Positions 1-64,000 of a stretch of DNA of 64,000 bases are shown here, one piece after another. The first letter of the stretch is position 1; every line of letters starts with the position of its first letter. The position numbers were made by a program, and so were the translations under genes. Below the pieces are notes generated by a model, which saw only the letters and a program-made list of their open reading frames with translations, had not been told where the DNA came from and did not search any database. This DNA comes from Kaistia geumhonensis (lineage in GTDB: Bacteria > Pseudomonadota > Alphaproteobacteria > Rhizobiales > Kaistiaceae): contig NZ_JAUSWJ010000001.1 in the NCBI RefSeq assembly GCF_030815145.1, forward strand, positions 2,232,001 to 2,296,000. Direction: 5' to 3'.

Positions 1-777
1 ATCGGCGACAAGGACATTCCGCGGCTCGCCGGCGAGCTCAAGGAAGCGATCGGCGACCAGGACGTCGTGATCGATACGCTCGGCATGTTCGGCAATCCGC
101 TCGAGGATACGGATCTCGACCGGCAGACGCTCGAGGGCTGGAAGACGCTGATCGACAACGCCCATCTCTTCGGCGCCAAGACGATCGCGGGCTTCACCGG
201 CCGCGTGCGCGGCCGTCCGATCGAGGAAAGCCTGCCGCGCTACAAGCAGGTCTTCGGCGAGCTCGCCAAGCGCGCCGCCGACAAGGGCGTGCGCATCGCT
301 TTCGAGAACTGCGCCATGGACGGCAACTGGGCGACCGGCGACTGGAACATCGCCCACAATCCCGACGCCTGGGAACTGATGTTCAACGAGACGCCGGACG
401 ACAATATCGGCCTCGAATGGGAGCCGTGCCATCAGATGGTCTATCTGATCGACCCGATCCCGCAGATCCGCAAATGGGCGCCGAAGTTCTTCCACATTCA
501 CGGCAAGGACGCGACGATCCGCTGGGACGTGATCCGCGAGAACGGCATCTTCGGCAAGTATCCCTTCGTGCAGATGCGCTCGCCCGGCTTCGGCGACAGC
601 GACTGGACGCGCATCATCAGCGAGCTTCGCCTCGCCGGCTACAAGGGAACGATCGATATCGAGGGCTGGCACGATCCGGTCTATCGCGACGCGCTGGAGA
701 TGACCGGCCAAGTGCGCTCGCTCAACTTCCTGAAGGAAGCGCGGGGCGGCGCCGCCTTCGTTCCGAACCCGAGCTGA
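1..777 (+). CDS. Sugar phosphate isomerase/epimerase, TIM-barrel (5' end outside window)
   Basis: The reading frame is open from the first base, so the N-terminus lies to the left and about 258 residues are visible. The protein resembles the xylose-isomerase-like TIM-barrel superfamily, which uses a divalent metal to isomerise or epimerise sugars or their phosphates. Likely metal ligands are the Glu of FEN, the acidic and His residues around WEPCH, the His of FHIHGKD and the Glu of DIEGWHD near the C-terminus. It ends about 120 bases ahead of a sugar-binding protein gene on the same strand, so it probably acts on the sugar imported by that transporter. The exact substrate cannot be read from sequence. 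Confidence 0.8.
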   Translation: MGDKDIPRLAGELKEAIGDQDVVIDTLGMFGNPLEDTDLDRQTLEGWKTLIDNAHLFGAKTIAGFTGRVRGRPIEESLPRYKQVFGELAKRAADKGVRIAFENCAMDGNWATGDWNIAHNPDAWELMFNETPDDNIGLEWEPCHQMVYLIDPIPQIRKWAPKFFHIHGKDATIRWDVIRENGIFGKYPFVQMRSPGFGDSDWTRIISELRLAGYKGTIDIEGWHDPVYRDALEMTGQVRSLNFLKEARGGAAFVPNPS

Positions 778-898
778 CGATCTTCACGGGTCACGAGCCC
801 GTGCCGCCTCGCCGCGCCATGCGGCGGGGCGACTGCCTGGAGGGGCGCCGATCCCGACCGGATCGAAAAGACTGAACGACTGAACCGTGGAGGAGAGC

Positions 899-2119
899 AT
901 GCGGAATATGAAATTGCTGCTGGCCGGCGCCCTGGCGCTCGCCGGTTCGACCGTCCTGGCCTCGGCCGAGGAAGTGACCCTCAATGTCTGGACGATCGAC
1001 CGGGAGGAGGACCCCGGTTACATGTATGTGATGGCGAAGGAGTTCCAGAAGCTCCATCCCGAGGTGAAGTTCAACATCAAGCATGTCGAATTCGCCGACT
1101 GGGCGAACGACATCACGCGCGCCGTCGCGACCGGCACCGCGCCGGACGTCGCCTATGTCGACAACCCGAACACGCCGTTCCTGTCCTCGAAGGGCGCGCT
1201 GCTCGACATCTCGCCCTATATCAAGGACTCGAAGGTCGTCGATCCGTCGAAGATCTTCCCGGGCCCGCTCTCGACCGTCACCTGGGACGGCAAGATCTAC
1301 GGTCTGCCGCGCGGCTCCAACACGATCGCGCTCTACTACAACAAGGACATGTTCAAGGCCGCCGGGCTCGACCCGGACAAGCCGCCGCAGACCTGGGACG
1401 AGCTGTACGAGACGGCCAAGAAGCTGACCGACCCGTCGAAGAACGTCTACGGCCTCGCCTTCTCGGCGAATGCGAACGAGGAAGGCACCTTCCAGTTCCT
1501 GCCCTGGATCCAGTCCTCGGGCGGCAATTTCGACAAGGTCAACGGCCCCGGCGCGGTCAAGGCGCTCGAGCTCTGGCAGAAGATCATCGACGAGAAGCTC
1601 GCCTCGCCGGACACGCTGATCCGCGGCCAGTATGACAGCTTCGCCACCTTCAATGCGCAGAACGCCGCCATGGCCATTTCCGGCCCGTGGGAGCTGCCGC
1701 GCATGTCGAAGGACGCCAAGTTCGATGTCGGCATCACGCTGCTGCCGATTCCGGAAGCCGGCGCAAAGCGCGCCTCGGCGCTCGGCGAAGGCAACAACGT
1801 GATCTTCGCCAAGACCAAGCATCCCAAGGAAGCCTACGCGTATCTCGAATACATGTATTCGCAGATGCCGCGCGTCTGGAACGAGTTCGGCTTCGTGCCG
1901 TCCTACCCGGTCGAGGTCAAGGATCCGAAGTGGCCGGCCGAATACGCGGTCTTCGTCGAGTCGATGAAGTACGCTGCGGCCCGCGGCCCCTCGCCGGATT
2001 GGGCGAAGATCTCGAAGGCGATCTCGACCGCCATCCAGCAGGCCCTGACGCACCAGACGGACGCCCAGACCGCGCTGAACACCGCGCAGACGACGATCGA
2101 GGGCATCGTCAACAAGTGA
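899..2119 (+). CDS. ABC transporter sugar-binding protein (family 1)
   Basis: Periplasmic solute-binding protein of 406 residues, family 1 (MalE/UgpB type), delivering a sugar to the two permeases downstream. A Sec signal peptide (basic start, hydrophobic stretch from about residue 6, likely cleavage after ASA at residue 23) precedes the mature domain. I chose the ATG at 899 because a strong GGAGGAG ribosome site lies at 889-895; an in-frame GTG at 887 would place that site inside the gene. A GC-rich hairpin follows the stop codon, a common device for making more binding protein than permease. The substrate is unknown. Confidence 0.88.
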   Translation: MRNMKLLLAGALALAGSTVLASAEEVTLNVWTIDREEDPGYMYVMAKEFQKLHPEVKFNIKHVEFADWANDITRAVATGTAPDVAYVDNPNTPFLSSKGALLDISPYIKDSKVVDPSKIFPGPLSTVTWDGKIYGLPRGSNTIALYYNKDMFKAAGLDPDKPPQTWDELYETAKKLTDPSKNVYGLAFSANANEEGTFQFLPWIQSSGGNFDKVNGPGAVKALELWQKIIDEKLASPDTLIRGQYDSFATFNAQNAAMAISGPWELPRMSKDAKFDVGITLLPIPEAGAKRASALGEGNNVIFAKTKHPKEAYAYLEYMYSQMPRVWNEFGFVPSYPVEVKDPKWPAEYAVFVESMKYAAARGPSPDWAKISKAISTAIQQALTHQTDAQTALNTAQTTIEGIVNK

Positions 2120-2128
2120 GTGAATGCG

Positions 2129-2156
2129 GGGCGGCGCGCCTTGCGCGCAGCCGCCC
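2129..2156 (+). other. Intercistronic hairpin between binding protein and permease
   Basis: A seven-base arm GGGCGGC (2129-2135) pairs with GCCGCCC (2150-2156), with an inner GCGC stem. There is no T-run, so it is probably not a full terminator. In binding-protein operons such hairpins usually stabilise the upstream message or partly attenuate the permease genes. Confidence 0.5.
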
Positions 2157-2237
2157 GTCCATCCGGCGCGCCGCGACCCCTTGCAGGAGCGCGGCGCTCC
2201 TCGATATTGCCCCACGCCTTTCTCGGAGACAGCGTCC

Positions 2238-3140
2238 ATGTCGGCCCTCTTCCGCGGCCTGCGCGACGGCCATGGTTTCGATGCGCTGCTGGCATTGCTC
2301 GCGCTCGTCTATCTGCTGACCTTCTCGGCCTTCCCCCTCGTCTACAACATCGTGATGTCGTTCCAGGAAGTGGACATGTTCAGCATGGCTGATCTCGTCC
2401 GCCCCTTTGTCGGCCTCGCGAACTACAAGACGCTGTTCGCCTCCCCCGACTTCTGGCCGATCCTGCGCAACACGGCGCTGTTCGTGCTGCTGTCGATCGT
2501 GTTCCAGCTCGCGATCGGCTTCGGCCTGGCGCTCTTCATGCAGCAGGATTTCCCCGGCGCGACCTATCTGCGCGGCCTGTTCCTGGCGGCCTGGATCATG
2601 CCGGCGCTGGTCGTCGGCGCGGTGTGGAAGTGGATCTTCGCCGGCGACTTCGGCGTGCTGAACTATTTCCTGCAGCAGCTCGGCCTCGTCGGCAGCAAGG
2701 TGTTCTGGCTCTCCGATCCGGCGATCTCGCTCTATTCGGTGACCATCGCGAATATCTGGCTCGGCATTCCCTTCAACATGATCCTCCTGTCGGTCGGCCT
2801 CGCCGGCATCCCGAAGGACATGTACGAGGCCGCGGCGCTCGACGGGGCCAATGCGCTGCAGCGCTTCTGGCACATGACGCTGCCGATGATGCGCTCGACG
2901 CTCGGCGCGGTGATCTCGCTCGGCATCATCTTCACGCTCCAGCAGTTCGACCTCTTCGCCTCGCTGACGCAGGGCGGGCCCGCCAACGCCTCGAATGTCG
3001 CGCAATACTGGTCGTGGCAGCTCTCGTTCCAGACCTACGACATCGCGTCTGGCAGCGCCGTTTCCTGCCTGATGCTCGGCTTCGTCATCGTCGTCGCCGT
3101 CATCTATGTCCGCTCCACGCGGCACGAACACCGCGCGTGA
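2238..3140 (+). CDS. ABC sugar transporter permease (MalF type)
   Basis: Inner-membrane permease of 300 residues with about six hydrophobic segments. The EAA loop that docks the ATPase is visible near residues 196-216 (EAAALDGAN followed by a conserved Pro-containing segment). The ATG at 2238 is preceded by a GGAGA site at 2225-2229; reading further upstream in frame gives a non-hydrophobic Pro/Arg-rich stretch, so the shorter start is better. It pairs with the next gene to form the heterodimeric channel. No ATP-binding subunit lies in the visible part of the cluster; it may lie to the left or be a shared ATPase elsewhere. Confidence 0.88.
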   Translation: MSALFRGLRDGHGFDALLALLALVYLLTFSAFPLVYNIVMSFQEVDMFSMADLVRPFVGLANYKTLFASPDFWPILRNTALFVLLSIVFQLAIGFGLALFMQQDFPGATYLRGLFLAAWIMPALVVGAVWKWIFAGDFGVLNYFLQQLGLVGSKVFWLSDPAISLYSVTIANIWLGIPFNMILLSVGLAGIPKDMYEAAALDGANALQRFWHMTLPMMRSTLGAVISLGIIFTLQQFDLFASLTQGGPANASNVAQYWSWQLSFQTYDIASGSAVSCLMLGFVIVVAVIYVRSTRHEHRA

Positions 3141-3150
3141 GGGTCCCATC

Positions 3151-3963
3151 ATGAAGCGCTACGCCCTGCTCGCCCTCGCCCTCGTCTTCCTGGCGATCTA
3201 TCTGTTCCCGCTCTACTGGATGTATCTGACGGCTTTCAAGCCGTCGTCGGAGACGTTCACCTATCCGCCGAGCTTCTGGCCGCACGATCCGGAGTGGAAT
3301 TTCGCCAAGGTCTTCGTCGACAAGAAGATGGCGACCTATCTCTCCAACTCGCTGCTGATCGCGGTCGGCACCACGGCGATCGTCGCGCTGTTCGGCACGG
3401 GGTGCGCCTATGCGCTCTCCCGCGTGCGCAGTGTCTGGATGGACGTCATCCTCTTCCTCATCCTGATGATGCAGGTGCTGCCGTCCTCGCTGATGGCGAC
3501 GCCGATCTTCGTCATCTTCAACCAGATCGGCCTCATCGCGACGCCGCGCACCGCGGTCGTGCTCGTGCAGGCGGCCAAGGTGCTGCCGCTCTACATCGTT
3601 TTGACGCGCACGTCGTTCATGCAGATTCCGAAGGAGCTGGAAGAGGCCGCCCGCGTCGACGGCGCGACCCGCTTCGGCGCCTTCATGCGCATCGCCGTTC
3701 CGCTGGCGCGCAACGGCATCCTCGTGACGTCGGTTCTGATCTTCCTGCAATCGTTCGGCGAATATGTCTATTCGCGTTCCCTGATCTCGGAAGAGGCGCT
3801 GCAGACGGCGACCGTCGGCCTGATGAACTTCATGGGCCCGAACACCACCGACTGGAACGGCATCATGACCTATGCCGTGATCTATGTGACGCCGATCCTG
3901 TTCGTCTTCGTCCTCTTGCAGCGGAAGATCGTCAGCGGGCTGACCGCCGGGGCGCTGAAGTAG
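3151..3963 (+). CDS. ABC sugar transporter permease (MalG type)
   Basis: Second permease of 270 residues with about six membrane segments and an EAA loop near residues 163-185 (EEAARVDGA). It starts 10 bases after the stop of the first permease, with a GAGGG site at 3139-3143. Family knowledge: MalG-type subunits form the other half of the channel. Its last 32 bases overlap the end of the convergent gene on the minus strand. No sugar ATPase follows it. Confidence 0.88.
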   Translation: MKRYALLALALVFLAIYLFPLYWMYLTAFKPSSETFTYPPSFWPHDPEWNFAKVFVDKKMATYLSNSLLIAVGTTAIVALFGTGCAYALSRVRSVWMDVILFLILMMQVLPSSLMATPIFVIFNQIGLIATPRTAVVLVQAAKVLPLYIVLTRTSFMQIPKELEEAARVDGATRFGAFMRIAVPLARNGILVTSVLIFLQSFGEYVYSRSLISEEALQTATVGLMNFMGPNTTDWNGIMTYAVIYVTPILFVFVLLQRKIVSGLTAGALK

Positions 3964-4501
3964 CGGCGCCGCCGGCCCTCGGGATGAGATGCGCCTCGAC
4001 CGTGCCCACGGGCAGGCCGAGGCGATGGATGGTGCCGCGCGAGAGCAGCGCGCCACTGGCGAGACGCGTCACGCGATCCTCGCAATGGAGCCTGAGAGCG
4101 GCGAGACGGCCCGCAGGGCGCATCAAGATGTCGTAGGAGAGGCGCACGGCGCCGCCCTCCGTCCAGACCGTGGCGGGGCCCGCGAGGTCCTGCCGCTCGC
4201 CCAGCCAGCGGCCTTGCGCGACGCGATGGAACCGCCAGATGCGGCGGTCCGTCTTGCCGTCGTCGAAACGGAACAACTGGTCCAGTTCGAAATCGCGGCC
4301 CCGATGGCGGCCCGTCGTCCAGACGAGAAAGCCACGGTCGAGCCCGACGATGCCGCTCCTGATGCGGCCCCGTCCGATCGCAAGCCCCTCGAAGACCGTC
4401 TCGAAGAAATCCGGTTTCGCAGCCGGGACCGGCGCCGCGCCGGCTAAAGCCACCGGCGCGCTCGCTGCGATGCCGAGAAGAAATCCCCTGCGATCCATCA
4501 A
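3932..4501 (-). CDS. DUF3833-like exported protein with Tat-type signal
   Basis: Protein of 189 residues. It begins with MMDRRGFLLGIAAS, a twin-arginine type signal (D-R-R-G-F-L) followed by an Ala-rich hydrophobic region. The body, with RFDDGKTDRRIWRFHR in the centre and a late L.RGTIHRLGLPVG segment, matches the DUF3833 pattern as I remember it. Function is unknown; family members are often small envelope proteins. It converges on and overlaps the upstream permease gene by 32 bases, and lies 65 bases beyond ptsN on the same strand. A Met two codons in (4498) is an equal start option. Confidence 0.6.
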   Translation of the reverse strand: MMDRRGFLLGIAASAPVALAGAAPVPAAKPDFFETVFEGLAIGRGRIRSGIVGLDRGFLVWTTGRHRGRDFELDQLFRFDDGKTDRRIWRFHRVAQGRWLGERQDLAGPATVWTEGGAVRLSYDILMRPAGRLAALRLHCEDRVTRLASGALLSRGTIHRLGLPVGTVEAHLIPRAGGAATSAPRRSAR

Positions 4502-4566
4502 GCCGGCGTCACCTCTGCGAGAACGCCGACAGCCGAGCGGTGTCGGCGTGCCGGAAAGGCTGGGTG

Positions 4567-5034
4567 TTACGCGGCGTTGGAGGCCGTCGCGTCGCCGGTC
4601 AGCACCGCATAGAGCGCGGTCTGGTCGGCGGAGGCACGGAGCTTGGCGGCGAGGCCCGGCTCGCGCAGCAGGCGCGCAATGCGCGCCAGCGCCTTCAGAT
4701 GATCGGCGCCGGCGCTTTCCGGCGCCAGCAGCAGGAAGACGAGATCGACCGGCTGGTCGTCGAGCGACTCGAAGTCGATCGGCTTGGCAAGGCGCGCAAA
4801 GACGCCATGGATGCGCTTCAGCGAGCGGATCTTGCCATGCGGGATGGCGATGCCGTTGCCGACGCCGGTCGAGCCCAGGCGTTCGCGCTGCAGCAGCGTG
4901 TCGAAGATCTGGCGCTCGTCCAGTCCCGTCTGGCGCGCGGCACGCTCCGCAAGCTCCTGAAGAGCCTGCTTCTTGCCGTTCGCTTTCAGCGCCGGAATGA
5001 TCGAGTCCGGGCTGATGAGATCGCTAAGGTCCAT
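4567..5034 (-). CDS. ptsN: PTS IIA-like nitrogen regulatory protein PtsN (EIIA-Ntr)
   Basis: Cytoplasmic EIIA domain protein of 155 residues. It is the terminal phosphoacceptor of the nitrogen phosphotransferase relay, regulating potassium uptake and nitrogen/carbon balance rather than transporting sugar. The phospho-accepting His is residue 66 in GIAIPHGK, and the family motif R.RLGSTGVG precedes it. Length and start (MDLSDLISPDS) match rhizobial PtsN. It follows hpf and rpoN, the usual alphaproteobacterial order. Because EIIA-Ntr is known in other bacteria to influence KdpD and Trk, the kdp operon elsewhere in this window is a plausible target, by inference only. Confidence 0.95.
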   Translation of the reverse strand: MDLSDLISPDSIIPALKANGKKQALQELAERAARQTGLDERQIFDTLLQRERLGSTGVGNGIAIPHGKIRSLKRIHGVFARLAKPIDFESLDDQPVDLVFLLLAPESAGADHLKALARIARLLREPGLAAKLRASADQTALYAVLTGDATASNAA

Positions 5035-5081
5035 GGCTTGGTTCAAATTGCCTCGTTCGAGCCAGTCCGAAACCCGCCTTG

Positions 5082-5107
5082 CCGGCGCGCTGCCAGGAGC
5101 GCGCCGG
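5082..5107 (-). terminator. Hairpin between hpf and ptsN
   Basis: Perfect nine-base inverted repeat CCGGCGCGC (5082-5090) and GCGCGCCGG (5099-5107) around an eight-base loop. On the minus strand it lies just after hpf. No clear T-run follows, so it is a weak or partial terminator or an mRNA-stabilising hairpin. Confidence 0.45.
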
Positions 5108-5132
5108 GCAGTGGTTGGCAGTCTAGGCGGAA

Positions 5133-5723
5133 TTACTGACGGACGGAATCCCCCTTGCCGGCCTGAGCCGGATCGATCCACCCGATATTGCCGTCGCGAC
5201 GGCGATAGACGATGTTGACGCCGCCATGGCCGGCATGGCGGAAGACGACGACCGGCGCATCGGCGAGGTCCATCGCCATCACGGCGCCGGACACCGACAT
5301 CGTGCGCAGCGCCTGCGTCTCCTCGGCGATGACCATCGGGCTGTAGTCGACCGCGAGTTCCTCCTCGGAATCCGGCGTCGCGGCGAGCACGACATAGTTC
5401 GCATCCGGTTCGGCGACGCGGCTCTCGTGGTGATGTTCCTTCAGCCGCCGCTTGTAGCGGCGGAGCTGTTTCTCCATGCGGTCGGCAGCCTGCTCGAAGG
5501 TCGGATAGACCTCGTGTCCCCGCCCCTCGGCCTTGAGGATGAGGCCGCTGTCGAGATGCAGCGAGCAATCGACGCGATATCCCGCGCCGTCGCGCTCAAG
5601 CACGACCCGGCCCGAATGCCCGCCGTCGAAATATTTGGCCACGACGGCGTTGACCCGGTCCTCGACATGCGAGCGATAGGAATCGCTGATCTCGATATGC
5701 TTGCCGGAAATGCGCAGAGACAT
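5133..5723 (-). CDS. hpf: Ribosome hibernation promoting factor, long form
   Basis: Protein of 196 residues. The N-terminal S30AE/HPF domain (about 1-100) starts MSLRISGKHIEIS and contains the conserved basic helix QLRRYKRRLKEHH. A C-terminal domain (about 130-190) with VVFRHAGHGGVNIVYRR and GNIGWIDP dimerises ribosomes in the long-form family. It inactivates 70S ribosomes as 100S dimers in stationary phase. The gene sits between rpoN and ptsN as is standard in alphaproteobacteria. Its 5' side carries a long inverted repeat (5813-5866) that may be part of its leader. Confidence 0.95.
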   Translation of the reverse strand: MSLRISGKHIEISDSYRSHVEDRVNAVVAKYFDGGHSGRVVLERDGAGYRVDCSLHLDSGLILKAEGRGHEVYPTFEQAADRMEKQLRRYKRRLKEHHHESRVAEPDANYVVLAATPDSEEELAVDYSPMVIAEETQALRTMSVSGAVMAMDLADAPVVVFRHAGHGGVNIVYRRRDGNIGWIDPAQAGKGDSVRQ

Positions 5724-5812
5724 GGAGAACGTACCCTTTCGACGACGTTGCGATCCGGGACCCGGTTCGCTGGTCGAGCCAAAGCCCCGTCGGGCACGTC
5801 GCCGGTCACGTA

Positions 5813-5866
5813 TCCTGGGCCTTCCCTTCGGTCGCCGGAGTTCCGCTCCGGTCGCAAGGCCCAGGA
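5813..5866 (-). repeat. Nested inverted repeat in the hpf upstream region
   Basis: Perfect 11-base arms TCCTGGGCCTT (5813-5823) and AAGGCCCAGGA (5856-5866) enclose a second perfect stem CCGGAG (5835-5840) / CTCCGG (5846-5851). It occupies the 282-base gap between rpoN and hpf, about 90 bases before the hpf start. No T-run follows on either strand. It could be a structured hpf leader, an RNA-processing site or the 3' end of rpoN mRNA. Confidence 0.6.
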
Positions 5867-6005
5867 CGCCGTCTGGCGCCGCGCCCTTCTAGTGACGGCC
5901 GGTTCCGAAGTCAAGGAACGGCGGTCCCGGCCATCATCCTCTGAAGCTGGGCATCCGTCGAGGGTCCGGCAAGGGGCGGCGCGCGACTGGCGGCGACACC
6001 GACGC

Positions 6006-7637
6006 TCAGCGGTTCGCGGAAAGGTCCGCCTGCTTCTCGCGGCGGCGCTGGACGGAGGAGGGAATGCGCAGCGCTTCCCGATACTTGGCCACCGTCCGGC
6101 GGGCGATGTCGATACCGGCGTCGCGCAGCAGCTTGACCAGCGTGTCGTCGCTGAGAACGTCGTCGGCACTCTCCGCATCGATGAGGGTGCGGATGCGATG
6201 GCGAACGGCTTCGGCGGAATGCGCTTCGCCGCCTTCCGAGGAGGCGATCGCCGAGGTGAAGAAGTATTTCAGCTCGAAGATGCCGCGCGAGGTCGCCATG
6301 TACTTGTTGGAGGTGACGCGCGAGACCGTCGACTCGTGCATGCCGATCGCCTCGGCCACCGTCTTCAGATTGAGCGGGCGGAGATGGCGCACGCCATGCG
6401 TCAGGAAGCCGTCCTGCTGGCGGACGATCTCGGTGGCGACCTTCAGGATGGTCTTGGCGCGCTGGTCGAGGCTCTTCACGAGCCAGTTGGCGGTCTGCAG
6501 GCACTCGGCCAGATAGGCGCGCTCCGCATCGGGCCGGCTGCCACGGGGCACGCTCGCGAGATAGCTGTTGTTGACCAGCACCCGCGGCAGCGTCTCGGTA
6601 TTGAGTTCGATGAGCCAGCTGCCATCCGGCGCGGCCCGCACCATCACGTCCGGCACGATCGGCTGCACCGGCGCCGACCCGAAGGAGGCGCCCGGCTTCG
6701 GATCGAGCGCCCGCAGTTCGGCCAGCATGTCGACGATGTCGTCCTCATTGCAGCCGCAGACGCGCTTCAGGGCGGCGAAATCGCGGCGGGCGACGAGGTC
6801 GAGATGATCGAGGAGCGCCCGGATGGCGGGATCGAGGCGGTTCTTCTCGGCAAGCTGCAGCGCAAGGCATTCGGCGAGGTCGCGGGCGCAGATGCCGGTC
6901 GGCTCGAAGCCCTGCAGCGTCGCCAGAACCTCCTCGACCAGCGCCATCGGCGCGCCGAGCCGCTCCGCGATCGCCCCGAGATCGGCGCGGATATAGCCCG
7001 CCTCGTCGACCTCGTCGATCAGCGCATGGCCGATGAGCAAGCGGGTCGGGTCGGTGACGGCGAGACCGAGCTGGTCGGCGAGATGGTCGGCAAGCGACTT
7101 CTCCCCGGCCACGAAGGCCTCGAGATTGTAGTCCTCGGAGCTGGCCTGCTGACGGCCGGGCTGGCTCGCCCAGGGATCGAAAGCCGGCTGCGGCGAGGGA
7201 TCCCCACCGGCATGGCCGTGATCGTCCGGGAACACGTTGGAGAGGTCGGTGTCGAGCCGGTCGGCGATCGCATCGGGGGAGACTTCGAGCCGCGTCTCCA
7301 GCCAGTCGGCCTGGCTGCCGCCGCCGCCCGCCTCGGCCCAATCCCCGGCCTCGCCCTCTGCCCCGTCGCGCTCGCCGGCATAGGCCTCCGGAGGCCCTCC
7401 GGCGTCGTCGCCCGCGAAGCCGTCGCTCTCGATCGAGGCCTTGCCCGGTCCCGCGACGATGTCGTCCCCGTCCTCGCGCTCGTCACGCTCCAGCAGCGGA
7501 TTGCGCTCGAGTTCGGCCTCGACATAGCTGATGAGATCGAGATTGGAGAGCTGGAGCAGCTTGATGGCCTGCATCAGCTGCGGCGTCATCACCAGCGACT
7601 GGGTCTGCCGGAACTCCAGCTTCGGGGAAAGCGACAT
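6006..7637 (-). CDS. rpoN: RNA polymerase sigma-54 factor
   Basis: Sigma-54 of 543 residues. Region I is the Gln/Leu-rich N-terminus (RQTQSLVMTPQLMQAIKLLQ). A long acidic, low-complexity region II spans about residues 50-150. The core-binding and HTH domains follow, and the C-terminal RpoN box ARRTVAKYREALRIPSS recognises the -24 promoter element. It depends on AAA+ activators and drives nitrogen and related genes. The start is the ATG giving MSLSPKLEF, the family N-terminus. It lies between lptB and hpf, the classical order. Confidence 0.97.
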   Translation of the reverse strand: MSLSPKLEFRQTQSLVMTPQLMQAIKLLQLSNLDLISYVEAELERNPLLERDEREDGDDIVAGPGKASIESDGFAGDDAGGPPEAYAGERDGAEGEAGDWAEAGGGGSQADWLETRLEVSPDAIADRLDTDLSNVFPDDHGHAGGDPSPQPAFDPWASQPGRQQASSEDYNLEAFVAGEKSLADHLADQLGLAVTDPTRLLIGHALIDEVDEAGYIRADLGAIAERLGAPMALVEEVLATLQGFEPTGICARDLAECLALQLAEKNRLDPAIRALLDHLDLVARRDFAALKRVCGCNEDDIVDMLAELRALDPKPGASFGSAPVQPIVPDVMVRAAPDGSWLIELNTETLPRVLVNNSYLASVPRGSRPDAERAYLAECLQTANWLVKSLDQRAKTILKVATEIVRQQDGFLTHGVRHLRPLNLKTVAEAIGMHESTVSRVTSNKYMATSRGIFELKYFFTSAIASSEGGEAHSAEAVRHRIRTLIDAESADDVLSDDTLVKLLRDAGIDIARRTVAKYREALRIPSSVQRRREKQADLSANR

Positions 7638-7712
7638 GGAAACGCGGCGACCTCGGGAACTGGTCCAACTCTTGCTTGCCTGTCCCTTTTGGTAGCGCAA
7701 GCCGCGTCGTCA

Positions 7713-8537
7713 TCAAAGCGTAAATTGCTCTCCAAGGTAAAGACGGCGGACGTCCGGGCTCGCCACGATGTCGCTGGGCCGCCCTTCCATCAGCACCTCA
7801 CCCGAATGGATGATATAGGCGCGGTCGATCAGCCCGAGCGTTTCCCGGACATTGTGGTCGGTGATCAGCACGCCGATTCCGCGCGCGGTCAGGTGACGGA
7901 CGAGCGCCTGGATGTCGCCGACCGCGATCGGGTCGATGCCGGCGAAGGGCTCGTCGAGCAGCATGAAGGCCGGCCGGCTCGCCAGCGCGCGGGCGATCTC
8001 GCAGCGTCGACGCTCGCCGCCCGACAGGGCGATGGCCGGCGACTTGCGCAGATGCGCGATGCGGAACTCGTCGAGGAGCGAATCGAGCTCTTCCTCGCGG
8101 CGGCGGCGGTCGGGCTCGACCACCTCCAGCACGGCGCGGATGTTCTGCTCCACCGTGAGTCCCCGGAAGATCGACGTCTCCTGGGGCAGATAGCCGACGC
8201 CGAGCCGCGCGCGGCGATACATCGGCAGATGCGTGACGTCGTGCCCGTCGAGTTCGATCGTGCCCTGATCGGCCTGAACAAGGCCGGTGATCATGTAGAA
8301 GATCGTCGTCTTGCCGGCGCCGTTCGGTCCGAGCAGACCGACCGACTCGCCCCGCGCCACCGCGAGGCTCGCGGAATGGACGACGCGGCGGCGGCGATAG
8401 CTCTTGCCGAGGCCCCGTGCGATCAGCCAGCCGGGCCCTCCGGCATTCTCGGCGAAACGCGTGACCGGGCGATGCTCGGCGATAGCCTCGCCATAGGCAT
8501 CCTGTTCGGCCTGCCGGCCGCGTTCTCTGTCAGCCAC
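7713..8537 (-). CDS. lptB: LPS export ABC transporter ATPase LptB
   Basis: Cytoplasmic ATPase of the Lpt bridge that extracts lipopolysaccharide from the inner membrane. In the 274-residue form Walker A (GPNGAGKTT) is at about 70-78. The ABC signature LSGGERRRCEIARAL, Walker B FMLLDEPFAGID and the H-loop LITDHNVRE follow. No ATG exists before the Walker A region except far upstream inside lptA. I chose the GTG at 8537 (MADRERG), which leaves a short gap after lptA; an alkaline-residue-poor N-terminal tail of about 35 residues precedes the domain, as in other rhizobial LptB. The exact start is uncertain. Confidence 0.93.
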   Translation of the reverse strand: MADRERGRQAEQDAYGEAIAEHRPVTRFAENAGGPGWLIARGLGKSYRRRRVVHSASLAVARGESVGLLGPNGAGKTTIFYMITGLVQADQGTIELDGHDVTHLPMYRRARLGVGYLPQETSIFRGLTVEQNIRAVLEVVEPDRRRREEELDSLLDEFRIAHLRKSPAIALSGGERRRCEIARALASRPAFMLLDEPFAGIDPIAVGDIQALVRHLTARGIGVLITDHNVRETLGLIDRAYIIHSGEVLMEGRPSDIVASPDVRRLYLGEQFTL

Positions 8538-8598
8538 GATCAGCGCCGCCCTGCCCGACCGAACCGCAAGCGGTTTGCGCCCGTCATCGCTCGAAAGC

Positions 8599-9216
8599 TC
8601 AATTCTGCGGCGCCGGCTGGGCGGGAGCGGCTCCGGGCGCGCCCGGCGTCGCGCCGGGGGTGAAGACGCCGCGGATACGGCCGCCCGGCTTCTGGTCGAC
8701 CCGTGCCTTGCCGGTCTCCATGTCCCAGACGAGACGGTCGCCGGTGATGACGTTCGGCCCCTGGCTGAGCACGACATTGCCCGAGAGGGTCACCTTCTTG
8801 GCGAGCATGTCGACGACGCCGTTGTCGCCGGTGGCGGTCTGATCGCCGGAATTCACATAGACCTTGCCGCTCGCCTCGATGCGCGTGAAGCTGCCGGCGC
8901 CCGGCATGACATCGCTGCCGGCCGGCTTCGCGCCGTCGGCCGGCGAGTCGTTGTTCGAGAAGATCGTGATCTTGCTCGCCTTCAGCACCGAGTCGCCGCG
9001 CGTGACGGTGACATTGCCGGCGAAGGTCGAGACGCGCTGCCCGTCCTTCTCGGCGACGTCGAGCGCATCGGCCTCGACATTGACCGGGCCCTTTTCGTCG
9101 GACTGGAAGCCCTTGAACATCTCGCCCGTCGTCTGCGCGAAAGCCGCCGGAGCCGCGACGGCGAGCGGGGCGACGAGGGCGATGGCAAGGCAGAACCGCA
9201 TGGTCTTGGATGTCAT
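8599..9216 (-). CDS. lptA: LPS transport periplasmic protein LptA
   Basis: Periplasmic OstA/LptA-fold protein of 205 residues that bridges LptC to the outer-membrane LptD/E. A signal peptide (about 1-27, ending AFAQ) precedes the beta-jellyroll region. Repeating pattern elements such as NVEADALDV, FAGNVTVTRGD, ASGKVYVNSGDQTATGDNG and LSGNVVLSQG are typical of the family. A Pro/Ala/Gly-rich tail closes it. It overlaps the end of lptC by four bases (ATGA) and is followed by lptB, so the three are co-translated. Confidence 0.93.
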   Translation of the reverse strand: MTSKTMRFCLAIALVAPLAVAAPAAFAQTTGEMFKGFQSDEKGPVNVEADALDVAEKDGQRVSTFAGNVTVTRGDSVLKASKITIFSNNDSPADGAKPAGSDVMPGAGSFTRIEASGKVYVNSGDQTATGDNGVVDMLAKKVTLSGNVVLSQGPNVITGDRLVWDMETGKARVDQKPGGRIRGVFTPGATPGAPGAAPAQPAPQN

Positions 9217-9920
9217 TCGGTCACCGAGGGGGCTGCGCCGGGGCGTGGCGGGGTCGATTCGTCGGGAATTGAATAGGTTACCTTTACCCCATTCGAGAAG
9301 GATATGCTCTGGCCGCGATCATGGACAGACACTCCGTTGGCCCGGATCTCGCTGCCCTGCGAGCGAAAGGCCAGAGGCTTGTCGGATGTCATCGTGCCGG
9401 ATTTCAGGTCGATATCGGCGTTCTCGAGCGTGCCTTCGATGCCGGTCGTGGTGTCGAAGGTGATCTGCTTGTCGAGCACGATCCGCTCGGCGTCCGAATA
9501 GTAGGTCCCGGCGGCGGCCTTGATCCGCGCCGTCTCGCCCTTCCCCATGCCGATCGTCGCGCCGATATTGTGCAGCGTCACGATCTTGGTATTGGCGAGC
9601 GACTGCTCGGCGCGATCCGCCTTCAGCTCATAGGAACGGCCGCCGGACAGATAGCCCGAGACATGCGGGTCCTCCATGACGATCGAATTGTTCGAGACGT
9701 CGATGGTGGCGGCGCCGAAATTCGCCGGCAGCCTCGGCATCACATAGAAATAGCCGACGAAACCGAGCACGGCGAAGACGCTGATCGCCGGCAGGAGGAT
9801 CTTGAGCATGCGGACGCGCGCGCTGTGCCGCTGCGCCGCGCGATAGCGGGCATCGATCTCGGCGCGGGTCTGGTCGAACCAGCCATAGTCCTCGTCCTCG
9901 CCGGCCGGCGCCGTGTTCAT
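9213..9920 (-). CDS. lptC: LPS export protein LptC
   Basis: Bitopic inner-membrane protein of about 235 residues. A cytoplasmic start is followed by one transmembrane helix (LLPAISVFAVLGFVGYFYV, about residues 43-61), then a periplasmic OstA-like domain with VSNNSIVMEDPHVSGY and YELKADRAEQ. It passes LPS from LptBFG to LptA. I chose ATG 9920 because a GGAG site lies six bases ahead of it; an ATG at 9944 would add eight residues. It overlaps lptA by four bases. Confidence 0.9.
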   Translation of the reverse strand: MNTAPAGEDEDYGWFDQTRAEIDARYRAAQRHSARVRMLKILLPAISVFAVLGFVGYFYVMPRLPANFGAATIDVSNNSIVMEDPHVSGYLSGGRSYELKADRAEQSLANTKIVTLHNIGATIGMGKGETARIKAAAGTYYSDAERIVLDKQITFDTTTGIEGTLENADIDLKSGTMTSDKPLAFRSQGSEIRANGVSVHDRGQSISFSNGVKVTYSIPDESTPPRPGAAPSVTE

Positions 9921-9998
9921 GCCCGCTCCATCGCTCGTCCTCATTCCGAGGCCTCGCCTATGTGGACCGACCGGGACGATCCTGCATCCCGGCCCCGA

Positions 9999-10613
9999 TC
10001 ACGAATGCGAGAATACATCCTCTTCCGCCCAGCCGGCGAGGTCGAGTGCCGCGCGGGTCGGAAGAAAGTCGAAACAGGCCCCGGCCAGCGCCGACCTGTC
10101 CTCGCGGGCCAGCCGCTCGGTCAGCCGCTCCCTCAGCGCATGAAGGTGCAGCACGTCGGATGCGGCATAGGCGAGTTGCGCATCGCTCAGCGTCTCCGCG
10201 CCCCAGTCCGAGCTCTGCTGCTGCTTGGAGAGGTCGATGTCGAGCATCTCCTTGACGAGATCCTTGAGGCCGTGGCGGTCGGTATAGGTCCGCGTCAGGC
10301 GCGATGCGATCTTCGTGCAGAAGACGGGCGCCACCGTGATGCCGAAGGTCTTCCCCAGAACAGCCACGTCGAAACGGGCGAAATGGAAGATCTTGGTGAC
10401 CGCGGGATCGACCAGCAGCCGCACGAGATTGGGCGCCTCGGTCTGGCCGGCCGCGATCTGAACCACGTCGGCCGTGCCGTCGCCGGGCGAGAGCTGGACG
10501 ACGCAGAGGCGGTCGCGATGCGGGTTGAGGCCGAGGGTCTCGGTGTCGATCGCCACGCTGTCGCCATAGCGCGACAGGTCGGGCAGGTCGCCACGATGCA
10601 GGCGAATGGTCAT
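9999..10613 (-). CDS. rnd: Ribonuclease D-like 3'-5' exonuclease (short form)
   Basis: DEDDy exonuclease of 204 residues that trims 3' ends of stable RNA. The catalytic residues are visible: D23 and E25 in AIDTETL, the Asp of FHFARFDVAVL, and the Tyr/Asp pair of YAASDVLHL. There are no C-terminal HRDC domains, so it is about half the length of E. coli RNase D; this short form is common in alphaproteobacteria. It lies just upstream of lptC on the same strand with a 78-base gap to the chosen lptC start and may be co-transcribed. Confidence 0.85.
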   Translation of the reverse strand: MTIRLHRGDLPDLSRYGDSVAIDTETLGLNPHRDRLCVVQLSPGDGTADVVQIAAGQTEAPNLVRLLVDPAVTKIFHFARFDVAVLGKTFGITVAPVFCTKIASRLTRTYTDRHGLKDLVKEMLDIDLSKQQQSSDWGAETLSDAQLAYAASDVLHLHALRERLTERLAREDRSALAGACFDFLPTRAALDLAGWAEEDVFSHS

Positions 10614-10723
10614 CGGCGTGGTGCATCCCAGGCTGGAACTCTGACGCTGCTCTATCGAAGGCGCCGCTTTTCTGCAACGACGCAGCGTGTCACGCTCGCC
10701 GCGACAGACCGAAAGGATGCGAC

Positions 10724-11743
10724 ATGGTTGATCTTCCCGGCACCCCCGCCCCCCGTCCCGTCCGCTGGGGCATCCTCAGCACGGCGCGCATCGCGCGCCA
10801 GCGCGTGGTACCCGCGCTCGGCAAGAGCCGGTCCTCGGTGGTCGCCGCCGTCGCCTCCCGCTCGCTCGACAGCGCCCGCGCCTTCGCCGAGCCCTTCGGC
10901 ATCGCCAAGGCCTATGGCAGCTATGCCGAGCTCTTCGACGATCCCGAGATCGACGTCATCTACAACGCGCTGCCGAACAATCTCCATCTCGAGACGACGC
11001 TGGCCGCTCTCGCCAAAGGCAAGCATGTGCTGGTCGAGAAGCCGATCGGCATGAACCGCGCCGAAGCCGAGGCGATCAAGGCGGCGGCCGGCCCGCTCCT
11101 CGTCGGCGAGGCCTTCATGATCCGCCATCATCCGCAGTGGCACGCGGTCGGCGAGATCGTCGCCTCGGGCCGCATCGGACCGGTGCGCGCCGTGCAGACC
11201 TTCTTCTCGTTCCTCAATGTCGACCCGGACAATATCCGCAACCGCCCGGAAACCGGCGGCGGCGCGATGCTGGACATCGGCTGCTATGCCGTCGCCTCGG
11301 CCCGTCTCATCTTCGGATCCGAGCCGACGCGCGTCTTCGCCCTCATCGACCGGGATCCGGTGATGAAGACCGACCGGACCGATACGATTCTCGCGGATTT
11401 CGGCGACGGGCGGCAGTTCTCGGCCATGCTGTCGACGCAGAGCTTCCGCCACCAGCATGTCTCGATCATCGGCACGCTCGGCCGCATCGAGATGCCGACC
11501 CCGTTCTCGGCCCCGACCGACAGCGAGGCGATGTTCGGCATCGACGTGAGGGGCCCCGGCGAACTGCTCGAGACCGTGACCATCGCTCCGGTCGACCAGT
11601 ATGCTATCCAGGCCGAAGCCTTCTCGCGCGCCGTTGCGGGGACCGGGCCCTGGCGCTACGGCACCGACGATGCGATCGCCAACATGGCGGTGCTCGACGC
11701 CCTGTTCCGCTCCGAGCAGAGCGGGCAATGGGAAGCGCCGTGA
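10724..11743 (+). CDS. Gfo/Idh/MocA family NAD(P)-dependent oxidoreductase
   Basis: Protein of 339 residues with an N-terminal Rossmann domain (VRWGILSTARIARQRVVPAL) and the family motif GKHVLVEKPIGM near residue 105, which holds the catalytic Lys. A C-terminal beta-sheet domain follows. Such enzymes oxidise or reduce sugars, inositols or dihydrodiols; the substrate cannot be told here. An AAAGGAT ribosome site precedes the ATG. It stands alone between divergent rnd and the downstream hsp20 promoter. Confidence 0.85.
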   Translation: MVDLPGTPAPRPVRWGILSTARIARQRVVPALGKSRSSVVAAVASRSLDSARAFAEPFGIAKAYGSYAELFDDPEIDVIYNALPNNLHLETTLAALAKGKHVLVEKPIGMNRAEAEAIKAAAGPLLVGEAFMIRHHPQWHAVGEIVASGRIGPVRAVQTFFSFLNVDPDNIRNRPETGGGAMLDIGCYAVASARLIFGSEPTRVFALIDRDPVMKTDRTDTILADFGDGRQFSAMLSTQSFRHQHVSIIGTLGRIEMPTPFSAPTDSEAMFGIDVRGPGELLETVTIAPVDQYAIQAEAFSRAVAGTGPWRYGTDDAIANMAVLDALFRSEQSGQWEAP

Positions 11744-11772
11744 CGCGTGCGTCATGCGGGGCCGTTGCGCTG

Positions 11773-11800
11773 CTTGAACGCCCCTTTCGCACCCCCATAT
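11773..11800 (+). promoter_or_regulatory. RpoH (sigma-32)-type heat-shock promoter for hsp20
   Basis: CTTGAAC (11773-11779), a 13-base spacer, then CCCCATAT (11793-11800). This is a near-perfect match to the known heat-shock consensus CTTGAAA-N11-16-CCCCATNT. Transcription should start around 11807, just ahead of the structured leader and about 75 bases from the hsp20 ATG. Confidence 0.85.
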
Positions 11801-11811
11801 AGTTGCTCGTG

Positions 11812-11885
11812 GGACCTCATTCCCCGTCCGGATGCCTCCATGAGGGTCCGGGTGCAAGGTCGCTTGGTGGAAGGACTTTGTGATG
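11812..11885 (+). ncRNA. ROSE-like RNA thermometer in the hsp20 leader
   Basis: Two stem-loops fill the leader. The first pairs GGACCTCAT (11812-11820) with ATGAGGGTCC (11840-11849), leaving one bulged G. The second pairs GTC-CTT (11859-11861, 11863-11865) with AAGGAC (11871-11876), leaving G11862 bulged and a GGTGG loop. It hides the AAGGA ribosome site seven bases before the ATG at 11883. The TCGCT arm fits the U(U/C)GCU motif known from rhizobial ROSE elements, in which a bulged G makes the helix melt at heat-shock temperature. The assignment is from pattern reading, not a covariance-model search. Confidence 0.75.
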
Positions 11886-12311
11886 TCGCGCGTTTCAGCG
11901 TTCTCCAGCCCGCTCCTGCTCGGCTTCGACGAGATCGAGCGGGCCCTCGACCGGGTCGCCAAGGCCTCGGGAGACGGATATCCGCCCTACAATATCGAGC
12001 GGATCGCGAAGACCGATGCGCGGGACGAGTGCCTGAGGATCACGCTGGCCGTCGCCGGCTTCTCGCGGGAATCGCTGGAAGTGACGGTGGAGGAAAACCA
12101 GCTCGTGATCCGCGGGCGCCAGGTTGACGATCGCGAGAGGGTCTATCTGCATCGTGGCATCGCCGCGCGGCAGTTCCAGAAGACTTTCGTGCTCGCCGAC
12201 GGCATCGAGATCAGTTCCGCCGAATTGAAGGATGGACTGCTGGCCATCGACCTCATCAGGCCGACGCCGGAGCGGATCATCCGCAAGATCGAAATCGGGG
12301 TCCGCGACTGA
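11883..12311 (+). CDS. Small heat-shock protein, Hsp20/alpha-crystallin family
   Basis: Cytoplasmic holdase chaperone of 142 residues that binds unfolding proteins during heat stress. The N-terminus SSPLLLGFDEIERALDRVAK is the class seen in rhizobial IbpA-like proteins. The alpha-crystallin domain covers about residues 35-125 with LRITLAVAGFSRESLEVTVE and the A-x-x-x-N-G-like stretch SAELKDGLLAIDL. The final tail lacks an obvious I-x-I anchor apart from IRKIEIG. The start is ATG 11883, directly after GTG 11880, because the AAGGA site is seven bases ahead. It is followed after 34 bases by a DUF1150 gene, the usual rhizobial pairing. Confidence 0.93.
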   Translation: MSRVSAFSSPLLLGFDEIERALDRVAKASGDGYPPYNIERIAKTDARDECLRITLAVAGFSRESLEVTVEENQLVIRGRQVDDRERVYLHRGIAARQFQKTFVLADGIEISSAELKDGLLAIDLIRPTPERIIRKIEIGVRD

Positions 12312-12345
12312 CCCTGCAATCTCGCTCGATCGAGGAGAAAGAAGA

Positions 12346-12597
12346 ATGTCTGAAGCTCGTTTCGTGATGACCCCCGAGAATTTCGCCGGCCTCGGCTCCG
12401 GCCAGATCGCCTTCGTCAAGGCCGTCGGCGCCGAGCAGATCCGTGACCTGTTCCCCGGTGCCCCGCCGCTCGCCCCCGGCCAGGTCTTCTGGGCGCTGCT
12501 CGACGCGGCCGGCGCGCCGCTGATGGTGTCCGACAGCCGCGAGGCCGTCGTGATGAACGCCCGCGAGCACGACCTCGAGGCGATGAGCCTGCACTAG
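12346..12597 (+). CDS. DUF1150 family protein
   Basis: Small protein of 83 residues (MSEARFVMTPENFAGLGSGQIAFVK...). Members of DUF1150 are regularly found directly behind hsp20 genes in Hyphomicrobiales; their function is not known. The ATG follows a GAGGAGAAAGA ribosome site. No transmembrane segment or signal peptide is seen. Co-transcription with hsp20 from the heat-shock promoter is likely, so a stress role is an inference from context. Confidence 0.85.
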   Translation: MSEARFVMTPENFAGLGSGQIAFVKAVGAEQIRDLFPGAPPLAPGQVFWALLDAAGAPLMVSDSREAVVMNAREHDLEAMSLH

Positions 12598-12603
12598 GAA
12601 ACG

Positions 12604-13152
12604 TCAGCGCATCCAGACCGTGACGGAAACGCGCTCGGCTTCGTCGAGCACGACCGGATCGGTCGGATGCAGCCCGTGGCTGGCGAGCAGCCGCTCGGCC
12701 GATCCCATCGCCCAGGCGCGCGTGAAGACCGGAACTCCGCCGGGCAGCCTCACGCCGCGCTTGCGCGACAGGTGAAAGGCGTCGAAGCCGAGGCTGAGGA
12801 AGAGATCGTTGACGCGGCGCCCGCCTGGCACCGCGATCAACCCGCCCTCCGGCGCGGCCTTGCGCAGTGCCTCGCCCAGCGACGCCATTCCCGGATTCCA
12901 CCACCAGCCGTCCGCTCGCTGCTCGACGCCGTCCGCCTGTGACGAGACGATCAGGCGCCGCCGTCCCGCTACGTTGGGGAAGCGATAGTGGCCGTATCGG
13001 CCGAGCACGTTGAGGACGGCGCGGTCGAGTTCGCCCTGAAAGCGGCGCCAGTCGGCTTCGTTGCGCAAGGCATCCGGCATCGAACCGTCCGCATTGGCGA
13101 TGCAGTCGTCATCGGAGACGATGGCGTGACCGTGGATCTCGTAGCGCGCCAT
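12604..13152 (-). CDS. Dihydrofolate-reductase-fold protein
   Basis: Protein of 182 residues. The start HGHAIVSDDDCIANADGSMP and the late IAVPGGRRVNDLFLSLGFD resemble the dihydrofolate reductase/RibD C-terminal fold, in which the first part holds substrate-facing acidic residues and the GG motif binds NADPH. It also has the GRYGHYRFPN segment that resembles the GR..HE..PN pattern of such reductases. It may be a diverged reductase rather than the true FolA. It sits 90 bases beyond pheT on the same strand and converges with the DUF1150 gene six bases away. Confidence 0.5.
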   Translation of the reverse strand: MARYEIHGHAIVSDDDCIANADGSMPDALRNEADWRRFQGELDRAVLNVLGRYGHYRFPNVAGRRRLIVSSQADGVEQRADGWWWNPGMASLGEALRKAAPEGGLIAVPGGRRVNDLFLSLGFDAFHLSRKRGVRLPGGVPVFTRAWAMGSAERLLASHGLHPTDPVVLDEAERVSVTVWMR

Positions 13153-13201
13153 GATCCTCTCTTCCGATCATGGGCCCGCACGACGTTGCGCGCTCCCGGA
13201 G

Positions 13202-13218
13202 GGCCACCTTCGGTGGCC
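13202..13218 (-). terminator. Hairpin after pheT
   Basis: Perfect seven-base stem GGCCACC (13202-13208) / GGTGGCC (13212-13218) with a three-base loop, in the 90-base gap after pheT. No T-run follows, so termination would be weak or Rho-assisted. Confidence 0.4.
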
Positions 13219-13242
13219 GGCTGCCCGCGGCAGCAAGCAGGC

Positions 13243-15660
13243 TCAGCCGCGCAGAACCGCGCCCGTCGCCTTCGCCACCTGCGCGACGATCTTGCCCGAA
13301 ACGGCATCGATCTCGGCGTCGGTAAGCGTGTGATCGGTCGGCCTCAGCGTCACCTCGATGGCGACGGACTTGCGGCCCTCGCCGATCGCTGCGCCCTCGA
13401 AGACGTCGAAAACCGACGCCGCCGCGATCAGCGCCTTGTCGGCGGAGAGGGCCGCCTTGAGGATCTTGCCCGCTTCCGTCGCCCGATCGACCACGAAGGC
13501 GAAATCGCGCGTGACCGGCTGCAGCGCCTGCACGTCGAGCGGCGGGCGCGTCTTGGTCGGCCGGACGCGGGGCTGCGGGATCTGGTCGAGGATGATCTCG
13601 AAGCCGGCCAGCGGCCCCTCGATGTCGAGCGCCTCGAGCGTGGCGGGATGCAACTCGCCGAAATGGCCGATCACCGTCTGCGGCCCGAGCTGGATCGTGC
13701 CCGAGCGGCCCGGATGGAACCAGGACGGCGCGCCGGCCACGATCTGGAACTTGTCGACCGGAGCGCCGAGCGCCTCGAGCAGCGACAGGGCGTCGGCCTT
13801 GGCGTCGAAGACCGAGACCGGCGCCGCAGCGCCCTGCCAGTGACGGCCCGAACCTGACACGCCTGCGGTGCCGCGGCGAAGCCCCGTCGCGGCGATCTTC
13901 TGGTCTTCCGGCCGGATGCCGCGGAAGATCTGCCCGACCTCGAACAACGCGACGTCGGCGCTGCCGCGATCGGCGTTGCGCTGGGCGGCGAGCACGAGGC
14001 CCGGCAGGAGGCTCGGCCGCATGTCCGACATCTCGGGCGAAATCGGGTTGGCGAGCGCCAGCGCCTCCGCGCCGCCGCCGAATGCCTCGGCCACGCCCTT
14101 CGCGACGAACGACCATGTGACCGCCTCGACCAGGCCGCGCGCCGCGAGCGCCCGCTTGGCGCGGCGCGTGCGCACCTGCAGCACCGTCAGGACAGGGCGC
14201 GAGACATCGTCCGACTTCTCGAGCGGCGTGGACGGCACCCGGTCGATGCCGAGGATGCGCACGACCTCTTCGACGAGATCGGCCTTGCCGTCGATATCCG
14301 GCCGCCAGGACGGCACGCCCACCGTCAGCACCGGCGCCTCTCCGGCGACGGTGAAGCCGAGCGCCGTCAGGATGGCGCGGATCTCGTCGACAGACGGGTC
14401 GATGCCGGAAAGGCGCTTCACCTCGCCGACCGGGAAGGCGAGTTGCAGGCGCGGCTCGGGAATTGTCCCGGCGAGGACGATCTCGCTCGCCACGCCGCCG
14501 CAGATATCGAGGACGAGGCGGGTCGCGAGATCGAGGCCCGGGATCGTGAAGGCCGGATCGACGCCGCGCTCGAAGCGGTAGCGGGCATCGGAATTGACGC
14601 CGAGCTTGCGCCCGGTCTGCGCGATGTTGAGCGGCTCCCAGAGCGCGGACTCGATCAGGACGTCGACCGTCGCGTCGGAGCACCCCGAGGCCTCGCCGCC
14701 CATGATGCCGGCCAGCGATTCGACGCCGTTGTCGTCGGCGATGACGCACATCGTCTCGTCGAGCGCATAGGTCTTGCCATCGAGCGCGACGAGGCTCTCG
14801 CCAGAGCGCGCGCGGCGCACCACGAGATCGCCCTTCACCTTCGCCGCATCGAAGACATGCAGCGGCCGGTTCCGGTCATAGGTGAGGTAGTTGGTGATGT
14901 CGACGAGGGCGTTGATCGGCCGAAGGCCGACGGCGCGGAGCTTCGCCTGCATCCACTCCGGCGACGGGCCGTTGCGGACGCCGCGCACGAGGCGGAGCGC
15001 GAAGGCCGGCGACAGCGCCGGCTCGTCGCCGAAATCGAAGCGGACGGCGACCGGACAGGGCCCCTCTCCGGCGACCGGCGCCACGGCGCCGTCGGCGAGC
15101 CGGCCGAGGCCGGCCGCGGCCAGATCGCGGGCAACGCCGTGAACGCCGAGGCAATCAGGGCGGTTCGGCGTGATCGCGATGTCGATGACCGGATCGGCGA
15201 GCCCGGCCCACTCGGCATAGGGCATGCCGACCGGCGCATCGGCCGGCAGCTCGATGATGCCGTCGTGATCCTCGGAGAGTTCCAGCTCGGCGGCGGAGCA
15301 GAGCATGCCGTGGCTTTCGACGCCGCGGATCGTGCCGACCGTCAGCGTGATGTCCTTGCCGGGGATATAGGTGCCCGGCGGCGAGAAGACGCTCTTCATG
15401 CCGGCGCGCGCATTCGGCGCGCCGCACACGACCTGAACCGGCTCGCCCGCGCCGGTATCGACCATGCAGACGCGGAGCCGGTCGGCATTCGGGTGCTGCT
15501 CGGCCGAGACGACATAGGCCACGGTGAACGGCGCGAGCGCCTTCGCCTTGTCCTCGATGCCCTCGACCTCGAGCCCGACGCGCGTCAGCGCATCGCCGAT
15601 CGCCTCCAGCGAAGCCTCGGTCTCCAGATGCTCCTTGAGCCAGGACTGGGTGAACTTCAT
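13243..15660 (-). CDS. pheT: Phenylalanine-tRNA ligase beta subunit
   Basis: Beta chain (805 residues, normal length) of the alpha2-beta2 enzyme that charges tRNA-Phe. It starts [14 protein letters not shown]. An EMAP-type tRNA-binding domain occupies about residues 40-150 ([15 protein letters not shown]). The B3/B4 editing domain, the B5 domain and the C-terminal FDX-ACB anticodon-binding domain ([16 protein letters not shown] and the end [16 protein letters not shown]) follow. A GAGGA site precedes the ATG. It begins 10 bases after pheS. Confidence 0.97.
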
Positions 15661-15670
15661 GGCTCGGTCC

Positions 15671-16753
15671 TCAGGAACTGAGACCGCCGACCAGGGTCGG
15701 CAGGTCGAGCGGGCGGAAGCCGTAATGGGCCAGCCAGCGGATGTCGGCGTCGAAGAAGGCGCGCAGGTCCGGCATGCCGTATTTCAGCATCGCAATGCGG
15801 TCGATGCCCATGCCGAAGGCGAAGCCCTGATATTCGTCCGGATCGAGCCCGGCATGACGGATGACGTTCGGATGGACCATGCCGCAGCCGAGAATCTCCA
15901 GCCAGTCGTCGCCCTCGCCGAAGCGCACCTCGTTTCCGACCCGCTTGCAGCGGATATCGACTTCCATCGACGGCTCGGTGAAGGGGAAGAAGGACGGGCG
16001 CATCCGCATCTCGACCTTCTCGACCTCGAAGAAGGCGCGGCAGAAGGCCTCGAGCAACCACTTCAGATGCCCGATATGGCTCGACCGGTCGATCACGAGG
16101 CCCTCGACCTGATGGAACATCGGGGTGTGGGTCTGGTCGCTGTCGTTGCGATAGGTGCGGCCCGGCGCGATGATGCGGATCGGCGGCGCCTGCCGCTGCA
16201 TCGTGCGCATCTGGACCGGAGAGGTATGCGTGCGCAGCAGCAGCTTCTCGCCATCCGCCGCCGGCGGCAGGAAGAAGGTGTCGTGCATCTCGCGCGCCGG
16301 ATGGCCAACCGGGAAATTCAGCGCGGTGAAATTGTAATAGTCCGTCTCGATGTCGGGACCCTCGGCCACCGAGAAGCCGAGATCGCCGAAGATCGCAGTG
16401 ATCTCGTCGATCACCTGGCTGACGGGGTGGATGCGGCCGCTGTCGAGCGCGGAAGCGCGCACCGGGAGCGTGACGTCGACGGCCTCGGCGGCGAGCCGGG
16501 CCGCCAGCCCCTCGGCCTTCAGCACGGTCTTGCGCGCGGCGATGGCTTCGGTGACACGGTCGCGCAGGCCGTTCAGCGCGGGACCGGCGGTCCTGCGCTC
16601 CTCCGGCGACATCGTGCCGAGGCTCTTGAGCTGCTCGGAGACGGAGCCCTTCTTGCCGAGCGCCGCAATGCGCACCGCTTCCAGCGCGGCCTCGTCCGCT
16701 GCGCCGGCGATCGCCTGGCAGATGTCGGATTCGATCGCGTCGAGATCGGCCAT
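15671..16753 (-). CDS. pheS: Phenylalanine-tRNA ligase alpha subunit
   Basis: Catalytic alpha chain of 360 residues. An N-terminal coiled coil (about 1-90, [17 protein letters not shown]) contacts tRNA. The class II core shows motif 2 ([18 protein letters not shown]), and motif 3 contains [14 protein letters not shown]. The Phe-binding pocket is formed around [13 protein letters not shown] chose the ATG at 16753 because it gives the family N-terminus; upstream in-frame sequence is Arg/Pro/Ser-rich and not homologous. No T-box or Phe-rich leader peptide is visible ahead of it. Confidence 0.97.
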
Positions 16754-16861
16754 GACTGGTCCCCGGATCGGCGTCCGCGGGAACCGGAGGCGAGGCCCGC
16801 GGCGTCGTCGGACGCGGCACGGCCGCACGGATCGCCTCGGCGTGCCATCATGCAAACTGGA

Positions 16862-16893
16862 AAGGAAGCCGGCCGGCTGCTGGAGCCGGCCGG
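16862..16893 (-). terminator. Terminator after rplT
   Basis: Perfect ten-base stem CCGGCCGGCT (16869-16878) / AGCCGGCCGG (16884-16893) with a five-base loop. On the minus strand it lies 20 bases after the rplT stop and is followed by CTTCCTTT, a pyrimidine-rich tail. It should separate infC-rpmI-rplT transcription from pheST at least partly. Confidence 0.65.
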
Positions 16894-16913
16894 ACAGCAA
16901 TCGACGAAGGGGA

Positions 16914-17288
16914 TCAGGCGGCCTTGGCGGCCAGCGCACCCTCGGCCTGCTCGACCAGCGCCTTGAAGGCGGCCGGCTCGACATTGGCCAGTTCGGCGAG
17001 CACCTTGCGGTCCACCTCGATGCCGGCCTTGGCGAGGCCGTCGATGAAGCGGCTGTAGGTCAGCTCGGCCGAGACCTCGCGGACGGCAGCGTTGATGCGC
17101 TGGATCCAAAGGCCGCGGAAGCTGCGCTTCTTGGCCTTGCGGTCACGGTAGGAGTACTGCGCGGCCTTGTCGACGGCGGCCTTGGCGGTACGGATGGTGT
17201 TCTTGCGGCGGCCATAGAAACCCTTGGCGCGCTTCAGAACCTTCTTGTGCTTGGCGTGTGCGGCTACACCGCGCTTCACTCGCGACAT
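16914..17288 (-). CDS. rplT: 50S ribosomal protein L20
   Basis: Ribosomal protein of 124 residues that binds 23S rRNA early in 50S assembly. It starts [16 protein letters not shown] and carries the typical basic N-terminus with [16 protein letters not shown] and the globular part [16 protein letters not shown] site lies eight bases ahead of the ATG. The Ala-rich end is slightly longer than the roughly 118 residues of E. coli. In other bacteria L20 represses its own operon by binding the rpmI leader; a long leader is present here too. Confidence 0.97.
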
Positions 17289-17311
17289 GACATTGTCTCC
17301 GGTTCAGGGGC

Positions 17312-17506
17312 TCAGCCGTTGAGGAACTGCTTGACGATCTTCGCGTCGGCATCCGACAGCGTGGTGGTGCCACGCGCGTTGCGGATGAACTTGGCCGTAC
17401 GCTTGATCATGCCGTGCCGCTTGCCGGCCTGCGCCGTCTTCACCTTGCCAGTCGCCGTGAGCTTGAAGCGCTTCTTGGCGCCGCTCTTGGTCTTCAGCTT
17501 GGGCAT
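17312..17506 (-). CDS. rpmI: 50S ribosomal protein L35
   Basis: Ribosomal protein of 64 residues ([20 protein letters not shown]...). It is highly basic, with the family end [22 protein letters not shown] chose ATG 17506 because AAGGA lies seven bases ahead; a GTG two codons upstream is too close to that site. It is separated from infC by 273 bases that contain a separate promoter and a leader of about 165 bases. Confidence 0.96.
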
Positions 17507-17679
17507 TTTCACATCCTTGACATTGCGCCGACAGGAACGGCCCGCCGCGCCGCGGTTCGTGTGATCCGCAGTCGGTCGGTCCGCTTCGGCTTGGAAGCAT
17601 TCGTGAACCGCCGCGGCATGCCCTGGGAACCTGTTCCGAAAGGAACGGCCCCCTCGCCGGGCGGCTCGGAAACGGCGCG

Positions 17680-17708
17680 GTTATAGCGGCGATGCTTCGC
17701 CAGCACAA
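17680..17708 (-). promoter_or_regulatory. Promoter for rpmI-rplT
   Basis: On the minus strand: -35 TTGTGC (17708-17703), 17-base spacer, -10 TATAAC (17685-17680). The predicted start leaves a leader of about 165 bases before rpmI, containing a GTTCC/GGAAC hairpin (17633-17646). Such a leader is where L20 represses translation in other bacteria; that control here is an inference. Confidence 0.5.
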
Positions 17709-17779
17709 GCGCCAAAAACCCTCGCCTTCGCGCCGCCGGAACGGCTGGCGTCATGGCGCGTCAAAGGGTTGGTGCCCGC

Positions 17780-18319
17780 TCAGCGCGGAGCGAGCACCAT
17801 GATCATCTGGCGACCTTCGAGCTTGGGCTCGGCCTCGACCTTCGAGAGTTCGGCCGTCTCGTCGCGAACGCGCTCGAGCAGCTTCATCCCGAGATGCTGG
17901 TGCGCCATCTCGCGGCCACGGAAGCGCAGCGTCAGCTTGACCTTGTCGCCTTCCTCGAAGAAACGCTTGATGGCCTTCATCTTGACCTCGTAATCGTGGT
18001 CATCGATGGCGGGGCGCATCTTGATTTCCTTGACCTCGACGGTCTTCTGCTTCTTGCGGGCCTCGTTGGCCTTCTTCTGCGTCTGGTATTTGAAGCGGCC
18101 GAAATCCAGGATCTTGCAGACCGGCGGCTCCGAGTTGGGGGCGATCTCGACCAGGTCGAGGCCGGCCTCGGCAGCGAGTGCAAGAGCTTCGTCGATCGGG
18201 GTGAGGCCGACATTCTGGCCGTCCTGATCGATCAGCTGGACCTCACGGACGCCGCGAATTTCGCGGTTGATGCGCGGGCCATCCTTGGCGGGAAGTGGCG
18301 CTTTGAAAGGGCGGCGAAT
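17780..18319 (-). CDS. infC: Translation initiation factor IF-3 with a probable AUU start
   Basis: IF-3 of 179 residues. The N-domain ([21 protein letters not shown]) and linker, then the C-domain with [21 protein letters not shown] and [15 protein letters not shown], prevent premature subunit joining and check start codons. No ATG opens the frame. The codon at 18319-18317 is ATT, eight bases after a GAGGAG site, and gives [16 protein letters not shown], the N-terminus I recall for rhizobial IF-3. A TTG at 18340 would put the ribosome site inside the gene. An AUU start is the known basis of IF-3 self-repression in E. coli. Confidence 0.93.
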
Positions 18320-18456
18320 GGGGGCGGACTCCTCTAGCAATGAACGATCGGTCGGGGACTGGGGGAAAAACGACAGCGACCGACGCGACTGCCCCCGGCG
18401 CTGCGCCTGGGAGCCGTGCCCGGCCTATCGGGTCCTCCGACCCTGACTTGGCTTTG

Positions 18457-18485
18457 AAAATCGGCGAACAAACGCGGAAAGTCAA
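18457..18485 (-). promoter_or_regulatory. Probable infC promoter
   Basis: On the minus strand: -35 TTGACT (18485-18480), 17-base spacer, -10 GATTTT (18462-18457). It lies about 140 bases before the ATT start of infC, in the gap shared with the divergent hydrolase gene. Confidence 0.45.
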
Positions 18486-18554
18486 CCGAAAGTGGACTTT
18501 GACGCTTACTCTGCCTAGGTAGGATCGCTTCCGCGAACGATCAAGGAGCCGTCC

Positions 18555-19346
18555 ATGGAGCCCGTCCCGGTGTCCGCTTCCGATCCCGTCTTCCGCGAGA
18601 TCACCGTCGGCAGCGGCGAGGCGGCGCGCCGGATCGCCATGCTCGAGCGGGCCGGCGAAGGCCGGGGCATCCTCTTTCTCGGCGGCTACATGTCGAACAT
18701 GCGCGGCGCGAAAGGCGATGCGCTCGACGCCTATGCCGCCGCGACGGGCCGGCCGATGACCCGCTTCGACTATTCGGGCCATGGCGAATCGGGCGGGCGT
18801 TTCGAGGACGGCACCATCACGCGCTGGCTCGAAGAAGCCGCGGCGGTGCTGGACCGCGCCGCCGGGGCGCCGCTGATCCTCGTCGGCTCCTCGATGGGTG
18901 GCTGGATCGCCCTGCTGCTCGCGCTCGCCGAGCGCCACTCGGGGCGCGGCCGGATCGCCGGGCTCGTCCTGCTGGCGCCGGCCACCGACATGACCCACAG
19001 CCTGATGCTGCCGCAGATGGATGCCGCCGCGCGGACGGAACTCGAGGAGAACGGCGTGGTGCGCCGCGCCAGCGCCTATTCCGAGCAGCCCTATCTCATC
19101 ACGCGCGCGCTGATCGAGGACGGGACACATCACCTTCTCGCCGACAAGCCGATTGCCATCGGGGCGCCGGTCCATATCATCCAGGGCGTCCTCGACGAGG
19201 ACGTCCCCTTCGACCACGCCCTCGACCTCATGTCGCATCTCGCCGAGGACGATGTCGTGCTGACCCTGATCAAGGATGCCGGCCACCGCCTCTCGCGGCC
19301 GGAGGATCTCGCCAAGATCCTCTCCGCCGTCGAGGCGATGAGCTGA
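18555..19346 (+). CDS. Alpha/beta hydrolase
   Basis: Protein of 263 residues with the alpha/beta-hydrolase fold. The nucleophile elbow is VGSSMGGW near residue 115 (Ser in G-S-S-M-G-G). A candidate acid is the Asp of QGVLDEDVPF, and the catalytic His is in DAGHRLSRPEDL near the end. FDYSGHGES is the typical strand before the oxyanion region. Substrate unknown. An AAGGAG site precedes the ATG. It lies alone, divergent from infC and about 30 bases ahead of the molybdopterin oxidoreductase gene. Confidence 0.8.
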   Translation: MEPVPVSASDPVFREITVGSGEAARRIAMLERAGEGRGILFLGGYMSNMRGAKGDALDAYAAATGRPMTRFDYSGHGESGGRFEDGTITRWLEEAAAVLDRAAGAPLILVGSSMGGWIALLLALAERHSGRGRIAGLVLLAPATDMTHSLMLPQMDAAARTELEENGVVRRASAYSEQPYLITRALIEDGTHHLLADKPIAIGAPVHIIQGVLDEDVPFDHALDLMSHLAEDDVVLTLIKDAGHRLSRPEDLAKILSAVEAMS

Positions 19347-19377
19347 GCGGCGCCCCCTTTCGCAAAGGAACGATGCC

Positions 19378-19983
19378 ATGGCGACCAGAGGCTTCTTCGG
19401 CAAGCGCCCGACCGAGATCGAGGCGGACCGACTGCCGCCCGGTCAGTATCTCACCGAGGATTTTCCGGTGCTCTCGGCCGGACCGACGCCGCATGTCGAT
19501 CTCGACAAATGGAGCTTCACGCTCAAGGACGGCGTGCGGCCGGTGGCGAAATGGAGCTGGGACGAATTCGCGAAGCTGCCGCATGTCAAGCTGACGCGCG
19601 ACATCCACTGCGTGACCAAGTGGTCGAAGTTCAACACCGCCTGGTCCGGCGTCATGATCGACGACATCCTCGCCGAGGCCGGAATCGAGGCGCCGACGGG
19701 CTTCACGCTCGCCCATTCCTTCGACGGATACACGACGAACGTCCCGACCGCCGATCTCGTCGGCGGCAAGGCGATGATCGCGACCTCCTATGAGGGCAAG
19801 CCGATCACCGCTGATCACGGCGGGCCGGCGCGGCTGCTGGTGCCGCATCTCTACTTCTGGAAATCTGCGAAGTGGATCAACGCGCTGCAGTTCACCGCCC
19901 GGGACGAGGCCGGCTTCTGGGAGCTGCGCGGCTATCACATGTATGGCGATCCCTGGCGCGAGCAGCGCTTCACGGGCGATTGA
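19378..19983 (+). CDS. Sulfite-oxidase-like molybdopterin oxidoreductase (cytoplasmic)
   Basis: Protein of 201 residues of the sulfite oxidase/YedY superfamily. The Cys that ligates molybdenum is in RDIHCVTKWSKFNTAW near residue 82. The C-terminal YFWKSAKWINALQF and FWELRGYHMYGDPWREQ match the family. There is no Tat or Sec signal, unlike periplasmic YedY/MsrP, so this form works in the cytoplasm. The next gene, a flavin reductase starting four bases after this stop, is the probable electron partner. Physiological substrate unknown. Confidence 0.85.
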   Translation: MATRGFFGKRPTEIEADRLPPGQYLTEDFPVLSAGPTPHVDLDKWSFTLKDGVRPVAKWSWDEFAKLPHVKLTRDIHCVTKWSKFNTAWSGVMIDDILAEAGIEAPTGFTLAHSFDGYTTNVPTADLVGGKAMIATSYEGKPITADHGGPARLLVPHLYFWKSAKWINALQFTARDEAGFWELRGYHMYGDPWREQRFTGD

Positions 19984-19987
19984 CGCC

Positions 19988-20746
19988 GTGACGACCGTCG
20001 AGCCATCGCCCGGCCTCGCACAGCCGCATCGCCTCGCCTGGCAGGAGGCGCGGGTCGAGGCGATCCACGCCGAGACGCCGGAGGTCAAGTCCTTCGTGCT
20101 GCGCCCGCAGAGCTGGTCCGGTTTCACGGCCGGCCAGCATGTCGACATCCGCCTGACGGCGCCGGACGGCTACCAGGCGCAGCGCTCCTATTCGATCGCC
20201 TCGGCGCCCGACGACAGCGGCACGATCGAGCTCGCGATCGAGGCTCTGCCGGACGGCGAGGTCTCGCCCTTCTTCCACGACGTCGTCGAGGTCGGCGATA
20301 CGATCGAGCTGCGCGGTCCGATTGGTGGCCATTTCATCTGGAATGCGCCGCTCGGCGGGCCGCTGCTCCTCGTCGGCGGCGGGTCCGGCCTCGTGCCTCT
20401 GATGTCGATCCTGCGCCATCGTGCCAGCGTGGCGCCCGAGGTGCCGGCGACGCTGGTCTATTCGGCGCGGCGCTATGACGACCTCATCTTCCGCGACGAA
20501 TTGTTCCGCCGACGCGACGCCGACGCCCATTTCCGCCTCGAGGTCGCGCTCACCCGCGAACAGGCACGCGACGGCCTGCATTTTGGCCGCATCGACGCCG
20601 CGCTGATGGCGCGGGCGATCGGCACCGAGACGCCGAAGCTCACCTATATCTGCGGCTCGAACCCCTTCGTCGAAGCGGCGGCATCGCTGGCTCTGGCAGC
20701 CGGCCTCCCCTTCGGCAGCATCCGGACGGAGCGCTACGGCGGTTAG
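19988..20746 (+). CDS. FAD/NAD(P)-binding ferredoxin-reductase-type oxidoreductase
   Basis: Protein of 252 residues. The FAD-binding barrel contains RSYSIASAPDD (FAD motif RxYS), then the NAD(P) domain with LLLVGGGSGLVPLMSIL and the end motif YICGSNPFVEAA. No iron-sulfur cysteines are present. It starts with GTG at 19988, four bases after the molybdopterin oxidoreductase stop, so the two are co-translated. It probably passes electrons between NAD(P)H and the molybdenum enzyme. An upstream in-frame start would lie inside the previous gene. Confidence 0.83.
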   Translation: MTTVEPSPGLAQPHRLAWQEARVEAIHAETPEVKSFVLRPQSWSGFTAGQHVDIRLTAPDGYQAQRSYSIASAPDDSGTIELAIEALPDGEVSPFFHDVVEVGDTIELRGPIGGHFIWNAPLGGPLLLVGGGSGLVPLMSILRHRASVAPEVPATLVYSARRYDDLIFRDELFRRRDADAHFRLEVALTREQARDGLHFGRIDAALMARAIGTETPKLTYICGSNPFVEAAASLALAAGLPFGSIRTERYGG

Positions 20747-20765
20747 GTCGGACGCCGGAACGCCT

Positions 20766-21692
20766 TCAGCGCCCCCGCCAGGCCCCGCTCTGCCACAGCG
20801 CCGTCAGCGCGTCTCGGTAGGTGGGGTAGCGCAGCGTGACGCCGAGTTCGGCGAGGCGACCATTTCCGACGCGCTTGTTCTCGGCATAGAAGCTGCGAGC
20901 CATGGGCGAGAGATCGGCGGTCTCGAAGGGGATGTCGGGGAGCGGGGCGTAGCCGGCGAGGCTGGCTGCGAAGGCGACCACGTCCTGGGGCGGCGCTGGC
21001 TCGTCATCGGTGACGTTGAAGACGCCCGAGGCGCCCCGCGTCGCGGCCGCCTCGATCACCGCGGCGATGTCGTCGACATGGATGCGGTTGAAGATCTGGC
21101 CGGGCTTCACCAGCCGTCGGGCGCTGCCCTCCTCGAGATTGACGAAGGTGTTGCGGCCGGGGCCATAGATGCCGGCGAGCCGCAGCAGCGCCACGGGAAT
21201 GCCCCGCTCCGCGCCGAGCGCCGTCCACGAAGCCTCGGCCTCGACGCGGTTGAGCGCCCTTCGCGAACCGGGACGCGGCATCGTCGTCTCGTCGACCCAG
21301 CCGCCGCCATGATCGCCATAGACGCCGACGGTCGAGAGATAGCCGATCCATGAAAGATCGGGGGCGGCCCGGATATCGCTCTCGAAGATCGCGAGCACGG
21401 GATCGCCGGCGTCGCCCGGCGCTACCGACTGCACCAGATGCGTGGCGGTGCCGAGGGCCTCGCGGACCGACCCGGTCGCGTGATGGCCGTCGAAGACGAG
21501 CGCGTCGATACCGGCGGCCCTGAGCCGCGCGGCCTTCTCCTCCGTCCGCACCGTTCCGGCGATCGAGGCGACCCGGCCCGCCGTCCGGCGCACGAAGGCA
21601 AGCGACGAGAAACCGAGGCCGAAGATGAAGACGCGCGCGTCGCGAAGCGACCCGACTTCGGGAGAGACGTCGTGCTGGGAAGAGTCGGGCAT
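20766..21692 (-). CDS. NAD-dependent epimerase/SDR family protein (YeeZ-like)
   Basis: Extended SDR-type protein of 308 residues. The nucleotide-binding motif is VFIFGLGFSSLAF near residue 22. YLSTVGVYGDHGGGWVDE and LRLAGIYGPGRN are the epimerase-family hallmarks of the centre. It resembles YeeZ-type NAD-binding proteins of unknown substrate. It converges on the flavin reductase gene with a 19-base gap. Confidence 0.75.
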   Translation of the reverse strand: MPDSSQHDVSPEVGSLRDARVFIFGLGFSSLAFVRRTAGRVASIAGTVRTEEKAARLRAAGIDALVFDGHHATGSVREALGTATHLVQSVAPGDAGDPVLAIFESDIRAAPDLSWIGYLSTVGVYGDHGGGWVDETTMPRPGSRRALNRVEAEASWTALGAERGIPVALLRLAGIYGPGRNTFVNLEEGSARRLVKPGQIFNRIHVDDIAAVIEAAATRGASGVFNVTDDEPAPPQDVVAFAASLAGYAPLPDIPFETADLSPMARSFYAENKRVGNGRLAELGVTLRYPTYRDALTALWQSGAWRGR

Positions 21693-21742
21693 GGGGTCTC
21701 CGCGTTTCGGGCGCGGAGACTAGAGCCTTTGGACCGCCTTGC

Positions 21743-22642
21743 TCAACCCTCGTCGGCCGGCTGCTGCACGACGCCGGCTTCCCAGCCGAGAATGGCGCGC
21801 TTGCGCGTCAGGCCCCAGTGATAGCCTGTGAGCGCCCCGGATTTCCCGAGGATGCGGTGGCATGGCACGACGAAGGAGATGGGGTTTCGGCCGATGGCCG
21901 CGCCGACCGCGCGCGCCGCCTTGGGGTTGTTCACCTTCTCCGCGATCTGCGAATAGGTGGCGGCGTGGCCGAGCGGCACCGAGAGCAGCGTCTCCCAGAC
22001 CCGGACCTCGAAATCGGACCCGATGAAGACGAGACGAAGCGGCGTATCCGGCCGCCAGCGCGAGGGGTCGAAGATGCGCGCGGCATAGGGCGCCGTCGCC
22101 TCCCAATCCTCGTCATAGCTCGCGCAGGGAAAGCGCCGCGTCATGTCGGCGAGCGCCGCCCTCTCCTCGCCCGGATCGGCGAAGGCGAGGCCGGCGAGGC
22201 CCCGATCGGTGATCATGATGAGCGCATAGCCGAAGGGCGAGCCGTGGAAGCCCCACTTCATGGCGACGCCCTCGCCGCGCGCCTTGTAGGCGCCGGGGCT
22301 CATCGCCTCATGCGTCACGAAGAGATCGTGCAGCCGGCCCGGCCCCGACAGGCCCACTTCGTAGCTCGTGTCGAGCACCGAGGCGTCACCGTCGAGCAGC
22401 ATACGGGCATGTTCGAGCGTATGGGCCTGGATGAAGGCCTTCGGCGAGAGACCGCACCAGCGCGTGAACAGCTTCTGCAGCGACAGGGGATTCATGCCGA
22501 CATGGGCGGCGAGACGCTCCAGCGAGGGCTGCTCGCGCCAATGCTCGGTGAGGAACTCGATCGCGCGACGGACGATCTCGTAGTCCTGGTGGGGAGCCGG
22601 AGGAACGGGGTCGGCCATGGCGAGGGCGGTTGCTATGTTCAT
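21743..22642 (-). CDS. AraC-type HTH fused to methylated-DNA-protein-cysteine methyltransferase
   Basis: Fusion of 299 residues. An AraC helix-turn-helix region (about 20-115, SLERLAAHVGMNPLSLQKLF) is joined to an O6-alkylguanine DNA methyltransferase domain with the active site NPISFVVPCHRILG near residue 265. It resembles Ada but lacks the N-terminal zinc/methylphosphotriester domain, so the alkylation-sensing switch of E. coli Ada is missing. It likely repairs O6-methylguanine; how the HTH is controlled is unclear. A Met eight codons in (22618) is a possible alternative start. Confidence 0.85.
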   Translation of the reverse strand: MNIATALAMADPVPPAPHQDYEIVRRAIEFLTEHWREQPSLERLAAHVGMNPLSLQKLFTRWCGLSPKAFIQAHTLEHARMLLDGDASVLDTSYEVGLSGPGRLHDLFVTHEAMSPGAYKARGEGVAMKWGFHGSPFGYALIMITDRGLAGLAFADPGEERAALADMTRRFPCASYDEDWEATAPYAARIFDPSRWRPDTPLRLVFIGSDFEVRVWETLLSVPLGHAATYSQIAEKVNNPKAARAVGAAIGRNPISFVVPCHRILGKSGALTGYHWGLTRKRAILGWEAGVVQQPADEG

Positions 22643-22765
22643 CGTCTGGATCCGTGGCGTCGGCGTCTCGTGTCGATGCTGCCACTCTAGGAACGTGGCG
22701 CATGCGGCGACACCCGATTCTTGCGCCGGATTAGCGCCTCGATCCGCCGGCCTGCAGCAAACCCG

Positions 22766-23257
22766 TCAGCGGCTGCGCAGGCTCGTCAGCGCACTCTGCA
22801 GCGCGGTCGCGAAGCCCTCGCGATCGTCGGGATTGAGGAAGCTGCCGATCGCGAGCCGCTTGCCGTGCGAGGCGAGCGCCATGCGCGTGATCCCCCAGTC
22901 CGGCAGGCGCTCGACCTCGAGCCGCGCCCAATAGGGGTTGAAGTCGAACTGCTCCGTCTTGCCGCTCGCCGAGATGCGGCGGATCGTCAGCGTGTCGCGC
23001 GTCATCTCGACGATCTCGCGCGCCCGCGCGGCGCGGTAGTTGAGGCGGAAGGCGAACTGGATGGCGAGGATGTCGAGGCCGAAGAAGCCGGCGATCGGCC
23101 AGGCGCCGAGCGACCAGAACAGGAGGCCGCTCGCGAAACAGGTCGAGGCGACCAGCATCAGTAGCAGCGCAAAGCCGCGCGGCGACAGCGATCGATAGGG
23201 CTTCAGAACCGCCGAGAACACCAGCTCGGCCGGCTCGTCCATGTTGCGGTCGGTCAT
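22766..23257 (-). CDS. DUF2244 family membrane protein
   Basis: Protein of 163 residues with two hydrophobic helices (FALLLMLVASTCFASGLLFW and WPIAGFFGLDILAIQFAF, about 28-70). A hydrophilic domain follows, containing FDFNPYWARLEVER, the DUF2244 hallmark. Function unknown. Its start lies 22 bases from the divergent nth start, so one of the two promoters must overlap the other gene or be extremely compact. A second Met at codon 6 is possible. Confidence 0.8.
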   Translation of the reverse strand: MTDRNMDEPAELVFSAVLKPYRSLSPRGFALLLMLVASTCFASGLLFWSLGAWPIAGFFGLDILAIQFAFRLNYRAARAREIVEMTRDTLTIRRISASGKTEQFDFNPYWARLEVERLPDWGITRMALASHGKRLAIGSFLNPDDREGFATALQSALTSLRSR

Positions 23258-23279
23258 GGCGGATCAGTATAGAAGCTCG

Positions 23280-23963
23280 ATGCCGGATTCCCAGCCTCTT
23301 CCCCAAAAGCCCAGGCGACGCCGCACGCTGACCCGCGCGGAGGCGGAGGAATTCTTCGCCCGCTTCGCCGCCCGCGAGCCGGAGCCGAAGGGCGAACTCG
23401 ACTATGTGAATCCCTATACGCTCCTGGTCGCCGTCGTCCTCTCCGCGCAGGCCACCGATGCCGGTGTCAACAAGGCCACCAAGGCGCTGTTCGCAGCCGC
23501 CGATACGCCGGAAAAGATGGTGGCGCTCGGCGAGGAACGGGTCACCGAGCATATCCGCACCATCGGCCTCTTCCGTACCAAGGCGAAAAACGTCATCGCG
23601 CTGTCCCGGCTTCTCGTCGAGCGGCATGGCGGCGCGGTGCCGCGCGACCGGGAGGCGCTCGAGGCCCTGCCGGGCGTCGGCCGGAAGACAGCCAATGTCG
23701 TGCTCAACATCGCCTTCGGCGAACCGACGATCGCCGTCGACACCCATATCTTCCGCGTTTCGAACCGCACCGGCCTCGCCCCCGGCAAGGATGTCGTCGC
23801 GGTCGAGGCAGGCCTCGAGAAGATCGTGCCGGCGCGCTACCGCCTGCATGCGCATCACTGGCTGATCCTGCACGGCCGCTATGTCTGCAAGGCGCGCAAG
23901 CCGGACTGCCCCGTCTGCATCGTCAGCGACCTCTGCCGTTTCCCCGACAAGACGATCGCGTGA
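23280..23963 (+). CDS. nth: Endonuclease III (DNA glycosylase/AP lyase)
   Basis: Base-excision repair enzyme of 227 residues removing oxidised pyrimidines. The HhH motif LPGVGRKTANVVL carries the catalytic Lys, and VDTHIFRVSNR contains the catalytic Asp. The [4Fe-4S] cysteines are at the C-terminus in C-x6-C-x2-C-x5-C (from CKARKPDCPVC to LC). I chose ATG 23280; earlier in-frame Met codons (23241, 23256) would overlap the divergent DUF2244 gene. Confidence 0.95.
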   Translation: MPDSQPLPQKPRRRRTLTRAEAEEFFARFAAREPEPKGELDYVNPYTLLVAVVLSAQATDAGVNKATKALFAAADTPEKMVALGEERVTEHIRTIGLFRTKAKNVIALSRLLVERHGGAVPRDREALEALPGVGRKTANVVLNIAFGEPTIAVDTHIFRVSNRTGLAPGKDVVAVEAGLEKIVPARYRLHAHHWLILHGRYVCKARKPDCPVCIVSDLCRFPDKTIA

Positions 23964-23970
23964 TCAGGCG

Positions 23971-24417
23971 TCAGTAGCCGCGCGCCATCGCCGCGGCGAA
24001 GATCGGGATGGCAAGGAATATCGTCGCCTCGACATGCAGATACATGCGCGCCGAGCGGATCTCGGCCGGCGACGGCAGCCATCCCGGCTCGCCCTCGGCA
24101 CGCTTCCGCCAGGCGATGAACTTCATCGTCGGCGGGATCGACATGAGGCCGATCAGCGCGAAGGCCGCCATCTTGGCCCAGAATGAGTGGCTCTCCGCAT
24201 AATAGCCCCAGCCCTTCAGGCCGAAGAAGACGCGCAGCACGCCGATGAGCAGCACCGCTCCGGCCGTCGCGCCATAGATGATGTCGAGCTTGGCGACGCG
24301 CCTCAGGCCCTGCAGGTCGAGATCGCGCTTCAGCCAGACCAGCTGCACGGCGAGCATCGCGAACAGCACGAATACCGCCAGGTGATGCAGGATCGCGAGA
24401 ACGAGATCGACGAGCAC
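23971..24417 (-). CDS. DUF2214 family integral membrane protein
   Basis: Protein of 148 residues with four hydrophobic segments (start LVDLVLAILHHLAVFVLFAM, centre GATAGAVLLIGVLRVFFG, then AAFALIGLMSIPPT and a C-terminal helix) and few charges apart from loops. DUF2214 members have no known role. It begins four bases after the stop of the EI24/CysZ-like gene on the same strand, so the pair is an operon. It converges on nth with a seven-base gap. Confidence 0.75.
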   Translation of the reverse strand: MLVDLVLAILHHLAVFVLFAMLAVQLVWLKRDLDLQGLRRVAKLDIIYGATAGAVLLIGVLRVFFGLKGWGYYAESHSFWAKMAAFALIGLMSIPPTMKFIAWRKRAEGEPGWLPSPAEIRSARMYLHVEATIFLAIPIFAAAMARGY

Positions 24418-24421
24418 CGAC

Positions 24422-25105
24422 TCACTCCACCAGTTCGACCGGGCGACGGCCGCGCACCCGCTTGTTCAGATGCGTCATGAAGGCCATGGCGAAGAGCGGC
24501 GTCAACAGATTGACGATCGGGATGGCGAGGAAAAGCGCGATCACGAAGCCGCCGAGAAGGACCGTTCCGGCATTCTCCCGGCGCAGCGCCCGCGCCTGCT
24601 GTACGCCTCCGAAACGCGCCGCCGCCGCCTCGAAGAACTCGCGGCCGAGCAGATAGCCGTTGCCGATGAAGAAGGCGACGAGGTTGACGCCCGGCACCAG
24701 CAGCAGCACGAGGCAGACGACGTTGACGAGCACGGCCGTCGCCGCGAAGCCGATGGCCCCGAGCGCGCTTTCGGTCACCGTCAGCCCTGTGCCGGGCGGA
24801 TCGAACGGATAGTGCCGCCGCTCGACGATGGCGGCGATGTCGTCCGAGAAGAGGCCGGCCATCAGCGCCGAGACCGGCGCGACGAGGAAGGCGAGGCCGA
24901 TGACGAAGCCGAAGCCCGAGACGATCGCGACCGAGGTTCCGATCCAGGCGTGATCCGGCCAGTCGGCGAAATGAACCACCGCCGCCTGCAGGCCGAGCCA
25001 GAGCAGGACGAGGAGGAGCAAAGTCAGCCCCAGCACCTTCAGAAGCACGGCGCGGAAGGGGCGTGTCGGCAGGTCGGAAAGAGCGAGCCAGGCGGCGGCG
25101 AGCAT
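24422..25105 (-). CDS. EI24/CysZ-like membrane protein
   Basis: Protein of 227 residues with four or five long hydrophobic segments and the family core GVNLVAFFIGNGYLLGREFFE near residue 150. CysZ proteins carry sulfate across the inner membrane in some bacteria, but this wider EI24 family is often annotated without proof, so sulfate uptake is only a suggestion. I chose ATG 25105 (MLAAAWLALSDLPT); the frame stays open far upstream, but there it is Arg/Asp-rich antisense sequence of the adenosine kinase gene. It is followed by the DUF2214 gene. Confidence 0.78.
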   Translation of the reverse strand: MLAAAWLALSDLPTRPFRAVLLKVLGLTLLLLVLLWLGLQAAVVHFADWPDHAWIGTSVAIVSGFGFVIGLAFLVAPVSALMAGLFSDDIAAIVERRHYPFDPPGTGLTVTESALGAIGFAATAVLVNVVCLVLLLVPGVNLVAFFIGNGYLLGREFFEAAAARFGGVQQARALRRENAGTVLLGGFVIALFLAIPIVNLLTPLFAMAFMTHLNKRVRGRRPVELVE

Positions 25106-25270
25106 CGTGCGAAAGGCGTCCTTCTCGGTGTTCGGCGGCCTGCGGCAGATGGGCACGGCGGGGGCGGGCCGCAAGCCGGACCGACGGTTGCACGGCAAAG
25201 CGCCGCCTGTATAGTCCGCAACCGACCCCGCCGGCCCTCCGGCTCCCGCCCTCTCCGGATCAGTTCTCGA

Positions 25271-26275
25271 ATGACGCAAGCCAGCTACGACGTTCTCGGC
25301 ATCGGCAATGCGATCGTCGATATCCTGGCGCGGGCGGAGGACGATTTCCTCGTCGAGCAGAAGCTGACCAAGGGCTCGATGCGGCTCGTGGACATGGAGG
25401 AATCGGCGCGGCTCTATGCCGCCATGGGTCCGGCGATCGAGGCGTCGGGCGGCTCGGCCGGCAACACCGTGGCGGGCATCGCCTCGCTCGCGGGCCGCTG
25501 CTCCTATGTCGGCAAGGTCGCGGACGACCAGCTCGGCGCCGTCTACCGCCACGACATGCGCGCCATCGGCGCCCGCTACGATGTCGCGCCGCTGCCGCCG
25601 GGCACGCTGCCGACCGCGCGCTCGATGATCTTCATCACGCCGGATGGCGAGCGCACGATGAACACCTATCTCGGCGCGTGCCACCGACTCGGCCCCGAGG
25701 ATATCGACGAGGCGCTCGTCGCCGACACCAGGATCACCTATTTCGAGGGCTTCCTCTGGGATGCGCCGAGCGCCCGCGATGCCTTCTACAAGGCGGCGTC
25801 GGTCGCGCACCGCTCCGGCCGCAAGGTGTCGCTCACGCTGTCCGACGCCTTCTGCGTCGATCGCTTCCGGGGCGATTTCACGCGGCTGCTCAAGGACGGG
25901 ACGATCGACATCCTGTTCGCCAACGAGGCCGAGCTCAAATCCTTCTACCAGACGTCGAGCTTCGGGGCGGCGCTCGATGCGCTGCGCGCCGAATGCCGGG
26001 TCGCGGCGGTCACCGTCGGCGCCGAAGGCTCCTTCGTCGTCACGCCCGACCAGGTGGTCCAGGTTCCGGCGACGCGGGTCGAGCAGGTCGTGGACACCAC
26101 AGGCGCCGGCGATCTCTACGCATCGGGCTTCCTCTATGGCGTCGCGCGCGGCTTTGCGCTCACCGAAGCGGCGGCGCTCGGCTCGCTGGTCGCGGCGGAA
26201 GTGATCACCCATATCGGCCCGCGCCCGGCGGTCTCGCTGGTCGATCTCGCCCGCCAGCACGGTTATCCCCTGTGA
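25271..26275 (+). CDS. Adenosine kinase (PfkB family)
   Basis: Ribokinase-family kinase of 334 residues. It starts YDVLGIGNAIVDILA. The substrate-binding SGGSAGNTVAGIASL lies near residue 60, and the PfkB signature 2 DTTGAGDLYASGFLYG near residue 277 provides the catalytic Asp. The sequence fits the proteobacterial adenosine kinase subgroup, which makes AMP from adenosine for purine salvage. It starts 165 bases from the divergent EI24/CysZ-like gene and ends 64 bases before the tRNA-Leu gene. Confidence 0.85.
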   Translation: MTQASYDVLGIGNAIVDILARAEDDFLVEQKLTKGSMRLVDMEESARLYAAMGPAIEASGGSAGNTVAGIASLAGRCSYVGKVADDQLGAVYRHDMRAIGARYDVAPLPPGTLPTARSMIFITPDGERTMNTYLGACHRLGPEDIDEALVADTRITYFEGFLWDAPSARDAFYKAASVAHRSGRKVSLTLSDAFCVDRFRGDFTRLLKDGTIDILFANEAELKSFYQTSSFGAALDALRAECRVAAVTVGAEGSFVVTPDQVVQVPATRVEQVVDTTGAGDLYASGFLYGVARGFALTEAAALGSLVAAEVITHIGPRPAVSLVDLARQHGYPL

Positions 26276-26300
26276 CGGCAGGGTGTCGTCGCCATGACGA

Positions 26301-26329
26301 TTGACAAGCCCGGGCCGCGCCCTTAATCA
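26301..26329 (+). promoter_or_regulatory. Promoter of tRNA-Leu
   Basis: A consensus -35 TTGACA (26301-26306), 17-base spacer and -10 TAATCA (26324-26329), ending 10 bases before the mature tRNA. Confidence 0.75.
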
Positions 26330-26339
26330 ACGCGGCCAA

Positions 26340-26424
26340 GCCCAGATGGCGGAATTGGTAGACGCGCTGGTTTCAGGTACCAGTGACGCAAGTCGTGGAG
26401 GTTCGAGTCCTCTTCTGGGCACCA
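26340..26424 (+). tRNA. tRNA-Leu (anticodon CAG)
   Basis: Class II tRNA of 85 bases including an encoded CCA end. The acceptor stem GCCCAGA (26340-26346) pairs with TCTGGGC (26414-26420), followed by A-CCA. The anticodon stem CTGGT/ACCAG holds the loop TTCAGGT with anticodon CAG at 26374-26376, decoding CUG. A long variable arm (TGACGCAAGTCGTG) and the TTCGAGTCC T-loop are present. A strong terminator follows, so it is transcribed alone. Confidence 0.97.
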
Positions 26425-26467
26425 GCCATTCTCTAGAGTCCTGATTTCGATCGGGATTCGGGTTCAG

Positions 26468-26500
26468 CGCCCGCACCTTGAAAGAGGTGCGGGCGTTTTC
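26468..26500 (+). terminator. Rho-independent terminator after tRNA-Leu
   Basis: Perfect 11-base stem CGCCCGCACCT (26468-26478) / AGGTGCGGGCG (26485-26495), six-base loop, then TTTTC. Confidence 0.93.
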
Positions 26501-26705
26501 GTTTCCGGGGCCTGCCGGCCGCGGCGGGGGATTGCGTGTCGTCGGACGCGCCTTTCGCCGCGATGCCGTTTGCCAGGCGACGCGGACGCCCCGGACTTCG
26601 GCCTCCTTGCCGCGCGGCCATCGAAAGAGCAGGTGCCTCCCGCCGCGGCAGCGGCTAGCATGATCGCCGACAGCCGCGCCGTTGCGCGGCCTTGGGAAGG
26701 ACGAC

Positions 26706-28361
26706 ATGTCGGAAAGCACCGTGAATCCGCTGGCCGGGAAGCCGGTTCCCCAGACACTTCTTGCCAATATCCCGCGCCTGATGACGGCCTATTTCGCGCT
26801 GACGCCGGATCCTTCCGTGCCGACGCAGCGCGTCTCGTTCGGCACCTCCGGCCATCGCGGCTCGGCCTATGCCGCCGGATTCAACGAGGCGCATATCCTC
26901 GCGATCACGCAGGCGGTCTGCCTCTATCGCAAGAGCGCCGGAATCACCGGGCCCCTCTTCCTCGGCATGGACACGCATGCGCTCTCCGAAGCCGCGCTGA
27001 CGAGCGCCATCGAGGTCCTCGCCGCGAACGGCGTCGAGACCTTCATCGACGAGCATGGCGGGTACACCCCGACGCCCGTCATCTCGCATGCGATCCTCAC
27101 CTATAATCGCGGCCGCAGCGAAGGCCTCGCCGACGGCATCGTCATCAGCCCCTCGCACAATCCGCCCGACGAAGGTGGCTTCAAGTACAATCCCACCAAT
27201 GGCGGGCCGGCCGATGTCGACGTCACCGGCTGGATCGGCAAGGCGGCCAACGACTTCCTGGCCGCGAAGCTCGATGGCGTGCAGCGCATGCCCTATGCCC
27301 GGGCCCGCAAGGCCGCCTGCATCCATCCCTATGATTTCGTGACGCCCTATGTGGCGGACCTCGCCAATGTCGTCGACATGGACGCCATCCGCGCCTCGGG
27401 CGTCCGGATCGGCATCGATCCGCTCGGCGGCGCCGCCGTCCGCTACTGGCAGCCGACGATCGAGCGCTACGGCATCGCGGCGACCGTCGTGAACGACGTC
27501 GTCGACCCGACCTTCCGCTTCATGACCGCCGACTGGGACGGCAAGATCCGCATGGACTGCTCGTCGCCCTATGCGATGGCGCCGCTGATCGATCTGCGCG
27601 ACCGGTTCGACGTCGCCTTCGCCAACGATACCGACGCAGACCGGCACGGCATCGTGACGCCGACCGGCGGGCTCATGAATCCCAACGCCTTCCTCGCCGC
27701 CGCCGTCGCCTATCTCTGCGGCAACCGGCCCGCGTGGAGCCCGGCGAGCGGGATCGGCAAGACCATCGTCTCCAGCAGCATGATCGACCGCGTCGCCGCC
27801 AAGATGGGCCGCCGGCTCGTCGAGGTGCCGGTCGGCTTCAAATGGTTCAGCAAGGGCCTGATCGACGGCTCGCTCGCCTTCGGCGGCGAGGAGAGCGCCG
27901 GCGCATCCTTCCTGCGCCGCGACGGCTCCGTCTGGACCACGGACAAGGACGGCATCATCATGGGCCTGCTCGCCGCCGAGATCACGGCGCGGACCGGGCA
28001 GGATCCCAGTCAGTTCTATGCCTCGACGACCGCCGATCTCGGCCAGTCCTTCTATGCGCGCATCGACGCGCCGGCCACGACCGCCCAGAAGGCCGTTCTC
28101 GCCAGGCTCGATCCCTCCAGGGTCGAGGCGGGCGAACTCGCGGGATCGCCGATCGAAGCGAAGCTCGCCCGCGCGCCGGGCAACAACGAGCCGATCGGCG
28201 GCCTCAAGGTCGCGACCGCCAAGGGCTGGTTCGCCGCCCGGCCCTCGGGAACCGAGGAGGTCTACAAGATCTACGCCGAGAGCTTCGTCAGCGCGGATCA
28301 TCTGAAGGAAATCCAGGCGGACGCGCAGGCGCTCGTCTCGCGGGTGTTCGAGGCGGCCTGA
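26706..28361 (+). CDS. pgm: Phosphoglucomutase (alpha-D-glucose phosphate specific)
   Basis: Enzyme of 551 residues interconverting glucose 1- and 6-phosphate, supplying glycogen, glucan and LPS precursors. The catalytic phosphoserine is in ISPSHNPPDEGGFKYNP near residue 150. The metal-binding loop is NDTDADRHG, the sugar-binding loop GGEESAGASF, and the phosphate-binding loop ARPSGTEEVYKIY is near the C-terminus. The length fits the E. coli Pgm type (about 546). The ATG at 26706 follows a GGGAAGG site. The 205 bases between the upstream terminator and this gene hold no recognisable element. Confidence 0.95.
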   Translation: MSESTVNPLAGKPVPQTLLANIPRLMTAYFALTPDPSVPTQRVSFGTSGHRGSAYAAGFNEAHILAITQAVCLYRKSAGITGPLFLGMDTHALSEAALTSAIEVLAANGVETFIDEHGGYTPTPVISHAILTYNRGRSEGLADGIVISPSHNPPDEGGFKYNPTNGGPADVDVTGWIGKAANDFLAAKLDGVQRMPYARARKAACIHPYDFVTPYVADLANVVDMDAIRASGVRIGIDPLGGAAVRYWQPTIERYGIAATVVNDVVDPTFRFMTADWDGKIRMDCSSPYAMAPLIDLRDRFDVAFANDTDADRHGIVTPTGGLMNPNAFLAAAVAYLCGNRPAWSPASGIGKTIVSSSMIDRVAAKMGRRLVEVPVGFKWFSKGLIDGSLAFGGEESAGASFLRRDGSVWTTDKDGIIMGLLAAEITARTGQDPSQFYASTTADLGQSFYARIDAPATTAQKAVLARLDPSRVEAGELAGSPIEAKLARAPGNNEPIGGLKVATAKGWFAARPSGTEEVYKIYAESFVSADHLKEIQADAQALVSRVFEAA

Positions 28362-28411
28362 TCCTCGCGGCGTCCGCCGTTCAGAGCCGCCTCCGCGAAG
28401 GAGCACGCCCG

Positions 28412-29320
28412 ATGCTGCATGCGCGCATGCTGCGCTATCTGGACGAGGTCGCCCGATGCGGTTCGATCCGCAAGGCGGCGGCCAAGCTCAACGTCGCCTC
28501 CTCGGCGGTGAACCGGCAGATCATCGCGCTGGAGGAAGAGCTCGGCACGCCGCTTTTCGAGCGGCTGTCGCACGGGCTGCGCCTGACGGCGGCGGGCGAG
28601 ATCATGATCGCCCACATCCGCAAGACGCTGAAGGACTATCAGTGGAGCTCGGAGCGGATCGACCGGCTTCGCGACCACCACTTCCCCTCGGCCTCGATCG
28701 CGACGGTCGGGGGGCTCGCCTGCGACCTGCTCGCCAAGGCGCTGATGCAGCTGCGGGCCGAGCGGCCGTTTACGCGCCTCTTCGTCAGCGTCATGGACGC
28801 CGAGGACATCATGGGCCTGGTGGCGGCCGGCGATTTCGATCTCGGCTTCGCCTTCGACCTGCCGGATTTCGGCGGCGTGACCCGCGCCGCCTCGCTCCGC
28901 ACGCGCTACGGCGCCGTGATGGTGCCGAACCATCCGCTGGCACGCGAGAGCGCCGTTCGCGTGAGCGCGCTGCGCGACTATCCGCTCATCGCGCCGCATG
29001 TCGGCGTGCTGATCCGCGACCAGTTCGACGATGCCTGCCACCGGAACGACATCCATATCGATCCGGTCGTCGAATCCGACTCCTTCGAGTTCCTCCGCCA
29101 GTTCGCACTCTCGAACAATGGCGTCGCGCTGCTCAACGAGCTCGATGTCGACGACAGCCTGCGCAAGGGAACGCTCGTCTTCATCCCGATCGTCGAGCTG
29201 AAGGGCAAGACACAGACCATCTCGGTCGTGCACCGGACGCGCGGGGCGCTGGAGCCGCTGCCGGGCCTCGTCGTCGAGCGGCTGTCGCTGCTGCTCGACG
29301 AGCGACGAGGCAGCGGCTGA
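28412..29320 (+). CDS. LysR family transcriptional regulator
   Basis: Regulator of 302 residues. A winged HTH lies at about 1-65 (CGSIRKAAAKLNVASSAVNRQI), with a C-terminal effector-binding domain of the PBP2 type. It is on the same strand as, and 109 bases ahead of, the ECF transporter operon, unlike the usual divergent LysR layout. It starts 50 bases after pgm behind a GAAGGAG site. Control of the ECF/NTF2/flavoprotein operon is the natural guess; no LysR box (T-N11-A) was clearly recognised. Confidence 0.88.
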   Translation: MLHARMLRYLDEVARCGSIRKAAAKLNVASSAVNRQIIALEEELGTPLFERLSHGLRLTAAGEIMIAHIRKTLKDYQWSSERIDRLRDHHFPSASIATVGGLACDLLAKALMQLRAERPFTRLFVSVMDAEDIMGLVAAGDFDLGFAFDLPDFGGVTRAASLRTRYGAVMVPNHPLARESAVRVSALRDYPLIAPHVGVLIRDQFDDACHRNDIHIDPVVESDSFEFLRQFALSNNGVALLNELDVDDSLRKGTLVFIPIVELKGKTQTISVVHRTRGALEPLPGLVVERLSLLLDERRGSG

Positions 29321-29429
29321 TGCCTTTTGGGTCCAGGGCCGCGCTCGAAACGATGCTTTGAGAACGGCGGCCGTGCGCGCACCATTCCTCCGACGGCAAA
29401 AAGCCGCGGCGGGGAACCAGGGTGCGAAC

Positions 29430-30206
29430 ATGGCTTTCGAGACGGAGCAACCACGGGTCATCAAGGTATCGGGCGGTGTGTCGATCGGCGGTGCGCCGGT
29501 CTCCTACACCGCCTTCATGGCGGCGCTCGTCGCCATTCTGGCATTCGTTCCGGCCTCGATCGTGGTCGGCGGCATGGGCGGCGGCTGGCCGCTGCACGAC
29601 GTGGTGCATCCCCTGCTCGGCCTCCTGCTGGGGCCGATCGCAGGGCCGATCGCCTCGGCCATCGGCATCCTGATCGGCGGCGTCATCGCGCCCTATACCA
29701 ATCTCGGCCCCTGGGCGCCGCTGATGGGCGCCATGAGCGCCTTCGCGGTCGGCATGGTCATGCAGCCGAACCGGTCGCTCTGGCTGGTGCCGTGGATCAT
29801 CACGCTCGCCGCCAACCTCATCTATCTCTGGCAGGCGATCTCCTTCGGCATCAGCTTCCCGCTCTGGCTCAGCAATGTCATCACCATCGACATCGCGCTG
29901 ATCCTGATCGCCATTCCGCAGCTCAGGAACTGGAGCATCGACCGGATCCGCACCGGCGGCATCGGGCTCAAGACCTATATCGGCTTCTTCGTCGTGTTCT
30001 TCTTCGGCTCGACGGCGGGCATCCAGCTCAACTGGGTCCCGTCCTTCGCGACCAATCCCTGGCCGGCGGAAGTCTGGCCGGTGCTGATCCCGATCATCGC
30101 GATCGAGCGCCTCGCCTTCAGCGCCGTGGGCGCCCTGATCGGCGTCGGCGTCGTCAGCGCGCTGCGCCGCTCGCCTCTCGCCAAGGCGACCATGGCGGGC
30201 TACTGA
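29430..30206 (+). CDS. ECF-type transporter substrate-binding (S-like) membrane component
   Basis: Integral membrane protein of 258 residues with about six hydrophobic segments, rich in Gly/Ala/Pro (HPLLGLLLGPIAGPIASAIG, GVIAPYTNLGPWAPLMGAM). Its place directly before a double-ATPase gene and an EcfT gene marks it as the substrate-capture component of an energy-coupling-factor importer. The arrangement (S, fused ATPase, T) is that of ykoEDC, which imports a thiamine precursor in Bacillus, but I see no TPP riboswitch. The substrate is unknown. The start gives MAFETEQPRV after a long Arg-rich non-homologous stretch. Confidence 0.7.
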   Translation: MAFETEQPRVIKVSGGVSIGGAPVSYTAFMAALVAILAFVPASIVVGGMGGGWPLHDVVHPLLGLLLGPIAGPIASAIGILIGGVIAPYTNLGPWAPLMGAMSAFAVGMVMQPNRSLWLVPWIITLAANLIYLWQAISFGISFPLWLSNVITIDIALILIAIPQLRNWSIDRIRTGGIGLKTYIGFFVVFFFGSTAGIQLNWVPSFATNPWPAEVWPVLIPIIAIERLAFSAVGALIGVGVVSALRRSPLAKATMAGY

Positions 30207-30208
30207 GC

Positions 30209-31978
30209 ATGGCGGCCGAGGACGGTCAGACGACGGACGGGCGGCCCGGGCCGCTCGTCACCTTCGAGCGTGTCGGCTATGCCTATCCCGGCGCGACGCG
30301 CCGGGCGCTCGACGGGCTCGACATGACGATCGCGCGCGGCGAGTTCGTCGGCATCGTCGGCGCGACGGGGGCAGGCAAGTCGACGCTCTGCCTGACGCTC
30401 AACGGCATCGTTCCCCAGTTCTTCGGCGGCTCCTTCTTCGGAACGGTCAGGATCGCCGGCAGCGACACGCTGGAGACGCCGACGAGCCGGCTGGCCGCGA
30501 CCGTCGGCATGGTGTTCGAAGACCCCGAGACGCAGATCACGGCGACCACCGTCGAGGGCGAGGTCGCCTTCGCGCTCGAAAATCTCAAGGTTCCGACGGC
30601 GTTGATGCAGGTCCGCGTCGCCGAGGCGCTCAAGGCGGTCGGCCTCGCCGGACTCGAGCGGAAGCATCCCGCCCGCCTTTCCGGCGGACAGAAACAGCGG
30701 CTCGCCATCGCCTCGGCGCTGGCGCTCTCGCCCGATTGCATCGTGCTCGACGAGCCGACCTCGCAGCTCGATCCGGTCGGCACGGCCGAGGTCTTCGCGC
30801 TGCTCTCCCGCCTCAACCGCGAGCGCGGCATCACGATCATCGTGGCGAGCCATGCGAGCGAGGAACTCGCGGCGGCGGCGACGCGCATCCTGCTGCTTTC
30901 GGGTGGGCGCATCGTCCGCGACGGCAGCCCGCGCGCGGTTCTCGGCGACGTCGCGCTGCTCAAGGCGCATGACGTGCGGCCGCCCGACATCGCCCAGGCC
31001 TTCGCGGCGGTCGCGTCGCGGCTCATGCCGGGGACGCCGCCGCTCGCCCCGATCACGCTCGGCGAGGCGCCCGGCGCCTTCGCGCCTTTCGCTCCTGCCT
31101 TCGCCGCGGCGGCGCTCCCGCCCGCCGACCGGTCGTCCCCCTCCGGCGCGCCGGTTCTGGAGGCGGTCGGCGTCTCGCATGTCTATCCGGACGGAACCGC
31201 GGCGCTGAGGGGCGTCGACCTCTCCATCCGGCGCGGCGAGTTCGTCGCGCTGGGCGGCCGCAACGGCTGCGGCAAGTCCACGCTGATCCGCCACTTCCTG
31301 CACCTGCTCTCTCCGACCGGCGGCACCGTGCGGGTTGACGGCAGCGACGTCGCGGGCCTGAAGATCAGCGATCTCGCGCGGCGCATCGGCTATGTCGCGC
31401 AGAACGCGCACCAGCAGCTCTTCTGCGACAGCGTCCGCGAGGAAGTGGCCTTCGCGCTGACGCTCATGAAGCGCCCGAAAGGCGAGATCGACGCCGCCGT
31501 CCATTTCGCGCTGGAGGCGATGCGCCTTTCCGATCTCGCCGACCGCCATCCAGCCTCGCTCAGCCGCGGCGACCGGCTGCGCCTCGCGATCGCCGCGACG
31601 CTCGCGCCAGGGCCGGACATGCTGATCTTCGACGAGCCGACCACCGGGCAGGACTGGGCGGGCGCGCTCGCCATCCTCGACATCTGCCGCAGCCTGAACG
31701 CGATCGGCAAGACCGTGCTGCTCGTCACGCATCACCTCTACCTGCTCGCCGGCTACGCCGAACGCCTCGTGGTGATGGCGCAGGGCCGCGTCGTGCTCGA
31801 CGGGCCGCTCGACGAGGTTCTCTATTCCGGTCCCGCCCTCGCCGCGGCCTCGCTCGCGCCGCCGCAGACGGTCAGCTTCGCGGCGGGGCTCGAGGGCTTT
31901 GCCGCCGGCGGGATGCGGCCGCTCTCGCCCGCCGCCCTCGCCGCGCTGGTGGAATCCGTTGCCGGAGGCATCCGATGA
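30209..31978 (+). CDS. ECF transporter double ATPase (fused EcfA-type)
   Basis: Protein of 589 residues with two ABC ATPase domains. The first has Walker A GATGAGKSTL (about residue 51), signature LSGGQKQRLAIASAL and Walker B DCIVLDEPTSQLD. The second has Walker A GGRNGCGKSTL (about 351), signature LSRGDRLRLAIAATL and Walker B DMLIFDEPTTGQD. An Ala/Pro-rich linker of about 60 residues joins them. The second signature is degenerate (LSRGD), so only one of the two ATP sites may be fully canonical. It starts two bases after the S-component stop and overlaps the T-component by four bases. Confidence 0.88.
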   Translation: MAAEDGQTTDGRPGPLVTFERVGYAYPGATRRALDGLDMTIARGEFVGIVGATGAGKSTLCLTLNGIVPQFFGGSFFGTVRIAGSDTLETPTSRLAATVGMVFEDPETQITATTVEGEVAFALENLKVPTALMQVRVAEALKAVGLAGLERKHPARLSGGQKQRLAIASALALSPDCIVLDEPTSQLDPVGTAEVFALLSRLNRERGITIIVASHASEELAAAATRILLLSGGRIVRDGSPRAVLGDVALLKAHDVRPPDIAQAFAAVASRLMPGTPPLAPITLGEAPGAFAPFAPAFAAAALPPADRSSPSGAPVLEAVGVSHVYPDGTAALRGVDLSIRRGEFVALGGRNGCGKSTLIRHFLHLLSPTGGTVRVDGSDVAGLKISDLARRIGYVAQNAHQQLFCDSVREEVAFALTLMKRPKGEIDAAVHFALEAMRLSDLADRHPASLSRGDRLRLAIAATLAPGPDMLIFDEPTTGQDWAGALAILDICRSLNAIGKTVLLVTHHLYLLAGYAERLVVMAQGRVVLDGPLDEVLYSGPALAAASLAPPQTVSFAAGLEGFAAGGMRPLSPAALAALVESVAGGIR

Positions 31979-32802
31979 CCGCCGCCGACAGCATCGTCCA
32001 GCTTCCGGCCGGCCGCTTCGCGGCCATCGATTTCCGCGTCAAGCTCGTCCTGCTCCTCCTCGCCAGCACGCTCATCTTCGTCTGGAACAATCTCCTCGCG
32101 CAGGGGCTGCTGCTCGGCTTCACCATCGCCCTGATGCTCGCCGCCGCGACGCCTCTTGCGACGATCTGGCGCCTCATCCGCCTCACGCTGCCGGCGCTCG
32201 TCCTCATCGTCGTGATCCAGGGGCTGTGGAGCCCGTTCGGGATCCATCCGGTCTTCACGCTGCCGCAAGGGCTGCCGCTGCTCGGCGGCGCGCATGTCTT
32301 CACCGTCGAGGGGCTGTTGTTCGGCCTTGTCGTCTGCTGCCGCATCCTCGTGCCGCTGCTCGCCTTCCAGCTCGTCTTCATGACGACGGAGGCGAACGAC
32401 ATCGTGCTCGGGCTCACGCGGCTGCGCGTGCCCTACCGCGTGGCGCTGCTCTTCTCGACCACCTTCCGCTTCGTGCCGCTGCTGCTCGAGGAGTTCCAGG
32501 CGATCAAGGATGCGCAGCGGCTGCGCGGCATCGATCTCGACAGCTTCGGCATGGTCAGGAAGCTCGTCGCCATGGGGCGCATGCTGGTGCCGCTGATCAC
32601 CGGCTGCCTCGCCAAGGCGCAGGCGATGGAGATTGCGCTGCAGGCCCGCGCCTTCACCGGCTCGCCCGACCGGACCCAGCTTCATCCCGGCCGCGAGAAG
32701 CTGACGGCGGCCCAGCGGGCGATGATCGCGCTTGCGCTTCTCTTCTGGGCCGCCGCGATCGTGGCCCGCATCGCATTTGGAATGGGAGGATCGGTTCTTT
32801 GA
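31975..32802 (+). CDS. ECF transporter transmembrane component EcfT
   Basis: Membrane scaffold of 275 residues with about five hydrophobic segments. It couples ATP hydrolysis to the S component. The cytoplasmic coupling helices with AQRLRGIDLDS and LQARAFTGSPDR carry the Arg-containing X-R-X motifs of EcfT proteins. It overlaps the ATPase gene (ATGA) and the next gene (TTGA), so production of all subunits is linked. Confidence 0.88.
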   Translation: MTAADSIVQLPAGRFAAIDFRVKLVLLLLASTLIFVWNNLLAQGLLLGFTIALMLAAATPLATIWRLIRLTLPALVLIVVIQGLWSPFGIHPVFTLPQGLPLLGGAHVFTVEGLLFGLVVCCRILVPLLAFQLVFMTTEANDIVLGLTRLRVPYRVALLFSTTFRFVPLLLEEFQAIKDAQRLRGIDLDSFGMVRKLVAMGRMLVPLITGCLAKAQAMEIALQARAFTGSPDRTQLHPGREKLTAAQRAMIALALLFWAAAIVARIAFGMGGSVL

Positions 32803-33245
32803 CCGGGAAGGACTTTAACGACGAGGCCACGCTGCGCGCCATGCTGGAGCGCCAGGCCGACGCCTGGAAGACGGGCGATTTCACCCTCGCGAGCGACGAC
32901 TGGCACCCGAACGGGGTGCTCACGGCGCCGGGCAATCGCGTGCCCTTCGACGCGCTCGCCGGGACGATCCGGCGCTTTCATGACGATTTCGTGGATCTCG
33001 AGGTGACGATCACCAACGCCTTCGCCTCGCCCGACGGGACGAAGATCGCCTTCGAATGGCTGTGGACCGTTTCGCGGCGCAGCGACGGGGCGCGCAGCGC
33101 CACCCCGGACGCGATCATCGTCGATCTCGAGGATGGCAAGATCCTCGAATGGCGCGAGTATTTCGATACTGCCGCCGCCGTCGAGGACTATCACGGCAAG
33201 GAGACCGGCAACGAGGGCACGCCCGGAGGCGACGCAGCGCCGTGA
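32799..33245 (+). CDS. SnoaL/NTF2-like protein
   Basis: Cytoplasmic protein of 148 residues with an NTF2-like cone fold: a helical start (ATLRAMLERQADAWKTGDF) and beta strands ending IIVDLEDGKILEWREYFD, a SnoaL-type signature. Such proteins bind small hydrophobic compounds or act as isomerases or hydrolases. The only good start is TTG 32799, overlapping the EcfT stop, with GGGAGGA eight bases ahead. Being coupled to an importer suggests it acts on the imported compound. Confidence 0.75.
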   Translation: MTGKDFNDEATLRAMLERQADAWKTGDFTLASDDWHPNGVLTAPGNRVPFDALAGTIRRFHDDFVDLEVTITNAFASPDGTKIAFEWLWTVSRRSDGARSATPDAIIVDLEDGKILEWREYFDTAAAVEDYHGKETGNEGTPGGDAAP

Positions 33246-33835
33246 ATGTCCTCGTCGTCTATTGCCATCCGTCGAGCGGCAGCTTCACGGCGGCCGTCCG
33301 CGACACCGTGATCGCCGCGCTCGGCGAGGCCGGGCACGCCTTTGCCGAGATCGATCTCTATGGCGAGGGCTTCAATCCGGTGATGAGCGCCGAGGAGCGC
33401 GCGGGCTATCACGACGAGACGACCAATCTCGCGCCCTTCGCCGAGCATGCCCGTCTGCTGCGCTGGGCGGAGACGGTCGTCTTCGTCTATCCGACCTGGT
33501 GGTATGGGCCGCCGGCGATGCTCAAAGGCTGGCTGGAGCGCGTGATGGTGCCGGGCTTCGCGTTCAAGATGCCGACGAAGCATCGGGGCTCGCGGCCCAA
33601 TCTCACCAATATCCGCCGCCTGCTCGTGTTCACCACCTGCGGCGCGACGCCCTTCGTCAGCTGGATCATGGGCCAGCCGGGCCGCAAGACTCTGCTGCGC
33701 GGCTTCCGGTCGGTCTGCCATGTCCGCTGCCGCACCGGCTTCATGGCGCTCTACAAGATGGACAGCGTCAGCGAAGAGGCAAGGCGCCGCCACCTCGCCC
33801 GCGTCCGGCGCACCGTGCTCGCGCTCCGATCCTGA
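33242..33835 (+). CDS. Flavodoxin-like NAD(P)H:quinone oxidoreductase family protein
   Basis: Protein of 197 residues of the NQO1/KefF-like flavodoxin-fold family. FMN/FAD phosphate binding is at YCHPSSGSFTAAV (about 7-19), and the flavin loop is YPTWWYGPPAMLKGWLERV. The GTG start at 33242 overlaps the stop of the NTF2-like gene (GTGA). It probably reduces a quinone or aromatic compound, so together with the preceding genes it suggests uptake and reduction of a ring compound, by inference. A bulged hairpin follows (33837-33862). Confidence 0.8.
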   Translation: MNVLVVYCHPSSGSFTAAVRDTVIAALGEAGHAFAEIDLYGEGFNPVMSAEERAGYHDETTNLAPFAEHARLLRWAETVVFVYPTWWYGPPAMLKGWLERVMVPGFAFKMPTKHRGSRPNLTNIRRLLVFTTCGATPFVSWIMGQPGRKTLLRGFRSVCHVRCRTGFMALYKMDSVSEEARRRHLARVRRTVLALRS

Positions 33836-33836
33836 T

Positions 33837-33862
33837 CGAGGGGGCGGCCTCCCCGCCCCTCG
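33837..33862 (+). terminator. Hairpin ending the ECF operon
   Basis: CGAGGGG at 33837-33843 can pair with CCCCTCG near 33857-33862 with a further G/C stem inside; no T-run follows. The 198 bases from here to the cupin gene show no clear element. Confidence 0.4.
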
Positions 33863-34060
33863 TCCCGCGCAGCCCTCCGCCAGCGGCGCGGCTGAAAAGC
33901 GTCAACGCTGCCTGCAAGGGTCGCAGCCTCTCCCCGCCCGACATGGCCAATCGATTTGAACGCGATCCACCGGGAGGCTAAGACAAGGCCGGGAGGACCG
34001 GCGGGAGCGGAGGCGTCCGCCGGCCGGTCGAGATATCCGCCGCGACGGAGGAGGGAGCGA

Positions 34061-34588
34061 ATGCCGCTCGAACATGCGGACGAGAATCCGCGCATTCCCT
34101 ATCAGTATCCGAACCCGCCCGATGCGCTTGCGGAGATCGTGATCCCGAAGGCGATTCCGGAGGACGACCGGCTTTGGGTGCCGCAGGCCGACAATGTCTG
34201 GTTCCGGCCGCTCTGCCTCAACCGCTCGCAGGGCTACTGGATGAACCTCCTGAAGGTCCGGAAGGCCGGCGTGCTGTCGCGACACCGCCATCCGCAGTCG
34301 GTGCACGGCTTCGTGCTGAAGGGCCGCTGGCACTATCTCGAGCATGACTGGATGGCCGAGGAAGGCAGCTACGTCTTCGAGCCGCCGGGCGAGACGCACA
34401 CGCTCGTGGTGCCGGAGGGCGTCGAGGAAATGATCACCTATTTCCAGGTCAACGGCATCATGTACTACGTCGACCCGTGGGGGAGGCCGCTCGGCTACGA
34501 GGACGTCTTCACCAAGATCGACATGTGCCGCCGCCATTTCGCGGATGTCGGCCTCGGCGCGGATTTCGCCGACCAGTTCATCCGCTGA
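34061..34588 (+). CDS. Cupin-domain protein (2,4'-dihydroxyacetophenone dioxygenase-like)
   Basis: Protein of 175 residues. The cupin metal site is visible as RHRHPQSVHGFVLKG (first motif, near residue 71) and PPGETHTLVVPEG (second motif). The whole resembles the 2,4'-dihydroxyacetophenone dioxygenase/acetylacetone-cleaving group, which use iron to cut carbon-carbon bonds. The start follows a GGAGGAGGGAGCG site. The next gene, an SDR, follows after 40 bases, so they form a two-gene unit that may degrade an aromatic or diketone. Confidence 0.72.
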   Translation: MPLEHADENPRIPYQYPNPPDALAEIVIPKAIPEDDRLWVPQADNVWFRPLCLNRSQGYWMNLLKVRKAGVLSRHRHPQSVHGFVLKGRWHYLEHDWMAEEGSYVFEPPGETHTLVVPEGVEEMITYFQVNGIMYYVDPWGRPLGYEDVFTKIDMCRRHFADVGLGADFADQFIR

Positions 34589-34628
34589 CGGCCTCCCGCC
34601 GCCCTCCACCCGAAAGACAGGTCAACGC

Positions 34629-35360
34629 ATGGGCTTCTGGCCAACGGACTGCTTCGCCGGCAGACGGATCCTCGTCGTCGGCGGCACGTCGGGGATCGGC
34701 GCAGCCATCGCCGACGCCTTCCTCGCCGAGCGTGCCGAGGTCGTCGTCACCGGCGCGACCGAAGGCGAGGTCGCGGCCGTTCCGCCGCGCGCGGGCCTCT
34801 CGGCGCGGCGGCTCGACATCCGCGACGGCGAGGCGGTGAAGGCCTTCGTCGGCGGCCTCGGCTGGCTGGATCACCTCGTGAACTGCGCCGGGGTCATCCG
34901 ACGCGGCGAGGAGCTGGATCCGGAGGTCTTTGCCGCCGTCATCGACATCAACCTGACCGGTGCGATGCGCGTCGCGGCGGCGGCGCGGCCGCTGCTCGCC
35001 GAGGCGAAGGGCACGATCACCAACACGGCATCGATGCTCGCCTTTTTCGGCGGCGGCCTCGTGCCAGGCTATGCCGCCTCCAAGGGCGGCATTGCGCAGA
35101 TGACCAAGTCGCTCGCCATCGCCTATGCCGGGGACGGCATCCGCGTCAACGCGATCGCGCCCGGCTGGATCGCGACGCCGCTGACCAAGGCGCTGCGAGA
35201 CGACCCGCAGCGGAGCGAGGCGATCCTCTCCCGCACCGCGCTGAAGCGCTGGGGCGAGCCGGCCGACCTCGCTGGCGGCGTCCTCTACCTCGCCTCGCCC
35301 ATCGCCTCCTACGTCACCGGAACGGTGCTGGTCATCGACGGCGGCTACATGGCCGTCTGA
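34629..35360 (+). CDS. Short-chain dehydrogenase/reductase
   Basis: Classical SDR of 243 residues. The cofactor motif GGTSGIGAAIA is near residue 18, followed by NCAG and the catalytic YAASK with an upstream Ser (TASMLAFF). The family end VLVIDGGYMA is present. It is the second gene of a pair with the cupin. It converges on SURF1 with a 35-base gap. Confidence 0.88.
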   Translation: MGFWPTDCFAGRRILVVGGTSGIGAAIADAFLAERAEVVVTGATEGEVAAVPPRAGLSARRLDIRDGEAVKAFVGGLGWLDHLVNCAGVIRRGEELDPEVFAAVIDINLTGAMRVAAAARPLLAEAKGTITNTASMLAFFGGGLVPGYAASKGGIAQMTKSLAIAYAGDGIRVNAIAPGWIATPLTKALRDDPQRSEAILSRTALKRWGEPADLAGGVLYLASPIASYVTGTVLVIDGGYMAV

Positions 35361-35395
35361 CGGCCGGGCGTCTCTTCTTTGCTCCCGCCGCCCCG

Positions 35396-36106
35396 TCAGC
35401 CGAACCGCCGCAACCGCACCAGCAGCGCCAGGGACATGACGGCCAGGGCCGCCCAGGTCAGCACATAGACGAGGTGGTTGTTGGCGAAGCGCACGACCGT
35501 GAGGCCCGTGACCGGGCCGTCCGGCTCGGGCGGGGTGACCTCGAAGGCGTCGACGAAATAGGGCGCGACATTGGCGAGGCCCGCCGCGCTGGCCATCGCC
35601 GCGACGTCGCGCGAGTACCAGCGCCCGGCTGCCGGATCGTTGCTGCGCAGGAAACCGCCGCCGGGCTCGGTCATGCGAAGGAGGCCGGTCACGGTGACCG
35701 GACCCCGCGGCGCGTGCGCGGCCTCGGGCGGAAGTGCCGGCACGAAGCCGCGATTGACATAGACCGTGAAGCCGGCGTCCGTTTCCAGCGGCGCCAGCAG
35801 CCAGTAGCCCGGCCCGCGCTCCGTCACTGCCTTCACCGGGGTTCCGGGATAGGCCAGATAGCGACCCGTCACGTGAACGCGGCGATATTCGTCGCCGGAG
35901 CGAGTGATCGACGGCCAGGCCGCGGGCGGCGGCGGGGCGACGGGTTCGGCATGGATGCGCGCCTCGACGCGCGCGATGAGGGCGAGCTTCTCCGACCGCC
36001 GCTCGACCTGCCAGACCGCGAGGCCGGCGAAGACCAGCGTCGCGACGAGGAGGAAGAGCGCCAGCGCGCGCCGCCTGCCCCGCCCCGCAGCCGGCGCCTC
36101 GCTCAC
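35396..36106 (-). CDS. SURF1 family cytochrome oxidase assembly protein
   Basis: Protein of 236 residues with one N-terminal and one C-terminal transmembrane helix (ALALFLLVATLVFAGLAVWQ and the end LVYVLTWAALAVMSLALLV), between which lies the SURF1 periplasmic domain with VHVTGRYL and VYVNRGFVPA. SURF1 helps insert heme a or build heme-copper oxidases. It is the last gene of the cyo operon, overlapping cyoD by four bases. Confidence 0.9.
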   Translation of the reverse strand: MSEAPAAGRGRRRALALFLLVATLVFAGLAVWQVERRSEKLALIARVEARIHAEPVAPPPPAAWPSITRSGDEYRRVHVTGRYLAYPGTPVKAVTERGPGYWLLAPLETDAGFTVYVNRGFVPALPPEAAHAPRGPVTVTGLLRMTEPGGGFLRSNDPAAGRWYSRDVAAMASAAGLANVAPYFVDAFEVTPPEPDGPVTGLTVVRFANNHLVYVLTWAALAVMSLALLVRLRRFG

Positions 36107-36489
36107 GGCATCTGGCTCATGTCGTGGCCGGGCATCATGTTGACGTTGAGATGGTACATGACCCAGAGCGAGCCCGTCAGCGCGATCACCACGATGATGA
36201 TCGTGAAGATGAGCGCCAGCATCGTCCAGCCACCCTCCGAACGGGCGTTCATATGGAGGAAGAACACCATATGGACGACGATCTGCACGATGGCGAAGCC
36301 GAGCACGACGATGGCCGTCGCCGTCGGGCTGGCGAAGACGCCGCCCATGACCAGCCAGAACGGGATCGCGGTCAGGACGACCGAGAGCAGGAAGCCGATC
36401 ACATAGCCCTTGAGCGAGCCATGCGGCTCGCTCTCGTCATGATGGGCATGCGGCGCGTCGGCGGCCGCGGCGTGGACGTCGGTGCTCAT
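36103..36489 (-). CDS. cyoD: Cytochrome bo3 quinol oxidase subunit IV
   Basis: Membrane subunit of 128 residues with three transmembrane helices and a His-rich N-terminus (HAHHDESEPHG). Conserved GYVIGFLLSVVLTAIPFW and VVHMVFFLHMN stretches match CyoD, which stabilises the CuB site region. It overlaps cyoC by four bases and SURF1 by four bases. Confidence 0.93.
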   Translation of the reverse strand: MSTDVHAAAADAPHAHHDESEPHGSLKGYVIGFLLSVVLTAIPFWLVMGGVFASPTATAIVVLGFAIVQIVVHMVFFLHMNARSEGGWTMLALIFTIIIVVIALTGSLWVMYHLNVNMMPGHDMSQMP

Positions 36490-37118
36490 CGCAGCATTCC
36501 CAGGAGATAGACGACGGTGAAAACGCCGATCCAGATCACGTCGAGGAAGTGCCAGAACAGCGAGAGGCACATCAGCCGGCGGCGATTGGCGGCGACGAGG
36601 CCGTAGCGGCCGAGCTGGACCATCAGCGTCACCAGCCAGACGAGGCCGAAGGTGACGTGCAGGCCATGCGTGCCGACCAGCGTGAAGAAGGCGGAGAGGA
36701 AGGCGCTGCGCTGCGGCGTCGCGCCCTCGGCGATCATGTGGTGGAACTCGTAGAGCTCGATCGAGAGGAAGGCGAGGCCGAACAGCGCCGTCACCGCGAG
36801 CCACAGCTGCGTCGGTCGCACCTGGCCCCGCGCCATGGCCAGCATCGCGAAGCCATAGGTGATCGAGGAAAAGAGCAGCATGGCCGTGTTGAGGGCGACC
36901 AGCGGCAGGTCGAACAGATCCTTCGGCGAGGGCCCGGCCGCGAAATTGCCGCCGAGCACGCCATAGGCGGCGAACAGCATCGCGAAGATGAGACAGTCGC
37001 TCATCAGATAGACCCAGAAGCCGAGCATCGTGCTGCCGCCCTCGGCATGCGCATGTTCGTCCTCGAGGTGGAACACGGGCGCCTCGCCCGCTGTCGTGGC
37101 GGTCGCGATGCTGGTCAT
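36486..37118 (-). CDS. cyoC: Cytochrome bo3 quinol oxidase subunit III
   Basis: Membrane subunit of 210 residues with five helices, of the COX3 family. Conserved [38 protein letters not shown] and the end [20 protein letters not shown] are visible. It overlaps cyoB (ATGA) and cyoD. Confidence 0.95.
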
Positions 37119-39133
37119 GCCCGGGCTCCCTCGGCGATCAGCCGCGTGCGGGCCGCCTCGGTGCGCGCGACCTCCTCGGCCGGAATGTCGAAGGACTGGT
37201 GGTAATCGAAGGTGTGCGCGATCGCGACGGCGAGGATCGCGATGAAGCTCAGCACGGCCAGCCACCAGATATACCAGACGAGACCGAAGCCGAGCGCCAC
37301 CGAGAGCGCGGCGAGGATGACGCCGGTCGGCGTGTTCTTCGGCATGTGAATCGGCTTGAAGCCGGCGAGCGGCCGGCGATAGCCGCGCTCCTTCATGTCC
37401 CACCAGGCGTCGTTGTCATGCACCACCGGCGTGAAGGCGAAGTTGTAGGCCGGCGGCGGCGAGGCGGTCGCCCATTCCAGCGTGCGCGCGTTCCAGGGAT
37501 CGCCGGTCGTGTCGCGCAGCTGATCGCGGCGGAGGATGCTGACGCCGATCTGGATCAGGAAGGCGAGGATGCCAAGCGCGATCAGGAAGGCGCCGAAGCC
37601 CGCGATCACGAACCAGATCTGCAGCGAGGGATCGTCGAAGACGCGCATGCGCCGGGTGACGCCCATGAGGCCGAGCAGATAGAGCGGCATGAAGGCGGCG
37701 TAGAAGCCGGTGACCCAGAACCAGAAGGACAGCTTGCCCCAGAACGGATCGAGCTTGAAGCCGAAGGCCTTGGGGAACCAGAAGCTGATGCCGGCGAAGA
37801 GGCCGAACAGCACGCCGCCGATGATCACGTTGTGGAAATGGGCGACGAGGAAGAGCGAGTTGTGCAGCACGAAATCGGCCGGCGGCACGGCGAGCAGCAC
37901 GCCGGTCATGCCGCCGATCACGAAGGTCAGCATGAAGGCGAGCGTCCACATCATCGGCAGCTCGAAGCGGATGCGGCCGCGATACATCGTGAACAGCCAG
38001 TTGAACATCTTCGCTCCCGTAGGGATCGAGATGATCATGGTCGTGATGCCGAAGAAGGAATTGACGCTGGCGCCCGAGCCCATCGTGAAGAAATGGTGCA
38101 GCCAGACGAGATAGGACAGCACGGTGATGACCACCGTCGCGTAGACCATCGACGTATAGCCGAAAAGCCGCTTGCCCGAGAAGGTCGACGTGACCTCGGA
38201 GAAGATGCCGAAGGCGGGCAGGATCAGAATATAGACTTCCGGATGGCCCCAGATCCAGATGAGGTTCACATACATCATCGGATTGCCGCCGAAGTCGTTC
38301 GTGAAGAAGTTGGTGCCGACATAGCGGTCGAGCGCCAGCATCGCGAGAACGGCGGTGAGGACGGGGAAGGCGGCGACGATCAGGACATTGGTGCAGAGCG
38401 AGGTCCAGGTGAAGACCGGCAGGCGCATCATGGTCATGCCCGGCGCGCGCATCTTCACGATGGTGCAGAGGAGGTTGATGCCGGAGAGCGTCGTCCCGAC
38501 GCCGGCTATCTGCAGGCCCCAGATGTAGTAGTCGACGCCGACATCGGGACTGTAGGTGATGCCCGAGAGCGGCGGATAGGCGAGCCAGCCGGTCTTGGCG
38601 AACTCGCCGACGAACAGCGACATCATCACGAGGACGGCGCCGCCGACCGTCATCCAGAAGCTGAAATTGTTCAGGAACGGGAAGGAGACGTCGCGGGCGC
38701 CGATCTGCAACGGCACGACGAAGTTCATGATTCCGGTGACGAGCGGCATCGCCACGAAGAAGATCATGATCACGCCATGTGCCGTGAACACCTGGTCGTA
38801 GTGATGCGCCGGCAGGTAGCCCTCGGAGCCGCCGAAGGCCATGGCCTGCTGCAGCCGCATCATGACGGCGTCGGCGAAGCCGCGCAGCAGCATGACGATG
38901 CCGAGCACCATATACATGATGCCGATCTTCTTGTGGTCGACCGAGGTGAACCACTCGCGCCACAGATAGCCCCAGAGGCGGAACCATGTGATGGCGCCGA
39001 CCAGCGCGATGCCGCCCGTCGCCACCACGGCGAAGGTGGCGACGAGGATCGGCTCGTGGAAGGGCAGCGCGCTCCAGGTGAGGCGGCCGAACAGGAAGCT
39101 CGTGGCGGCGGGGACGGCGGATGGATCGGTCAT
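37115..39133 (-). CDS. cyoB: Cytochrome bo3 quinol oxidase subunit I
   Basis: Catalytic heme-copper subunit of 672 residues with about 15 helices. It binds heme b, the heme o3-CuB centre and ubiquinol, reduces O2 and pumps protons. The CuB ligand motif [15 protein letters not shown] and the following HHFFTMG are clear, and [13 protein letters not shown] holds the heme ligands. It starts 14 bases after cyoA and overlaps cyoC by four bases. Confidence 0.97.
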
Positions 39134-39147
39134 GCGAGGCGTCTCGC

Positions 39148-40320
39148 TTACGAATTACGGTCGGGGATGGCGGGGGTGCGCAACAGGGTCGTGTCGAGCC
39201 GGGCGGGCGTGAAGCCGGGGCGCTGGAGGCCGGCGCCGACCAGCGGCGCGAGGTCGGCGGGCAGCGCCTCGGCCACGCGCGGCTCGTTGGCCGTCAGCTC
39301 GTCGATGGTGCAGATGCCGGCCACGAAGGACGAGGGCGGCCCGAAGATGGCGCCGCGGCGCTCGAACTTGTCATAGGCAAGGCGCGGGATGACGTTGTCG
39401 ATGCCGGCGAGGCCGAGGCCGCCGCGGCTGTCGATCGCGGCCATCTCGCTCATGCACATCTTGCCGGGCTCGACGCACATGTTGAGCACCGCCTGGAACA
39501 GCGCCGGATCGACGCTGGCGAAATGCTGCACGGGCACGTTCTCGCTCGGTTTCTCCAGTTCGAGATAGGCGGCGCGCGTCAGCGGCCTGTCGGCATTTCT
39601 GAGCACGCCGACCCAGCGGTCGAAATCGGACGGCTCCATGCCGTGGAAGGCGAAGCGCATGCCCGAGAAGCCGGCGCCGCTGTAATTGGCGGAGAAGCCC
39701 TCATAGGCGCCGACGCGGTTGATGACGGCGTGCAGCTTGGTCTGCATGCCCGGCATCGCGTAGATCTGGCCGGCGAGCGCGGGGATGTAGAAGGAGTTCA
39801 TCACCGCCGACGAGGTGATGCGGAAGCTGATCGGGCGGTCGACCGGCGCGGCGAGCTCGTTCAGCGAGGCGACGCCATATTGCGGGTAGATGAACAGCCA
39901 CTTCCAGTCGAGCGCCACGACCTCGACCTCGAGCGGCTCGGTCTTCTCGGCGATGGGCTGGCCCTTGGCGACGCGCGACAGCGGCCGGTATGGATCGAGC
40001 AGATGGGTGTCCATCCAGGTCAGCGCGCCGAGGCAGATGATGATGAGCAGCGGCGCGCCCCAGATCACCAGCTCGAGCTCGATCGAGTGATCCCATTTCG
40101 GCCGGTAGGTCGCGGTCTTGTTGCCCTGCCGGTAGCGCCAGGCGAAGAGCACCGTCAGCGCCATCACCGGGATGATGACGACGAGCATCAGCAGCGTCGA
40201 GACGATCAGGAGATCGCGCTGCCGCCAGGCGATGTCGCCTGCGGGGTGCAGCACGACGAAATCGCAGCCGCCGAGGGCGAGGAGGACGGGCAGAGCGAGG
40301 AGGAACCGGAAGCGGCGCAA
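39148..40320 (-). CDS. cyoA: Cytochrome bo3 quinol oxidase subunit II
   Basis: Lipid-anchored subunit of 390 residues. It begins with a lipoprotein signal (lipobox LGGC, residues 17-20), then two transmembrane helices and a periplasmic cupredoxin-like domain with [15 protein letters not shown]. It lacks the CuA cysteines of cytochrome c oxidase, as expected for a quinol oxidase. The best start is TTG 40320 with AAAGGG eight bases ahead; I see no in-frame ATG nearby. The operator-like inverted repeat at 40385-40403 lies upstream. The C-terminal extension beyond about residue 290 is longer than in E. coli. Confidence 0.93.
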
Positions 40321-40384
40321 GACGACAACCCTTTGCTGAGGTCGGCGGATGAGCGAGACCTAGGCCAGGCGGCCGCAGCGCGGC

Positions 40385-40403
40385 ATTGGACAGTTTGTCC
40401 AAT
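40385..40403. promoter_or_regulatory. Perfect palindromic operator candidate between cyoA and the MFS gene
   Basis: ATTGGACA (40385-40392), GTT, TGTCCAAT (40396-40403). It lies 65 bases before the cyoA start and 87 bases before the divergent MFS gene, a good spot for a regulator of either or both. I cannot name the regulator; it does not fit the FNR/CRP pattern. Confidence 0.6.
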
Positions 40404-40489
40404 CCCGCAGCGCACAACGACGCGCCAAAACCTTCCGGCGAACGATCCTGAGACAAGGGAGCGGTGCGGCCACGCGCTGCTGCGGAACG

Positions 40490-41812
40490 ATGACGGACAT
40501 GACCGCGACTGAGGCCAGCCACCCCGAGAGCGGGCCGGACGGACAGCATGCGGTGCGCCCCGGCGAGATCGTCGTCGGCGTCGTGATCGGCCGCGCGTCG
40601 GAGTTCTTCGACTTCTTCGTCTATGCGATCGCCTCGGTGATCGTGTTCCCGCGGCTCGTCTTCCCGCATCTCGATCCGCTCGACGGCACGCTCGCCTCCT
40701 TCGCGATCTTCGCGCTCGCCTTCATCGCCCGCCCCTTCGGCACGGCGCTGTTCACCGCCATCGACCGCGCGCATGGCCGCGGCGCGAAGATGACCTCGGC
40801 GCTGGTGCTGCTCGGCACCTCCACGGTGGCGATCGCCTTTCTTCCCGGCTACGACCAGATCGGCGTCGCCGCGATCTGGCTGCTGGCGCTGGCGCGCATC
40901 GGCCAGGGCCTCGCGCTCGGCGGCACATGGGACGGGCTCGCCTCGCTGCTCGCGCTCAACGCGCCCGAGGGCCGGCGCGGCTGGTATGCGATGATGCCGC
41001 AGCTCGGCGCCCCGGCCGGGCTGATCGTCGCCAGCGCTCTGTTCGCCTTCTTCGTCGCCAATCTCTCCGCCGACGATTTCTTCGACTGGGGCTGGCGCTA
41101 CCCCTTCTTCGTCGCCTTCGCCATCAATGTCGTGGCGCTGTTCGCGCGCCTGCGCATCGTGCAGACGCCGGACTACCGCGCCCTCTACGAGCGCGATGAA
41201 TTGCAGGCGCGCTCGGTGACCGAGACGCTGGGCGCCGAGGGACGCAATGTCGCGATCGGCGCCTTCGTGCCGCTCGTCAGCTTCGCGCTCTTCCATATGG
41301 TGACGGTGTTCCCGCTCTCCTGGGTGTTCCTCTTCACCCGCGAGGGGCCGGCGCGCTTCCTCGTCATCGAGGCGATCGGCGCCATGTTCGGCGCGCTCGC
41401 CATCGTCGTCTCCGGCATCGCGGCCGACCGGATCGGACGGCGCCGCCTCCTCGCCGGCTTCGCCGTCGTGATCGCGGTCTTCAGCGGCTTCGCGCCGCAA
41501 CTGCTCGATGCCGGCTTCTGGGGCGAGCTGACCTACATGATCGTCGGCTTCGTGCTGCTCGGCTTCGTGTTCGGCCAGTCTTCCGGCGCCTTCGCCTTCC
41601 GCTTCGCCCGCGTCTACCGATACACGGCCTCGGCCATCACATCCGATTTCGCCTGGCTGTTCGGCGCCGGCTTCGCTCCGCTGGTGGCGCTCGGCCTCTC
41701 CAGCCAGTTCGGCATCGCCTCGTCCGGCGCCTATCTTCTCTCGGGCGCGGCGGTGACGCTCGTCGCGATCTATGCGACCGGCCTGCCGGGTCCGCGCCAG
41801 CAGCGCGACTGA
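40490..41812 (+). CDS. MFS transporter of the metabolite:H+ symporter type
   Basis: Protein of 440 residues with 12 predicted helices. The loop DRIGRRRLL and the start GRASEFFDFFVYAIASVIVFP are typical of MHS-family proteins such as ProP, KgtP or ShiA. The substrate is unknown. Transcribed divergently from cyo; it ends seven bases before the actR stop, in convergent orientation. An ATG three codons in (40499) is an alternative start. Confidence 0.82.
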   Translation: MTDMTATEASHPESGPDGQHAVRPGEIVVGVVIGRASEFFDFFVYAIASVIVFPRLVFPHLDPLDGTLASFAIFALAFIARPFGTALFTAIDRAHGRGAKMTSALVLLGTSTVAIAFLPGYDQIGVAAIWLLALARIGQGLALGGTWDGLASLLALNAPEGRRGWYAMMPQLGAPAGLIVASALFAFFVANLSADDFFDWGWRYPFFVAFAINVVALFARLRIVQTPDYRALYERDELQARSVTETLGAEGRNVAIGAFVPLVSFALFHMVTVFPLSWVFLFTREGPARFLVIEAIGAMFGALAIVVSGIAADRIGRRRLLAGFAVVIAVFSGFAPQLLDAGFWGELTYMIVGFVLLGFVFGQSSGAFAFRFARVYRYTASAITSDFAWLFGAGFAPLVALGLSSQFGIASSGAYLLSGAAVTLVAIYATGLPGPRQQRD

Positions 41813-41819
41813 CGCCGGG

Positions 41820-42359
41820 CTATTTCACCCGCCATTTCTCGAGCTTGCGGGCGAGCGTGCGGCGATGCATGCCGAGCCGGCGCGCCGTCTCGGAAATATT
41901 GAAGCCGGAATCGGCCAGGGTCTCGTGGATGCGCTCCCATTCGAGATTCTTGAGCGAGGTCTGGCGCTGCGTCAGCGGCACCGAGACGTCGCCGCCCGCC
42001 CGTTCGAAAGCCGCGATGACATCGGCGGTGTTGGACGGCTTCGGCAGATAGTGGCAGGCGCCGAGCTTGATGGCCTCGACGGCCGTCGCGATGCTGGCGA
42101 AGCCCGTCAGCACGACGATGCGCATCTCCGGGTCGTGGTCGTGCAGCAGCTTGACGCATTCGAGCCCCGAGCCGGAGGCGAGCTTCAGATCCACCACGGC
42201 ATAGCCGGGGCTGACGCGCTGCAGCGCCGCCCGCACGCCCTCGACGCCATCGCACTGCTCGACGGCATAGCCGCGGCGCTCGAAGGACCGGCGCAGCGCC
42301 TTGACGAAGGCCGCGTCGTCCTCGACGAGCAGAAGATTACGCTCCGCTTCCATCCTCAT
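41820..42359 (-). CDS. actR: Redox response regulator ActR/RegA/PrrA
   Basis: Regulator of 179 residues. The receiver domain shows VEDDAAF and phospho-acceptor Asp57 in AVVDLKL. A Pro-containing linker leads to a Fis-type HTH (NISETARRLGMHRRTLARKL) at the C-terminus. This is the hallmark layout of the RegA family, which controls respiration, carbon and nitrogen fixation genes by redox state in alphaproteobacteria. It overlaps the partner kinase gene by 23 bases. The nearby cyo operon is a natural target, by inference. Confidence 0.93.
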   Translation of the reverse strand: MRMEAERNLLLVEDDAAFVKALRRSFERRGYAVEQCDGVEGVRAALQRVSPGYAVVDLKLASGSGLECVKLLHDHDPEMRIVVLTGFASIATAVEAIKLGACHYLPKPSNTADVIAAFERAGGDVSVPLTQRQTSLKNLEWERIHETLADSGFNISETARRLGMHRRTLARKLEKWRVK

Positions 42360-43671
42360 CCTTCAAGGCCAGGGCCCGCAGCGGCAGGGTCAGCCGCACC
42401 GTCGCGCCACCCTCCGGATTGTTGACGGCGACGACGGTTCCGCCGAGCTTGCGGACCACATTCACCACGAGGAAGAGGCCGAGACCCGAGCCCGGCCGGT
42501 TCTTGCTTGAATTGTAGGGCTTTCCGAAGGACTTCAACCTCTCCTCGGGGAAACCGGGGCCGGCGTCGCGGATCCCGATCACGACGTCGCCGCCGATGCG
42601 GCGCGCCGTGACGCCGACGAAGTCGGGCGAGGCCTCGCGGGCATTGTCCAGCACATTGGCCAGCACCTGCTTCATCGCCGCGTCGGAGACGATCGGGATA
42701 TCGGGCTCGATCTTCGCCTGGTAGTCGAGCCGGCCGACGGGGCGCGAGAGGCGCCATTCCGCCACCGTCTCGTCGAGGAAGCGACCGAGCGTGGTGCGGA
42801 CCGTGCCCTCGCCGCGCATGTCGCCCGAAGACAGCAGGATGCCCGAGACGATCGCCTTGCAGCGGTCGAGCTCGGCCTGCATCTCGGCCAGTTCGCCGGA
42901 AAGCGCCGGGTCGGAGGCGATCGCCGGCATCTGCTGCCAGTCGCCCATGATGACGGAGAGCGTCGCGAGCGGGGTGCCGAGTTCGTGCGCCGCGCCGGAG
43001 GCGAGCAGGCCCATGCGGACGACATGATCTTCTTCGGCGAAACGCTGGCGCAATTCGGCGACATAGGCGTCGCGCGCCCGGAGGTTGCGCTGGATGCGGC
43101 CGACGAAGACGACGACGAGGATCGCCGCCAGCACGAAGCTGATCAGCATGCCCTGGATATGCAGAGCGAAGATGCGGTCGCCATGCCCCTCGGCGCTGCC
43201 ATGCCCGCCGGGAACGACCAGTTCGCGATAGGTGTCGCTGAGCAGGATGAAGCAGCCGGTCGCCACGGCGACGACGATCCAGACCGCGAGCCTGTCGAGC
43301 AGCACGGCGGCGAGGATCACCTGCAGCAGATAGAGCGAGATGAACGGGTTGGTCGCGCCGCCGGTCAGGTAGAGCTGCATGGTGAGGGCCGCCACGTCGA
43401 GCAGCAACTGCATCATCAACTCGGCCGAGGTGATGCCCGTCGTGATGCGGTAGCGCAGCAGCGCGAGGAGGTTGAGGCCCGCCAGCGCGCCGAGAACGAC
43501 GAAGAGCTGGACGAGCGGCAGCGTGATGCCGAGCACGAAGGCGGCATAGAGGATCGTCACCACCTGGCCGAGCACCGCCAGCGCGCGAAGCTGGATCAGC
43601 AGCAGGAGGTTCTTGCGGTTGGTCGTCTCGGCCGTACCGGCGAGAAGGGTCGTCGCTGAGGGTTCCGCCAT
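42337..43671 (-). CDS. actS: Redox sensor histidine kinase ActS/RegB/PrrB
   Basis: Membrane kinase of 444 residues with six hydrophobic segments at about 20-180. The quinone-sensing motif of the RegB family, GGATNPF, lies near residue 102. The H-box is GAAHELGTPLATLS; a Cys 42 residues later in ELDRCKAIVSG lies at the position of the known redox-active Cys of RegB. N and G boxes (LANVLDNAREASP, IRDAGPGFPEE, GSGLGLFLVVNV) are intact. The start is ATG 43671 (MAEPSATTLLAG); the upstream in-frame extension is Arg/His-rich. Confidence 0.93.
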   Translation of the reverse strand: MAEPSATTLLAGTAETTNRKNLLLLIQLRALAVLGQVVTILYAAFVLGITLPLVQLFVVLGALAGLNLLALLRYRITTGITSAELMMQLLLDVAALTMQLYLTGGATNPFISLYLLQVILAAVLLDRLAVWIVVAVATGCFILLSDTYRELVVPGGHGSAEGHGDRIFALHIQGMLISFVLAAILVVVFVGRIQRNLRARDAYVAELRQRFAEEDHVVRMGLLASGAAHELGTPLATLSVIMGDWQQMPAIASDPALSGELAEMQAELDRCKAIVSGILLSSGDMRGEGTVRTTLGRFLDETVAEWRLSRPVGRLDYQAKIEPDIPIVSDAAMKQVLANVLDNAREASPDFVGVTARRIGGDVVIGIRDAGPGFPEERLKSFGKPYNSSKNRPGSGLGLFLVVNVVRKLGGTVVAVNNPEGGATVRLTLPLRALALKDEDGSGA

Positions 43672-43813
43672 GGGGACGTGGCTGCCTCGTCTGATGTGTC
43701 TCACCCGCACGCCGGCCGGGGATGCATGGCGGGGGTGGACCGTTCGACCTATAGGCATCGACGGCGGGGAATGCTAGCAACTGTCCCGTCGTCGTTCCCT
43801 CCGAGTTCAGCCG

Positions 43814-44200
43814 GTGGCTCCAGCCTTCCTCCCACGCCGCAATGCCCTGGTCGCGCTCGTCGCGGCCTATGTGCTGCTGCTGCAGGCGGTTCTCGGCTCG
43901 CCGGCGCTCGGGGCCGCGGCCGATCCGCTGCGCTTCGATCCGCTCGGCGTCATCTGCGCGACCCACGAGACGGCCGCGGGCGACAGCCAGAACGATCCCG
44001 CGCACAAGCCGCATCTGCCGGATTGCTGCTTTGCCGGCTGCCTGATGATGGGCGCGGCGGCGCTTGCCGCCGAAGCCGCGCCCGCCTTCCGGCCGCCGGT
44101 CAGGATTGGCCGCCTCGCAGCGCCGACGCCTGCCGACATCCTGCCGGCGCCGCGCTACGCCTCCGGGGCCAATCCGAGGGCGCCGCCTCTTCCTGCCTGA
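43814..44200 (+). CDS. DUF2946 family protein
   Basis: Protein of 128 residues with a basic start and a signal-anchor helix (LVALVAAYVLLLQAVLG). A Cys cluster LPDCCFAGCLMMG in the middle may bind metal. DUF2946 members are often found near copper genes. The start is GTG at 43814; an internal start would lose the membrane helix. It opens the copper-related cluster, 173 bases before the YcnI-like gene. Confidence 0.65.
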   Translation: MAPAFLPRRNALVALVAAYVLLLQAVLGSPALGAAADPLRFDPLGVICATHETAAGDSQNDPAHKPHLPDCCFAGCLMMGAAALAAEAAPAFRPPVRIGRLAAPTPADILPAPRYASGANPRAPPLPA

Positions 44201-44373
44201 ACCAGAGACGCCATCGTCCGGACCGCCGCCATGTCAGGCGCCGTCCCGCCATCCGCGGGCGCGCATCGAGGCTGCGCCCGGCTCGCTCTCATACGGCGAG
44301 ACCGCTCGATCCCGGCACGCTCGAAGGCGGCCGCATGGACCGGCGCGTCGAGCCCGTTCATCAGGACAGATTC

Positions 44374-44901
44374 ATGAACTTCCTCAAGACCCTCACGCTC
44401 GCCTCCGCTCTTCTCGCCCTCGCGGCCGGACCGGCGCTGGCCCATGTCACGCTCGAGGCGCCCGAGGCGGCGGTGCCCGGCTCCTACAAGGCCGTGTTCC
44501 GCGTCGGCCATGGCTGCGAAGGCAAGCCGACCATCAAGATCCGCGTACAGATCCCCGAGGGCGTCATCGCCGTGAAGCCGCAGCCGAAGCCCGGCTGGAC
44601 GCTGGAGAAGGTGAAGGGCGCCTATGCCAAGTCCTACGACTATTACGGCACGCCGACCTCGGAGGGCGTGAAGGAAGTCGTCTGGACCGGCGGCAGCCTC
44701 GCCGACGACGAATATGACGAGTTTGTGCTGCGCGCCTATCTGACGGGCGATCTCAAGACCGGCACCGTCCTCTATTTCCCCGTCGTGCAGGAATGCCCGG
44801 ACGGCGCCGCCGAGCGCTGGATCGAGATTCCGGCCGCCGGCAAGGTCGCCGACGATTACGAGTCGCCCGCCCCGGGCGTGACGCTCGTTCCCAAGAAGTA
44901 A
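44374..44901 (+). CDS. YcnI-like DUF1775 copper-related periplasmic protein
   Basis: Protein of 175 residues. A signal peptide ends at about residue 23 (GPALAHVTLE), leaving an N-terminal His on the mature protein. This His is the known copper ligand in the YcnI family. The DUF1775 beta-sandwich follows (FRVGHGCEGKPTIKIRVQIPEG). Acts in the periplasm to bind and hand over copper. It lies 54 bases ahead of the CopC-CopD fusion gene on the same strand. Confidence 0.85.
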   Translation: MNFLKTLTLASALLALAAGPALAHVTLEAPEAAVPGSYKAVFRVGHGCEGKPTIKIRVQIPEGVIAVKPQPKPGWTLEKVKGAYAKSYDYYGTPTSEGVKEVVWTGGSLADDEYDEFVLRAYLTGDLKTGTVLYFPVVQECPDGAAERWIEIPAAGKVADDYESPAPGVTLVPKK

Positions 44902-44955
44902 CGGCACCCGAGGCACGCGCCCCCGGCGCGTGCCTCCCTTCGAGGGCGACGGCGC

Positions 44956-46575
44956 ATGACTGACGTTCCAACCGACCGGCGCGGCGCGGCGCCGCTGATC
45001 CGCATGCTCGCGCTGGCGATGCTCGCGCTCGCGCTGCTCCTTCCCTCGCACCGCGCCTTTGCCCATGCGGCTTTGGTGGCCGCTGTTCCAGCCGACGGGG
45101 CGGTGGTGGCGACGGCGCCGGGCGCCTATTCGCTGCGCTTCAGCGAACCCGTCTCGCCGCTCGTTCTGCGACTCGTCCGGCCGGACGGATCGAACACCCT
45201 TCTCGACCGCTACGCGCTCAACGACGCGACGCTCGACATCGCGGCGCCGGCCGATCTCGGCGAGGGCACCCATGTTCTTTCATGGCGGGTGATCTCGGAG
45301 GACGGCCATCCGGTCGGCGGCTCCGTCGTCTTCTCCATCGGCGCCCCCAGCGCCGGAGGGGGTGCCGAACCGCAGGAGGCGCCGGATCTCGCGCTCGGCG
45401 CCGCCATCTGGGCCATGCGCGGCCTTCTCTATGTCGGCCTTTTCCTCGGGGCCGGCGGCGCCTTCTTCATCGCCTTCATCGGGGGCCGCCGGGCAACGCC
45501 GGTCGTGCGTGCGCTGGCCTGGGCCGGCCTCCTCGCCGCGCCGCTGTCGATCGGACTGCTCGGCGTCGACGCGCTGGCGCTGCCGCTCTCGGGGCTCGGA
45601 GCGCCGATCGCCTGGCGCACAGGCTGGTCCACGAGCTACGGCGCGACGGGCCTCCTCGCCGCGATCGCGCTCGTCATGGCGCTGCTCTCCCTCTCGCTGG
45701 CCGCGCGGGGCGCCCGCCTCTTCGCGGCGCTGTCGCTGATCGGCGTCGGCGTAGCGCTGGCGGCGAGCGGTCATGCCAGCGCCGCCAGCCCGCAATGGCT
45801 GACGCGGCCGGCCGTGTTCCTGCACGCGGTCGGCATCGCCTTCTGGGCCGGCGCCCTGCTCCCGCTCGCCGCCGCGCTCCGCGAGGGCGGCGAACCGTCG
45901 GCGCGGACGCTGCGGCGCTTCTCGCGGGCGATCCCCTTCGCGGTGCTGCCGCTCGCCGCCGCCGGCATTGCGCTCGCCGTGGTGCAGGTGGAGACGCCGT
46001 CGGCGCTGTGGACGACCTCCTATGGCCGCGTGCTGCTGGCGAAGCTTGCCCTGCTCGCCCTGCTGTTCGCCCTCGCCGCGCTCAACCGGCTGCGTCTGAC
46101 CGCGCCGGCCGAGCGGGATGATCCGCGCGCGCGCAGCCGGCTGCGGCGCTCCATCGCCGCCGAACTCGTTCTGGTGCTGGCGATCTTCGGGACCGCGGCG
46201 CTCTGGCGCTTCACCCCGCCGCCGCGCGCCCTCGCCGAGGCAGCGGCCGAGCCGGCGTCGATCCATATCCACGCGGCCGATGCGATGGCCGATCTCAGCC
46301 TGACGCCGGGCCATGCCGGAACGGTGGCCGCCGCGATCTCGGTCATGACCGGCGATTTCGGGCCGCTCGACGCCAAGGACGTGACGCTCGTCCTCGCCAA
46401 TCCCGCCGCGGGCATCGAGCCGATCCGCCGCAAGGCCGTGAAAGGCTCGGACGCCGTCTGGCGCATCGACGCGCTCGCCATCCCGATCGCCGGCCGCTGG
46501 CAGGTGCGCATCGACATCCTGATCGACGACTTCCGCATGGCAAAGCTGGAAGACGCCATCGAGATCCGGCCGTGA
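44956..46575 (+). CDS. CopC-CopD fusion, copper uptake protein (YcnJ-like)
   Basis: Protein of 539 residues. After a signal (about 1-37, ending FAHAALVAA) comes the CopC domain, with its mature N-terminal His and the copper ligands HPVGGSVVFSIG. A membrane part of about eight helices (CopD domain) follows, and a C-terminal domain with IHIHAADAMADLSLTPG resembles a YtkA-like fold. This order is that of Bacillus YcnJ, a copper importer. It probably takes up copper for heme-copper oxidases such as the cyo enzyme nearby, by inference. Confidence 0.87.
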   Translation: MTDVPTDRRGAAPLIRMLALAMLALALLLPSHRAFAHAALVAAVPADGAVVATAPGAYSLRFSEPVSPLVLRLVRPDGSNTLLDRYALNDATLDIAAPADLGEGTHVLSWRVISEDGHPVGGSVVFSIGAPSAGGGAEPQEAPDLALGAAIWAMRGLLYVGLFLGAGGAFFIAFIGGRRATPVVRALAWAGLLAAPLSIGLLGVDALALPLSGLGAPIAWRTGWSTSYGATGLLAAIALVMALLSLSLAARGARLFAALSLIGVGVALAASGHASAASPQWLTRPAVFLHAVGIAFWAGALLPLAAALREGGEPSARTLRRFSRAIPFAVLPLAAAGIALAVVQVETPSALWTTSYGRVLLAKLALLALLFALAALNRLRLTAPAERDDPRARSRLRRSIAAELVLVLAIFGTAALWRFTPPPRALAEAAAEPASIHIHAADAMADLSLTPGHAGTVAAAISVMTGDFGPLDAKDVTLVLANPAAGIEPIRRKAVKGSDAVWRIDALAIPIAGRWQVRIDILIDDFRMAKLEDAIEIRP

Positions 46576-46631
46576 CGACATGACGGCTGAGGCTTGACAG
46601 GGGGGCGCTGGCGGCGCCTGTTCCCTCTCGC

Positions 46632-46832
46632 GCATGGTGTCCTTCGGCGAGGCGACTCGTCGAAGGGTGAAACGGGAACGGGGAAGGACCATCCGGTCCG
46701 AAGCCCCGACCGCCCCCGCGACTGTGAGCGGTGAGCCGTCCCCCAGATGCCACTGGACGATCCTTCGGGATGTTCCGGGAAGGCGGGGGGCGTGCGGTGA
46801 CCCGCGAGTCAGGAGACCGGCCAGGCGCATGA
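46632..46832 (+). ncRNA. Cobalamin (AdoCbl) riboswitch
   Basis: All consensus blocks I know appear in order: a GGTGTCC start near 46636, GGTGAAACGGGAA near 46666, CCCCCGCGACTGTGAGCGG near 46713-46731, GCCACTGG (46749-46756), GGGAAGGCGG (46777-46786), then GACCCGCGAGTCAGGAGACC (46799-46818). The B12 box is therefore complete. The downstream gene is a cobalt-permease-like gene 43 bases beyond, so high cobalamin should turn it off. A TTGACA at 46594-46599 with a poor -10 may be the promoter. Confidence 0.95.
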
Positions 46833-46874
46833 CTCAACCCGCAGCCGTCGGGGAAGACGGCAAGGAGAACTGGA

Positions 46875-47552
46875 ATGCATATCGAACCCGGCCTCGTATC
46901 GCCCGACAAGATCTGGCTCAGCTATGTGACCGGCGCGGCCGCCGGCGCCTACGCCCTGAAGCTCGCGGCGGACAGCATCCGCGCGCGGGGCGCCGTCTCG
47001 CTCATCGGGCGCAGCGCCGCCGCGACCGCGCTCGTCTTCTCGTTCTTCGAGGTGCTGCCGCATGTGCCGGTCGGCGTCTCGGAGGTGCATCTCATCCTCG
47101 GCTCGACGCTGTTCCTCATCTTCGGCGCCGCGCCGGCGGCGCTCGGCCTCGCGCTCGGGCTGCTGCTGCAGGGCCTCACCTTCGCGCCGTTCGACCTGCC
47201 GCAATACGGCATGAACGTCACCACGCTGCTGGTGCCGCTGTTCGGTCTCTCGATGCTGGCTGGCCGCGTCATCGCGCCCGGCACGCCCTATGTCGAGCTC
47301 CGCTATCGCCAGGCGCTGGCGCTTTCGACGGCCTATCAGGCCGGCATCGTCGCCTGGGTCGCCTTCTGGGCGTTCTATGGCCAGGGCTTCACGGCCGAGA
47401 ACACCGCCGCGATCTCCACCTTCGGCGGCGCCTATCTGCTCGTCATCGTCGTCGAGCCGCTCGTCGATCTCGCCGTTCTCGCCTCCGCCAAGGCGCTCAA
47501 GGGCCTGCGCGGCAATCCGCTCCTCGAGCGCCGCCTGTTCGAGACCGCCTGA
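46875..47552 (+). CDS. CbiM-like cobalt transporter permease
   Basis: Integral membrane protein of 225 residues with about seven helices. It starts MHIEPG, where the N-terminal His2 is a cobalt ligand in CbiM; the second family motif HVPVGVSEVHLILGS follows near residue 58. A GGAG site is present ahead of the ATG at 46875. CbiM normally works with CbiN, CbiQ and CbiO, none of which lie next to it; either it is served by shared ECF subunits, or it acts as a solitary form. Confidence 0.8.
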   Translation: MHIEPGLVSPDKIWLSYVTGAAAGAYALKLAADSIRARGAVSLIGRSAAATALVFSFFEVLPHVPVGVSEVHLILGSTLFLIFGAAPAALGLALGLLLQGLTFAPFDLPQYGMNVTTLLVPLFGLSMLAGRVIAPGTPYVELRYRQALALSTAYQAGIVAWVAFWAFYGQGFTAENTAAISTFGGAYLLVIVVEPLVDLAVLASAKALKGLRGNPLLERRLFETA

Positions 47553-47681
47553 TCTGGCGGCCTGACACGACGGGTGGCCGGCCGGACGGCCGGCTACCCG
47601 GTTCGCCGCTATGGCATTCCTTCCGCCCCGCTCCATTTCGTTGCAGACTGCCCGTGCATCGTTTGCGACTCCAGGGGGATC

Positions 47682-48701
47682 ATGCCGCATAGACGCTTGC
47701 AACGGATCGGCCCGCTCGTGGGCCTGCCCGATATCGTCCGCAGCCATGGCGTGTCGATGGACGCGATAGTGGAGGGCAGCGGCATCGAGGCCGAGGCCTT
47801 CTCCAATCGCGACGGCGTCGCCCCTTTCGTCGCCATCTGCCGAGTGATGGATCGGGCGGTGAAGCTGACCGGCCAGCGCCATCTCGGCCTCGAGATCGGC
47901 CTGGCGCAGGATCACCGGGCGCTCGGGACGGTCGGCCAGCTCGTGGCCCATGCGCCGACGCTCGGCGAGGCCATTCAGGATTTCGTCCGCAACCAGCACC
48001 GCAACTCGCGCGGCGCGGTCACCTTCCTGATGCCGCATGGCGAGGGATTCCACCTCGGCTACGGCATTTATGACCGTTACGAAACGGGGGCCGACCAGCT
48101 CTACGACCTCGCCATGGCGGTGGCCGTCAACGCGATCCGAAGCCTTGCCGGGACGCGCGCCGGCCCCATCGAGGTCCTCGTCTGCCATCGCGGCAACGCA
48201 CCGCGCAGTCATTACGAGGCGGCGCTCGGCTGCCCGGTCCGGCTCAATCAGCCCTATGCGGCTCTGGCGCTGAGCGCAGAGGCGATGCGCCTGCCGATCG
48301 CCGGCCATGACCGGGCCGAACGCGCGCGGCTCGCCGCGCTTCTCGACGAAAGCCCGCCCTTCGGCGCGCCCGATTTCGATGCCCGCGTCCGCCACCTGCT
48401 GAAGCCTGCCATCCTGATGGGGGATGCCTCCGCCGAGACGATCGCCCGGCAGATCGGCATCCATCTCAGAACGCTCAACCGCCGCCTGAAGGACGAGGGC
48501 GTGACCTTCCGCGCCATCGAGCAGCAGGTCCGCTTCTCGATCGCCTGCGAATTGCTGAGCCTGACCGATCTCGACGTCGCGGACATTTCCGAAACGCTCG
48601 CCTATGGGACGCCCAGCGCCTTCGACCGGGCCTTCCGCCGCTGGACCGGCATATCGCCGACCCGCTGGCGGCGCGGCTCGGCATCGGGCGAGCCGCGGTG
48701 A
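47682..48701 (+). CDS. AraC family transcriptional regulator (Arabinose_bd type)
   Basis: Regulator of 339 residues. The N-terminal ligand-binding part (GLPDIVRSHGVSMDAIVEGSG, LVAHAPTLGEAIQDFV) belongs to the OruR/ArgR-like arabinose-binding domain. The C-terminal HTH shows SAETIARQIGIHLRTLNRRL and DISETLAYGTPSAFDRAFRRW. Effector unknown. The start is ATG 47682 with a GGGGGAT site. It converges on kdpE four bases away; no target gene is obvious. Confidence 0.85.
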   Translation: MPHRRLQRIGPLVGLPDIVRSHGVSMDAIVEGSGIEAEAFSNRDGVAPFVAICRVMDRAVKLTGQRHLGLEIGLAQDHRALGTVGQLVAHAPTLGEAIQDFVRNQHRNSRGAVTFLMPHGEGFHLGYGIYDRYETGADQLYDLAMAVAVNAIRSLAGTRAGPIEVLVCHRGNAPRSHYEAALGCPVRLNQPYAALALSAEAMRLPIAGHDRAERARLAALLDESPPFGAPDFDARVRHLLKPAILMGDASAETIARQIGIHLRTLNRRLKDEGVTFRAIEQQVRFSIACELLSLTDLDVADISETLAYGTPSAFDRAFRRWTGISPTRWRRGSASGEPR

Positions 48702-48705
48702 GGCG

Positions 48706-49392
48706 TCAGTCGGCCTCGCGCAGACGGTAGCCGACGCCGGTCTCGGTGCGGATATAGAAGGGCCGCGCGGGATCGTCCTTGAGCTTCTGGCGGACCTGGC
48801 GGACATAGACGCGCAGCTGCTGCGCGTCGATCGCCCCGCCCCAGACGGCCTTCATCAATTGCTGGTGAGTGATCACCTTGCCGGCGTGGCGAGCCAGGAG
48901 CGCCAGGATCTCGTATTCCTTCGGCGAGAGATGGATCTCGGCTCCGTCGAGGCGGACGATGCGGCGGACGAGATCGACGCTGAGCCCGCCCGTCCTGAAG
49001 ACCGGCGCGGCGCCCTCCGCCTGAACGCGGTGACGCAGCGCCACGCGGAGCCGTGCGACGAGTTCGTCGATGCCGAACGGCTTCGTCACATAGTCGTCCG
49101 CGCCGGCGTCCAGCGCCTTGACGATGCCGGCCTCTCCCGTGCGGCTGGAGAGGATGAGGATCGGCACCGTGACGCCGGACCGGCGCCAGCCTTCGAGAAG
49201 CGCCTCGCCGCCGATATCGGGCAGACCGAGATCGAGGATCACGCCGTCCGGCCGCTCCTCCGCCATCGCCACGCGCGCCGTCGCGCCGTCGGCCGCCTCG
49301 ATCACCTCGTAGCCCTGCGTCCCGAGCCCGGCCTTCAGCAGGCGGCGGATCGGCGGCTCGTCGTCGACGACGAGGACGCGGCCGGCGCTCAC
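48706..49392 (-). CDS. kdpE: Kdp response regulator KdpE
   Basis: OmpR-family regulator of 228 residues. The receiver has DDEPPIRR and phospho-Asp in VILDLGLPDIGG; the C-terminal winged helix ends with YIRTETGVGYRL. It activates the kdp genes when phosphorylated by KdpD. It overlaps kdpD by four bases. Tandem repeats upstream of the operon (57075-57092) may be its binding site. Confidence 0.96.
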   Translation of the reverse strand: MSAGRVLVVDDEPPIRRLLKAGLGTQGYEVIEAADGATARVAMAEERPDGVILDLGLPDIGGEALLEGWRRSGVTVPILILSSRTGEAGIVKALDAGADDYVTKPFGIDELVARLRVALRHRVQAEGAAPVFRTGGLSVDLVRRIVRLDGAEIHLSPKEYEILALLARHAGKVITHQQLMKAVWGGAIDAQQLRVYVRQVRQKLKDDPARPFYIRTETGVGYRLREAD

Positions 49393-52085
49393 CCCCGCTC
49401 TCCGGCATGGGCGGGCAGGCGGATGGTGAAGGCGAGGCCCGGCCTGTCCGGGCGGCGCGCCGCCGTGAGGCTGCCGCCCATCGCCTCGACGAAACCGCGG
49501 CTGATGGAAAGCCCGAGGCCGGTTCCCGCGCGCACGCTGTCGCCCTTCTCCACGCGATAGAACTTGTCGAACACGCGCTCCAGCTCCTCGGCGCCGAGAC
49601 CCGGCCCCTCGTCGAGCACGGCAATTGCGACCGTATCACCCTCGCGCCGGGCCGCCAGCGTGATGGTCGTGCCCGCGGGCGCATATTTGGCGGCGTTGTC
49701 GACGAGATTGAAGAGGGCCTGCTCGATCAGGACGGGATCGACGGCGACCATCGGCAGGTTCGGCGCGACGTCGACGACGAAGCGGTGGCGGGACACGACG
49801 GCCGCAACGCGCTCGGCGAGGCTGCCGACGATCTCGTCGGGATCGGTGGGGATGGTGGCGGGGCGGATCGCGCCGGCTTCGAGCCGCGTCATGTCGAGGA
49901 GATTGTTGATGAACCGGTTGAGGCGCTCCGCCTCCGCCTCGGTCGTCGCCAGGAGTTCGTCGCGCGTCGCCGGGTCGAGGTCGGCGCCATAGCCGCGCAG
50001 CGTGCCGACGGCGCCGAGAATGGCGGCGAGCGGGGTTCGCAGGTCATGCGAGATCGAGGACAGCAGCGCCTGGCGCAGCCGGTCGGCTTCCGCGTCGCGG
50101 CGCGCGCGCTCGACATCCGCGGCGAGGAACACGCGCTCGATGGCGAGCGCCGCCTGCCCGGCCAGCGCATCGAGCAGCCGGCGCTGGTCGGGCGTCAGCA
50201 GCGGTCCGCTGCGCTCGTCGCTGTCGATGCCGACCGCGCCGATCGGGCCGCGCCCGGTCGAGAGCGGCATGAAGAAGCGCCGCGCGCCCGGAAGCGTATC
50301 GGCGCCGCGGCCGGCCGGCTGGTTGTTGGCGAAGGCCCATTTCGCGGCGGCGATGTCGGCTTCGTCGAGCTGGTCCTCGGGCGGATAGCCGGCACGGACG
50401 GCGAACTCGCCGTCCTCGCTCAGGAGCAGGACCACGCGCATGTCGAGCATCGAGGCGATCTGGTAGGCCGTTGCCCAGAGCACGTCGTCGATCGTGCCGA
50501 CGGCTGCGAGCTTCCGGCTGAAGGAATAGAGCGCCTCGGTCGCGGCGGCGCGGCTCCTCGCGACGACGGCCTCGGCCCGCGCCCGTGCCGCGAGATTGGC
50601 GACGAGGAAGGTCACGATGGTGAAGACCACCAGCGCCGCGACATTGGTCGGGTCGGCGATGGTGAAGGTCCAGGTCGGCGGCAGGAAGAAGAAGTTGTAG
50701 GCGAGCAGCGAAACCGCCGTCGCGAACAGCGCCGGCCACAGGCCGCCATAGCTCGCGACCACGACGACGCCGAGCAGGAAGACGAGATCGACGCTGCCGG
50801 CGCCGACCAGCGGCTCGATCAGCTTGCCGATGCCGAGCGCCGCGGTGCCGATCGCCGCCGCGGCGACATAGGGGCCGGGTCGCGTGGCGGCGTGCGGGGG
50901 CGGCGGCGCCTGATGCGGCGCGGCCGCGTCGATCGCCTCGCCGGCGATGACATGGACGCTGATCGTGCCGGCGCGCCGCACGAGGTCGTGCACCACCGAG
51001 CCGTGCAGGATCTCGAAGAAGCGCGAGCGTTCGGACTTGCCGATGACGATGTGGTTGACGTTCTGGCGCCGCGCATAGCCGAGCACGTCGTCGGCGATAC
51101 GCCGCCCGCCGCCCGGCAGCGTCACCGCCTCGCCGCCGAGATGCTCGGCGAGGCGCAGCGCATCGGCGATGCGCTCCTGCGCTGTCTCGTCCAGCATGCG
51201 GGTGCGCGCCGTCTCGATGTGAAGCGCGACGAAGGGCGCGCGCAGCCGGTCGGCGAGGCGCTTCGCATAGCGGACGAGCGCCTGCGCGCGCGGATCCTCG
51301 CTCACGCAGACCAGCACCCGCTCTCCGGCCGCCCAGGGACCGGCGATGGCATGGCTCTGCATGTGGCTGAGCAGCTGCTGGTCGACCCGCTGCGCGGTGC
51401 GGCGCAGGGCGAGCTCCCTGAGCGCCGTCAGGTTGCCGGGCGAGAAGAAGTGGTCGATCGCCCGCTTCGCGGTGCGAGGCAGATAGATCTTGCCTTCATG
51501 CAGGCGCTGGATGAGGTCGGCGGGCGAGAGGTCGACCACCTCGATGTCGTCCGCCGCGTCGAGGACCGAATCCGGCACGGTCTCGCGGATGCGCACCCGC
51601 GTGATCTGCGCCACCACGTCGTTGAGGCTCTCGACATGCTGGATGTTGAGCGTCGAATAGACGTCGATGCCGGCCGCGAGCAGTTCCTCGACATCCATGT
51701 AGCGCTTCGGATGGCGGCTGCCGGGCGCGTTGGTGTGGGCGAGTTCGTCGACGAGCACGAGTTCGGGCCGCCGCGCCAGGATGGCGTCGAGATCCATCTC
51801 GTCCAGCATCTGGCCGCGATAGGGAATCTGCCGGCGCGCGATGGTCTCGAAGGGCGCGACCAGCGCCTCGGTCTCGGCGCGGCCATGCGTCTCGACCACG
51901 CCGATGACGACATCGGTGCCGGCCGCGAGACGGGCCCGGCCGGTCTCGAGCATCTCGTAGGTCTTGCCGACGCCGGGCGCCGCGCCGAGAAACAGCTTGA
52001 GGCGGCCGCGGCCCTCGCGCCGCGCCGCCTCGAGCAGGGCGTCGGGCGAGGGTCGGTGCCCCTCGCCGTCCGTTTCCTCGGCCAT
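49389..52085 (-). CDS. kdpD: Kdp sensor histidine kinase KdpD
   Basis: Sensor of 898 residues. The N-terminal KdpD domain has Walker A FLGAAPGVGKTYEML and Walker B VLVDELAHTN, then a universal-stress-type domain (about 250-370). Four transmembrane helices (about 400-495), a GAF domain and a histidine-kinase domain with phospho-His in SSISHDLRTPLAAIL follow. It senses potassium limitation and ion strength. The ATG at 52085 follows AAGGAG at the normal spacing; a GTG one codon earlier is possible. It starts 57 bases after kdpC. Confidence 0.96.
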   Translation of the reverse strand: MAEETDGEGHRPSPDALLEAARREGRGRLKLFLGAAPGVGKTYEMLETGRARLAAGTDVVIGVVETHGRAETEALVAPFETIARRQIPYRGQMLDEMDLDAILARRPELVLVDELAHTNAPGSRHPKRYMDVEELLAAGIDVYSTLNIQHVESLNDVVAQITRVRIRETVPDSVLDAADDIEVVDLSPADLIQRLHEGKIYLPRTAKRAIDHFFSPGNLTALRELALRRTAQRVDQQLLSHMQSHAIAGPWAAGERVLVCVSEDPRAQALVRYAKRLADRLRAPFVALHIETARTRMLDETAQERIADALRLAEHLGGEAVTLPGGGRRIADDVLGYARRQNVNHIVIGKSERSRFFEILHGSVVHDLVRRAGTISVHVIAGEAIDAAAPHQAPPPPHAATRPGPYVAAAAIGTAALGIGKLIEPLVGAGSVDLVFLLGVVVVASYGGLWPALFATAVSLLAYNFFFLPPTWTFTIADPTNVAALVVFTIVTFLVANLAARARAEAVVARSRAAATEALYSFSRKLAAVGTIDDVLWATAYQIASMLDMRVVLLLSEDGEFAVRAGYPPEDQLDEADIAAAKWAFANNQPAGRGADTLPGARRFFMPLSTGRGPIGAVGIDSDERSGPLLTPDQRRLLDALAGQAALAIERVFLAADVERARRDAEADRLRQALLSSISHDLRTPLAAILGAVGTLRGYGADLDPATRDELLATTEAEAERLNRFINNLLDMTRLEAGAIRPATIPTDPDEIVGSLAERVAAVVSRHRFVVDVAPNLPMVAVDPVLIEQALFNLVDNAAKYAPAGTTITLAARREGDTVAIAVLDEGPGLGAEELERVFDKFYRVEKGDSVRAGTGLGLSISRGFVEAMGGSLTAARRPDRPGLAFTIRLPAHAGERG

Positions 52086-52142
52086 CACGGCTCCTTCGCG
52101 GCGGCCGGGAGGCCCCGGCCGGATCGATTGCTGCGCAGCATC

Positions 52143-52748
52143 CTATCCGCCGGCGCGGCTGTCGAGATCGAGATTGAGCGCGAGGACATTCACGCGCGGC
52201 TCGCCGATGATGCCGAAGAGCCGGCCGTCGACATGCGCGGCCACGATCGCCCTCACGGCCGCCTCGTCCATGGCACGGGCCCTGGCGACGCGCGGCACCT
52301 GGAAGAACGCCGCCTCCGGCGAGATGTCCGGGTCGAGGCCACTGCCGCTCGTCGTGACGAGATCCATCGGGACGGGGGCGCCGGGATTGGTCGCGGCCAG
52401 CGCGTCGCGCTCGGCCGTGACGCGGTCGATCAGCGCCGGGTTGGACGGGCCGAGATTGGAGCCCATGGAGTTCGACGCGTTGTAGGGCGCGGCGACCGAC
52501 TTCGCGGGGTCGGCCGGATCGGGGCCGAGCGTCGCCGAGGGCCGGCCGTGGAAATATGCTTCGCCGGCAAAGTTCTGGCCGATGAGCGCTGATCCGACGA
52601 TCCTGCCGTCGCGCGTGACGAGGCTGCCCCCGGCCTTGTCCGGGAACAGGGCCCTGGCGAGACCGGTCATGCCGAGCGGATAGGCGAGACCGGTCAGCAC
52701 GGTGAAGAGGACGAGGAGGACGAGAGCGGGACGGATCTGTTTCAGCAT
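52143..52748 (-). CDS. kdpC: Potassium-transporting ATPase KdpC subunit
   Basis: Single-span membrane protein of 201 residues, acting as a chaperone-like subunit that raises ATP affinity of KdpB. It has one N-terminal helix ([18 protein letters not shown]). Conserved motifs include [25 protein letters not shown] and [17 protein letters not shown]. It starts eight bases after kdpB. Confidence 0.96.
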
Positions 52749-52756
52749 GATGGACC

Positions 52757-54838
<2,082 letters not shown>

Positions 54839-54863
54839 CTGGGGAATTCCGTTTCCTTGCCGC

Positions 54864-55019
54864 TCAGGCGGCGAGTGCGGGAAAAAGTGCGGTGAGGACG
54901 GCGGCGAAGCCCGCGGCCGCGGCCAGGATCGCCATCATGGCGACGATGACGAGCGAGGCGGCGGGTGGCGGCGTTCTGGCCTGCCGCGGATCGTCGGGGG
55001 CCGGGATCGTCATGGTCAT
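54864..55019 (-). CDS. Small membrane protein between kdpA and kdpB
   Basis: A 51-residue ORF ([20 protein letters not shown]...) whose start overlaps the kdpA stop in ATGA, with 25 bases to kdpB. The first 20 residues are polar and Pro-rich; the rest is one hydrophobic helix (about residues 21-49, [20 protein letters not shown]). It resembles no subunit I know in the kdp operon. Overlap-coupling and the clear membrane helix support it as a real gene. It may be a regulatory micro-subunit like KdpF, but this is inference. A second Met two codons in (55013) is possible. Confidence 0.6.
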
Positions 55020-56734
55020 CCTCCGGCCCTTGCGAGGATCTGGAAGTGCTCGACGATCGGCCCGAGCGCCAGCGCCGGGAAGAAGGTCAGCCCGCCGATC
55101 ACGAGGATGGCGCCGACGAGAAGCCCGACGAAGAGGCCGCCATCGGTCGGCAGCGTTCCGGCCGAGGCGGGCACGGTCTTCTTCGCGGCGAGCGACCCGG
55201 CGATGGCGACGGCCGGCACGATCATCAGGAAGCGCCCGACGAACATCGCGATGCCAAGGGTGATGTTGTACCAGTCGGTGTTGCCGGTGAGGCCGCCGAA
55301 GGCCGAGCCGTTGTTCGCCGCCGCAGAGGTGTAGGCGTAGAGGATCTCCGAGAAGCCGTGCGGGCCGGGATTGGCGATCGAGGCCACCGCCGAGGGCAGC
55401 ACGGTCGCGACGGCCGTGAAGCCGAGCATGGCGAGCGGCAGGATCAGCAGCGCCAGCAGTGCGAGCTTCACCTCCCTCGCCTCGATCTTCTTGCCGATAT
55501 ATTCCGGCGTGCGGCCGACCATCAGCCCGGCGATGAACACCGCGATCACCACGAAGAGCAGGATGCCATAGAGGCCGGCGCCGACGCCGCCGACGATGAT
55601 CTCGCCGAGCTCCATGTTGATGAGCGGGATCATGCCGCCGAGCGCGGTGAAGCTGTCATGCATGGCGTTGACCGCGCCGCAGGACGCGGCTGTCGTCACC
55701 ACGGCGAACAGCGCGGAGAGCGCGATGCCGAAGCGGACCTCCTTGCCCTCCATGTTGCCGCCCTGGATGCCGAGCGCATGGACGAGCGGGTTGCCGGAGG
55801 CTTCCGACCAGTAGCAGGCGACGACGCCCGCCGCGAAGAGCACGCCCATGGCGGCGAGGATGGCGAAACCCTGGCGCTCGTTGCCGACCATGCGCCCGAA
55901 GACATTGGTGAGTGCCGCGCCGATGGCGAAGATCGCGACCATCTGCACGAGGTTGGCGAGCGCGGTCGGATTCTCGAAGGGATGCGCGGCATTGGCGTTC
56001 ATGAAGCCGCCGCCATTGGTGCCGAGCATCTTGATGGCGATCTGCGAGGCCATCGGGCCGAGCGCGATCACCTGCCGCGCGCCTTCCAGCGTCGTCGCCT
56101 CGACCGATGGGGCGAGGGTCTGCGGTACGCCCTGCCAGACGAGGAACAGCGTCAGCAGGATCGAGATCGGCAAGAGCACATAGAGCGTGGCACGGGTCAT
56201 ATCGACCCAGAAATTGCCGATCGCATGCGCCTCGCGGCGCGCGAAGCCGCGGATGAGCGCGACGGCCAGCGCGATGCCGGTGGCGGCGGAGAGGAAGTTC
56301 TGCACCGCCAGCCCGGCCATCTGGACCAGATAGGACATGGTCCCCTCGCCGCCATAGTTCTGCCAGTTGGTGTTGGTGACGAAGGAGACCGCCGTATTGA
56401 AGGCGAGCGCCTCCGGCACCGGCCCCATGCCCTGCGGATTGAAGGGCAGCTTGCCCTGCAGGCGCAGCAGCGCGTAGAGCAGCAGGAAGCCGGCCGCGTT
56501 GAAGACGAGCATGGCGACGACATAGGCCAGCCAGTGCTGGTCCTCGCGCTCCGAGGTGCCGGCGAGCCGGTAGAAGCCGCGCTCGACCGGGGCGAGGACG
56601 GGCGAGAGCCAGGTCCGCTCGCCGGAGAAGACGCGGGTCATGTAGCTGCCGAGCGGCCGCGTCAGCGCCAGCACCAGCGCGACGAAGAGGGCGATCTGGA
56701 GCCAGCCGTTGAGGGTCATTCCCGTGGAAGTCAT
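55016..56734 (-). CDS. kdpA: Potassium-transporting ATPase KdpA subunit
   Basis: Potassium-binding channel-like subunit of 572 residues with ten helices, related to the Trk/Ktr superfamily. Selectivity-filter segments are visible as [41 protein letters not shown] and [12 protein letters not shown]. It starts 12 bases after kdpF. Confidence 0.97.
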
Positions 56735-56746
56735 GGCGGCAGCCTC

Positions 56747-56836
56747 CTAGAAGCGCTCGGGGCGCAGCAGCGCGAGCGTCAGATAGGCGAGGACGACGAG
56801 CGTCACCGCTCCGCCCAGCCAGTAGTCGAGCATCAT
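56747..56836 (-). CDS. kdpF: Potassium-transporting ATPase KdpF subunit
   Basis: A 29-residue membrane peptide (MMLDYWLGGAVTLVVL..., ending LLRPERF). It has the single helix and the Y.L.ALL-x-PERF end of KdpF, which stabilises the KdpFABC complex. It lies immediately upstream of kdpA, as usual. Two consecutive ATG codons at the start make either possible. Confidence 0.9.
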   Translation of the reverse strand: MMLDYWLGGAVTLVVLAYLTLALLRPERF

Positions 56837-56852
56837 TTTGGGGGTGCCTTCT

Positions 56853-56948
56853 TCAGAAGCCGGCCGCGGCGCGGGCGTAGAGGATCGCCACGCCGAAACA
56901 GCCGAGGGCGAGCACGGGAAGCAGGATGTCGAGCATGGCCGAACTCAT
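56853..56948 (-). CDS. Small single-helix membrane protein ahead of kdpF
   Basis: A 31-residue ORF (MSSAMLDILLPVLALGCFGV, then AILYARAAAGF). It is a nearly complete hydrophobic helix with a single basic residue near its end. It lies 16 bases upstream of kdpF on the same strand. I recall similar ORFs of about 30 residues in front of kdpF in other proteobacteria; their role is unknown. The second Met (56936) has a better-spaced GGAGA site and gives 27 residues. Confidence 0.6.
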   Translation of the reverse strand: MSSAMLDILLPVLALGCFGVAILYARAAAGF

Positions 56949-57074
56949 TCTCCGGGTTGCCGCGCGCGAGGCATCGCGGCGCGGCATCGGTCGCGGCCGC
57001 GAGGAGGCGGCCGTCCGATGGGACAAGTATCGGCAGGCGGGCATAGGGATTCGAGCGCGGCCAAGGCGGCGCTT

Positions 57075-57092
57075 CATAGGAAAAGCATAGGA
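57075..57092 (-). promoter_or_regulatory. Direct repeat upstream of kdp, possible KdpE site
   Basis: CATAGGA at 57075-57081 repeats at 57086-57092, 11 bases apart (TCCTATG on the kdp strand). OmpR-family regulators such as KdpE bind repeats spaced by one helical turn. It lies about 130 bases ahead of the first small kdp ORF. Assignment to KdpE is from position and layout only. Confidence 0.45.
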
Positions 57093-57213
57093 GATGCCGG
57101 GGCTCTACCCGCGCGATGCCCCCGGCCGGTCCGGCCAGCGCCGCGAGGGGCGCCTTGCGCGGCGGAGGCGGCGCGCGTCATATGGCGCATCTGAACGAGG
57201 GAGGCGAACCACC

Positions 57214-57546
57214 ATGCGCACGTCCATCCTGGCGATCCTGCCGCTCGCGGCGCTCGCGGCCTGTACCAGCGCCAGCACGCCGCCGCCGCGCTCGACCGCG
57301 GCGATGAACGGCGACTATGCTCTGATGAGCTGCGCCGAGCTCGAGGCCGCGGCCCGCAGCGCCGCGTCCGACGCCTCCTGGGCCCGCCGCCAGCAGCAGC
57401 AGACCTTCGGCAGCGGCAATTCCGACAATGTCTCGATCAATGTTCCGATCGGCGGCGGTGGCGGCGTGACGACGGGTCCGCGCCCGACCAGTTCGCGCCA
57501 GCGCGCCGATATCAGCCAGGCAATGGTGACCAAGGGCTGCAACTGA
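57214..57546 (+). CDS. Small lipoprotein of unknown function
   Basis: Protein of 110 residues with a lipoprotein signal peptide (MRTSILAILPLAALAACTSA, Cys at residue 17). The mature part has a Cys in MSCAELEAAARSAA, a Gln-rich stretch, a Gly-rich loop (VPIGGGGGVTTG) and a Cys near its end. I do not recognise a family. It is transcribed away from the kdp operon and converges on the GatZ-like gene with a 37-base gap. Confidence 0.65.
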   Translation: MRTSILAILPLAALAACTSASTPPPRSTAAMNGDYALMSCAELEAAARSAASDASWARRQQQQTFGSGNSDNVSINVPIGGGGGVTTGPRPTSSRQRADISQAMVTKGCN

Positions 57547-57583
57547 GCGGAGGTGATCCGGCGGCTCCCGCCGCCGGCCGACC

Positions 57584-58846
57584 TCACCCTCTGATCGCGG
57601 CGGCGTAGTCCTCCAGGACGCGCTCGACCGCGTGGAGGACATGTCCGTGCGCATCGAGCGGTCCAGCCCCCGCCGCGCGCGGCAGGAACTGCGACACCAG
57701 CGTCTCCGGGATCACGCGGCCGTCGAGCGCCGCATACAGCGCCGCCACCGCCCGCTCCGCCTCCGGATGCGGCCAGTAATAGCGGATGCGGTCGGAATAG
57801 GAGTAGTGGCGCAGGATGTGCTGCTCCTCCGCCGTGCCCGGATAATGGCTCTGCCAGTTGCCCGGCTCGGCGAGCATCAGCGCCTCCATGGCGGCGGCGA
57901 GGCGGCGGCCGCCATAGGACGGGTCGAGCTCGGCCGCGATGCAGTCGAGCCCGTAGAGCGCCTCGCGCAGCGCGAAGGTCAGGCCGGGACCGACCTTCAG
58001 GATCGCGAAGCCGTCCGAGACCAGCGCCGCGAGCCGATCGACCGGCTGATAATCCGTCGAATGCGCCTCGAAGACGAAGCCGGGCTCGTTCTCCAGCACC
58101 GCGACCAGCGAGCGCGCACGTTCGGGCTGATAGGCGACGACGCTCTCATGGCCGAACTCGACGCCCGGCTGCACCACGATGCCGATGGCGCGCTCATAGG
58201 CCGCCTCGAGCCCGGCGGCGAAGAAGATGTCGCGATGGGTGGCGATCGTCTTCTTCACGGCCGCCGGGGTCGTCGGCTCCAGATGGTCGAGCGCATGGGT
58301 GGCCCCACCCGGCGTCGGCACTTCGGTGCCGATCACATAGACCGGCGGCGGCAGGCCGGCATCGCGGGCGGCGGCCTCGGCGGCGGCGGCGAGGCGCGCG
58401 GCGCGATGGGCGGTCGTCGTGTCGTCGAGCGCCTCCGGCTCGCCGGCGCAGCCCATCGAGGCATCGAGATGGATCTTGGAGAACCCGGCGGCGACGAAGG
58501 CGGCAACCATCGCCTCGGCCTTGGCCATCGCCTCCTCGGCCGGCTTCTTCTTCCACGGATTCGGCCCGAGATGATCGCCGCCGAAGATGATGCGCTCCGG
58601 CGCAAAACCCTCCTCGGCCGCGATGGCGAGCACGAAGCGGCGGAAATCGGCCGGCCTCATGCCGGTATAGCCGCCATCCTGGTTGACCTGGTTGCAGGTC
58701 GCCTCGATCAGCACCGGACCCTCTCCATCCCGGCCGTGGCGGAAGGTGGCCCGGATCACGTCCGGATGCGCCGAGCAGACCGAGGTAATGGCGAGGCGGC
58801 GCCCGTCGCGGCGGGCCTTCGGCAGATCGCGGATGAAATCGGACAT
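57584..58846 (-). CDS. D-tagatose-bisphosphate aldolase class II non-catalytic subunit (GatZ/KbaZ)
   Basis: Protein of 420 residues, of normal GatZ/KbaZ length. It starts RRLAITSVCSAHPDVIRA and carries FGGDHLGPNPWKK and IHLDASMGCAGEP, both family hallmarks. KbaZ/GatZ stabilise the catalytic aldolases KbaY/GatY, but in some sugar-alcohol pathways a GatZ-like protein works without them. No GatY/KbaY gene is in the window. The ATG at 58846 has an AGGAG site; it overlaps the kinase stop by one base (TGATG). Confidence 0.85.
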   Translation of the reverse strand: MSDFIRDLPKARRDGRRLAITSVCSAHPDVIRATFRHGRDGEGPVLIEATCNQVNQDGGYTGMRPADFRRFVLAIAAEEGFAPERIIFGGDHLGPNPWKKKPAEEAMAKAEAMVAAFVAAGFSKIHLDASMGCAGEPEALDDTTTAHRAARLAAAAEAAARDAGLPPPVYVIGTEVPTPGGATHALDHLEPTTPAAVKKTIATHRDIFFAAGLEAAYERAIGIVVQPGVEFGHESVVAYQPERARSLVAVLENEPGFVFEAHSTDYQPVDRLAALVSDGFAILKVGPGLTFALREALYGLDCIAAELDPSYGGRRLAAAMEALMLAEPGNWQSHYPGTAEEQHILRHYSYSDRIRYYWPHPEAERAVAALYAALDGRVIPETLVSQFLPRAAGAGPLDAHGHVLHAVERVLEDYAAAIRG

Positions 58847-59799
58847 CAAGGGCTCCTGACGATGGCGCCGGCGATGAAGGCGTCGAGCTCGGCGAAGGTC
58901 GAGGTGCCCTCCATCGGCCCCTTGATCGTCACCGTCCGCGCGCCGGCCGCGTTGGCATAGCGGAGCGCGCGCTCGACCGGTAGCCCCGCCCGACGCGCGA
59001 CGAGGAAGGTCGCGCCGAAACTGTCGCCCGCGCCGGTCGGATCGATCTCCTCGACGGCGAAACCGGGCATGTCGGTGCGCCCGTCGCGGTCGAAATGGCT
59101 CGCGCCGGCCGCGCCGCGCTTCAGGACGATCTCCCGGACGCCAGCGGCCAGGAGATGGGCGACCGCGTCCTCTTCGCCGGCGCCCTCGGCGAACATCGCG
59201 AGTTCCTCGCCCGAGGGGAGGAAGAGATCGGTCACCGCGAGAACGCGGTCGAAGGCCGCCCTGCCCTCGGCGTCGCGCAGCGTCTCGCGGCGAACATTCG
59301 GGTCGAAGGACACGGTTCCGCCGCGCGCCTTGAGGTCGGGGATCGTGGCGAAGATCATGCCGTGGACGGCGGGGATCGGCAGGCCGGACCCCATGACGTG
59401 CAGATGCGCCGCGCCGGCGAGGACCGCCTTCGCCTCGGCCGTGGCCGCGATCTTGCCGGCGGCGCTGTCGCGCATGTTGAAGACGAAGGCGCGGCTGCCA
59501 TCGGCGCGATAGCGCACGAAGGCGCTGCCCGTGGCGGCGCCGGGGAGGACCGCGACCGCCGAGACGTCGACGCCGTCCTTCCGGAGACGGTCGAGATTCA
59601 GCGTGCCGAAATCGTCGTCGCCGACCGCCGAGACGATGGCAGCCGGCGCGCCGAGCTTGCCCACCTGATCGATGAAGATGGCCGGCGCGCCGCTCGGGAA
59701 CGGCCCGATCAACGATTGCGGCTCCAGGAAGCCGTCGCCGAGCGTGGTGGCCATGATCTCGACCAGGATCTCGCCGATCGTGACGACGGGTCCGTCCAT
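58846..59799 (-). CDS. PfkB-family sugar kinase, tagatose kinase-like
   Basis: Kinase of 317 residues, ribokinase family. The start [20 protein letters not shown] and the following [17 protein letters not shown] look like the sugar kinase group that contains the Agrobacterium tagatose kinase TagK. The catalytic signature is [15 protein letters not shown]. Position next to a GatZ-like gene supports a role in ketohexose phosphorylation. The exact sugar is inferred. Starts 11 bases after the ROK gene stop. Confidence 0.8.
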
Positions 59800-59810
59800 G
59801 ATGTTCCCCT

Positions 59811-61040
59811 TCAGGTGCGGAACAGCGTCAGCGGCTGTTCGCTGGCATAGATCGCACGCTCGTCGATCGAGAACATGCGCTGGTGCATGATGAAGGCGCC
59901 GCCGAGCGCCGGCCCTTCGATGCCGAGCGCCGAGACCTCGATGCGCGGCATCGGGAAGCCTTCGAGGAATTCGCGCCGCATCGCGGCCTCGACCTCGCCG
60001 GCGACATGGCGGAACACCGGCGCCACGGACCCGCCGAGGATGATGGCGCCCGGATTGAGCACGCTGGTGAGCTGCACGAGGCCGATCGCAAGCCGCCGAC
60101 CCCACTCCGACGCCGTACGCCGCGCCATGGCCTCGCCGGCCTCCAGCGCCGCGAGGAAGCGGTCGAGGTCGTCGCCCGCGGCGGCGCCGTTGGCGCGATA
60201 GCGCGCGACCAGCGCGTCCTTGCCGATATAGCTTTCGAGGTGGCCGGGCTTGTGGCGGCCGACGAAGAAGCCCTCGCCGCCGACCACGAGCTGGCCGAAC
60301 TCGCCGGCGAGCCCGGCGGAACCACGGAAGAGCCGTCCGCCGATGACGACGCCGCCGCCGGCGCCGTTCTCGATCAGCAGGAAGGCGACGGTCTCGGACC
60401 GATGCGCCGTCTCGCGATAGGTCTCGGCGATGGCGAAGGCGTTGGCGTCGTTCTCGACGGCGACGAGGAGGTCGAGCCCCGGCAGGCGGCGCGCGAGCCG
60501 CTCGGCCAGCATTTCCTTCAGCCGCACGTCGCGCCAGCCGATGATGAGCGCGTTGATGACGCGCCCCTCGTCGAGCAGCGCCGGAAGGCCGACACAGACG
60601 CCGCGCACGCGATCGGCCTTCGGCAGCGACTCGATCACGGCGGCGATCATCGCCACGAGGCGGTCCGACACGGCGTCAGGCGCGCTCTCGAAGGTGGGAT
60701 AGGCGATGGTCTCGCGGCGGATCTCGCGGGCGGCCATGTCGGTCGCCACCACGGTCAAGCGGTCGACGCCGATCTCGGCGCCGAGGAAATAGGCGCCTGC
60801 CGCGTCGAGCTCGATCAGGATGCCCGGCCGTCCGGTGCGCTGCGGGCTGTCGCCGCGCGGCCGGTCGGTCCGCTCGACGACCATGCCGTCGGTCATCAGA
60901 TTGGCGATGATGTTGCCAGTGGTCGACCGGTTGAGGCCGAGGACGCGCGCGAGGTCGGCGCGGCTCATGCCGCCGGCGCGGAACAGCGCGTTGAGTGCGC
61001 GGATCTCGTTCAGGTAGCGGACGGACTGCGGTGTAGCCAC
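59811..61040 (-). CDS. ROK family transcriptional regulator
   Basis: Regulator of 409 residues. The N-terminal winged helix (about 1-75) has [20 protein letters not shown]. The ROK domain follows, with [14 protein letters not shown] in the centre and [15 protein letters not shown]. The usual ROK zinc motif C-x-C-G-x-x-G-C is replaced by [18 protein letters not shown], so the Cys ligands are missing. It sits between the ABC importer and the kinase and likely represses this operon in response to the sugar. Confidence 0.88.
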
Positions 61041-61172
61041 GATGCGGGGGCCTGAGCAATGCTGGGCGACGAGCGCGTGATGGTTGGTCGAGGCCCCTCC
61101 GCCTCGGGTCGCGGCAGGGCGGGGAAACCCGCCTCGCCGCCTGTCGTCGTGATCGTCGTAAGCTGATCCTGC

Positions 61173-62198
61173 TTACTGCGTCTTGCGCATCGCGAGAAGC
61201 GCTTCGACATTCTCGCCCGTGACCGGGACCCACGGCACGGAATACTGCTTCTGCTTGCCGCCGTCCCAGGCGAGCTGGCCGCCATTGACGTCCCAGACCT
61301 TGGCCTGCGGCTTGTAGTCGGCGCCGCGCACGACGCCGAGCGCGAGGTCGATGGCGCCCTGGGCCTGCGCATCGGCATCCTGCAGCGTCGACATCATCTC
61401 GCCGCGCTGCACGGCGAGCAGCGCGTCGGTCACGCCGTCGACACCGGCGACCGGGATCTTCTTCGGGTCGAGGCCATGCGCCTTGACCGCCTCGAGGGCG
61501 CCGATCGCCATCTCGTCGTTCTCGCCGATGATGCCCTGGATCTGGTCCGGATGGGCCGTCAGCCAGTTCTCGACGAGGCTGAGCGCCTCGGCACGCGACC
61601 AGTTGGCGGTCTTCTGCTCGAGCACCTTGATGTCCGGGTAGTCCTTGAGCGTCGCCTCGATGCCCTCGAGACGCTGCACCTGCGCGGACTGGCCGATCAT
61701 GCCCTCGACGATGACGACATTGCCCTTGCCGCCCATCTTGTCGAACACCGACTTGGCCAGGATCTTGCCGGCCTCGACGTCGTTCGAGGAGATATAGGCG
61801 TTGTAGAGATCGGTGTTGGAGATCAGCGTGTTGGAGCCGATCACCGGGACGCCGGCATTCTTGGCGCGCTCGACCGGATCGTTGCCGGCATTGATGTCGA
61901 CCGGCACGAAGATGATCGCGTCGTATTTCTCGCTGATCGCGGTGTCGAACTGGTTCGACTGGGTCAGCGCGTCCATGCGGCCGTCGAGGACGGTGAGCGT
62001 CACCGTGCCGTCCTTGACCAGCGGATGGCTGTTGGCGGCATTGGCCCAGAGCACGTTGAACTCGGTGTCGAGGCTCTGCACGACGGCCGCGATGCGCGGC
62101 TTGGCGGCATCGGCATGGGCCGCGCCGACGGCGAGCGCCGCGAGGCCGGCGCCGGCGAGCGCCGCGAGCGTGCGGCGGGTCAGGGTGTAGCGTGCCAT
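61173..62198 (-). CDS. Ribose-type ABC transporter sugar-binding protein
   Basis: Periplasmic binding protein of 341 residues, family 4 (RbsB type). A signal peptide, with a Tat-like RRTLAALAG start and likely cleavage after AHA near residue 34, precedes two Rossmann-like lobes. Conserved elements include DAIIFVPVDINAGNDPVERA, IIGENDEMAIGALEA and VAGVDGVTDAL. I chose the Met at 62198 because it gives the compact signal MARYTLTRRT. It lies 78 bases after the permease. The 132 bases to the ROK gene hold no clear element. Confidence 0.9.
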   Translation of the reverse strand: MARYTLTRRTLAALAGAGLAALAVGAAHADAAKPRIAAVVQSLDTEFNVLWANAANSHPLVKDGTVTLTVLDGRMDALTQSNQFDTAISEKYDAIIFVPVDINAGNDPVERAKNAGVPVIGSNTLISNTDLYNAYISSNDVEAGKILAKSVFDKMGGKGNVVIVEGMIGQSAQVQRLEGIEATLKDYPDIKVLEQKTANWSRAEALSLVENWLTAHPDQIQGIIGENDEMAIGALEAVKAHGLDPKKIPVAGVDGVTDALLAVQRGEMMSTLQDADAQAQGAIDLALGVVRGADYKPQAKVWDVNGGQLAWDGGKQKQYSVPWVPVTGENVEALLAMRKTQ

Positions 62199-62276
62199 AT
62201 TCGGGTTCCTCCCTTGGATCATGGCTTCTTGGAAGACGGGAACGCGCGGCCGCGCGCCGCGATGGCGCGCGGATCC

Positions 62277-63260
62277 TTACGGATTCATGTGGCGGGAGCG
62301 GTCGACGAGGACGGCGACGACGATGATCGCGCCCTTGATGACCTGCTGGTAGTAGGACGAGACCCCCATCAGATCGAGGCCGTTCGAGATGATGCCGATG
62401 ATCAGCGCGCCGATCAGCGTGTAGCCGACCGAGCCGAGGCCGCCGGTCAGCGACGTGCCGCCGATGACGACCGCCGCGATGGCGTCGAGCTCGTAGCCGA
62501 GGCCGGCCTGCGGCAGCGCCGAGGTGGTGCGCGCCGTCAGGATCGCACCGGCGAGGCCGGCGAGCGCGCCCATCAGCAGATAGACCGAGAAGATGACGCT
62601 GCGGGTCGGGATGCCGGCGGTGCGCGCGCTCTTCACATTGCCGCCGACCGCATAGACCCAGCGGCCATACACGGTGAAGCGAAGCACGATCCAGGCGACG
62701 ACGAAGACGGCGAGGAAGATGATGACCGGCACAGGGACGCCGGCGATGAAGCCCTGGCCCAGCCAGCGGAAGGCCGGCGAGAGGTTCGGGATCGGGCGGC
62801 CGTCGCTGTAGAGCAGCGTCGCGCCGCGGGCCATCGAGAGCATGCCGAGCGTCGCCACGAAGGCGGGCACGCCGAAGCGGGCGACCAGCGTGCCGTTCAC
62901 GGTGCCGACAAGGCCGCCGACCGCGATCGCGGCAAGAAACGCGACGGCCGGATTGAAGGGTTCACCGCCCGTCACCAGGCTGCCGGCGACGACGCCCGCC
63001 ACCGCCAGCGTCGAGCCGACGGAAAGGTCGATGCCGCCGGTCAGGATGACGAAGGTCATGCCGATGGCGAGGATGCCGTTGATCGACACCTGCCGGAGCA
63101 CATTGGTGATGTTGCCCGTCGACAGGAAGTTCGGATGGGCGAAGGAGAGGATCACGAACAGGATCAGGAACGAGATCAGGATCCCGTAGCGCGACAGGAA
63201 GCGGCCGAGGGCGCGGCCGCGGGTGTCGGCGGAGACGGTCGAGGCGGAGAGATCGGACAT
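62277..63260 (-). CDS. Ribose-type ABC transporter permease
   Basis: RbsC-family permease of 327 residues with about eight helices. ITNVLRQVSINGILAIGMTF and GGIDLSVGSTLAVAGV are the family signatures near residue 65. TIDLSVG-like segments and GTVNGTLVARFGVPAFVATL are typical. It forms the channel with the binding protein downstream and the ATPase upstream. Confidence 0.92.
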   Translation of the reverse strand: MSDLSASTVSADTRGRALGRFLSRYGILISFLILFVILSFAHPNFLSTGNITNVLRQVSINGILAIGMTFVILTGGIDLSVGSTLAVAGVVAGSLVTGGEPFNPAVAFLAAIAVGGLVGTVNGTLVARFGVPAFVATLGMLSMARGATLLYSDGRPIPNLSPAFRWLGQGFIAGVPVPVIIFLAVFVVAWIVLRFTVYGRWVYAVGGNVKSARTAGIPTRSVIFSVYLLMGALAGLAGAILTARTTSALPQAGLGYELDAIAAVVIGGTSLTGGLGSVGYTLIGALIIGIISNGLDLMGVSSYYQQVIKGAIIVVAVLVDRSRHMNP

Positions 63261-63296
63261 CGGCGTTTCCCGTGGCGCGTTCTTCTGGTTGTTCGG

Positions 63297-64000
63297 TCAG
63301 CTCGCGAGATGGACGAGCGCGTCCTGCGTCGCCTCGCCCGCCGCGAGTTCGCCGGCGATGCGACCGCGGCGGAACACCACGATGCGGTCGGCATTGGCGA
63401 GGATTTCGGGGATCTCGGACGAGATCAGCAGCACGGCATTGCCGGCGGCCGCGAAGGCGGAGAGGAAGGCGTAGACCTCGCGCTTCGCCCCTTCGTCGAT
63501 GCCGCGGGTCGGCTCGTCGCAGATGAGGATGCGCGGCTCGGTCTCGACGCAGCGCGCGAGCACCACCTTCTGCTGGTTGCCGCCGGAAAGGCTCTGGACC
63601 GGCAGGTGGCGCGAGGCGGTGCGGATGCGGAAGGCGGCGATCTCCTTCTCGACCGCGCCCGCGACCTTGCGGCCGTCGACGAAACCGAGGCGGGAGAAGC
63701 GGCCGAGCGCCGCGATGACGATGTTGTCCGAGACCGAGGAGGAAAGGACGAGACCGGTCTCCTTGCGATCCTCGGTGACGATGGCGATGCCGTTCCTGAG
63801 CGCATCCGACGGCGCGCGGATCTCCACCGGCCGCCCGTCGATCAGCACCTCGCCGGTATCCTTCGGCTGGTTGCCATAGACGGCGTTGGCGAATTCGCTG
63901 CGCCCCGCGCCCATCAGCCCGTAGAGGCCGAGAATCTCGCCACGCGCGATCTGCAGCGAGATGTCGGCGAATTGGCCGGCGCGCGAGAAGCCGCGCATCT
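63297..64000 (-). CDS. Ribose-type ABC transporter ATPase (5' end outside window)
   Basis: C-terminal part of an RbsA-type tandem ATPase; its start lies to the right of the window. About 234 residues are visible, forming the second ABC domain. Walker A region LYGLMGAGRSEFANAV is degenerate (GAGRSE instead of GKST), as usual for RbsA domain two. Signature LSGGNQQKVVLARCV and Walker B ILICDEPTRGIDEGA are present. It is the first visible gene of the minus-strand ABC/ROK/kinase/GatZ operon. Confidence 0.92.
   Translation of the reverse strand, partial: MRGFSRAGQFADISLQIARGEILGLYGLMGAGRSEFANAVYGNQPKDTGEVLIDGRPVEIRAPSDALRNGIAIVTEDRKETGLVLSSSVSDNIVIAALGRFSRLGFVDGRKVAGAVEKEIAAFRIRTASRHLPVQSLSGGNQQKVVLARCVETEPRILICDEPTRGIDEGAKREVYAFLSAFAAAGNAVLLISSEIPEILANADRIVVFRRGRIAGELAAGEATQDALVHLAS

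Follow-up and report, generated by a model that had tools for sequence, protein, structure and literature searches.

A stretch of 64,000 nucleotides of the genome of the soil bacterium Kaistia geumhonensis (the window) carries a cassette of six genes encoding a LysR-type regulator, the S, AA', and T components of an ECF importer, a SnoaL/NTF2-like protein, and an NQO-type reductase. That these six genes and a two-box element downstream of the LysR gene constitute one unit is well supported. We propose, with a probability of about 0.45, that the cassette encodes a dedicated ECF importer of a nucleobase-like N-heterocycle and two proteins that process this compound, with an AtzR-type regulator in control. 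We favor this reading because the relatives of the LysR and NQO-like proteins mostly adjoin genes of nucleobase or s-triazine type, the regulator falls in the AtzR clade, the six genes are colinear between genomes, and the two boxes keep their spacing. Guilt by association tentatively points to an oxidized or amino purine, a pyrimidine, or a hydroxy-s-triazine-like compound as candidate substrate class, at a likelihood somewhat short of even.

Organization of the Unit

The features of the unit are as follows (window positions).

28412..29320, + strand: LysR-type regulator of the AtzR-like subfamily, with LysR_substrate and HTH_1 domains
29321..29361, + strand: putative LysR operator of two boxes, between the LysR and S genes
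29430..30206, + strand: ECF S component (substrate-binding membrane protein), ATG start; partial match to PF07155
30209..31978, + strand: double ECF ATPase AA', ATG start, 2-base gap after S; two ABC_tran domains
31975..32802, + strand: ECF T component, ATG start, 4-base overlap with AA'; PF02361 (CbiQ)
32799..33245, + strand: SnoaL/NTF2-like protein, TTG start, 4-base overlap with T; SnoaL_2 (PF12680)
33242..33835, + strand: NQO-type flavodoxin-fold NAD(P)H oxidoreductase, GTG start, 4-base overlap with the NTF2-like gene; Flavodoxin_2 (PF02525)

An earlier note had described the five genes from S to the reductase (29430–33835), and their content, spacing, and TTG and GTG starts were re-derived as claimed. 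It called them translationally fused, but the genes merely overlap and no fusion exists. The five genes are linked as it stated; the unit is, however, larger and also takes in the LysR gene and the element. A cupin gene (34061–34588) and an SDR gene (34605–35360) were rejected as further members, as each adjoins the cassette only in the window and in one of the eight other loci (L002).

Conservation and Distribution

The genes for LysR, S, AA', T, the NTF2-like protein, and the NQO-like protein are colinear in all eight related loci, an arrangement beyond chance since gene content and order are identical in each. Absence of the NTF2-like and reductase genes beside the transporter in close relatives, which the earlier note had named as refuting it, was seen at none of these loci. 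Among the Mesorhizobium loci, the four intact ones have intergenic distances of −4 to +59 bases (script-assigned starts); overlaps are partly lost, and order and content are kept. Genes at the relatives' loci were called by a simple codon-based script, which gives approximate starts and needed retraining for some loci. The S component is the best conserved cassette protein among the related loci compared. A ninth copy (G727) lacks the LysR gene and the front part of S.

The cassette is accessory and patchy, lies at differing genomic sites, and was found in 5 of the 14 Kaistia genomes and in 5 of the 146 genomes of the Mesorhizobium group. On plasmids, neither S nor the NTF2-like protein had a match at E<=1e-5; matches to T were all below 60% identity, and the few of these loci looked up were uninformative.

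The Regulator and the Two-Box Element

The LysR gene adjoins S in all eight related loci. Its product is 38.6% identical to AtzR, which is described as responding to cyanuric acid (PMC6834077). In a LysR tree that left out L008, L104, and L123, the cassette regulators fall in a clade of 29 entries together with AtzR (support 95/83), without being its specific sister; one control, L124, also lies inside. Among loci of LysR relatives on plasmids, 12 of 14, hand-picked among the matches listed (180 records at E<=1e-40), adjoin nucleobase, creatininase, orotate, or s-triazine genes. The same is true of three of the eight genome loci, which represent every non-cassette match of the genome search, and of no clear case among eight distant-LysR control loci hand-picked from 24 entries. 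The nucleobase link is weakened by the choice of loci, as those on plasmids, the controls, and those of the NQO relatives described below were hand-picked and several are syntenic by shared descent, and by the large size of both protein families. Two counter-cases to the nucleobase link are a LysR relative adjoining a TRAP transporter (L102) and the control L124, which lies beside an aromatic dioxygenase. The earlier note missed the regulator gene and the element, as well as the relationship of both LysR and NQO to proteins encoded in nucleobase and s-triazine gene clusters.

The element consists of TGCCTTTTnGG followed by GATGCTTTGA, which starts 31 bp later. Both boxes are intact and exactly spaced in the window and in six of the eight other cassette loci; of the variants, L002 has one base changed and L006 has lost box 1. 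The two-box pattern occurs once in the 64,000-nt window and in none of 100 shuffles. The LysR protein would bind at this element (29321–29361).

The ECF Importer

S, A, A', and T are encoded together, as in group I ECF transporters. AA' scores 413 bits with TIGR04520 (cut-off 315) and carries the Walker A, signature, and Walker B motifs in two copies each. T scores 112.8 bits with PF02361 and remains below the cut-off of the cobalt-specific TIGR02454 (70.7 vs. 111.8). S matches PF07155, a broad model, over residues 24–113 only, with 28.1 bits, 1.4 above the cut-off of 26.7. It has no match among PDB sequences and none in NCBIfam at E<=0.01, so that the designation "vitamin-type" given to the importer earlier is unsupported. 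A predicted structure of S was unusable (pLDDT 41.7, from an alignment of nine close sequences only). When S was compared with further S proteins from the same genome, hhalign values were 5–6% for BioY and for the lone S of L039, and pairwise z values, CbiM included, were 0.3–2.5. Elsewhere in the order we found six weak matches to S (E 0.003–0.09); four of them, judged by eye, look like AzlC/AzlD-type permeases and were rejected as S homologues, and the other two are those of G609 and G618.

The Rfam search of window positions 25000–38000 gave a single match above the gathering score, a tRNA. Neither there nor at four close relatives did we find a riboswitch of FMN, TPP, or any other type associated with the operon, in agreement with what had been noted before. 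A Moco riboswitch candidate ahead of S (29260–29385, overlapping the end of the LysR gene) scored 23.3 bits against a cut-off of 36, was found in none of the four close relatives, and was judged to be chance.

These data bear on a vitamin- or flavin-like substrate, such as riboflavin, lumichrome, or a thiamine fragment, that the cassette would import and modify with its two further proteins. All nine S proteins of the cassette family match PF07155, in part, and this model is named for the riboflavin S component; RibY, which serves a different riboflavin transporter as its binding protein, is described as binding flavins (PMC4418817). We nevertheless consider such a substrate unlikely, given how short and marginal the PF07155 match is, the lack of any riboswitch at the operon, the accessory distribution, and the kinship of the LysR and NQO proteins, which points to other substrates. 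With the match partial and no FMN riboswitch at the operon, S does not qualify as RibU.

The Processing Proteins

The NTF2-like protein scores 42.7 bits with PF12680 (SnoaL_2), and its predicted model (pLDDT 78.8) matches SnoaL-like and limonene-epoxide-hydrolase folds; by domain and modeled fold it belongs to the SnoaL/NTF2-like superfamily. AtzH is described as an NTF2-fold enzyme of the cyanuric acid pathway (PMC6219798). As kin of AtzH/HpxZ (DUF3225), the cassette protein was rejected, with an hhalign probability of 0.1% (shallow profiles) and no such Pfam match.

The reductase scores 118.6 bits with PF02525, and its PDB sequence matches are of NQO1/NQO2 type, which indicates NQO-type (Flavodoxin_2) kinship. 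In the NQO tree, which contains two duplicate pairs of entries (L081, L092), it joins the NQOb entries with an ultrafast support of only 84. Among 20 NQOb loci, hand-picked from matches in 70 genomes, 15 carry an NMT1-type SBP (RibY is likewise NMT1-like), a permease, a PRK07583 cytosine deaminase, and an FAD oxidase. Among the remaining five loci, an 8-oxoguanine deaminase gene lies at a distance of 3.5 kb in two, and one adjoins an adenine deaminase.

The conserved importer, NTF2-like, and NQO-like unit is compatible with the earlier note's broader suggestion that a cyclic compound is taken up and undergoes redox processing. A narrower reading along its lines, an aromatic or quinone-type compound whose quinone-like ring would be imported and reduced, could draw on the NQO1/NQO2-type reductase, the SnoaL/limonene-epoxide-hydrolase-like fold, and L124 with its aromatic dioxygenase inside the AtzR-like clade. 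It appears improbable, as the close LysR and NQO relatives mostly occur with deaminases and nucleobase-type ABC transporters and no ring-cleavage genes were recognized by eye beside the cassettes.

Proposed Function

For a nucleobase-like heterocycle, the AtzR-like LysR on the two-box element would activate the operon when the compound or its product is present. S would bind the compound, and the dedicated S-AA'-T complex would import it with ATP. The NTF2-fold protein and the NQO flavoenzyme, presumably coupled to the transporter in translation, would then convert it: the former may bind, isomerize, or hydrolyze it, and the latter may use NAD(P)H to reduce either the compound itself or a quinoid intermediate. 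The product would feed into the metabolism of the host, perhaps through the NMT1-ABC/cytosine-deaminase/FAD-oxidase/NQOa-NQOb cluster that lies elsewhere in Kaistia. Against the nucleobase reading, a search with ten marker proteins found no nucleobase genes beside the ten cassette copies; the modest support for the NQO grouping and the negative comparison with AtzH/HpxZ also count against it.

Import for detoxification, as defense against or scavenging of a toxic or man-made heterocycle (a nucleobase analogue or herbicide-like triazine), would agree with the patchy occurrence at differing sites, the one decayed copy, and the precedent of AtzT, where, as described, a protein that binds purines serves for a triazine (PMC6834077), but is unlikely, active import being an odd opening step and the six genes including, by domain annotation, no exporter.

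Comparison with Known Systems

ECF importers are known mainly to carry vitamins and metals, and queuosine precursors too. If true, the nucleobase-like reading would broaden the cargo of the family to compounds of nucleobase and s-triazine metabolism. More doubtfully, the cassette might be a portable nucleobase-catabolic ECF system, outside this range of cargo, with a purine-, pyrimidine-, or triazine-like substrate, an AtzR-type regulator, and its own NTF2-fold and flavoenzyme step. The nucleobase-like reading, if true, would also offer a compact pathway for testing, with two processing proteins, one operator, and one S component. None of the listings from our literature searches describes a system of this make-up.

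Like group I ECF transporters, the cassette encodes S and T together with a double ATPase within a single operon; YkoEDC, a group I example with a double ATPase, has the same gene order. It differs in the added LysR control and NTF2-like and NQO-like genes, and in an S component that NCBIfam and PDB sequence comparisons assigned to none of the known substrate classes.

With the cyanuric acid system of Pseudomonas sp. ADP (atzDGEHF and atzRSTUVW), as described, it shares an AtzR-type LysR, an importer under AtzR-type control, and an NTF2-fold pathway protein (PMC6834077; PMC6219798). AtzT, encoded in the AtzR operon, is described as binding guanine with a KD of about 110 nM (PMC6834077). However, the Pseudomonas importer is a BMP-type ABC transporter and its enzymes are amidohydrolases, whereas the cassette has an ECF importer and a reductase, and kinship between AtzH and the cassette NTF2-like protein is not detectable.

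The uncharacterized Rhizobiales NMT1-ABC/cytosine deaminase/FAD oxidase/NQOa-NQOb cluster contains, in its NQOb group, the nearest relatives of the cassette NQO, and some copies have an AtzR-like LysR as the cassette does. Its importer is an NMT1-type ABC transporter, with a binding protein at L079:2841–3854, and not an ECF one, and the cassette lacks counterparts of its deaminase, FAD oxidase, Rid, and creatininase. If true, the nucleobase-like reading would help in assigning this widespread cluster.

The six-gene cassette

The earlier note described five tightly packed genes for an ECF importer, an NTF2-like protein and a flavodoxin-type reductase. Their positions are upheld, with a 2-base gap followed by three 4-base overlaps, as are the TTG and GTG starts, which belong to the last two genes (NTF2 and NQO). 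Together with a LysR gene, they form the following cassette:

28412-29320 (+) LysR regulator
29430-30206 (+) S component
30209-31978 (+) AA', double ATPase with two ABC_tran domains (Pfam), exceeding the cut-off of the ECF ATPase models (NCBIfam)
31975-32802 (+) T component, CbiQ in Pfam, CbiQ-like but under the cobalt cut-off in NCBIfam
32799-33245 (+) NTF2-like protein, SnoaL_2 (Pfam)
33242-33835 (+) NQO reductase, Flavodoxin_2 (Pfam)

The cassette is real and conserved. A search of genome contigs with S gave eight loci, and the order LysR, S, AA', T, NTF2, NQO was found in 8/8; the absence of the enzyme genes beside the transporter in relatives, which would have spoken against the earlier note, was looked for and not observed. 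In BLAST segments, the four close loci (L002-L005) share with the window copy 84-97% identity for LysR, 93-97% for S, 81-93% for AA', 80-91% for T, 75-88% for NTF2 and 79-93% for NQO. For the Mesorhizobium loci (L006-L009), the values are 56-58%, 76%, 61-63%, 63-65%, 65-69% and 65%, respectively. Across both groups, conservation is therefore highest for S and lowest for LysR. Judged by eye from translations, the flanking genes are unlike in most loci; L002 and the window have them in common, and L006 and L008 share the upstream ones. Directly downstream of the cassette in the window (34061-35360) lie ChrR-type cupin and SDR genes, which it has in common with L002 only. A candidate Moco riboswitch overlapping the LysR end (29260-29385) is full-length yet sub-threshold, was not found in four relatives and was judged a chance match.

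Distribution

In a 61-genome sample of relatives, S is present in 5 of the 14 Kaistia genomes and in none of the 47 others. It occurs in 5/146 Mesorhizobium-group genomes, and the four strong matches among 297 genomes of the order are all Kaistia. The single matches among 385 class and 398 phylum genomes are the window's own, and plasmids gave no match at E ≤ 1e-5. One of the five Mesorhizobium-group copies (L030, genome G727) is truncated: AA', T, NTF2 and NQO are kept, the match to S begins only at about residue 107-113, and LysR is absent from the locus. The cassette is accessory, having moved horizontally or been often lost. Genomes G001 and G005, of the same genus, carry loci recorded as Kaistia soli and Kaistia hirudinis. 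Two records, under the names Bosea (a MAG; L002) and Mesorhizobium sp. BR1-1-16 (L005), are the same loci as in G013 and G007; they are probably misnamed, these two genomes being of the same genus as the window's Kaistia.

A two-box element between LysR and S

The motif TGCCTTTTnGG (box 1) followed, with its start exactly 31 bp on, by GATGCTTTGA (box 2) is present in the window and in six of the eight other cassette loci, and the surrounding sequence has otherwise diverged between Kaistia and Mesorhizobium. Box 2 of L002 has one altered base. The gap between LysR and S in L006 spans 828 bp (7173-8000), lacks box 1 and contains, by eye, a small reading frame resembling an antitoxin. Together, the two boxes are found once in the window vs never in 100 shuffles, and nowhere outside cassettes in 1.4 Mb of compared loci; GATGCTTTGA without box 1 has one occurrence in each of L107 and L116 and an additional one in L005. 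Box 1 forms the dyad TGCC-N5-GGCA in L007-L009, and such a dyad is the type of site expected of LysR proteins. We infer that LysR binds this putative element.

LysR relatives

Among 14 hand-picked plasmid loci of close LysR relatives, 12 adjoin cytosine deaminase, creatininase, cyanuric-acid, HpxZ or orotate/dihydroorotate genes; the other two (L115, L121) have only an adjacent adenine-deaminase-like amidohydrolase, at 26-28%. Three of eight genome loci (L099, L100, L105) clearly adjoin nucleobase, creatininase, orotate or s-triazine genes, four (L101, L103, L104, L106) have only NMT1- or BMP-type ABC transporters, and L102 has, by eye, a TRAP transporter. None of eight loci of distant LysR proteins, used as controls, is clear in this sense, with xanthine-dehydrogenase-family subunits 3.4 kb off in L127, an annotated NAD(P)H-dependent oxidoreductase in L129 and a BMP-family ABC transporter within an arabinose cluster in L130. 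The LysR beside atzD on pADP-1, recorded only as LysR, is AtzR (named in the available text of PMC6834077). A clade supported at 95/83 unites AtzR with eight cassette LysRs, 19 further relatives and one control (L124, adjoining an aromatic dioxygenase); within the tree, cassette LysRs have no specific sister relation to AtzR.

NQO relatives

The cassette NQO profile matches NQO1, NQO2 and 3lcm in the PDB, and 70/199 genomes of the order hold an NQO match at E ≤ 1e-30. In 15 of 20 hand-chosen loci of NQO relatives, we found an NMT1-type binding protein, a permease, a PRK07583 'cytosine deaminase' and a FAD_binding_4 oxidase, accompanied in 11 of the 15 by a second reductase, NQOa. An 8-oxoguanine deaminase lies 3.5 kb from the NQO relative in L087 (by NCBIfam) and L088 (by similarity), and an adenine deaminase adjoins it in L093; L097 has the FAD oxidase only, and L091, ending at a contig edge, has only NQOa and NQOb. 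Relatives of 8-oxoguanine deaminase occur in 6/20 regions, from three families of genomes, and 2/20 contain purine nucleoside phosphorylase and cytidine deaminase together with a nucleoside-type permease.

In the NQO tree, the cassette proteins (10 rows, 90/99) group with three NQOb loci (84/94), and the NQOa clade (15 rows, 89/100) stands apart; the other NQOb rows are poorly resolved. All 14 Kaistia genomes carry an NQOb outside the cassette. The five cassette-bearing Mesorhizobium genomes have both copies (G693, G694) or, at E ≤ 1e-55, the cassette copy only (G692, G695, G727); among six others, five have a non-cassette copy. The full NMT1/deaminase/oxidase cluster was seen in Kaistia genomes G000, G001, G004 and G012 and in Mesorhizobium genomes G693, G694 and G700. 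This cluster is widespread and uncharacterised; it comprises an NMT1 binding protein, an ATPase, a permease, a PRK07583 cytosine deaminase, a FAD oxidase, NQOa and NQOb, and in many cases Rid and creatininase genes lie close by. It is found in the window genome at 3.34 Mb (L079, 2841-9509), in L080 and in L107-L111.

Other ECF parts of the genome

The window genome, one contig of 4.59 Mb, encodes four T components including that of the cassette. By eye, one has a CbiM-like neighbour and another a BioY-like neighbour (L036, L037); the last belongs to a T-A-A module in a catabolic-looking region at about 0.41 Mb (L038, 7460-9874). About 29 kb away, at about 0.44 Mb (L039, 6207-7859), a lone S protein is preceded by a nucleoside-hydrolase-like gene (by eye); its nearest model is CD3073, below the cut-off (133.9 vs 180 bits). 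This S and the L038 module may work together. The cassette T is most like that of L038 (z 16.6 vs 9.7 and 10.7), and the first ATPase half most like the L038 ATPases (z 61.7 and 43.9 vs 35.9 and 35.7), which agrees weakly with a nucleoside theme.

Substrate class and known systems

The LysR and NQO neighborhoods are concordant and, through guilt by association, tentatively point to a nucleobase-like N-heterocycle as the best-supported substrate class (probability about 0.45). Against it, ten marker proteins revealed no nucleobase gene beside any of 10 cassette copies. A flavin or vitamin is an unlikely substrate, an aromatic or quinone substrate is equally improbable, and a role in detoxification even more doubtful.

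All nine S members match PF07155 (ECF-ribofla_trS), the window S partially (28.1 bits, Pfam); it has no NCBIfam match at E ≤ 0.01 and no PDB sequence match at E ≤ 1. Its structure model, built from nine close sequences, is unusable (pLDDT 41.7).

The NTF2-like model (pLDDT 78.8) matches SnoaL-like, limonene-epoxide-hydrolase and isomerase folds, a broad superfamily. No relatives were found outside the cassette in 199 genomes of the order (E ≤ 1e-8) or on plasmids (E ≤ 1e-5). Kinship with AtzH/HpxZ was considered and is not detectable.

No description of this make-up was found in the literature covered, which includes the available text of PMC11109136, PMC4418817, PMC6834077 and PMC6219798 and few subscription papers. 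In the cyanuric acid pathway, AtzH has an NTF2 fold (PMC6219798, available text). AtzR responds to cyanuric acid, and AtzT of the AtzR operon binds guanine with a KD of about 110 nM (PMC6834077, available text).
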